In this document: positions 1-33,164 of the stretch, in pieces
Layout of the letters: each line of letters starts with the position of its first letter
Numbering within the stretch: position 1 is the first letter of the stretch
DNA from: Planctomycetota bacterium
GTDB lineage: Bacteria; Planctomycetota; B129-G9; JAJDCN01
Assembly: GCA_029260815.1 (NCBI GenBank)
Contig: JAJDCN010000181.1
Span: forward strand, 1-33,164
Length of the DNA: 33,164 nucleotides
Direction of reading: 5' to 3'
Notes under the pieces: generated by a model
Told to the model about the DNA's origin: nothing
What the model saw: the letters and a program-made list of their open reading frames with translations, nothing else
Database searches by the model: none
Made by a program: the position numbers and the translations under genes

Positions 1-6
1 ATTTAG

Positions 7-402
7 ATGGGTCGTTCGTTGATTAAGTCGGCTGGTGACGGGTTGCCTGCGGCGGATTGGAATGAGTTGGTGCGGCGGATGGAGCGGTTGGAGCATATTC
101 GGGGGGGGCATGGGATTCACGTGCATAGTACGCCGCAGGGGGTGACGATTGGTCGGGCGAATATTCCGCCGGGTTCTTCGGATCCGGTGGTTTCTGGGGT
201 GCGGGTGGTGGAGGTGCAGAGTGAGAGTCCGGATACGTTTTATCAGGTGAAGTTGTGGGTTTGGGGGCCGGGTGCGACGGGTACGGCGTTTGAGGCGCGG
301 GGGAATGCGGGGATTTTGACGAATGGTGAGGTGACGTTTGCGGTGCAGGATGATAACGGGGTTTGGACGTTGGCGATTGCGCCGTACGCGATCTGGGGCT
401 AG
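7..402 (+). CDS. Hypothetical phage protein, probably structural
   Basis: I do not recognise this 131-residue protein. It starts one base after a TAG that probably ends an upstream gene outside the window. The N-terminal segment reads GDGLPAADWNELVRRMERL, a short amphipathic start of a kind often found in small phage proteins lying before tail fibres. It is followed by a glycine-rich stretch (GGHGIHVHSTPQGVTIG) and a beta-rich C-terminal half ending in IAPYAIWG. There is no signal peptide or membrane segment. Codon third positions are almost all G or T, as in the next six genes, so it belongs to the same phage module. A virion or tail-associated role is only inferred from position. Confidence 0.6.
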   Translation: MGRSLIKSAGDGLPAADWNELVRRMERLEHIRGGHGIHVHSTPQGVTIGRANIPPGSSDPVVSGVRVVEVQSESPDTFYQVKLWVWGPGATGTAFEARGNAGILTNGEVTFAVQDDNGVWTLAIAPYAIWG

Positions 403-417
403 CACAGAGGCTGTGCT
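401..417 (+). other. Perfect 7-bp hairpin at the stop codon
   Basis: The sequence agcacag-agg-ctgtgct begins inside the TAG stop of the preceding gene and forms a 7-bp stem with a 3-base loop. No T-run follows, so it is not a standard intrinsic terminator. It could stabilise the mRNA 3' end or attenuate transcription. Confidence 0.4.
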
Positions 418-478
418 CCCATTAACCGCGAAGGTGGCGTGGTGATTGGCGTGGTAATGTGCCGCGGAAGGGCTCGTT

Positions 479-613
479 GATTTTGGTTGTTTGAGGAGTA
501 ATTTCGGATGCCCCTACTGTTGAATGACGATTGCGGGGCTCTGCCGCCCCCTGCGTGAGCCACTTTTGTGGCTCCCTACGGGGTTGCCTCTACGATTTTG
601 GTTGTTTGAGGAG
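479..613. repeat. 20-bp direct repeat flanking a 95-bp C-rich, hairpin-containing insert
   Basis: The 20-mer gattttggttgtttgaggag occurs at 479-498 and again, identically, at 594-613. The 95 bases between are compositionally foreign to the G/T-rich surroundings. They contain two hairpins, ggggc/gcccc near 535-551 and gagccac-tttt-gtggctc at 557-574. The repeat carries a plausible Shine-Dalgarno (gaggag). After the first copy an ATG at 508 opens a 16-codon reading frame that ends at a TGA inside the insert. This looks like insertion of a small palindromic element with duplication of flanking sequence, or a recombination-generated duplication. The rest of the 403-661 gap shows no gene. Confidence 0.6.
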
Positions 614-661
614 CCGGAATCGTCGGGCGGATTGTGGTGGATGGTTTTTGGAGGTTGCGGG

Positions 662-1165
662 GTGCCGGGTTGGACTGAGAGTTGGCCGATTGTGGCGGGG
701 GATCGGGTGAATGCGGCTCATTACGAGGATTTGGCGTTGGCGTGGACGGAGCGGCGGGATGCGCTTGAGGCGGTGAATGGTGCGACGGGTTTGGCGGATA
801 TTTCTGCGGTGCCGTCGGCTGGGGATCGGGTGGAGGTGTTGGGTGCGCTTGGGGTTGGGGGTCCGTGGGCTGTTTCGGAGGTGCATGAGAAGACGGATAG
901 TTTGTCGCAGTTTGAGTGGTTGAAGGATGAGACGGCGGATCCGCTGGTGGATGGGGAGTATTTTTTGGCGGAGATGGTGTTTGATGTGACGGGGAAGCTT
1001 GAGCCGTTGGGGCATCCGTTGAATGGGGAGGGTCAGTCGGGTCGTCGGTTGGGGACGGATTGGGTGTTGGGGATGAACGAGTGTTACGAGGTGTTGTTGT
1101 TGATGGATTGGGTTCATAACTTGGTTTTGGATACGGCGGTGAAGCCGGTTTACGTACGTTTTTAG
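662..1165 (+). CDS. Hypothetical phage protein, probably structural
   Basis: An unrecognised protein of 167 residues. I chose the GTG at 662 because GGAGG lies 7 bases upstream and because the frame before it (open from 524) crosses the repeat insertion and would give an atypical C-rich N terminus. The mature-looking start is PGWTESWPIVAGDRVNAAHYEDLALAWTE..., a soluble protein with no signal peptide or membrane helix. A segment resembling the start of the first gene (a short DxVNAxHYxDL helix) suggests a related small tail or baseplate-associated fold, but this is weak. Its stop is followed almost at once by the ribosome-binding site of the fibre-like gene. Codon use is strongly G/T-biased. 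The 5' end may have been altered by the upstream repeat insertion. Confidence 0.6.
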   Translation: MPGWTESWPIVAGDRVNAAHYEDLALAWTERRDALEAVNGATGLADISAVPSAGDRVEVLGALGVGGPWAVSEVHEKTDSLSQFEWLKDETADPLVDGEYFLAEMVFDVTGKLEPLGHPLNGEGQSGRRLGTDWVLGMNECYEVLLLMDWVHNLVLDTAVKPVYVRF

Positions 1166-1174
1166 GGGTGTGTG

Positions 1175-2053
1175 ATGGCGGAGCGTGTGTGGGGTGCGGG
1201 GACGGGGTTGGGGACGAATAATTCGTATAGCACGGCGTCGAATTGGACGGGGGATACGTTGCCGGCGAATGGGGATGATGTGATTTTCAACGGGACGTCT
1301 GTTGAGGATTGTACGGGCGGGATGGCGCAGGGGGGTGTGGATCTGCATAGTTTTACGGTGACGGAGGATTATACGGGTACGATTGGTGCGACGGGGAGTC
1401 ATTTGGTGATTAGTGTGTCGAACGGGACGGATCCGACGTTTCGTTTTTCGGGTCCTGGTGAGGCTTGGATTGAGGCGGGTGCGTCGAATATTGATAAGGC
1501 GTATGTGTTTGGGACGGGGTCGGGTTCGGATATTTTGAGTTTGGATAGTGCGTTGGCGCAGGAGATTACGGATTTGACGGTGTTTGGGGGGAACGTGACG
1601 ATTTTGGCGAGTGGGGATGTGCCGAATTTGTCGACGGGTTTTGTGGATTCGGCTCCGGGTGATGCGGTGGTGACGATTGAGGATGGTGCGACGTTGGCGA
1701 CGGTGACGTGTGGCGGTGGGAAGATTGTGAATACGAATAACAATATTACGACGTTGCAGGTTCATGCGGGGACGATTACGAATGCGGAGGATGCGGATAT
1801 TACGACGTTGGTGATTCGGGATGGGATTGTGAAGCATACGGGGGGTGGGACGGTGACGACGTTGACGTTGATTGGGGGGACGTTTGATGCGAGTGGGAGT
1901 CCGGGGTGTACGATTACGAATCGGATTCAGATGTTTGCGGGGAGCGTGTTGAATTTGGAGAATGGTGCGAACAATATTGTGATTGACGCGGATATTCTTT
2001 ACTTGGGTGGGACGTTGATTTTCGATCGTGGGACGGTGGTGACGGCTGCGTAG
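1175..2053 (+). CDS. Beta-helix, tail-fibre/adhesin-like phage protein
   Basis: A protein of 292 residues, poor in charged residues and rich in Gly, Thr, Asn, Ile and Val. It has short repeating strands throughout (for example TTLVIRDGIVKHTGGGTVTT and TTLTLIGGTFDASG), the look of a right-handed parallel beta-helix. The start (WGAGTGLGTNNSYSTASNW...LPANGDDVIFNG) resembles the N-terminal segment of bacterial surface proteins with ASNW and PxxGDDVxF motifs. In a phage module this suits a receptor-binding fibre or decoration protein. The family is inferred from repeat texture, not from a recognised signature. The ATG at 1175 is preferred over the GTG at 1172 because AGGGG lies 6 bases upstream. 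In the first 40 codons I count 26 G, 11 T, 3 C and 0 A at third positions. Confidence 0.65.
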   Translation: MAERVWGAGTGLGTNNSYSTASNWTGDTLPANGDDVIFNGTSVEDCTGGMAQGGVDLHSFTVTEDYTGTIGATGSHLVISVSNGTDPTFRFSGPGEAWIEAGASNIDKAYVFGTGSGSDILSLDSALAQEITDLTVFGGNVTILASGDVPNLSTGFVDSAPGDAVVTIEDGATLATVTCGGGKIVNTNNNITTLQVHAGTITNAEDADITTLVIRDGIVKHTGGGTVTTLTLIGGTFDASGSPGCTITNRIQMFAGSVLNLENGANNIVIDADILYLGGTLIFDRGTVVTAA

Positions 2054-2068
2054 TGGAGGGTGTTTTGG

Positions 2069-2344
2069 ATGGGTGGTTCTGTGGTTTCTTTCGCGAAGCA
2101 GTTTTGGCCGGTGGCGGCGTGGATTGGTGTGACGTTGTTGAGTGTGGTGACGGCGTATACGGAGCTTCGGGCGGATGTGGATCGGAATACGGAGCATCGT
2201 GTGAATGAGGAGCGTCATGTGAGCCGTTATCAGGAGAGTCGGAGTGCGGTGGAGGCGGTGCAGTTGGCGGCGTTGCGGGAGGATGTTCGGGAGTTGGAGG
2301 TGAAGATTGATATGTTGATTGCGCGGGGTTCGAAGTCGGATTGA
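2069..2344 (+). CDS. Small membrane protein with coiled coil, holin-like
   Basis: A 91-residue protein. Residues about 10-30 (QFWPVAAWIGVTLLSVVTAY) form one membrane helix. The rest (ELRADVDRNTEHRVNEERHV... to the end) is a charged helix with heptad-like spacing and probably a coiled coil. One helix plus a cytoplasmic coiled coil next to another small membrane protein is the layout of phage lysis genes (class III holin, i-spanin or accessory). Inferred: part of a lysis cassette with the two following genes. Start: the ATG at 2069 has GGAGGG 8 bases upstream, whereas the GTG at 2060 overlaps that ribosome-binding site. An endolysin is not seen nearby, which weakens the assignment. Confidence 0.55.
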   Translation: MGGSVVSFAKQFWPVAAWIGVTLLSVVTAYTELRADVDRNTEHRVNEERHVSRYQESRSAVEAVQLAALREDVRELEVKIDMLIARGSKSD

Positions 2345-2367
2345 TTATTTTTTTTCGGAGGTGTGTG

Positions 2368-2553
2368 ATGGGTGAGCAGGCGAGTCGGTGGGGTCAGCCG
2401 GAGACTTATATTGCGGCGGTGACGGCGTTGGCGGGAGCGATTCCGGCGAGCGGGGTCTTTCCGGCGGATAGCGTGTGGAACAAGGTTGCGGGGTTGGTGG
2501 TGGTGGTGTTCGCGGCGCTGGGGTATCGGGCGACTCAGGCGGCGAAGCGGTGA
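2368..2553 (+). CDS. Small two-helix membrane protein, holin-like
   Basis: A 61-residue protein with two hydrophobic segments, TYIAAVTALAGAIPASGVF and KVAGLVVVVFAALGY, joined by a short polar turn and ending in a basic tail (RATQAAKR). This is the size and layout of a class II holin, but no specific family was recognised. The ATG at 2368 has CGGAGG 6 bases upstream. A longer in-frame start at 2341 would add an atypical run of phenylalanines and lies within the previous gene's end. The stop TGA overlaps the GTG of the next gene (GTGA), which implies translational coupling. G/T codon bias continues. Confidence 0.6.
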   Translation: MGEQASRWGQPETYIAAVTALAGAIPASGVFPADSVWNKVAGLVVVVFAALGYRATQAAKR

Positions 2554-2879
2554 GGTTGGGGTTGGTTGCGGCTCTGCTGTGCGTGGCGCTGGCGGGGTGT
2601 CAGACGCCTTGGGTGCCGGTGGGTGCTGTGGTGAAGCAGACGGCGGAGGGTGCGTATCAGGCGGTGTATGCGGGGTATTTGGACGGCGACGTGACGGCGG
2701 AGGAGCTGGCGGAGGCTCGGGGGCTGTACGATCGGTACTTCGCGGCGCAGAAGGCGTATCATGATGTGCTGGTTGTGGGGCTGGAGCCGTCGGAGGAGCT
2801 GGCGGTGCGAGTGGCTCGGGCGGCGGAGAGCTTGGTTGGGTTGGCGGAGGCGGTTGGTGTGTTGGAGGGCGAGGGATGA
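2550..2879 (+). CDS. Small phage-encoded lipoprotein
   Basis: A 109-residue protein with a clear lipoprotein signal: MRLGLVAALLCVALAGC, lipobox LAGC, with Cys17 the predicted lipidated residue. The mature part (QTPWVPVGAVVKQTAEGAYQ...) is a predicted helical protein rich in Ala, Glu and Val, with no known domain that I recognise. Following two holin-like genes it could be an outer-membrane spanin (Rz1-like), though such proteins are usually shorter and proline-rich. A superinfection-exclusion lipoprotein is an alternative. The GTG at 2550 was chosen because it overlaps the previous stop and gives the signal peptide exactly. The stop overlaps the next start (ATGA). Confidence 0.6.
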   Translation: MRLGLVAALLCVALAGCQTPWVPVGAVVKQTAEGAYQAVYAGYLDGDVTAEELAEARGLYDRYFAAQKAYHDVLVVGLEPSEELAVRVARAAESLVGLAEAVGVLEGEG

Positions 2880-3073
2880 CGATGTCAGCGGCGTCGGCGG
2901 CTTTGGTGGCGAGGTTGGTGGAGCAGTTCATTCGGAGGCTGCCGGCGATTATCCGGGCGTTCGGGCCGGGGCCGATCGACTTGGATGAGATCTATCCGAA
3001 GACCCGCGAGGAGCTGGAGGCGGAGGTCGAGGCTCAGCGGGAGCGGGATTCTGGCGGTAATCCCAATACATAA
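2876..3073 (+). CDS. Hypothetical small phage protein
   Basis: A 65-residue protein not recognised. The N-terminal two thirds are an amphipathic helix (ASAALVARLVEQFIRRLPAIIRAF). It is followed by a GPGPIDLDEIYPKT turn and a charged C-terminal helix (REELEAEVEAQRERD). There is no signal peptide. Its ATG overlaps the previous stop (ATGA), so it is translated with the lipoprotein. It is the last gene of the G/T-biased module, and its second half already has a more ordinary codon mixture. It might be a membrane-associated lysis accessory protein, but this is a guess from position. Confidence 0.5.
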   Translation: MTMSAASAALVARLVEQFIRRLPAIIRAFGPGPIDLDEIYPKTREELEAEVEAQRERDSGGNPNT

Positions 3074-3077
3074 GGGG

Positions 3078-3143
3078 GGAGGGGTGGTCTCTATCTCTAG
3101 GCGGGCCTCCCCTCCAGACCGTAGCCCCAGGGAGCATTTTTTT
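3078..3143 (+). terminator. Possible transcription terminator after the phage module
   Basis: A ggaggggtgg arm (3078-3087) can pair at 9 of 10 positions with cctcccctcc (3106-3115) around an 18-base loop. A run of seven T lies at 3137-3143. The T-run is 21 bases from the stem, so this is not a textbook intrinsic terminator. Its position right after the last gene of the operon supports the role weakly. The remainder of the gap up to 3216 shows nothing else. Confidence 0.3.
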
Positions 3144-3216
3144 CTCAAGGGTTAGAATTTTTTCGGGGAGCCTGGCCCAGGGGCAATCTGTCCCACCTAT
3201 GTGCTATGCTTTGGAT

Positions 3217-3600
3217 ATGAAAGTCGCACGTATTACTCCCGTTCTGTTCGCCGTGCTGCTGATCGTCTCAGGCTGTGCGTGCAGGGAGATCCACGTCGTG
3301 GAGTACGAGGTGCTCCGCGTCGTGGACGGCGACACCTTTGAAATCTTCTATGATGGAGACCCGACCAGGGTACGTATCCTAGGCATTGATACGCCCGAAA
3401 TCCGGAAAAAACAGGTTGGAGCCCTGGAGGCCAAGGCTGAATTGGAGCGGCTAGTACAGGGAAAGATTGTCGTTCTCGACTTCGCGGCAAGGCGAAAGCG
3501 CGACAATTTCGGCCGGCTCCTAGCCAACGTCACCGTAGAAGGTTTGGATATTGGTAAGCACCTTCTCAATACAAGCCACGCCAAGCCATATCGAAGGTAA
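3217..3600 (+). CDS. Staphylococcal-nuclease-like lipoprotein (thermonuclease family)
   Basis: A 127-residue protein. A lipoprotein signal (ITPVLFAVLLIVSGC, Cys20) leads into a single SNase domain. The family's active-site set is present: Asp39 in VVDGDT, Arg53, Asp58 and Glu61 in RVRILGIDTPE, and Arg100 in DNFGRLLANV, matching Asp21, Arg35, Asp40, Glu43 and Arg87 of staphylococcal nuclease. It should be a calcium-dependent nuclease anchored outside the cytoplasm. Base composition is ordinary, unlike the phage genes just upstream, so it looks like a separately acquired cargo gene. A lipid-anchored nuclease on a prophage could degrade incoming DNA or scavenge nucleic acid (inference). The ATG at 3217 is preferred over the in-frame one at 3199 because it gives a normal signal peptide. 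It converges on the integrase with a 10-bp gap. Confidence 0.85.
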   Translation: MKVARITPVLFAVLLIVSGCACREIHVVEYEVLRVVDGDTFEIFYDGDPTRVRILGIDTPEIRKKQVGALEAKAELERLVQGKIVVLDFAARRKRDNFGRLLANVTVEGLDIGKHLLNTSHAKPYRR

Positions 3601-3610
3601 GGCCGTTGAA

Positions 3611-4810
3611 TTATCCAACCTGGGCGATTACTTCCATTGCTCTGGAGATATTTGTTTGCGCGTAAACCTGAGTAACGTCGGCATGTTTATGGCCGAGGAT
3701 CAGTTGCGCGGCCTCAAGCCCATGTTCTTCTCGTATAAAAGTACCGGCGCTGTGGCGAAGGCGATGCGGTGACCATCTCGGAATATCCGCTTGTTCACAC
3801 GCCCTGACGATTGCTCTTCGATAGCTGTCTCTATCGTAATGGTCTCGGGGCCGGCGTTTGGGGTTACACTTCACGTTCGTCCCCGGCTTGTTCCCGCAGG
3901 ATAAAGGAGTATTCCGGTCGGCGTGCATGTGGGCCCGCCTCTGCGTCTCAGCTTCGGCTGGACTAAACAAGTTCGCCGTTAGATTGTCTTTTAGTAGTGG
4001 CCGCAAGATGGCTTGCGCCTTGGGGCCAAGAAAAACGGCTCTGCTGTGCCCGTGGTGCTGTGTTTTATGACGTGCTGGGCTATAAATCCATATTTCCACC
4101 TGCTTATCTTTGACCGCGTTCACCACCTTGATGTCGCAAGCACGCATGGTAACCACCTCTCCCGGTCTCATGCCAGACAACCTCTGCACCTGGATCATGG
4201 CCCAAACCTGCGGCGATACGAACGGCTTCACCGCCTCAACGTGCGAGTCTGGCACAGGTTCTACAGGATCGGTCTCGCGTGCTGCTGTACGTCCAATGGC
4301 AAGCCCAGAAACGGCCTGGAGGCCCTGATAAACCGATGGCGGAATAAGTTCCTCCGCGACTGCCCACTTAAACATGAGCTTGATTCGGTTTACGTGCTTG
4401 TTGATGTACTTCCGAGACCCACCAGCCTCAATCATGCTTTGTCTGACGGCCTTGAGCGCGCGAGGACCAAAGTCTAGCGCCCGAATTCCGCCATATAGAG
4501 ATTTCACAGGACGTAGAGCCAGCCTCATGTTCCCTACCTCTTCCGTAGGCGTTCCGTCTGGCTTTCGGTAGTAGTCGTTCACGTGTTTCCAGAATCTAGC
4601 GCAAAGTTCCAAAACAGTAATTTCGTGTGGATCTGCTGGCGGTTGGTCGTGGCAGGTCGCCCATTCAGCCACGAACCGCTGGTAGCGCTCACGGCTATCT
4701 GCGGACCCGTAGTAGCCCAGATAGAACCTACGACCTTCTTTCTCGACGAAAGCGAGGTCACCGGTAGTGCGTTTCTGTTTTCGGTATTTTGGTGGAGCGT
4801 TTCGCGGCAT
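3611..4810 (-). CDS. int: Tyrosine recombinase / integrase of the element
   Basis: A 399-residue site-specific recombinase. The N-terminal part (about 1-60) is a basic arm-binding-like region (RKQKRTTGDLAFVEKEGRRF...). It is followed by a core-binding domain (about 65-165, containing the KYINKHVNRIKLMFKWAV helix) and the catalytic domain. The catalytic signature is complete: Arg in LSGMRPGEV (about 216), His349 and Arg352 in HRLRHSAGT, His376 in GHKH, and Tyr383 in TQVYAQ. The start has AGGAGG 7 bases upstream. It lies next to the tRNA-fMet and should catalyse integration and excision there. A perfect palindrome sits 20 bases before the start codon. The N-terminal region resembles integrases I associate with planctomycetes, a recollection that needs a search. 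Confidence 0.93.
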   Translation of the reverse strand: MPRNAPPKYRKQKRTTGDLAFVEKEGRRFYLGYYGSADSRERYQRFVAEWATCHDQPPADPHEITVLELCARFWKHVNDYYRKPDGTPTEEVGNMRLALRPVKSLYGGIRALDFGPRALKAVRQSMIEAGGSRKYINKHVNRIKLMFKWAVAEELIPPSVYQGLQAVSGLAIGRTAARETDPVEPVPDSHVEAVKPFVSPQVWAMIQVQRLSGMRPGEVVTMRACDIKVVNAVKDKQVEIWIYSPARHKTQHHGHSRAVFLGPKAQAILRPLLKDNLTANLFSPAEAETQRRAHMHADRNTPLSCGNKPGTNVKCNPKRRPRDHYDRDSYRRAIVRACEQADIPRWSPHRLRHSAGTFIREEHGLEAAQLILGHKHADVTQVYAQTNISRAMEVIAQVG

Positions 4811-4830
4811 TTTGCGGCCTCCTGTTCCTG

Positions 4831-4852
4831 AAACGTATACATGTATACGTTT
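4831..4852. promoter_or_regulatory. 22-bp perfect palindrome upstream of the integrase (operator candidate)
   Basis: The half-site aaacgtatacat is mirrored exactly, giving a 22-bp palindrome centred between 4841 and 4842. It lies 21 bases before the integrase start and just upstream of its ribosome-binding site. It is AT-rich with a TATAC core, so it may also overlap a -10 element. An operator for the element's repressor or for integrase autoregulation is the likeliest role. The T-run beyond it also allows a weak hairpin terminator reading rightward. Confidence 0.5.
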
Positions 4853-4925
4853 TTTATTTCAGGTTACAGCCGCTCTTCCGCGAAGGAAGGTTCACGTAAC
4901 TCACGTGGTCGGCACTACTTAGAAT

Positions 4926-5002
<77 letters not shown>

Positions 5003-5023
5003 TCATGTGATGTGCGTGCCTAT

Positions 5024-5051
5024 AAGATACCGCTTTATAAATTATTGTCAA
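5024..5051 (-). promoter_or_regulatory. Sigma70-type promoter of tRNA-fMet
   Basis: On the complement, TTGACA (5046-5051, perfect -35) is separated by 16 bases from TATCTT (5024-5029, 4 of 6 matches to -10). The tRNA 5' end follows 21 bases later. The promoter sits between the glycerate kinase stop and the tRNA and belongs to the chromosome side of the junction. Confidence 0.75.
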
Positions 5052-5060
5052 GCTCTTTTG

Positions 5061-6188
5061 TCAGTTTTTCCACTTTGCGACCCATTCCCTGGCGGATCGG
5101 GTCAGATTGTCCGCGCACGCGGCGAGGGCCTCGGCAGCGGATGCGTCGGCGGGTGTGACCTGAACTATGTCTTCGATGCCGCATTCGGACAGCCCTTCGC
5201 TGTCCAACTCGATCCGGCCGGCGAAGGCCACCGCATGGACGCCAAGATCCTTGGCGATCTTGCCCACGCCGGAGACGACCTTGCCCTGGAGTGATTGGCG
5301 GTCGAGGATGCCTTCGCCCGTGATGACCAGGGCGGCTCCGCGGATGGCATCCTCCAGGCCAACTGCTTGGGCGACCCGGTCGAAGCCGCTTTCGATTCGG
5401 CCCCCCAGAAACCCAACCGCACCCATGGCCAGCCCCCCCGCCGCGCCGGCGCCGGGCAGGTCTCGAAGCGGCTTACCACAGGCCATCTCCAACAAACCAG
5501 CCAACAGTTCCAGGTTCTCCTCCAGGTCTTCCACTTGCTCGGGCGTAGCTCCTTTCTGCGGACCGTAGACCCGGGCGGCGCCCTGTTCGCCCAATAGCGG
5601 GTTGGTCACGTCGGTGGCGACAATCACTTCCGCCTTCTTTAACCGCGGGTCCAGCCCGTCCAGGTCGATTTGGATAACCTTGCCCACCTCCGCTCCGCAC
5701 AATCCGGCCGTTTCGTTTTCAAAATCCAACAGACTCACGCCCAGTGCGGCGGCCATGCCGCACCCGCCATCCACCGTGGACGAACCACCCACGCAAAGGA
5801 TGATCTTCTCTGGGTTCTGGTCCAAGGCGTCGTGGATGAGCTCGCCGGTCCCCTTGGTCGAAGTCCGCATGGGATTGCGCTGGTCCGGCAGAACCAGATG
5901 CAGACCGGAAGCCTGAGCCATTTCAATAACCACGGTCTTCTTGTTGTCGATCAGGCCGTATCGAGCCAAGACGCTCCCGCCCAACGGGCCGCTGACGGTG
6001 GTCAACTTATAGCCACCTTTGCCCGCCTCCACGAGGCGTTCCATCGTCCCTTCGCCGCCGTCGGCCATGGGAACCGTAACGATTTGGGCGTCCGGGCAGG
6101 CCTCGCGGACACCCGCGGCGATGGCTTCGGAGGCCTGTTTGGCCGAAAGGGCCTCTTTGAATGTGTCTGGGGCGATTACGATCTTCAT
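5061..6188 (-). CDS. glxK: Glycerate 2-kinase (GarK/GlxK family)
   Basis: A 375-residue cytoplasmic kinase that phosphorylates D-glycerate with ATP, feeding glyoxylate or glycolate carbon into glycolysis. Family features seen: the N terminus MKIVIAPDTFKEALSAKQAS, the MADGGEGTME segment, the glycine-rich VGGSSTVDGGCGMAAALG, the ATDVTNPLLGEQGAARVYG block, and the PGAGAAGGLAMG and VITGEGILDRQSLQGK segments near the C terminus. The length is normal for the family. The ATG at 6188 was chosen because it gives the conserved N terminus; upstream codons belong to the preceding gene's 3' region. It follows the M48 protease gene by 22 bases and is probably cotranscribed with it, although no functional link is evident. 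Confidence 0.93.
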   Translation of the reverse strand: MKIVIAPDTFKEALSAKQASEAIAAGVREACPDAQIVTVPMADGGEGTMERLVEAGKGGYKLTTVSGPLGGSVLARYGLIDNKKTVVIEMAQASGLHLVLPDQRNPMRTSTKGTGELIHDALDQNPEKIILCVGGSSTVDGGCGMAAALGVSLLDFENETAGLCGAEVGKVIQIDLDGLDPRLKKAEVIVATDVTNPLLGEQGAARVYGPQKGATPEQVEDLEENLELLAGLLEMACGKPLRDLPGAGAAGGLAMGAVGFLGGRIESGFDRVAQAVGLEDAIRGAALVITGEGILDRQSLQGKVVSGVGKIAKDLGVHAVAFAGRIELDSEGLSECGIEDIVQVTPADASAAEALAACADNLTRSAREWVAKWKN

Positions 6189-6210
6189 CGAGTTCGTTTC
6201 CTTGTATCGG

Positions 6211-7344
6211 TTATTTCGCCAAGGCGATCCGCTTGGCGATCGGGGGATGAGAATAAAAGAACCACTCCGCCAGGCGCGAGGGTGATTCGTCCGCGAGGTT
6301 TTCACTGGCCAATTTCTTCATGCAACTGACGAACGCACCGGACAGGCCGGTCTTCTCCAAGGCATACCTGTCGCTCTCCACTTCCAGCCGGCGGCTGTAG
6401 GCTAAGAAGAATGGACGCGTGAGAACGCCCATGGCGCCCAGGACCAGTGCCACCACCGGGAGCGTCTCCAGGCTTGCGATGGATTCGATTTCCAGCGCCG
6501 CACACAAGCCCCCCACCGCGAGGCTGCACAGAAATAACGCCGCGATGGAGGCGACCGACTGCACCACGATCAGGCGTGGAATGTGTCTTCGCGCATGGTG
6601 GCCTACTTCGTGGGCGAATACGACGGTAATTTCGTCCTCGTTCATCTTCTCCAGCAGCGTATCGCCCAACAGAACCCGGCGGGAACGACCCAGGCCGGTC
6701 AGGGCCGCGTTGAGTTTCTTGGTGTTCTTGCTCAAGTTGATCGTAAACAAGCCCGAAATGCGCAGTCCAGCCTCTTGCGCCAGGCGCCCCAGGCGCTCGC
6801 TCAAGGCGCCATTCTCCAATGGGGCCGTCTTGTAAAACAAAGGCAGGATCAGGATCGGTGCCAGCCGCGCCAGTACCAGCGAGAAGAACTGCCAGATCGC
6901 TACGAGGACCAACCACCACAACCCCGAAAAGGCCCCCAGCGTCCAGTACAAAGCCGCCGCGGAGAGTATGATGAAAACCCCGGAGAGCGCAAACGCCTTG
7001 CCGCTCTCCCACAGCCATCCCGCGACGGTCTGGTTAGACAACTGATAGCGATGCTCGCGCACGTACCCAGTATAAAAAGACAAGGGCCATCCGATCAGCG
7101 TCAGAAAAACATGCAACAGAACAACATACAACGCCAACTGAAGATAGGAATGGATTGTCGCACCGCGTGTCATATCCGCAACCCACGGCGAGAGCCAAAG
7201 GATCACCACCCCCATGCTAACGGCGGACAGAGCCAGGGAAAGGAAGTAGACCCGGTAGCTCCCCGCGGCGTAGACTTTTGCCCGTGGGTTCGATGTCTCC
7301 GGCTTGTCTATTGCTTCTACTTGGTTAGTTTCCGTGTTCTTCAT
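6211..7344 (-). CDS. M48 (Ste24/CAAX-type) membrane metalloprotease
   Basis: A 377-residue integral membrane protease. Hydrophobic segments fall at about 33-55, 67-90, 117-140, 142-168 and 256-308. The zinc site is HEVGHH (His245, Glu246, His249), with Glu321 in EVESD as the likely third ligand. Upstream of the zinc site is the long soluble segment with NTKKLNAALTGLG and RRVLLGDTLL that is typical of Ste24 proteins. In bacteria such proteins are membrane quality-control proteases; a prenyl-protein role is not expected. The ATG at 7344 was chosen because it has AGG at good spacing. The longer frame to 7413 runs into the divergent promoter region. It is divergent from the manA operon and upstream of glycerate kinase. 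Confidence 0.88.
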   Translation of the reverse strand: MKNTETNQVEAIDKPETSNPRAKVYAAGSYRVYFLSLALSAVSMGVVILWLSPWVADMTRGATIHSYLQLALYVVLLHVFLTLIGWPLSFYTGYVREHRYQLSNQTVAGWLWESGKAFALSGVFIILSAAALYWTLGAFSGLWWLVLVAIWQFFSLVLARLAPILILPLFYKTAPLENGALSERLGRLAQEAGLRISGLFTINLSKNTKKLNAALTGLGRSRRVLLGDTLLEKMNEDEITVVFAHEVGHHARRHIPRLIVVQSVASIAALFLCSLAVGGLCAALEIESIASLETLPVVALVLGAMGVLTRPFFLAYSRRLEVESDRYALEKTGLSGAFVSCMKKLASENLADESPSRLAEWFFYSHPPIAKRIALAK

Positions 7345-7424
7345 CACTTGCCTACTCACGATGCCGCACAATGCAGTCTCTATCGTATCGCATTCTACGG
7401 CTTGAATCACCAAGGAAATAAGCT

Positions 7425-7452
7425 TTGAGGAAGGCCCGAAATCGGCTAGAAT
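7425..7452 (+). promoter_or_regulatory. Promoter of the manA-rluB-asparaginase-carA operon
   Basis: TTGAGG (7425-7430) and TAGAAT (7447-7452, 5 of 6) are separated by 16 bases. A start site about 7 bases downstream would leave a leader of roughly 20 bases that carries the AGGAG at 7468-7472 before the manA ATG. It lies in the divergent gap with the M48 gene. Confidence 0.55.
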
Positions 7453-7479
7453 GAAACGGTTTTGGACAGGAGCATGGAG

Positions 7480-8463
7480 ATGGAATCACAGATCTACCCG
7501 CTGACCTTCCGGCCGGTCTTCAAAGAGGTCGTCTGGGGCGGACGCAAACTGGAGACCGTGTTGGACAAGCGGTTGCCGTCGGAGGTGCCGATCGGCGAAT
7601 CCTGGGAGGTCTCTTCCAACCCAGCGGGTATCTCCGTCATCGATCAAGGTCCGCTGGAGGGCATGGCGCTTCCCGAAGTGGTGTCAACGCTGAAAGAAGA
7701 CCTGGTCGGCACAGCCGTTTTCGACAATCACGGGGACATCTTCCCCCTGTTGGTCAAGTTCATCGACGCCAAGAAGGTCCTCTCCGTCCAGGTCCACCCG
7801 GACGCCGCGTACGCCGCAGTCCACGACGCCGAGCCCAAGACCGAGGCCTGGTGCATCCTCGACGCGGAACCCGGAGCCACTCTGATCCGCGGCGTGAAGC
7901 CGGGTACTACGCGGGAAGAATTCGCGCGACGGTTGGAAGCGGGTGAATTAGAGAACTGCCTCAACCGCTTTGAAGTCCACGCCGGCGACGTCATCTTCAT
8001 CCCCGCGGGGATGATCCACGCCATCGGCGCGGGTATCCTGCTTGCGGAGATCCAGCAAAGTTCCGACACCACCTACCGCGTATTCGACTGGAACCGCATG
8101 GGACTCGACGGCCAACCGCGGCAACTGCACGTGCAGGACGCCATGAACGTAGCGGACTTTTCCGACCCAGGACCCAACACCGCGTCTCCCACCGCGACGA
8201 TGGATGCCTCCGGCCGGCGAACCCTGGTGGAATGCGACGCGTTCGCCATCCAGAGCTGGGACATAACCGAGCGCGCGCAAGCGACGGTGTCGCCGGAGCG
8301 CTTCGAGCTGCTCCTGATCGTGGCGGGAAGCGGAACCCTCCAGAGCACCGGTGGCTCAGTTGCGCTGACCCGCGGAACCACCGTATTGCTCCCCGCCGCA
8401 TTGGGGGAATACTCGATTCAAGCCGACACACCGCTGAAGATGATCGGATCCTGCCCGCGATGA
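7480..8463 (+). CDS. manA: Mannose-6-phosphate isomerase, class I
   Basis: A 327-residue zinc-dependent cytosolic enzyme that interconverts mannose 6-phosphate and fructose 6-phosphate, supplying mannose precursors for polysaccharides or allowing mannose use. Zinc ligands of the family are visible: Gln104 and His106 in VLSVQVHPD, Glu122 in KTEAWC, and His180 in IPAGMIHAIG. The catalytic Arg200 follows in TYRVFDWNR. The length fits the short bacterial form. The ATG at 7480 is preferred over those at 7474 and 7462 because AGGAG is 7 bases upstream. Its stop overlaps the start of the pseudouridine synthase gene (ATGA). It heads a four-gene operon and is not physically linked to the pel genes. 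Confidence 0.92.
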   Translation: MESQIYPLTFRPVFKEVVWGGRKLETVLDKRLPSEVPIGESWEVSSNPAGISVIDQGPLEGMALPEVVSTLKEDLVGTAVFDNHGDIFPLLVKFIDAKKVLSVQVHPDAAYAAVHDAEPKTEAWCILDAEPGATLIRGVKPGTTREEFARRLEAGELENCLNRFEVHAGDVIFIPAGMIHAIGAGILLAEIQQSSDTTYRVFDWNRMGLDGQPRQLHVQDAMNVADFSDPGPNTASPTATMDASGRRTLVECDAFAIQSWDITERAQATVSPERFELLLIVAGSGTLQSTGGSVALTRGTTVLLPAALGEYSIQADTPLKMIGSCPR

Positions 8464-9230
8464 ACACGCACACCGAACGACTCCAAAAAGTTTTGGCCGC
8501 CGCCGGACTCGGCTCCCGACGCAGCTGCGAACAGATTATCACCGACGCGCGCGTACAGGTCAACGGCTCCACCGTCACCCGGCTGGGGACCAGTGTCTCT
8601 CCGGACAGCGACGAGATTCGCGTGGACGGAAAGTCGTTGAAGATCCAGCGCCACGTTTATTTTGTCGTCAACAAGCCGCGCGGATATTTGTGCACGAACC
8701 ACGATGAATTTGACCGGCCCCGCGTCGTGGACTTGATTGCCCGCTGTCCACAGCGGGTCTATACCGTCGGCCGCCTAGACGAAGAAACCGAAGGGATCAT
8801 CCTGGTGACCAATGACGGGGCCCTGGCCAACCGGATTGCACACCCTCGCTATAAGATCTCTAAGGTCTATCTCGCGAAGGCCCGCGGCAGGATGACCGAT
8901 GAAGCGCTGAGTTCGGTTCGAAAAGGCATGCACTTCTCCGACGGAAAGTTCAAACCCCACAGCGTGACGCTCCAGCGGCGAGGCCGGGAGTGGACGCGGG
9001 TGTTGATCCACCTGAAGGAAGGCCGCAACCGTGAGATTCGCCGCCTGTTCGCGCGCCTGGGCCACCCGGTGCTGACCCTCAAGCGGGATCGGATCGGTGG
9101 ATTAACCGTGCGCGGACTTAAGACCGGAGGCGTAAAGCGAATCTCCCGCGAAGAGGTCGAGCAGGCTTTCTCCACCGCTCCGATCCGACCGACCCGAACA
9201 AGACATCGAGCGAGAAGGCGAAAACGATAA
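8460..9230 (+). CDS. rluB: Pseudouridine synthase, RsuA/RluB family
   Basis: A 256-residue rRNA-modifying enzyme. An S4 RNA-binding domain occupies about 1-60 (RLQKVLAAAGLGSRRSCEQ...VQVNG). It is followed by the RsuA-type catalytic domain with VYTVGRLDEETEGIILVTND, where Asp107 is the catalytic aspartate, and the GRNREIRRLFARLGHPVLTL motif. The C-terminal tail is very basic (RPTRTRHRARRRKR). The architecture fits RluB (23S rRNA U2605), but RluF or RsuA specificity cannot be excluded by eye. The ATG at 8460 overlaps the manA stop and gives the conserved N terminus; a longer frame back to 8232 lies inside manA and is rejected. Confidence 0.9.
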   Translation: MNTHTERLQKVLAAAGLGSRRSCEQIITDARVQVNGSTVTRLGTSVSPDSDEIRVDGKSLKIQRHVYFVVNKPRGYLCTNHDEFDRPRVVDLIARCPQRVYTVGRLDEETEGIILVTNDGALANRIAHPRYKISKVYLAKARGRMTDEALSSVRKGMHFSDGKFKPHSVTLQRRGREWTRVLIHLKEGRNREIRRLFARLGHPVLTLKRDRIGGLTVRGLKTGGVKRISREEVEQAFSTAPIRPTRTRHRARRRKR

Positions 9231-9247
9231 TTAGAGAAAGAACGCCA

Positions 9248-10257
9248 TTGGACAATCCAATACTACTGACCACCTACCGCAACAACGCCGTCGAGAACGT
9301 ACACCGGGGAACGTTCGTCCTATTCATCGACGGTCAGATCGTGCGCGCCGCGGGCAACCACGAACGCAGCATCTACCCACGCTCGTCGCTCAAGTCGATC
9401 CAGGCGATGGCCTGCGTCCTTTCGGGCGCCGTCGAGCAATTCGGAATTACGCCGCGGGAGTTGGCGGTAATCTGCGGCTCCCACTGGGCGGAGCCACAAC
9501 ACGTGGACGCCGTCGGCTCGATCCTGTCCAAAGCTGACGTTCCGGAGTCCGCGCTGCAGTGCGGGACCCACCCACTGGAGAACCGGGACCGGCAGATCGA
9601 GTTGGCGCTTGCGGGCGAAACACTCACCCCGATCCATCACAATTGCTCCGGCAAGCACGCCGGGATGCTGACCGCGGCCAAGGCCATGGGAGCGCCCCTG
9701 GAGAACTACCTGGACCTGGAACACCCGGTGCAACAGCGAATCCTCAAGGTTCTGAGCGAACTGAGCGGCTGCAGCGCCGATCATATCGGCTGCGGTGTGG
9801 ACGGTTGCGCGGCACCGGCGTTTCGACTTCCCTTGGCCGGCGTGGCGCGGACCTTTGCACAAATGTCCACCCCGGTGGCGATCGAACAACACGACCTGCG
9901 CGACGCGGCACGCAAGATCCTGACCGCCTGCCTGGAGCACCCGCAGATGGTCTCCGGCGAGAAAGGATTCTGCACAGCCCTGATGCGCGCAGGCGGCGGG
10001 CGGATCTTTGCCAAGGGCGGGGCGGAGGCCTATTACGCATTCGGCCTGGTGGGAAAGAACACGGGGTTCGCCATGAAACTGGACGACGGCGAAAAGCAAT
10101 ACCATCATTGCCAGTTCGTCGTCCACGTCGCGAAGCATCTGGGCGGAGTCGGCGAGGTGGATAAGGAACACGTGTCCCGGTACGATCCGGTAGTCATTAC
10201 GAATTGCAAGAACGAAGTCGTGGGCGGCGTTGAGGTTGTCCCGTTTGAGGAGTTTTC

Positions 10258-10261
<4 letters not shown>
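9248..10261 (+). CDS. L-asparaginase, Rhizobium etli (ReAV) type
   Basis: A 337-residue member of the asparaginase II family, unrelated to the E. coli enzymes, that hydrolyses asparagine to aspartate and ammonia. Key residues known from R. etli ReAV can be placed: Ser46 and Lys49 in YPRSSLKS, Ser78 in CGSHW, Lys256 in FAKGGAE, and the metal-site residues Cys133 and Lys136 in HNCSGKHAGM and Cys187 in VDGCAAP. The start is TTG at 9248, with a GAGAAAGAA purine stretch upstream. The end overlaps the carA start (ATGA), so the two are translationally coupled, which may link ammonia release to carbamoyl phosphate synthesis (inference). Confidence 0.88.
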
Positions 10262-11379
<1,118 letters not shown>

Positions 11380-11385
11380 AATCCT

Positions 11386-12150
11386 TCATCCAACCGATTC
11401 CGCTTTCTTGTCGGAGGTCGCTTCTCGAGGCGGCATAGGGATGATCATGGAAGTTTTCCGATGGTAGTGGCGGTAAGGATCGCCCAGAGCATTGGCCAGA
11501 TCCCGCTCCTCCAGCCGCACGCCGAAGAAAATGTACGCCGTGGAAACCGCTGCGAACAACAAGCGGCCTTGCGTCATGACCGGCGCGGACCAGAATGCGA
11601 TCAAGAATCCCAGCATCAGCGGGTTTCGAACGAACCGGTACAGGGTCGGGGTGGAAAATCGCTTTTGCGTATAGGGCTTGTCGGTCCAGTGCAAATAAAC
11701 CTGGCGCAGACCGAACAAGTCGAAATGGTCGATCAAGAAACTGGAATAAAAAACGAGCGCCCAGCCCGTGAAACAAATCGCTGTAAGGATCCAATGTACC
11801 GGGCCGGAGTCAAAGCTCCAAATGGCCGACGGCATCGGGCGCCACTGCCAGAACAACAGCAGCAACAGAAGACTGGCGAAGAGGACAAACGTGCTGCGCT
11901 CGATCGACTTCGGGATGCGCTGGGTCCACCATTTCTTGAACCGCGGCCGGGCCATAATCGTGTGCTGGATCGCGAACAGGAGCAGCAAAAAGACGTTGAT
12001 CGCGATCGCCGGGAGTGCGGCGCCCGCCGTGCCGGAGTCGATCGACTTGGGCACGACGAAGTTGCCCACAAAACCGATCGCGTACAAGATCGTCACCAGA
12101 AAAGATGCGTAGCAGACAATACCATAGACCAGTATCGCTATTTTCCCCAC
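11386..12150 (-). CDS. mddA: Methanethiol S-methyltransferase-like membrane protein (MddA/NnrU type)
   Basis: A 254-residue integral membrane methyltransferase of the isoprenylcysteine methyltransferase-like group. About five or six membrane segments are visible, at 8-30, 47-66, 87-103, 119-140, 185-205 and 207-222. Sequences I associate with MddA are present: FAIQHTIMARPRFKKWWT, IERSTFVLFASLLLLLLFWQW, LIDHFDLFGLRQVYL, TLYRFVRNPLMLGFLIAFW and FFGVRLEERDL...GDPYRHY. MddA methylates methanethiol with S-adenosylmethionine to give dimethyl sulfide. The start is GTG with GGAGG at good spacing. Substrate is inferred from overall similarity; the wider NnrU family has members of unknown function. It lies 33 bases after the PEBP gene and is probably cotranscribed with it. 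Confidence 0.75.
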   Translation of the reverse strand: MGKIAILVYGIVCYASFLVTILYAIGFVGNFVVPKSIDSGTAGAALPAIAINVFLLLLFAIQHTIMARPRFKKWWTQRIPKSIERSTFVLFASLLLLLLFWQWRPMPSAIWSFDSGPVHWILTAICFTGWALVFYSSFLIDHFDLFGLRQVYLHWTDKPYTQKRFSTPTLYRFVRNPLMLGFLIAFWSAPVMTQGRLLFAAVSTAYIFFGVRLEERDLANALGDPYRHYHRKTSMIIPMPPREATSDKKAESVG

Positions 12151-12183
12151 GAAATGCCCTCCATTTATATTGATAACGGCCCG

Positions 12184-12645
12184 CTAACGGTGATAGGTGC
12201 CCATCATCTGTGCCTCGGCCAGCGTATGGCCGCGCATCGCCTCTAACAGTTGGTCCTTGGTCGCCCCCGGCTCCAGATTCAGCATCGTGTCCAGCGCGTA
12301 CAGTTTGAAATAATACCTGTGCGTCCCCGACGGCGGGGCCGGGCCGCCGTAGCCGTAGCGCCGCCAACTGTTGCTACCGTGTTTCGCGCCGTTGTCCAGC
12401 ACCTCTTCCGTCTTGATCCCCTGGGACAACTCGTGGATCTCCGGCGGGATGTCGTACACGACCCAGTGAACCCAGGCGTCGGGGGTGGGCGCGTCCGGGT
12501 CGTCGCAGATCAGCGCAAAGCTTTGTGTTCCTTCCGGTGGATCGGTCCAGCGCAAGGGCGGCGAGAGATCCGCACCGTCGGCGGTGTACCTCGCAGGAAT
12601 CGAGTCCTGATTGTTGAACGCGGAACTGGTAATTTCAAAAGCCAT
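12184..12645 (-). CDS. YbhB/YbcL-type PEBP family protein
   Basis: A 153-residue protein of the phosphatidylethanolamine-binding-protein fold. The family's ligand pocket motifs are visible: ICDDPDAPTPDAWVHWVVYDIP (about residues 45-67) and GGPAPPSGTHRYYFKLYALD (about 100-120). There is no signal peptide, so it is cytoplasmic, as is E. coli YbhB. The physiological role of bacterial members is not settled. It is divergent from the GH3 gene, with 91 bases between the two starts and a G-rich ribosome-binding site (GGGGGG). Confidence 0.9.
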   Translation of the reverse strand: MAFEITSSAFNNQDSIPARYTADGADLSPPLRWTDPPEGTQSFALICDDPDAPTPDAWVHWVVYDIPPEIHELSQGIKTEEVLDNGAKHGSNSWRRYGYGGPAPPSGTHRYYFKLYALDTMLNLEPGATKDQLLEAMRGHTLAEAQMMGTYHR

Positions 12646-12736
12646 CGCGGTACCCCCCGAGTTGAACCGGTTCGTGGGATATGATACAACCGCCCCGTCG
12701 CTGATTCAAAACTTTTTCCACCTGTGGAGACCGCCC

Positions 12737-14266
12737 ATGCTCCGGCCCGATGGGATGAGCCTCAAACAGCGCATCGGTCACGTCCTGATGCCCCGTATCT
12801 ACGCCGGGCTCGTCCCGGACGCCGGCGTGTTCCGCGACCGCCTGGCCTTCCTCGTGGAAGAATTGAGCATTCGTCTGTTTGTCCCCTACCGAGCCGGCGT
12901 GTTGGACACCTCGCAGATGTGCAACGTGATCCAGGACATGGCCACCGAACCCGTCCTGTTTGCCGCCGACGTGGAGTTCGGCCCCGGCCAAAGCTTCCTC
13001 GGCGCCACGTCTCTACCCGCGGCACGGGCCATCGCTGAGACCCGGGCCATTGAAAATGCCCGCCTCGCCGGCGAGATTACCGCCCGGGAGTGCCGAGCTA
13101 TGGGCATTCATTGCGTCTTCGGACCGGTCGTCGATGTGAACAACAACTCCGCCAACCCCATCATCGGCACCCGGAGCTATGGCGAAACCATCGAGCCGGT
13201 GGTAGCCATGGCCAACGCGTACATCGACGGCGTCCATGCCGCTGGTGGACTGGCCACCGCCAAACATTTCCCCGGCCACGGGGACACGCGCATCGACAGC
13301 CACTACGCGCTGCCCACGATTCACAAATCCGTTGAAGAACTTCACGCTCTTGAGCTCGCTCCCTTCGTCCGCGCGTTCGCGGCCGGGGTGGACTGCGTCA
13401 TGACCGCGCACATCGCCTTTCCCGCGCTGGATCCGTCCGGACTACCGGCCACCCTGTCCAGGCCGATCGTGACCGGACTGCTGCGCGAAGAACTCGGCTT
13501 CGACGGCGTGGTCCTTACCGACGCGTTGACCATGCGAGGGATCGTCGACCGGATGCCCGCCCCGGCCGCCGCCACGGAGGCTCTGATCGCCGGCTGCGAC
13601 ATCGCCCTGTTTCCAGGCGACGAGGCGGCGGCCTGCCAAGCGGTTGAGCGTGCGCTCGAAGACGGGCGCCTGACGGAGGCGCGGCTCAACGAGGCGGTCA
13701 GCCGCGTCCTACGCCTGAAAGAAAAGGCACGGTTGTTAGACGAGACAGCCGTCGATCTCTCCACGCTCCCGGGACAAGTACGCAGGAACGATGCGCAGAT
13801 TCAGGCAATCGCCGCCGCTTCGATCCGCGTGCAGGTACGCGCAGACATCCTACCGATCTCAGCCGACGAGCGGACCGTGGCGGTCTGGATGCCACCGGGA
13901 ACACCCATGCCCGATAGCATCCCGGCGCTGCAAGAGCTCATGGGGCTCGGCTGGCGCGGAAGATTTTGCTTTGCCTGGGAGGAAGCGGGCGATCAATGGC
14001 CAGAGGCTGTTCGCGCTGCGGTGCAAGACGCGGACACAGTCCTCCTGTTCGCGGCGCCCGACACGCAGCGGCACGAGGCCAAGGATCGTTTTGTGGTGGA
14101 TTTAAACCGAGTGATCGGAGAACTCGAAGGAACCGGTCGGACTGTCGTCTATGTTTCCCTGGGAGACCCTTATTGCGTTGCGTGTGCCAACCGGCTGGAT
14201 GCCTTTGGCATGGAGGCCGTCTCCCAGCGTGCAGTCGCGCAGACGCTTATGAAGCCTCCTATTTGA
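12737..14266 (+). CDS. nagZ: GH3 beta-N-acetylhexosaminidase (NagZ-like)
   Basis: A 509-residue glycoside hydrolase family 3 protein, longer than typical NagZ (about 340). The catalytic domain (about 8-335) has the NagZ signature ATAKHFPGHGDTRIDSH, with His181-Asp183 in the acid/base loop. It also has the predicted nucleophile Asp262 in VVLTDALTMRG. NagZ removes N-acetylglucosamine from peptidoglycan fragments in recycling. Residues about 340-509 form an additional C-terminal domain I cannot name. There is no signal peptide, so it should be cytoplasmic. The ATG at 12737 has GGAG 7 bases upstream; the longer frame back to 12611 overlaps the divergent PEBP gene. Its last 8 bases overlap the convergent pelG 3' end. 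Confidence 0.88.
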   Translation: MLRPDGMSLKQRIGHVLMPRIYAGLVPDAGVFRDRLAFLVEELSIRLFVPYRAGVLDTSQMCNVIQDMATEPVLFAADVEFGPGQSFLGATSLPAARAIAETRAIENARLAGEITARECRAMGIHCVFGPVVDVNNNSANPIIGTRSYGETIEPVVAMANAYIDGVHAAGGLATAKHFPGHGDTRIDSHYALPTIHKSVEELHALELAPFVRAFAAGVDCVMTAHIAFPALDPSGLPATLSRPIVTGLLREELGFDGVVLTDALTMRGIVDRMPAPAAATEALIAGCDIALFPGDEAAACQAVERALEDGRLTEARLNEAVSRVLRLKEKARLLDETAVDLSTLPGQVRRNDAQIQAIAAASIRVQVRADILPISADERTVAVWMPPGTPMPDSIPALQELMGLGWRGRFCFAWEEAGDQWPEAVRAAVQDADTVLLFAAPDTQRHEAKDRFVVDLNRVIGELEGTGRTVVYVSLGDPYCVACANRLDAFGMEAVSQRAVAQTLMKPPI

Positions 14267-15653
14267 CCGGTTGGTTCATGAAGGTGTAGAAGTTGAGCTT
14301 GCGCACCGCCTTGTCGAGCAGCAAATACCCCACCAGGACGGAGACCAGACAGGCCACCGCGTAGCCGTAGCCGTGATACGCGTAGCTCATCCGCAGGCTG
14401 ATCGCTGTGAACAGAGCGTTGGAAGCAAAGAACAGCCCCGACAACCAGAGCACTTTCGTTCGCTGATCCAGATACAGAAGCATGATGACGAGCACCAGCA
14501 GCATCGCCTGGAGCAGCGAGGCGAGCACGGCCACCCGGAAGATCGGCAGATAGGCGCTATGCATTCCGACCACGTCGGCGATCGGCTCGGCGAACACAAT
14601 CGCCAATAGCGAGATCGTGCCCTGCAGCTTCAGGATCCGAACCGCGGACAATCGCAGGTTCTCCTCCATGGCCACGCGTGCCCGGTCAATCTCCCGGAAC
14701 GGAGCCTTGGCCACGATCGTGCCGTAGTATTTTCGATAAGTGTCGTGAAACGAGGTCTCCACGCGGATGACGAACAGCGACAACGTGGGCACGATCGTGA
14801 GATAAGCCAGGAATAATGGCGTCGTATAGCTCGAGTTGGCGTAGAACAACGGCGCCACCTCGGTGCCGGTCGGACCGAACATGAAGAAGAACTTGTCGAC
14901 CCAGATCCCCAGATTGTAGAAGAACCCCACCAGCGTGAGCGTCGGAAAGACGTTGAAGTAGCGCAACAGCGTGCGGTCAAACGTCACACGGCCCTCGAAT
15001 TCGCTGAGCGTCCGCGCCACCAGCAGAGCCAGGATCAACAACTGACCCGCGGTAAATCCGGTGAGCAGGCCCTCCAACCCCCACAACTGCCACAGGCCCC
15101 AGCCGCCGCCGAAACTCAGCCCCGTGCCCAGCAGGAACGCCAGAAAGATGCTGTTATAATCCCGCGCGGCGCCCAAGAAGATCATGGCGATCCAGATGCA
15201 CGACACCGCAACGTACAGGGTCGTGGCCATCCATCGGTATTCCAAAGAAAAGCCGAACCGGATATCGCTGAACGCCTCCACGCCGAAGAGAAACCCAACA
15301 GCGATCACGAACTGGACCGCGGCGGTGGTCGCCAGAGCCGTGATGAACGCGGGCGTCAGCTTGGTCGTATCGTCCGCAAACAGAGCGTCGGACAAGTACC
15401 GGGAGACAACCATGTGCAGGAAGCCGGTTACGACCAGGGAGAAGGCGAAAACATAGATCACGGTGATCCGAAACTTCTCGACTTCCACAAAAGTCGCTTT
15501 GCTGCTGGTCAAAACGCTGAGCAGCCAGAGGCACAGGACCGTAAACAACCACGGTCCTGAAGAAATGACCGCAGAGTACAGATACCCACGCGCCAGGTTC
15601 GTGAAGGTGTCTTCCTTGACCAATGCCTTGAGTCGATAGCCGATGCCGGCCAT
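14259..15653 (-). CDS. pelG: PelG, polytopic membrane protein of Pel synthase complex
   Basis: A 464-residue multispanning inner-membrane protein with about twelve helices of the polysaccharide-flippase-like (MOP) type. The start MAGIGYRLKALVKEDTFTNL then ARGYLYSAVISSGPWLFT matches the conserved PelG N terminus. In Pseudomonas PelG works with PelD, PelE and the cytoplasmic PelF to polymerise and carry the chain across the inner membrane. It is the last gene of the pel operon, starting 2 bases after the pelF stop. The length is very close to the known protein. Its end overlaps the convergent nagZ by 8 bases. Confidence 0.93.
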   Translation of the reverse strand: MAGIGYRLKALVKEDTFTNLARGYLYSAVISSGPWLFTVLCLWLLSVLTSSKATFVEVEKFRITVIYVFAFSLVVTGFLHMVVSRYLSDALFADDTTKLTPAFITALATTAAVQFVIAVGFLFGVEAFSDIRFGFSLEYRWMATTLYVAVSCIWIAMIFLGAARDYNSIFLAFLLGTGLSFGGGWGLWQLWGLEGLLTGFTAGQLLILALLVARTLSEFEGRVTFDRTLLRYFNVFPTLTLVGFFYNLGIWVDKFFFMFGPTGTEVAPLFYANSSYTTPLFLAYLTIVPTLSLFVIRVETSFHDTYRKYYGTIVAKAPFREIDRARVAMEENLRLSAVRILKLQGTISLLAIVFAEPIADVVGMHSAYLPIFRVAVLASLLQAMLLVLVIMLLYLDQRTKVLWLSGLFFASNALFTAISLRMSYAYHGYGYAVACLVSVLVGYLLLDKAVRKLNFYTFMNQPVK

Positions 15654-15655
15654 GC

Positions 15656-17131
15656 CTACGCCTCCTGCATCTGTGGTTGATACAACTGCCGGTACTGCTC
15701 GGTCACAGTCTCCAGTCGGTAATACGCCGCCGTCCGCTTCTTGCCCGCCTCGGACATCCGGTGCCAGAGTTTTTCATCCGACAGAATCCGAAGAATTCCA
15801 TCCGCGGTATCCGCCGGGGTCGAGACGTTGGTGACTACGCCGCTGTCGCCCAGGGCGCGGTCCTCGGCGGTCCGGCCCGTGAGTAACTCTTCGCAAGCCC
15901 CCACTCGGGTGGCGACCACCGGAACGCCGGCGGTCATGGCCTCCAGGATCGACAGAGGCTGTCCTTCCGACAGGCTGGTCAGGACCACCGCGTCGAGCTT
16001 CGGATAATATTCGGTAGCGTCAATCACGCCGGTAAAAGTGAGCCGGTCTTCCAAACCCAGAACCTCCACCAACTGCCGGCACTTGGCCACATAATCGGGA
16101 TCTTCGTCCGTTCCGCCCATAATCAGGAAACAAGCTTCCGGGATGCGGTCCGATACGATCTTCGCGGCGCGAATGAAGGTCATGATGTCTTTGATCGGGA
16201 CCACGCGACCCATGAAACCGATTTGTTTCGTACGTTCCGGTTCGGAGCGCGGCTGGTCGAACCGATCGATGGGAATCCCGTTGGGGATAATCAATGTCCT
16301 GTTCGGGTCCGCCCCCGCGCCGAGCTGGTGCATCCGGTTGCCTTCGAACAAGGTGACGATCCGGTCGGCCTGCTGATAGGCGATGGCGGCAAAGACGCCA
16401 AACATACGCTCCCACCAGGTCTTGAACAGCCCCTGGTGGCGGGCAACGACCGGCTGGTGCGCCTCCGGCGTGTGGATCCAGTCCGCCTGGCTGATCTCCA
16501 AGCTCCGTTCCCGTGTATAGATCCCGTGCTCGGTCAGGAGAAACCGCTCGGCACCGTGTTGTTTCGCGATGGCACCCAACAGTCCAGCGTAGCCGGTGGC
16601 CACGGCGTGGTAGACGCGGGCAGCCGGCAGGTCCAGGTCCACCAGCTTCATCAGCGGCATGTGGGTGAAGCGCCAGGTCCAGAAAAAATCGATAAAGGAG
16701 TAGTCCGGCGCAACGTCTTGATAGATGCGGTTCACCAGATCCCAGGCTTCTTCGGAGAAGGACAAATCGTGGGTGGACAGGACCCGGTCGGGCCCGCTGA
16801 TCAAATCGATCAGGCGCCCGTAATCGGTCGGTTCGTTCCGAATGATCTTGCGATAGATCTGTTCGATCTCAGCCCAAGCCTGCGCGGTCTGTCGCCTGGA
16901 TCGGCTGCCGCGAGGCGTGGTTTCGTAATCGAAGGGAAAGACCTCTTGTACCTCGACCACGTTGTCCGGCATCTGAGAGACGTAGCGCTTACCACGGTCT
17001 TCCGACGGCGAAATGTGCAGGATGGAGAACGATAGATCCGGCAGAGCGCGGATCAAGCTATCGACCCACACCGAGACGCCGCCGCGAACGTGCAGGTAAA
17101 TGCCCTCGAGGATCAGGCAGACGTCGGTCAT
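15656..17131 (-). CDS. pelF: PelF, Pel polysaccharide glycosyltransferase (GT4)
   Basis: A 491-residue soluble GT-B glycosyltransferase. The N terminus TDVCLILEGIYLHVRGGVSVW is the PelF hallmark. The C-terminal nucleotide-sugar domain has GFMGRVVPIKDI and the GT4 E-x7-E motif, Glu389 and Glu397 in EGQPLSILEAM. PelF is the polymerising transferase, using a UDP-N-acetylhexosamine (UDP-GalNAc in Pseudomonas by current evidence). The ATG at 17131 has AGGAGGA at good spacing and overlaps the pelE stop (ATGA), so the two are coupled. A longer frame to 17155 lacks support. No UDP-sugar epimerase gene is in the window. Confidence 0.95.
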   Translation of the reverse strand: MTDVCLILEGIYLHVRGGVSVWVDSLIRALPDLSFSILHISPSEDRGKRYVSQMPDNVVEVQEVFPFDYETTPRGSRSRRQTAQAWAEIEQIYRKIIRNEPTDYGRLIDLISGPDRVLSTHDLSFSEEAWDLVNRIYQDVAPDYSFIDFFWTWRFTHMPLMKLVDLDLPAARVYHAVATGYAGLLGAIAKQHGAERFLLTEHGIYTRERSLEISQADWIHTPEAHQPVVARHQGLFKTWWERMFGVFAAIAYQQADRIVTLFEGNRMHQLGAGADPNRTLIIPNGIPIDRFDQPRSEPERTKQIGFMGRVVPIKDIMTFIRAAKIVSDRIPEACFLIMGGTDEDPDYVAKCRQLVEVLGLEDRLTFTGVIDATEYYPKLDAVVLTSLSEGQPLSILEAMTAGVPVVATRVGACEELLTGRTAEDRALGDSGVVTNVSTPADTADGILRILSDEKLWHRMSEAGKKRTAAYYRLETVTEQYRQLYQPQMQEA

Positions 17132-18129
17132 GATGCTTCCTCCTGTGGGGCCCACAGGGCGACGAGTTGGCCGAACTCAGATTCGGCGGGCGCCAGATCG
17201 GCGCGGACCGTCAACGTATCTCGAATCTCCCGGTACCGACCCAGGCCGAAGTAGGCGTGGCACAGCAGCCGGCGTAACGGCGCGTCGTCGGGTCGCTGCT
17301 CCACCGCGGGCTCCAGAACTTCGACCGCCCGGTCTTCGTTGCCCCGTTCGATCAAGATCTGCGCGTAGCCGGTCACCGCCTCCAGATATTGGCCATTGGT
17401 TTCCAAGACAGCCTCGTATTGTTCGCACGCTCGCTGCAGGTAGTGACGGCGCGTCATGTCGTCGAGCAAACCGCTTTGGCAAAGTCGCCGGTAAGACTCG
17501 GCCAACTCGATCCGTCGCGTCGCGGTGGGGTCAAGATCGGCCCGCTCCTTCGCGTGAAACACCGCGTCATTCAACCGGGCCTCGATGCGCGACAAACTCG
17601 CCGAGGCCTGTAGCCGTACCGCGTCTTCTTCGGAAGACAGGAAGCCGCGCAACGTCTGAATCGTATGCGGATCGTTGTGCAGGGACAGCCGCTCGATCGC
17701 GGCCCGCAGCGCGGGGGGGTCTGCGTCGGCAATAATGTCCACCAGCGGCTGAGTCGAGCGGTCCGCTGCCAGAATCGCCTCGCCCGTCGCTGCCTCCCCG
17801 TGGAACCGAGCTGCGTTCATTTTGACGTAATCCTTGAACTCATCGAAGACGCCCCGCTTGCCGGTCCGGTGCGTCATCCAATCCATCACCGCGGCCATGA
17901 ACATGCCCAGCAAGGGTAGCGGCAGCGCAAACAGAAACAGCAGCGTGGCCATACCGCGACGGTCCTCGCGCGGCGCCAGCGCACTCTGCCCCACCGCGAA
18001 CAGCCCGCAGGCCACCACGTGCGCCAGGACGTAGACGGGCGGTTCCACCGGAAGCGGACCAAACACCGCCGCTGCACCCAGGACGACGCAGAACTCGATC
18101 AGGATGGCAAGGATCGATAGCACGACCAT
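17128..18129 (-). CDS. pelE: PelE, membrane-anchored TPR protein
   Basis: A 333-residue protein. Two or three membrane helices lie in the first 90 residues (VVLSILAILIEFCVVLGAA, VYVLAHVVACGLFAV, LLFLFALPLPLLGMFMAAV). They are followed by a helical region and TPR-like repeats toward the C terminus (YLQRACEQYEAVLETNGQYL, AVTGYAQILIERGNEDRAVE, APLRRLLCHAYFGLGRYREI). This is the PelE layout, and in Pseudomonas PelE bridges PelD and the synthase. I placed the start at 18129, one base after the pelD stop, because AAGGAGG lies 11 bases upstream. An ATG at 18177 would add 16 residues and overlap pelD by 47 bases without a good ribosome-binding site. Confidence 0.85.
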   Translation of the reverse strand: MVVLSILAILIEFCVVLGAAAVFGPLPVEPPVYVLAHVVACGLFAVGQSALAPREDRRGMATLLFLFALPLPLLGMFMAAVMDWMTHRTGKRGVFDEFKDYVKMNAARFHGEAATGEAILAADRSTQPLVDIIADADPPALRAAIERLSLHNDPHTIQTLRGFLSSEEDAVRLQASASLSRIEARLNDAVFHAKERADLDPTATRRIELAESYRRLCQSGLLDDMTRRHYLQRACEQYEAVLETNGQYLEAVTGYAQILIERGNEDRAVEVLEPAVEQRPDDAPLRRLLCHAYFGLGRYREIRDTLTVRADLAPAESEFGQLVALWAPQEEAS

Positions 18130-18130
18130 T

Positions 18131-19546
18131 TTATGCTGAACCTCCTTCGGCTCGTAGACCGGCGGCGGTTTCCGCATGACCGACCAGGTCCGCCACGCTC
18201 GCCATGTGTTCCTCCAGGGTCGCCACGCCGATGGTCACGTCGATGTCGCCGGCCCGCAGTTGGACCTTGCCCGCAAGCTGGACCACCTCATTCTGGAGCC
18301 GCTCGGCCAGGATGGTAACGTCCTGGGTCTTCTTGGTGCGCACCAGGATCGCCAGCGTGCCTTCGGTGCGGTATTTGGTGACCAGATCGACCTTGCGCAG
18401 CGACTGGTCCAGGGACAGGCTGAGCGATTGGAGAAAGCGCACGTAGCGGTCTCGCGGAAAATCCTCGTGGATCTTGAAGTGGACGATCATCAGCGACAGT
18501 GGGATCTCATGGCGTTTGGAATCGGCAAACTCCTCCTCGATCCGCTGCTGGAAGTAGTTGTAATTGAACAATCCCAGCTCGTCGTCCCGGATGTTTTTGT
18601 CCGTCGCCTGCTGATAATACAAGGCGTTCTGAATGGCCGTGTTGCCCCAGTCGGCGATCATATCGAACAGCTTTCGGTTCGACGCATTGAAGTCGCCGAA
18701 GGTCATTTTATGAACAGCGATCACGCCGATGATTTCCAGATCCAGTCCGCGGATCGGCGCCGCCAACAGAGCATCGCCCTGAAAGCGGTCGAAGTCCGCC
18801 TCCGTGACCAGTTCCGGCACCGCCACCGCGGAACCGCGCTGGATGGCGTGGCCCATGACGGAGCCTTCCAGGCCGTATTCGGACGACGGCGCGTCCGCGT
18901 CGTTGGCGCAGTGGTAGTCCTTGCGAATCAGGCGCCCCGCCTCGCAGGTGTAGATGGAACACGCGGTCGCACCCATGTACTGGGCCAGCAGATCCAGGAT
19001 CGCGGGATGCAGTTCATCGATCTTGAGCGATTCGAGCCGCTTGGCCGACGCGTAGAGCGTAGAGACCGTCTGGACCTGGCCGACGATCCGGCGTTGCAAC
19101 TCTTCTTTCGACTGCTGCACCGCGTCCAGGTCATCGCGCAATCCGGACCCTTCGGCCTCGGCCCTCTCGGCACGCTCCTGCGCGTGACGCAGGCGATGGT
19201 CCTGTCGCGTCCGGATCTCCCCCACCACGGCACCCACGGCGATGAATGCCAACGGCTCCCAGAAATTGGTCAGGAAGTTGTCTGGCGACCGAAAGACCTC
19301 CAGATTCTTCGGATCGGATGCTTCGTACCGGCAGACGATCAGGGCCGCCGCACACAGGGCCGCCCCCCAAAACCCGGCCGCCACACCGTAGCGAACGGCG
19401 ATCAGAACCACGATCAGCCAATAGGGATGCGGCTCCAAACCGATGAAGCCGGTCGGCGCAATCGGTTCTTTGAGCGCAAATCGATTGATCGCCTCCAGGC
19501 CGACCAGTGCGACGAGCACTTCCAGGATGAATCCGTACTTCTTCAC
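18131..19546 (-). CDS. pelD: PelD, c-di-GMP receptor with GAF and degenerate GGDEF domains
   Basis: A 471-residue inner-membrane regulator. The N-terminal region holds about four helices (residues 5-115). It is followed by a short coiled coil (about 118-155), a GAF domain (about 160-310) and a GGDEF-like domain (about 325-465). The inhibitory-site motif RxxD is present as Arg384-Lys-Val-Asp387. The catalytic GGDEF position five residues further is RTEGT (393-397), so diguanylate cyclase activity should be lost while c-di-GMP binding is kept. This is exactly the pattern of Pseudomonas PelD, where c-di-GMP binding switches on polymer synthesis. Arg416 may be the second binding arginine. The start is GTG, one base after the pelC stop. 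Confidence 0.94.
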   Translation of the reverse strand: MKKYGFILEVLVALVGLEAINRFALKEPIAPTGFIGLEPHPYWLIVVLIAVRYGVAAGFWGAALCAAALIVCRYEASDPKNLEVFRSPDNFLTNFWEPLAFIAVGAVVGEIRTRQDHRLRHAQERAERAEAEGSGLRDDLDAVQQSKEELQRRIVGQVQTVSTLYASAKRLESLKIDELHPAILDLLAQYMGATACSIYTCEAGRLIRKDYHCANDADAPSSEYGLEGSVMGHAIQRGSAVAVPELVTEADFDRFQGDALLAAPIRGLDLEIIGVIAVHKMTFGDFNASNRKLFDMIADWGNTAIQNALYYQQATDKNIRDDELGLFNYNYFQQRIEEEFADSKRHEIPLSLMIVHFKIHEDFPRDRYVRFLQSLSLSLDQSLRKVDLVTKYRTEGTLAILVRTKKTQDVTILAERLQNEVVQLAGKVQLRAGDIDVTIGVATLEEHMASVADLVGHAETAAGLRAEGGSA

Positions 19547-19547
19547 G

Positions 19548-20114
19548 TTAGTCCCTTTCGGTTTCCACGGGCGCCTTGGCGTTCAAGAAGGTGTTGGCCA
19601 TCTTCTCGCAAACCCGCTGGGTATTCGCGTTGAGCGAAACCCCGCGCGTGAGCGTGTGGCTCGCCGCCCAGACGATCTCGCCGGTCTTCACGTCGACCAT
19701 GCGCAGGTTGACCCCGACGGTAGGCGATTCGGTAAGCCCCTGCTTGTATCGGTACTCCGAGACGGAGCCGAAGATCACGGCGCTCACGCCGAGCTTTTGC
19801 CCGATCTCTCGGGCCATGTGCTCGGAGCTGACACCGCTGGTGAGGGCCTGCAGGTCGCCCGCGCGGGTCTTCTGCTCCTCCTTGGACATCACCACGAACG
19901 AGCCGGCTTCGTACAGCACCGAACTCATTACGTCGGCCACGATTTGACCGGCGTTCGGGTAATTGGTCAGGTTGGTAAACGGCATCACCGCGACGCTTGG
20001 GCCACTCGCGGCGTATCCGGGTTGACGGATGTAATTCTCCTGCGTGTAACTGGCGCACGCCGAAGCCGACGCCACCACGCAGAGGATCGCGAACCATCCC
20101 AGGATTTTGGACAT
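19548..20114 (-). CDS. pelC: PelC-like outer-membrane lipoprotein
   Basis: A 188-residue lipoprotein. The signal peptide MSKILGWFAILCVVASASAC ends at lipidated Cys20. The mature domain has a CsgG/PelC-like pattern: VAVMPFTNLTNYPNAGQIVADVMSS, then FVVMSKEEQ, LGVSAVIFGSVSEY, VNLRMVDVKTGEIVWAA and a final helix. In Pseudomonas PelC forms a dodecameric ring at the periplasmic mouth of PelB and guides the cationic polymer. The start has AGGAGG upstream, and it follows pelB by 10 bases. Assignment rests on fold texture plus its place between pelB and pelD. Confidence 0.9.
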   Translation of the reverse strand: MSKILGWFAILCVVASASACASYTQENYIRQPGYAASGPSVAVMPFTNLTNYPNAGQIVADVMSSVLYEAGSFVVMSKEEQKTRAGDLQALTSGVSSEHMAREIGQKLGVSAVIFGSVSEYRYKQGLTESPTVGVNLRMVDVKTGEIVWAASHTLTRGVSLNANTQRVCEKMANTFLNAKAPVETERD

Positions 20115-20124
20115 AGAACTCCTC

Positions 20125-23100
20125 CTAAAATTTCACTTCCAAACCCACTGTCACTTCATATTCTTCACCGCCGCCGGTCCGGCTGGTTTCTGTCAGGTAC
20201 CGCGCGCGCAGGACACCCTTGACGTCCTCAGTGAAGCGATGCTCGAACTCGCCCTCGGCCCCGTAGACCGGGACCACACGAACCGGGTCGTATCCGCCGA
20301 ACAGGCTGAACCCATGGAAGCACTGGGGTGAGTGCTGGTGTTCCCAACGAAGGTGCCCCGTGTGCGACCGCTCCGAGATCAGCACCGGCACCAGCGTGTC
20401 CAGGTCGCCTCGAGATAGCTTGAAGCGCGTGCGCTGAAAGCGGTAGGCCGTGGATAAGTAATGCCCGTCCCGGTCCAACCAGATGTATTCGGCCTGCCCG
20501 TACCATTGTCGTTGATACCCAAAGTTGCCGGACCCGTTGATGACGTTTTCCGAGCCACGCACGTCGTAGTCCGCGTGGGAGAACCCGACGCCCAACCGCC
20601 AGCGGTCGGACACGCGACTGGTCACGTCGACCGCCGTGCGATCCTCCACGCCGCCGAAGTTCAAGAACTCCACCGGCGAGGTTGCCAGGCGCCCGCCGGA
20701 ATAGGACACCTCCACCGGCGTCTCCGGCAGAGGCGTGAAGATCCCGCCAGCCAGATAGGAATTCTGGTTTCGGGAGCCATCCGCTTCAGAGCCGAATCCC
20801 ACGTAGCCGCGGAGCTGCTGGAGGAAGTCATGATCGAGTCGGACAAACTTTCCGAAGATCGTATCATTGATCTTTCGGTTGAGCGGCCGTGCGTTTTGCT
20901 TGTGCCGTGTAACCTGGGTCGTTGCGGTGAACCGCGTTGCCTCGTTCAGCCAGTGGCGGAAGGTGGTGTCCTGCCGGAATCGTTCTTCGGTTCGCGGGCC
21001 ATTGAGATAGGAGAAGGACGTGGAGAGCGACGTGGCATATTTGTCACGAATGGCGCGGATGTCGCTTATGGTGTCCACGCCGCTGGCCAATGCCTGTTGC
21101 AGTAACGGCAGCGCTTTGGGCCCAAGGCCGATCTCCATGTAAGCGCGGGCCAGATCGACCTTGAGGGCCGGATCGTTCGGATGCTGAGCCAGCAGTTCGG
21201 TAAAACGAACCGCCGCTTGAGCAAAACGACCGGTCTCCAGGTCAATCCGGCCCACAAGCCGCTGCCCCCTCCCGCTGTTCGGAAAGCGCTCGGTCAATAC
21301 CGCACCGAGGGTTCGAGCTCGCTCGTATTCTTCGGCCAGGACCAATGTTTCGAGATAATCTTCCAGGACGCCGCGGTCGTCCGGATATTCGCGCACCAGC
21401 GTTTCGTGCTGGCCAATCGCCTCCAGCAAATTTCCACGCCGCATCTGGATACGGGCGATGGATCCGCGAGCCAACAGGTTCATGCGGGTTTGCGCGATGC
21501 GGTCGAGCGCGCGCTGGTGCTGGTCGTAGCCCAACGCCGGTCGCTCGGTATCGTAGTACAACTCGCCCAGAAGGAAGTGGACTTCGGAGTCTTTGCCGCC
21601 GCGAGCGATGAATTTTTTGTACAGCGCGGTCGCCCGAACAAGATCGTTGTTCCAGGCGGCGATGGTGGCCATCTGTTTGGTAGCCTCCAGATTGTCCGGC
21701 TCCAGGTCCAGAACCTGCTGGAAAAAGCGCCGCGCGTTTCCCCGGTCCTCGATTCGCATGTACTGCCCGCCGATGGCGTTAAGCAGTTGTGGGTTGTCCG
21801 GGTCCAACGAAAGAAGGCTTTGATGAATCTGCAGCGCTTGGAGTCTACGGTTGTTCCGCTCGTAGACGCTGGCCAGCATCAAGTTGACTTTTACCTTGTC
21901 GGGATCCGTTTGCACCGTCTCTAGCAGTTGCAGATAGATCTGAACCGCCTCGTTAAACTGTCGGTTGTCCGTGTAGGCCTCGGCCAAGTCCAACTGGTAG
22001 TCGGTCTTGTCCGGAAAGATCTTGGCAATGTCGGCAAGGACCGCGATCTGCCCGGCCCGGTCGCCCGCGCGGGCGTAGGCGTCGGCCAAGTCCTGGCGAT
22101 AGCCCAGGCGGCGCGGCGTGAACTTGACGGCGCGCGCCAGATGCCCGACGGCGTCGGTGTGGCGGCCCAGGCGCGTGTACATCTCAGCCAGGCGCGCGTG
22201 GCGGAAGGAGTCGTTGGGCTCGAGCGTGACGATGTGGGCGTAGGTCTCCGCCGCGGCGGATAGATTGCCGGTCCAGTCGTACAGGTTGCTCAATCGTTCG
22301 AGGATATCCATGTTATCTGGGTTGTCTTCGAGCAGAGCATGGGCATGGGCGATCGCCCGGTCCGGGCGCCGCAGGGTCGTATAGATATCGACCAGGGTAC
22401 GGCGGGTTCCGGTGTCGGCGGGATCTTTTACCAGGATGGCTTCGTGGGATTCAGCAGCTTCGTCAAGCTTCTTGCTCTTTTCGTATAGCGCGGCCAACTT
22501 GCGCAGCGCGTCGGTCTCTTCGGGCTTTTCGCGGATCAGCGCCAAGAGCGCCTCACGGCTTTCACCGAAGCGCTGGGTATCGCTGTACAAACGGGCCAGG
22601 AGCTTCAAGACCTCCGGGTCCGCAGCACCCGCTTCGGTCACCTGATGCAGCAGGGCAACCGCGTCTTCAGTCCGCCCCGCCTCCACGTAGGCGGTGGCCA
22701 ACGCGACACGCAGCGCATGATTCCGAGGCTCGGCGGCCAATTGCTGCTCGTAGATCGCCGCGAGCTTGTCGTATTGGAAGGTGTCCTTGTACGCCTGAAT
22801 CAGGTCGTCGGTATATTTCGGCACGTCCGGAAAGTTCGCCGCCAAATACTCGCGATGGACCAGGGCCTCGATAGGTTGGGATTGACCGGTATACAAAGTG
22901 ATGACCAACTCGCGAATTGCGCGGTTCTCAGGCCGGACCGCCAGGTATTCCTCCAGATACTGGATCGCTTCGGACGCCTGGGAGGTGGCGGCATAGGCCC
23001 GGCCCAAGCCTTCCAGGATCTCCGGGAGCTCTTGCCCCTTGAATCGATTAAGCATTCGCATGTACACGCGAATGGCTCCTTCGATGTCTTCACTCCACTG

Positions 23101-23766
23101 GTGGCGTTGCACCAGCGTGGTCCAGTAAGCGTAGTTCTCCGGCTTCAGTTCGATAAGCTTTTCATAGGCGGCGATCGCTTGGGGAAGTTTCTTGGACCAA
23201 TCGGCATAGGTCGCCAGCTTCTCGTAGGCGGCGATCCACTGCTCGGTCGTCGTCTCCGCGGGAAGCAGCGGGATCAAGCGCGTCCAGGTATCGGTGGCCT
23301 TGCCCATTTGATCGTTCCATTCGTACAGTTCGGTCATCTTCCGCAGATGCGCGATGTCTTGGGGCGCGAGAGAGACGATCTTCTCGTAGACGCCCATCGC
23401 AAGTTGTTTGTTTCGGTCGGACGGATCCTGAGGGTTGTCAGGATTGGTCCACAGGTAGGCGCTTGCCAGAGTGGACAGGGCCTCGGGGTTGTCCGGATGG
23501 ACCTGGACCAGACGCTCGAGCAATTCGGCCGCCTTGGCTGGTCGCTTCTTCCACAAGTACAGATCGGCCAGCTTCTGCAAGATGTCCGCACTGTCCGCAT
23601 CCGAGCGCCCCTCCTCCAGAGCGCGCTCGTAGGCCTCGATCGCGCGATCGAAGTCACCATCTTTGAGGAAATGATGACCGCGCTGGTGATGGCCGGGCAG
23701 GATAAAGTATCCCACCACGCAGATCGCGAGGACAAATATGAAAATCCCAAACCACTTACGGGCCAT
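20125..23766 (-). CDS. pelB: PelB, TPR scaffold and outer-membrane porin
   Basis: A 1213-residue protein, close to the 1193 of Pseudomonas PelB. An N-terminal membrane helix (KWFGIFIFVLAICVVGYFIL) anchors it in the inner membrane. About 25 TPR-like helical pairs fill residues 30-900, with repeats such as DADSADILQKLADLYLWKKR and NPEALSTLASAYLW. The last 295 or so residues are a beta-barrel with alternating strands and a C-terminal aromatic (EEYEVTVGLEVKF). The TPR region spans the periplasm and binds PelA, while the barrel exports the polymer across the outer membrane. It starts 5 bases after the deacetylase gene's stop. It is the largest gene in the window. Confidence 0.95.
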   Translation of the reverse strand: MARKWFGIFIFVLAICVVGYFILPGHHQRGHHFLKDGDFDRAIEAYERALEEGRSDADSADILQKLADLYLWKKRPAKAAELLERLVQVHPDNPEALSTLASAYLWTNPDNPQDPSDRNKQLAMGVYEKIVSLAPQDIAHLRKMTELYEWNDQMGKATDTWTRLIPLLPAETTTEQWIAAYEKLATYADWSKKLPQAIAAYEKLIELKPENYAYWTTLVQRHQWSEDIEGAIRVYMRMLNRFKGQELPEILEGLGRAYAATSQASEAIQYLEEYLAVRPENRAIRELVITLYTGQSQPIEALVHREYLAANFPDVPKYTDDLIQAYKDTFQYDKLAAIYEQQLAAEPRNHALRVALATAYVEAGRTEDAVALLHQVTEAGAADPEVLKLLARLYSDTQRFGESREALLALIREKPEETDALRKLAALYEKSKKLDEAAESHEAILVKDPADTGTRRTLVDIYTTLRRPDRAIAHAHALLEDNPDNMDILERLSNLYDWTGNLSAAAETYAHIVTLEPNDSFRHARLAEMYTRLGRHTDAVGHLARAVKFTPRRLGYRQDLADAYARAGDRAGQIAVLADIAKIFPDKTDYQLDLAEAYTDNRQFNEAVQIYLQLLETVQTDPDKVKVNLMLASVYERNNRRLQALQIHQSLLSLDPDNPQLLNAIGGQYMRIEDRGNARRFFQQVLDLEPDNLEATKQMATIAAWNNDLVRATALYKKFIARGGKDSEVHFLLGELYYDTERPALGYDQHQRALDRIAQTRMNLLARGSIARIQMRRGNLLEAIGQHETLVREYPDDRGVLEDYLETLVLAEEYERARTLGAVLTERFPNSGRGQRLVGRIDLETGRFAQAAVRFTELLAQHPNDPALKVDLARAYMEIGLGPKALPLLQQALASGVDTISDIRAIRDKYATSLSTSFSYLNGPRTEERFRQDTTFRHWLNEATRFTATTQVTRHKQNARPLNRKINDTIFGKFVRLDHDFLQQLRGYVGFGSEADGSRNQNSYLAGGIFTPLPETPVEVSYSGGRLATSPVEFLNFGGVEDRTAVDVTSRVSDRWRLGVGFSHADYDVRGSENVINGSGNFGYQRQWYGQAEYIWLDRDGHYLSTAYRFQRTRFKLSRGDLDTLVPVLISERSHTGHLRWEHQHSPQCFHGFSLFGGYDPVRVVPVYGAEGEFEHRFTEDVKGVLRARYLTETSRTGGGEEYEVTVGLEVKF

Positions 23767-23771
23767 TCCGG

Positions 23772-25862
23772 CTACCTTTTGACTTCCTTTTCTTTTATGG
23801 AACGGATCGTGATCCCCACCGCCGGACCGGCCGGTAGCGGGATCGTCAACGTCCCTGCGCTTGAAGAAGAGATAGCCGATTTTGTGATTTTGTCGCCGTT
23901 GCGAACTTCGATCGTGTACGTACGGTTCTTCTTGAGGTTCGCCAATTGGATTTGTGAGGGCCGATAGGTCGACGCCTGCAACGTCAAGACGTCGCCCTTG
24001 CGAACCAAGCTGTGCACGAAGCCATTCGCTCCCGCGACGTAGGGTAGCGTCGGAGCGGCCTCGGCCAGCGCGATCGTGTGTCGTTGGGCGGCGTCCAGGT
24101 GGACGTACAGGGAACCTTTCTGGTGCGAATAGCCAACGACGCCGGTCGATTTTTCCAGATCCAGATGCGCGGTGGTGTCATCGAAGCGGGCCGTGCGACA
24201 GGCCCCGTTGTCGCGCACCTCCCAGGCCCCGCCGGGCAGCTTGGCGATACGCGAGCGGAGGAATCCGGCGGCGGTCTTGAGATAATCGCTGGTGTAGACC
24301 GGCGCGATGTTTTGGGCCAGGACCCAGCCGTAGACTTCGTGCAGAGCCGTCAGGGCCGCCTGCTTCTCGCCGCTGTAGAAGTGGTAATAAACATTGATCG
24401 GTCGCAGGCGTCGCGGCGAGCCTGTGTTCTTGAACGTAAAGATCACGTTCTTGAAACCGAAGAACGGACCGGTCCACTCCCCGGTGTACAGGTTCTCGTT
24501 GGTATTGGTGGCGTAGAACTGCACCGGTTTGCCTGGCCGGGTCAGGGGCGCCACGTGGGCGACCGAGGGAAAGTCCGCGTCGAAGCGGGAGTCGCCGCCG
24601 TTGATGTTGAGCAGTCCCAGCCCGTCCACCACGGCGATGGCCTCGGGTGTCGGGTTGCAGTGACCGCTCCACTGGTAGACTGCGGCCTTCTTGCCCGCGG
24701 GGAGCAGGTGTTCGTTGATGTAGCCTACTGATCCGGCGATCTCTTTTTCCAGCTTATAGGTGTCCGCATAGCCGGGAATCCGAGTCAGGCCAGGCTTGCG
24801 TTGCGTCCAGTCGTAGGGATGGCTGAACGTATGGCTGGCCGCCTCCACGTTGGACCGGGCCAGGATCTTGCGCGCGATCGACACGGTGCGCGCGCTGCCC
24901 AGGGCCTTTGGGTGAACCTCGCCGGTGATGACCGACACGGTGAACGGCAGGTCGTACCGCGCGAGGATCTGCTCGTCGATCAGTTCCGGGCTCAGTTTCT
25001 TCGTGTCGATCTCCGACACGTTGAGGAAGCCGTCGCCGTCGATGTGCGAATACATCAGGCGGGCGCCGTTGAGCGTGGTCACGTCCATGCGCGGCTCGCC
25101 GGCCAGGCCGAAGGCCGCCTCGAAGAAGGCGAACGGGTCGATCCGCCATTGCCGCACGAAGGTCTTGGGGTCTTGGTACAACACATAGCCGTCCAACGCG
25201 AATCCGCCTGTCGGCGTGACAACCACCGCGTGGCTGGCGGCGTTTTTTCGATCGGTGCGCGTTAGTGTCAGGTATACCTTGTTCTTCCGGTCGGTCGAAA
25301 CGATCTGTCGATAGGTTTTGACCTCGTGTTGGAGCGTGCGTTCGAACTCCACCATCGCCGCGTCCTTCGACTGCACCGCCAACACGAACGGATTGTCCGT
25401 CCAGTTCCCACCGTCGCGCAAGCCCAGCGCGGCCAAGGCGTCCGCCACAAGCTCCGGCTTCGTGGCCGAGCCATCGGCCTCCTCCCACGCGCCCAGCCCG
25501 CCCAGGACCACGGCCTTCTTGCCCGCCTGAATTTGGCGAGCGAACCAGCGGCAGTAATCGGCCGCGTGTTTCATCCGCGCGTCCTGGAACCATGTGAGGA
25601 ACCCGCGATAGGCACGCATCTGTTCGTCAGTGGGCAGCCCGGACTCCACGTCGTGGTAGTCCACGATCAAGCCCAAATGATTCAACGGGGTCTCGGCGGC
25701 CTGGTGGATGACCGTTCGATCGACGCTCGGCGATTCACTCGCGGCGTAGAGAGCCAGCACCCGGCGGCCCAGCGGCGTGGGCGCAGGCCCATCCGCCCGG
25801 CTGACCGAACCGGTCAGCAGCAACAACAGGACCAGCAGGAGCGTCCGCCCACCGTTACTCAT
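23772..25862 (-). CDS. pelA: PelA deacetylase protein (middle domain plus polysaccharide deacetylase)
   Basis: A 696-residue secreted protein. The signal peptide spans about residues 6-23 (TLLLVLLLLLTGSVSRA). A Rossmann-like domain (about 30-230) corresponds to the middle region of Pseudomonas PelA. The deacetylase domain follows, with metal-site motifs YSHIDGDGF (Asp275, Asp277) and ASHTFSHPYDW (His344, His348). A C-terminal beta-rich domain extends from about 510. It should remove acetyl groups from the nascent polymer in the periplasm. The glycoside hydrolase half of PelA is not in this protein but in the gene just upstream, which overlaps it by 8 bases. The ATG at 25862 has GGGAGG 7 bases upstream, a strong site that shows real independent initiation. 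Confidence 0.93.
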   Translation of the reverse strand: MSNGGRTLLLVLLLLLTGSVSRADGPAPTPLGRRVLALYAASESPSVDRTVIHQAAETPLNHLGLIVDYHDVESGLPTDEQMRAYRGFLTWFQDARMKHAADYCRWFARQIQAGKKAVVLGGLGAWEEADGSATKPELVADALAALGLRDGGNWTDNPFVLAVQSKDAAMVEFERTLQHEVKTYRQIVSTDRKNKVYLTLTRTDRKNAASHAVVVTPTGGFALDGYVLYQDPKTFVRQWRIDPFAFFEAAFGLAGEPRMDVTTLNGARLMYSHIDGDGFLNVSEIDTKKLSPELIDEQILARYDLPFTVSVITGEVHPKALGSARTVSIARKILARSNVEAASHTFSHPYDWTQRKPGLTRIPGYADTYKLEKEIAGSVGYINEHLLPAGKKAAVYQWSGHCNPTPEAIAVVDGLGLLNINGGDSRFDADFPSVAHVAPLTRPGKPVQFYATNTNENLYTGEWTGPFFGFKNVIFTFKNTGSPRRLRPINVYYHFYSGEKQAALTALHEVYGWVLAQNIAPVYTSDYLKTAAGFLRSRIAKLPGGAWEVRDNGACRTARFDDTTAHLDLEKSTGVVGYSHQKGSLYVHLDAAQRHTIALAEAAPTLPYVAGANGFVHSLVRKGDVLTLQASTYRPSQIQLANLKKNRTYTIEVRNGDKITKSAISSSSAGTLTIPLPAGPAVGITIRSIKEKEVKR

Positions 25863-26751
25863 CCGTGGTCCTCCCAAACTGACCCGAAACCCGGTCTAAC
25901 TCGACGGTTGTTACATACGGCACCAGGTTGTTCTCCTGCGCGACCCGTCGCGTCCTTGCGATCGCCGCGGTGTCGCCCGGCTTCGCGTAGTCTACCAGGA
26001 AGACGGGGAATTCTTGAAGAGCCCGTGCCCGCCGCAAAGCCCCTAATTTCTCGCGTGTTAAATCGGCAGGTACGGGCTCATATGTTTTCGTTTCGAAGTT
26101 GTACCCATGGGTCAGGTCCTCCACCATCAGCCCGTCGATGTGTGGAGCCATTTCCTCCAGGAGGGCCAGGCCGTTGTTGGGCACTATGTAAGCCTTCGGG
26201 TAGCGCGTCTTGATGGCGCGGACCAGCTCGATCATCGCAGCACGCGCGCCGGCGTAGTGAACCGGGTCGGACTCTTCCAATTCCGGCGCGGTGTCCAGGG
26301 TATCCAGCAGCAGGCCGTCGAACCCTTTGGCCAGGATCGGCGGGATTATCTCGTCGAGCAACAGGGCTCGCCATTGCGGGGCGCGAACGTCAACCAGGAA
26401 GTTCTCTTTCCAGTTCGGGTTTTCCCGGACGATCCAGTCGGCGCCCTGAATTCGCGGCCAGTAGGCGCGATAGGACTCCGCCTCGCCCACGCTCAGGTAG
26501 GCCAGTGTAACGACGTCATGGGTTTTCAGATCGGAAATCTTCGGAAATGCGTCCGGGTCGACCACGGCCAGGTCGAAGTTGGCCAGCCGCGCGAAGTGCG
26601 CCGGGTCGTCCCCCGTATAGAGCAGCGCCCAGGACCCAACCGCTCTCAAGCCTGCCGAATCGCGGGCGCACGCCGGCGCAAACAACACCGCCCCCAATGC
26701 GGCAATCGCAAAAGCTCGCTGAAAGCCTTTGATGAGAACCCCCTTCTCCAT
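25855..26751 (-). CDS. pelA: PelA-type glycoside hydrolase (endo-alpha-1,4-polygalactosaminidase-like)
   Basis: A 298-residue exported protein with a TIM-barrel of the GH114/GH166 type. The signal region is 9-30, ending at ACARDS; Cys28 makes lipidation possible, but the lipobox is poor. Likely active-site acids are Glu90 in YLSVGEAESY, Asp150 in GFDGLLLDTLDT and Glu211 in GLMVEDL. In Pseudomonas this domain is the N-terminal half of PelA and cuts partly deacetylated GalNAc polymer. Here it is a free-standing first gene of the pel operon. The ATG at 26751 is preferred over the GTG at 26772, which lacks a signal-like start. A weaker alternative is an unrelated GH114-type enzyme, but the operon context argues for the Pel role. 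Confidence 0.9.
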   Translation of the reverse strand: MEKGVLIKGFQRAFAIAALGAVLFAPACARDSAGLRAVGSWALLYTGDDPAHFARLANFDLAVVDPDAFPKISDLKTHDVVTLAYLSVGEAESYRAYWPRIQGADWIVRENPNWKENFLVDVRAPQWRALLLDEIIPPILAKGFDGLLLDTLDTAPELEESDPVHYAGARAAMIELVRAIKTRYPKAYIVPNNGLALLEEMAPHIDGLMVEDLTHGYNFETKTYEPVPADLTREKLGALRRARALQEFPVFLVDYAKPGDTAAIARTRRVAQENNLVPYVTTVELDRVSGQFGRTTDE

Positions 26752-26918
26752 CCGGCCCTTGTACCACCACACGTCGCTTGCGTTCAGCCCTCACGATCGC
26801 GTCGAGCGCAACGGGGGTGATGGCGAATAACCCTCTCGAATGTCCTGGATATTAACCTATTATCATTATCGGAGTTAAATATCAGGCTCTTTAGAGCTTC
26901 AAGGTGTGGCGGCGGAGA
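26752..26918 (-). promoter_or_regulatory. Leader region of the pel operon (promoter not resolved)
   Basis: The 167-base gap between fabF and the first pel gene is AT-rich at 26840-26895 on an otherwise GC-rich strand, the usual sign of a promoter. On the complement, TTAACT (26873-26878) and GATAAT-like boxes are present, but no pair has both good matches and good spacing. A short hairpin (gctct-aa-agagc) near 26888 follows the fabF stop without a T-run. Whether pel has its own promoter or is read through from fabF cannot be settled by eye. Confidence 0.35.
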
Positions 26919-28160
26919 TTATCGGACGCGGCCCAAGACGATCGTGGAATTATGACCGCCAAAGCCCAGGGAGTTGGACAGGGCGACGTCGATGGCAAGC
27001 TCCCGGGCCTCGCCCGGTACGTAATCCAGATCGCATTCGGGATCCGGCGTCTCGTAGTTGAGCGTCTGATGGACCACCCCCTTGCGGATCGACAGGGCGG
27101 TAATCGCCAGCTCCACCCCCCCGGAGGCCCCCAGTAGGTGGCCGATCATGGACTTGGAAGAGGAGATGCTGATCTTGCGTGCGTGATCGCCGAAGACCTG
27201 CTTAATGGCGCTGGTTTCGATCAAATCGTTGAAGTGGGTCGAGGTGCCGTGGGCATTGATGTAGTTAACCTGCTCCGGCTCAATTCCGGCGTCGCGGACC
27301 GCGTTCGTCATGGCCGCCACGCCGCCCTTGCCCTCCGGATGGGGCTGGGTGATATGATAAGCATCCGCGGTGGCTCCGTAGCCCAGCACCTCTGCGTAGA
27401 TCGGGGCGTTCCGCTTCTTGGCGTGTTCCAGTTCCTCTAAGATCAGGATACCGGAGCCTTCGGAAAGCACGAACCCGTCGCGGTCCTTGTCAAACGGACG
27501 CGACGCCCGCTCAGGCTCGTCATTGCGGCGGGACAGGGCCTTGGCGGAGGTGAAACCGCTGACGGCCAAGGAGGTTAAAGCCGCCTCGGATCCGCCGGTG
27601 ATCATCACGTCGGCCTCGTCGTACTGGATGGTCCGCAAGGCCGAGCCGATGGCGTGGTTGGCCGAGGCGCACGCCGAGGCCACACCGTAATTGACGCCAC
27701 ACAATCCATAGCGCATGGACAGGACGCCGGCGGCCGCGTTGAGCATCATCTTCGGCACAAAGAAGGGGGAGACCCGGGAGGGGCCCGCCTTCATGTACCG
27801 CCCGTGCTGATCCTCGAACTCGATAATGCCGCCGATCCCCGATCCGACGATCGCCCCACATCGAGTCTCGTCCTCCTTCGCCATATCCAAGGTGGAATCG
27901 GCCAAGGCACTATCTGCCGCGACGATGGCGAAGTGACAGAACCGGTCCAGACGCCGGGCCTCCCGCCGTTCGATCCACTTCTCCGGATCGAAGTCGGGCA
28001 CTTGGCCGCCGATCTTGACCTCCATGTCCGACGGATCGTACAGGGTCACTCGCCGGATGCCGCTGACCCCAGCCAGCAGATCGGAGAAGATCTGCTCTCG
28101 GTCGGTCCCCAGCGGGCAAACCAACCCTACGCCTGTGATGACAACGCGACGTCTAGACAT
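26919..28160 (-). CDS. fabF: Beta-ketoacyl-ACP synthase II
   Basis: A 413-residue condensing enzyme elongating acyl-ACP with malonyl-ACP. The catalytic triad is visible as Cys164 in VASACAS, His304 in NAHGTST and His341 in SKSMIGHLLGASGG. The N terminus RRRVVITGVGLVCPLG and the length are normal. It begins 4 bases after the acpP stop and is the last gene of the fatty-acid operon, which runs rpmF-plsX-fabH-fabD-fabG-acpP-fabF. The pel operon follows on the same strand. Confidence 0.97.
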   Translation of the reverse strand: MSRRRVVITGVGLVCPLGTDREQIFSDLLAGVSGIRRVTLYDPSDMEVKIGGQVPDFDPEKWIERREARRLDRFCHFAIVAADSALADSTLDMAKEDETRCGAIVGSGIGGIIEFEDQHGRYMKAGPSRVSPFFVPKMMLNAAAGVLSMRYGLCGVNYGVASACASANHAIGSALRTIQYDEADVMITGGSEAALTSLAVSGFTSAKALSRRNDEPERASRPFDKDRDGFVLSEGSGILILEELEHAKKRNAPIYAEVLGYGATADAYHITQPHPEGKGGVAAMTNAVRDAGIEPEQVNYINAHGTSTHFNDLIETSAIKQVFGDHARKISISSSKSMIGHLLGASGGVELAITALSIRKGVVHQTLNYETPDPECDLDYVPGEARELAIDVALSNSLGFGGHNSTIVLGRVR

Positions 28161-28164
28161 GGTC

Positions 28165-28410
28165 TCAGGTGTTGGCTGTAATGTACTTTACCGCGTCGGC
28201 AACCGTCTGGATCTTCGCTGCCTCTTCCTCTGGAATGTTGAGGTCGAAGGCCTCTTCGAACTCCATGACCAATTCCACCTGGTCCAGAGAGTCCGCGCCA
28301 AGATCGTTGATAAATGACGTCTCTGGCTTGACCTTCTCACTCTGAACATCCATGTGATCGCAAATAATGTCGATCACCTTGCTTTCAACTTCCTTCACGT
28401 CCAAAGCCAC
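28165..28410 (-). CDS. acpP: Acyl carrier protein
   Basis: An 81-residue acidic four-helix carrier. The phosphopantetheine attachment site is Ser41 in [14 protein letters not shown]. The start is a GTG at 28410, with GGGAGG 6 bases upstream. A longer frame to 28491 runs into the gap and is rejected. The 118-base gap before it (28411-28528) is the largest inside the fatty-acid operon. It holds a GGGCAAC/GTTGCTC hairpin and an AT-rich stretch on the complement, perhaps an extra promoter or processing site that raises acpP output, as carrier protein is needed in excess (inference). Confidence 0.97.
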
Positions 28411-28528
28411 CGTTACCTCCCGGTAAAATACGTGGTTTCTTAACTCAATCCGTTTTATTAACCATGAAGAGCAACCCGTTGCCCTTCCCAAAACAATCGA
28501 CCTCTTCGCGCAGTGGGATAAGAGGTTA

Positions 28529-29278
28529 TCACATCACCATTCCGCCGTCAACGTTAATGACCTGCCCGTTAATGAAGTTGCCCAGATCACTGGCCAGGAA
28601 GGCCACCGCGTAGGCAACCTCTTCCGGCTTGCCCGTTCGTGCCAGTGGAATCAGGTCGAACAGGCGCTCCTTGTGTTTGTCCGACAGCTTTTCGCTCATT
28701 TCCGTCACGATATAGCCTGGAGCGATGCAGTTGCAGATGATCCCTTTGGCCGACATCTCCCGAGCAACGGATTTGGTGAAGGCCGCGATCCCCGCCTTGG
28801 AGGCGGCGTAGTTCGCCTGGCCCACGTTGCCGGCCTGGCCGGTGGCGGAGATGATATTGATAAGCTTGCCGCCCTTTTGCTTGAGCATGGGACGGGCCAC
28901 AGCACGACAGAAATGGAACGACCCCTTCATGTTGGTGTCGATGACGTCATCCCATTCCTCGTCGCTCATGCGCATCATCAGGTTGTCCCGTGTGGTGCCC
29001 GCGTTGTTGACCATAACGTCAATCCGGCCGAAGTTCTCCAGCACGTTGGAGACGACCGCGTTGACCGCAGCTTGGTCCTTGATGTCGCAAACAAAATCGA
29101 GGGCCTTGCCCCCCGCTTTCTCGCACAGGCTGACCGTTTCTTTCAACGGGCCCTCGCTACGGGCCACGCAAGCAACCGCCGCCCCGGCTTGGGCCAGGGT
29201 CACCGCAATCGCGCGGCCGATCCCGCGCGAGGCTCCCGTGACAATCGTCACTCGGTCTGTTAGATCAATTTGGATCAT
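28529..29278 (-). CDS. fabG: 3-oxoacyl-ACP reductase
   Basis: A 249-residue short-chain dehydrogenase using NADPH to reduce beta-ketoacyl-ACP. The nucleotide motif is TGASRGIG (14-21), and the catalytic set is Asn116, Ser144, Tyr157 and Lys161 (GQANYAASK). The C-terminal [15 protein letters not shown] is typical. The start overlaps the fabD stop (ATGA), so the two are coupled. Length and order fit the fatty-acid operon. Confidence 0.97.
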
Positions 29279-30222
29279 TGTGTCGCTCCCGTCGCAATCG
29301 CTTGGATCGATTCGACCGTGTTGATGTTCGTTGCTGTCAGCCCTTTTTGAATCTTCCTCAGCAGGCCCGTCAGCACCGTGCCCGGCCCGAACTCGAAATA
29401 ATTCTGAACGCCTTGATCGATAATATACTGCATGGAATCAGACCACAAGACCGAGCAGACCACCTGTCGGGCCAAGTGGGACCGAATCTCTTCCACGCCA
29501 GCGACCGGTCGTCCCGTAACATTCGACACGACAGGCACTTGCGGCTCTTTAAACGCCACCGCGACCAGACGCTCGGCCAATTTCTCCTCCGCAGATTTCA
29601 TGAGTTTGGAGTGGAACGCACCGGCCACGACCAACTTGATCGCCCGCTTGGCCCCGTGTTCCTTCGCAATCTTCTCCGCCGCGTCGATGGCCGCCATCTC
29701 GCCGGAGATGACGATTTGCCCTGGGGCGTTGATGTTCGCCACGTTCAGGTGCCCCACCGCCGCGACCGCCGCGCACAGGGCCTCGGCCTGCGCCACGTCG
29801 GCCCCCATCAGGGAGAGCATTCCGCTGGGAGTCGCGTCGCAGGCGGCCTGCATGAGCGTGCCCCGCAGGTGGACCAGCTCCAGGGCTTGGTCGAAATCCA
29901 ACGCGCCGGCAAACGTCAACGCCGTGTATTCGCCCAGGGACAACCCCGCCGCGTAGGCACACTGCTCGTGAACGTTGCCGCCGGCTTCTTGATAGGCAGC
30001 CAGCGCGGCCAGGGAGGTGACGAAGATGCCCGGTTGGCAGATGGCGGTGGAGTTGACCTTTTCGTCGGGGCCGTGGAAGCAGATGGCAGCCAGGTCGTAG
30101 CCTAATACTTCGTTGGCGCGGTCGTACACGGCTTTGGCGGCGGGCGAAGATTCATACAGATCGGCCCCCATGCCCGTTCGTTGGGTGCCTTGTCCGGAAA
30201 ATAAAAATGCGCAACTGTCCAT
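29275..30222 (-). CDS. fabD: Malonyl-CoA:ACP transacylase
   Basis: A 315-residue enzyme that loads malonyl groups on ACP. The N terminus AFLFSGQGTQRTGMG is conserved. The nucleophile is Ser95 in GLSLGEY and the catalytic His is 204 in AGAFHS, with Arg120 in the malonyl-binding segment. The usual GHSLGE elbow has Leu in place of the His before the Ser. It lies between fabH (19-base gap) and fabG (overlap). Otherwise it is an ordinary family member. Confidence 0.96.
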   Translation of the reverse strand: MDSCAFLFSGQGTQRTGMGADLYESSPAAKAVYDRANEVLGYDLAAICFHGPDEKVNSTAICQPGIFVTSLAALAAYQEAGGNVHEQCAYAAGLSLGEYTALTFAGALDFDQALELVHLRGTLMQAACDATPSGMLSLMGADVAQAEALCAAVAAVGHLNVANINAPGQIVISGEMAAIDAAEKIAKEHGAKRAIKLVVAGAFHSKLMKSAEEKLAERLVAVAFKEPQVPVVSNVTGRPVAGVEEIRSHLARQVVCSVLWSDSMQYIIDQGVQNYFEFGPGTVLTGLLRKIQKGLTATNINTVESIQAIATGATQ

Positions 30223-30241
30223 TTCGTTTCTGCTCTCTGTT

Positions 30242-31228
30242 CTACCACCGCACCAGGGTCGAGCCCCAGGTCAGCCCCGCCCCGAAGGCCACAAAGACCA
30301 CCAGGTCGCCCCGTTTGATCTTGCCTTCCCGGACGGCCTCGTCCAGAGCCATTGGGACCGAACCGGCTGACGTGTTGCCGTACTTTTCGATGTTGGTATA
30401 GGCCTTCTCCAACGGCAGACCCAGGCGTTCCATGGACGACTCGATGATACGCATATTCACTTGGTGCGGGATGACGTAGTCGATGTCTGAGACCGCGTAT
30501 CCATTCTTCTCCGCCGCGCTGCGGACCAGCTCGACCATTTTGTTAACAGCGAACTTGTAGACTCTTCGCCCCTCGATGCGGATGAAGTGCATTCGCTGGT
30601 CCACCGTCTCATGGGAGGCCGGGTGCAGGGACCCGCCGCCGGGCATGTCCATGATCTCTTCGTCGCCCATCGCGCCCAGCTCGGCATAGAGGATCTCGCT
30701 GTCTTCGGTCGAAGGGGTCAGCACCGCAGCACCGGCGCCGTCGCCAAAGATGATGCAGGAACCGCGATCTTGGTAGTCAACGATCTTGGTCAGGCACTCG
30801 GCTCCGACGACCAGGACGTTGTCGTACATGCCGGTTTGAATGAACTGCCAGCCCGTGGCCAGAACGTAGAGGAACCCGGAACAAGCGGCGACCATGTCCA
30901 CTGCCCCGGCGTGGGGGGCGTCCAGCATCTTCTGCAAGCGGCAGGCGGTGGAGGGTAGCATGGTATCAGGCGTAACCGTGCCCACCAGGATCAGGTCCAG
31001 ATCCTTGGCCGCGACGCCCGCGGCGTCGAGCGCCTGGCGCGCGGCGGGCATAGAGATGTCCGAGGTGGCCACGCCGTCGGCGGCCTTACGGCGTTCGCGG
31101 ATGCCGGTGCGGGTGAAGATCCACTCGTCGCTGGTGTCCACCAGCTTTTCCAGATCGGCATTGGTAATCACGCCTTCGGGTGCGAAGGATCCGGTGCCGG
31201 CGATTTGAACTTTTCTGAGTTGTGTCAT
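30242..31228 (-). CDS. fabH: Beta-ketoacyl-ACP synthase III
   Basis: A 328-residue initiating condensing enzyme that joins acetyl-CoA or another primer to malonyl-ACP. The catalytic residues are Cys116 in VAACSGF, His255 in IPHQVN and Asn285 in YGNTSAGS. The TSDEWIFTRTGIRER segment (32-46) is the family's CoA-binding signature. It follows plsX by 36 bases. Confidence 0.97.
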   Translation of the reverse strand: MTQLRKVQIAGTGSFAPEGVITNADLEKLVDTSDEWIFTRTGIRERRKAADGVATSDISMPAARQALDAAGVAAKDLDLILVGTVTPDTMLPSTACRLQKMLDAPHAGAVDMVAACSGFLYVLATGWQFIQTGMYDNVLVVGAECLTKIVDYQDRGSCIIFGDGAGAAVLTPSTEDSEILYAELGAMGDEEIMDMPGGGSLHPASHETVDQRMHFIRIEGRRVYKFAVNKMVELVRSAAEKNGYAVSDIDYVIPHQVNMRIIESSMERLGLPLEKAYTNIEKYGNTSAGSVPMALDEAVREGKIKRGDLVVFVAFGAGLTWGSTLVRW

Positions 31229-31264
31229 GGGTTGCCTGTTGCGCGTGATCTGGGGTTTCGGATC

Positions 31265-32254
31265 CTAGGTCCCGATGTTGGACAGGGCGGAGACTTCGCG
31301 AACGATGTTGTCGTTCAGGCCGCTGTGGGCCATGCGGGCGGCAGCTTGTACGGCGCTGGCGATGGCTTTTTCGTCGGAGCGGCCGTGGGCGATGGTGACC
31401 ACCCCGTTGACGCCCAGCAAGGGGGCACCGCCGTATTCGGAGTAATCAACTCGCGCGGCGATGGCGCCGAGCACCTGAGGCCGCACAGCGTCTTCTACGT
31501 GCGCGGCGAGCGCGTCGTTGAAGTTGGCCAACATCGCGTGGGCGAAGCCTTCATTGGCCTTGAGCAGGCAGTTGCCAGTAAATCCGTCGGTAACCACTAC
31601 GTCGCAGGCACCGGCGAACAGGTCGTGCCCTTCCACACTGCCCACGTAGTTGAGGTTCGCTTCGCTCAACAGCGCGTGGGTTGCCTGCACCAGCTCGGTC
31701 CCTTTCTTCGCTTCCTCGCCCACGTTGAGCAGTCCCACGCGGGGCGATTCGACACCGTAGATGCGGCTCATGTAGCCCGCGGCCATCAGGGCGTATTGCA
31801 CCAAGTGCGCCGGACGGCAGGCCAGGTTGGCGCCGGCGTCGATCAGGACGATCAATCCTTCTCGCGTCGGCAGAGGCACTGCGATCCCTGGGCGCTTGAC
31901 GCCCGGCAGGGTTTTGAGAATCGTGCTGGCCGCGGCGACGGTGGCACCAGTGTTGCCGGCGGATACGATCGCGTCTGCCTCGCCGGTGGCCAACAGCTTG
32001 GTGGCCACGACGACCGATGCGTCCGGCTTGTTGCGCAGGCCCTCGACGGGCGACTCGTGCATGCCGATCACTTCCGCCGCGTGCTGCACGGCGCATGCGT
32101 CGGCGGGTGCGCCCGCTTCGGCGAGGCCCTCCTGGATCTGCTCGCGATCGCCCACCAGGACAAGGGCATCTTCGCCCAGGTCTGCGGCGAGGCAGCCCTT
32201 TATAATACGAACGGGGGCGAAGTCGCCCCCCATTGCGTCAACGGCAATTCGCAT
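31265..32254 (-). CDS. plsX: Phosphate acyltransferase PlsX
   Basis: A 329-residue enzyme converting acyl-ACP to acyl phosphate, the first step of the PlsX/PlsY route to phospholipids. Family motifs seen are MRIAVDAMGGDFAP at the start, DAIVSAGNTGATVA, LIDAGANLACRP, GLLNVGEEAKKGTE and VVTDGFTGNCLLK. It is peripheral to the membrane in other bacteria. It begins 6 bases after rpmF, the common rpmF-plsX-fabH arrangement. Confidence 0.97.
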   Translation of the reverse strand: MRIAVDAMGGDFAPVRIIKGCLAADLGEDALVLVGDREQIQEGLAEAGAPADACAVQHAAEVIGMHESPVEGLRNKPDASVVVATKLLATGEADAIVSAGNTGATVAAASTILKTLPGVKRPGIAVPLPTREGLIVLIDAGANLACRPAHLVQYALMAAGYMSRIYGVESPRVGLLNVGEEAKKGTELVQATHALLSEANLNYVGSVEGHDLFAGACDVVVTDGFTGNCLLKANEGFAHAMLANFNDALAAHVEDAVRPQVLGAIAARVDYSEYGGAPLLGVNGVVTIAHGRSDEKAIASAVQAAARMAHSGLNDNIVREVSALSNIGT

Positions 32255-32260
32255 ACGGAA

Positions 32261-32443
32261 TTACGCCCCTTCCACCTGGACGATTTCGCGCCCCTTGTAG
32301 TGGCCGCAGTTTTCGCAAACCGCGTGGGGCAGCTTGGCCTGGTTGCACCGGGGGCACAGGGCCAGGCTCTTGGCGGTCAAGCCGTGGTGCGCCCGCCGCA
32401 TCCCCTTACGCGATTTCGATATACGTCGTTTCGGTAGTGCCAT
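32261..32443 (-). CDS. rpmF: Ribosomal protein bL32
   Basis: A 60-residue basic ribosomal protein of the zinc-binding type, with Cys30, Cys33, Cys43 and Cys46 in the CPRC...CENC pattern. The N terminus ALPKRRISKSRKGMRRAH is conserved. The start has AGAGGA upstream. It is the first gene of the fatty-acid operon and sits 57 bases downstream of the -10 box of a good promoter. Confidence 0.97.
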   Translation of the reverse strand: MALPKRRISKSRKGMRRAHHGLTAKSLALCPRCNQAKLPHAVCENCGHYKGREIVQVEGA

Positions 32444-32499
32444 GATGTCCTCTTACTTGCTCTTGTGCCCCGGGCCTGCTGGGGCAATCGAAACGTGTT

Positions 32500-32528
32500 A
32501 TGGTATGGACCGAGCCCGATATTGTCAA
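32500..32528 (-). promoter_or_regulatory. Sigma70-type promoter of the rpmF-fab operon
   Basis: On the complement, a perfect TTGACA (32523-32528) is followed after 17 bases by TACCAT (32500-32505, 4 of 6). The rpmF start lies 57 bases downstream of the -10 box. It is the only good promoter pair seen in the 326-base gap 32444-32769. Confidence 0.65.
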
Positions 32529-32588
32529 GCAAATAATCGCCTCGCCACCGGTGGCCAACTGACCCCGTTTTCGGACCGCGCAACGCAA

Positions 32589-32604
32589 TGTTCCACGTGA
32601 AACA
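32589..32604. promoter_or_regulatory. parS-like ParB-binding site
   Basis: TGTTCCACGTGAAACA matches the Bacillus parS consensus TGTTNCACGTGAAACA at every defined position and is one mismatch from the fully symmetric form. It lies in a non-coding gap, 61 bases upstream of the -35 box of the rpmF operon. Known parS sites mark the region around the replication origin and nucleate ParB in chromosome segregation. A chance match of 15 defined bases in a window of this size is very unlikely. Confidence 0.75.
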
Positions 32605-32658
32605 GTAAAGGAACTTTACACTCAAAATCCGCCCAAAATGAAGTAACGTTCCTTTACT
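32604..32658. repeat. 11-bp inverted repeat with nested short palindromes
   Basis: agtaaaggaac (32604-32614) is mirrored exactly by gttcctttact (32648-32658) across 33 bases. A smaller palindrome, gtaaag-gaa-ctttac, overlaps the left arm. The left arm shares its first base with the parS-like site. There is no T-run suited to termination. The iterated GTAAAG/CTTTAC motif could be an operator for the fatty-acid operon or an accessory segregation site (inference). The remaining bases to 32769 show no gene. Confidence 0.55.
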
Positions 32659-32769
32659 TCCCCGCACGGCCCGCGCACCGCGCGCGCATAGTGCAGACAT
32701 ACTTCATGCACGAATCGGACCTAATTTGTAATGATCAGGAAAGGAAAAGTAAGAAATCCGCCGTCCGCT

Positions 32770-33164
32770 CTATGAGCGCCGACGCCGTCGGCGCCCCCAG
32801 ACCAATCCGCCCAACCCGACCACCACCAGCCCCATCGTCCCCGGCTCGGGGACGATGCCACTATTGCCGTAAATCAGGTATGTCTCGCCGGAGAGGTTGT
32901 TGCCGTTTGGGTCTGCCCAGCTTGCCCCGATGAGCAGGTCGTCATATCCATCGGCGTTGATGTCCCCCGCGTTGGAGACAGAGATGCCAGACCGATCCGT
33001 GGAGTCGATGCCGTTGAAGGCAACATCCGCATTGGCCAAGTCGACCATACCGGAAAGGGCCAAGGCTCCGCTCCTCCCATAGATCAGGTAGGTTTTTCCG
33101 GCATTGGCGTTTCCATTCGGGTCGGCCCGACTCGACCCGATGAGCAGGTCGTCAATGCCGTCGC
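32770..33164 (-). CDS. FG-GAP repeat protein with PEP-CTERM anchor, 3' part
   Basis: This is the C-terminal 130 or so residues of a gene that runs off the right edge; the frame is open to the end. Two FG-GAP (integrin-alpha-type) units are visible, with calcium-loop motifs DGIDDLLIGSS and DINADGYDDLLIGAS, each followed by ADPNG and a TYLIYG strand. The end is a PEP-CTERM signal: VPEPGTMGLVVVGLGGL, a membrane helix and a run of arginines. Such proteins are exported and processed by an exosortase, usually in bacteria making exopolysaccharide. The start lies outside the window. The stop codon is preceded by an 8-bp palindrome inside the arginine codons. Confidence 0.9.
   Translation of the reverse strand, partial: DGIDDLLIGSSRADPNGNANAGKTYLIYGRSGALALSGMVDLANADVAFNGIDSTDRSGISVSNAGDINADGYDDLLIGASWADPNGNNLSGETYLIYGNSGIVPEPGTMGLVVVGLGGLVWGRRRRRRS

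Follow-up and report, generated by a model that had tools for sequence, protein, structure and literature searches.

The window, a stretch of 33,164 nucleotides that is contig 92 of a metagenome-assembled genome (3.53 Mb, 352 contigs, 89.4% complete), carries a complete and probably functional planctomycete pel operon in which pelA is two genes. We give a probability of about 0.9 to this reading, under which the product would be a partially deacetylated GalNAc-rich exopolysaccharide. Pel itself is known as a sticky polysaccharide of biofilms. Eight close-packed open reading frames occupy positions 14259-26772 of the minus strand, in the order pelAH, pelADA, pelB, pelC, pelD, pelE, pelF, pelG. 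A sequence-only reading had proposed a full pel set in canonical A-G order, and all seven functions are indeed present; they take eight genes because pelA is two.

25855..26751, minus strand: pelAH, 305 aa; ATG at 26751, alternative open GTG start at 26772
23772..25862, minus strand: pelADA, 701 aa; ATG at 25862, reading frame open from 25877
20125..23766, minus strand: pelB; hydrophobic segment at the N terminus, TPR scaffold, and a 16-strand outer-membrane barrel at the C terminus
19548..20114, minus strand: pelC; outer-membrane lipoprotein, lipobox near residue 20
18131..19546, minus strand: pelD; membrane segment, GAF and degenerate GGDEF, predicted c-di-GMP receptor
17128..18177, minus strand: pelE; membrane helices and HEAT/TPR repeats
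15656..17155, minus strand: pelF; GT4 glycosyltransferase, likely ATG at 17131
14259..15653, minus strand: pelG; multi-span inner-membrane Pel transporter

Operon layout and gene products

Adjacent pel genes overlap or are separated by 10 bases or less, as had been read from the sequence; the stop of pelE, for example, overlaps the likely ATG of pelF by 4 bases. The operon end then given, 26751, is an in-frame ATG of pelAH, but the GTG at 26772 is also open. The genes plsX-fabH-fabD-fabG-acpP-fabF, identified by reading the translations of their open reading frames, lie upstream on the same strand, 146 bases away. At the other side, a GH3 glycosidase gene converges on pelG and overlaps its end by 8 bases. 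In the region upstream of pelAH no promoter was recognised; both terminator-like sites that were listed fall within pelAH itself.

PelF and PelG match curated models. PelF reaches 474 bits (6.5e-142) against NCBIfam PelF (NF038011), whose cut-off is 100, and the E-x7-E motif previously noticed corresponds to E397/E405. PelG matches Pfam PelG (PF16933) over the whole model (1.1e-128, 430 bits, cut-off 29), in agreement with the multispan protein that had been described. The libraries used hold no curated Pel profiles for PelB, PelC, PelD, PelE and the deacetylase half of PelA, and these proteins were therefore identified by structure matches and by profiles made in this analysis. The comparison with Pel profiles proposed by the sequence-only reading gave curated matches for PelF and PelG, whereas PelC, PelD and PelE were reached through structures or iterated profiles. 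Starting from the window proteins, iterated profiles score 164-373 bits with PelC, PelD and PelE of Pseudomonas (308 bits for PelE). PelD has Pfam GAF and GGDEF domains, the latter degenerate (YRTEG), and its RKVD aligns in the iterated profile with RGLD of Pseudomonas jinjuensis PelD, consistent with the claimed I-site being a conserved RxxD. The TPR attributed to PelE is reflected in TPR_19 and HEAT_2 matches. Several pel loci from different phyla have an open reading frame of 627-677 aa between pelE and pelF that is absent from the window (L042:12033-13934, L055:8022-9992, L057:7971-10004, L063:8121-10004, L070:8052-10013, L045:6553-8496); the L042 protein matches HEAT-repeat families.

The matches of PelB in Pfam and NCBIfam are nearly all of TPR type, and the barrel was therefore examined separately. 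Its C terminus aligns with the PelB barrel of beta- and gammaproteobacteria (hhalign, 96%), and an AlphaFold2 model of the region has 16 strands (pLDDT 84), the number found in the P. aeruginosa PelB barrel (PMC12141448). The best match of this model in a PDB fold search is the PelB of the PelBC complex (9h80, E 4.2e-13), and 4y25, a bacterial polysaccharide outer-membrane secretin, ranks below it. The proposed combination of TPR and barrel is thus upheld at the level of families, profile and fold. PelC, which had been called a lipoprotein, matches the solved PelC structures 9h80 (9.4e-13) and 5t11 (2.4e-12).

Host genome and contig

In a tree of 55 RpoB sequences the host and the genomes labelled with the same phylum form one clade (SH-aLRT 100), which includes the one named Planctomycetota genome of the set. 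This places the host in Planctomycetota, outside Proteobacteria, and the earlier guess of a non-proteobacterial diderm is supported. The planctomycete marker PSD1 (PF07587) had no match in the host genome, and none in the control genomes either. PelG is carried by 28 of the 392 sampled genomes of the phylum (~7%), and planctomycete pel appears at several separate places in a tree of PelF and PelG from 104 loci. The locus adds Planctomycetota to the groups with pel operons. Yet, spread beyond Proteobacteria is not new by itself, given that PelA homologues have been published in 16 phyla (PMC12022489) and that other genomes of the phylum carry PelG. The suggestion that this locus extends PelB/PelC export far from Pseudomonas therefore stands as regards the host, but Pel at such distances was already on record.

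Two further features lie at the ends of the contig. Positions 1-4810 contain phage-like open reading frames, have a strong GC skew and encode a phage integrase (Pfam PF00589). A tRNA-Met gene lies beside them at 4926-5002, and the phage-like stretch probably belongs to an integrated element; Pfam gave no match for the reading frames at 7-402 and 1172-2053. Positions 32770-33063 encode the C-terminal part of a protein that bears a PEP-CTERM-like sorting signal, VPEPGTMGLVVVGLGGLVWGRRRRRRS.

Two genes for PelA, in the window and elsewhere

The window does not encode the full-length bifunctional PelA of Gram-negative descriptions; it has two genes, with products of 305 and 701 aa. The sequence-only reading had listed the PelA enzymes, both of which are present, but had not singled out their separation. 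The product of pelAH is the GH166/GH114-type endo-alpha-1,4-N-acetylgalactosaminidase half (Pfam GH114, 1e-22). It matches the PelA hydrolase structures 5tcb (2.2e-15) and 5tsy, and in the alignment to these it keeps the E218 equivalent and the D160-region aspartate. An alanine faces the glutamate of the window protein in 5tsy, which thus appears to be the E218A mutant. PelADA, the CE21 deacetylase half, aligns with residues 283-822 of PelA of Pseudomonas thermotolerans (9cgy, E 2.1e-80). It retains the motifs HIDGDG, SHTFSHP, NEN and YYHFYSG, and equivalents of H526, D528, D530, H600, H604, E723 and H761 are all present. Hence, the catalytic and metal-binding residues described for PelA (PMC12022489) are conserved across both halves. 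The stop of pelAH overlaps the ATG of pelADA by 8 bases (junction ATGAGTAA). PelADA starts with an ordinary-looking signal peptide of its own, MSNGGRTLLLVLLLLLTGSVSRADG, and the start region of PelAH holds a possible lipoprotein signal, MEKGVLIKGFQRAFAIAALGAVLFAPAC, whose lipobox, APAC, is atypical and weak.

Two-gene pelA is common outside the Pseudomonas-type lineage. Among loci of the 104-locus set in which both PelA domains could be read, fused PelA is found in one clade, mainly of beta- and gammaproteobacteria, and in G026, the planctomycete neighbour of the window. This clade also has one Verrucomicrobia, one Myxococcota and one planctomycete member; L221, a planctomycete locus inside it, yet reads as split. 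Separate PelA genes occur in loci of Planctomycetota, Acidobacteriota, Alphaproteobacteria, Bdellovibrionota, Myxococcota, Nitrospirota, KSB1 and SAR324. The split or fused state requires 3 changes on the PelF and PelG tree, against 16 on average and never fewer than 11 in 300 label shuffles; the tree is unrooted and the order of the two states is thus not given by it. Two loci, L116 and L057, were left out of this count because the flank truncates the N terminus of PelADA and this affects their split calls. One locus has a different arrangement: in L125 the hydrolase domain of PelA (180-3050) scores weakly (117 bits), and downstream of pelG there is a second, stand-alone PelAH (12918-13787, 292 bits) that looks like a replacement for the fused domain.

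The two halves also differ in their export signals. In a lipobox scan, 14 of 28 stand-alone PelAH had a lipoprotein signal, against 1 of 39 fused PelA and none of 31 stand-alone PelADA. The excess in PelAH gives Fisher p values of ~5e-6 against fused PelA and ~3e-6 against PelADA, uncorrected for relatedness. The scan was custom-written with hand-set thresholds; PelC was positive in 44 of 51 cases, and PelF (0/109) and PelG (0/107) were negative. Its segment was lengthened once, the PelC control being 1/51 with the short segment, and the PelA counts were identical both ways. The frequency of the signal suggests that stand-alone PelAH may be anchored in the membrane and act independently of the deacetylase. 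A broader proposal, which we think less likely than not, is that outside the beta- and gammaproteobacterial lineage outer-membrane Pel export normally relies on PelA as two proteins: the deacetylase would be soluble and work with PelB, and the hydrolase would be lipid-anchored and trim Pel independently. The fused PelA of Pseudomonas would then be a derived special case.

Alternatives, mechanism and known systems

One might suspect that pelA is really an ordinary fused gene, broken by a frameshift error of sequencing or assembly. The two open reading frames are in different frames with their short overlap, and G026, the nearest relative in the PelF and PelG tree, has a fused PelA. But the signal peptide of PelADA is not expected in the linker of a fused protein, and in other Planctomycetota and other phyla the halves of split PelA lie far apart or on opposite strands. 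The recurrence of split PelA among relatives, with halves at differing positions, makes a frameshift hardly credible. The contig might also come from another phylum by misbinning, since the three other sampled genomes of the host's class gave no PelG match and pel is scattered within the phylum, which makes transfer or misbinning conceivable. Yet, these classmates are only 73-79% complete, and the G+C content of the contig is even (~0.6) except at its phage-like end. Moreover, the PelF and PelG phylogeny, which the sequence-only reading had put forward as a check, groups the window exclusively with three other genomes of its own phylum (4 rows, SH-aLRT 95). We thus regard misbinning as very improbable.

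The nature of the product leaves more room for doubt. PelF is only ~40-46% identical to any relative found, and divergent pel loci may not yield identical polymer composition (PMC7112194, which also reports pelA rearrangements). Hence, the operon might make a related polysaccharide, with another amino sugar or a mixed polymer, by a Pel-like mechanism. Against this, the active sites of both hydrolase and deacetylase, specific to the processing of alpha-1,4-GalNAc, are retained, and we find a different product unlikely.

The genes present, their order and homology, the conservation of catalytic and I-site residues and the modelled barrel are observed; from them we infer the polymer, the activities, the regulation and the anchoring as follows. 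In a complete planctomycete pel operon, sugar would be polymerised by PelF at the inner membrane, together with PelD, PelE and PelG. Binding of c-di-GMP to the I-site of PelD would switch synthesis on, and four other GGDEF proteins encoded in the host genome, putative synthases, could be its source. The polymer would travel along the TPR scaffold of PelB, be deacetylated by PelADA and leave through the PelB barrel within the PelC ring. PelAH would be a separate secreted hydrolase, possibly lipid-anchored. As a separate protein, it would cleave Pel without being physically tied to the deacetylase, unlike in Pseudomonas.

In Pseudomonas one protein both cleaves and deacetylates Pel, which has left the relation of cleavage to deacetylation and export unsettled. 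Operons in which they are naturally separated, with a hydrolase that often bears an anchor signal, make each step testable alone. We found no report of split PelA in outer-membrane-export pel operons in the literature searched, and nothing relevant on planctomycete pel in a search that covered the main texts of open-access papers. Full-length PelA is described in many Gram-negative phyla (PMC12022489), in a main text where a term search found neither Planctomycetes nor split PelA.

The window shares with P. aeruginosa pelABCDEFG the seven functions, their order and PelB/PelC export, as well as a PelD with degenerate GGDEF and RxxD I-site and the active-site residues of PelA. It differs by its two-gene PelA, the possible lipoprotein signal on the hydrolase half, a PelF of ~40% identity and the planctomycete host. 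Separate PelAH and PelADA are known from Gram-positives (PMC7112168), and the pelDEADAFG cluster with its separate pelAH, as in Bacillus cereus (PMC7112168, PMC13254593), resembles the window in this respect. Yet, PelB and PelC are missing from that cluster, whose PelADA carries a transmembrane anchor, whereas the window has both export proteins and a PelADA with an ordinary-looking signal peptide. In the PNAG system, PgaB processes an exported amino-sugar polymer by deacetylase and hydrolase activities (PMC5933820). In this described function it is like the window PelA, whereas PgaB is one protein acting on a beta-1,6-GlcNAc polymer and the window PelA is two.
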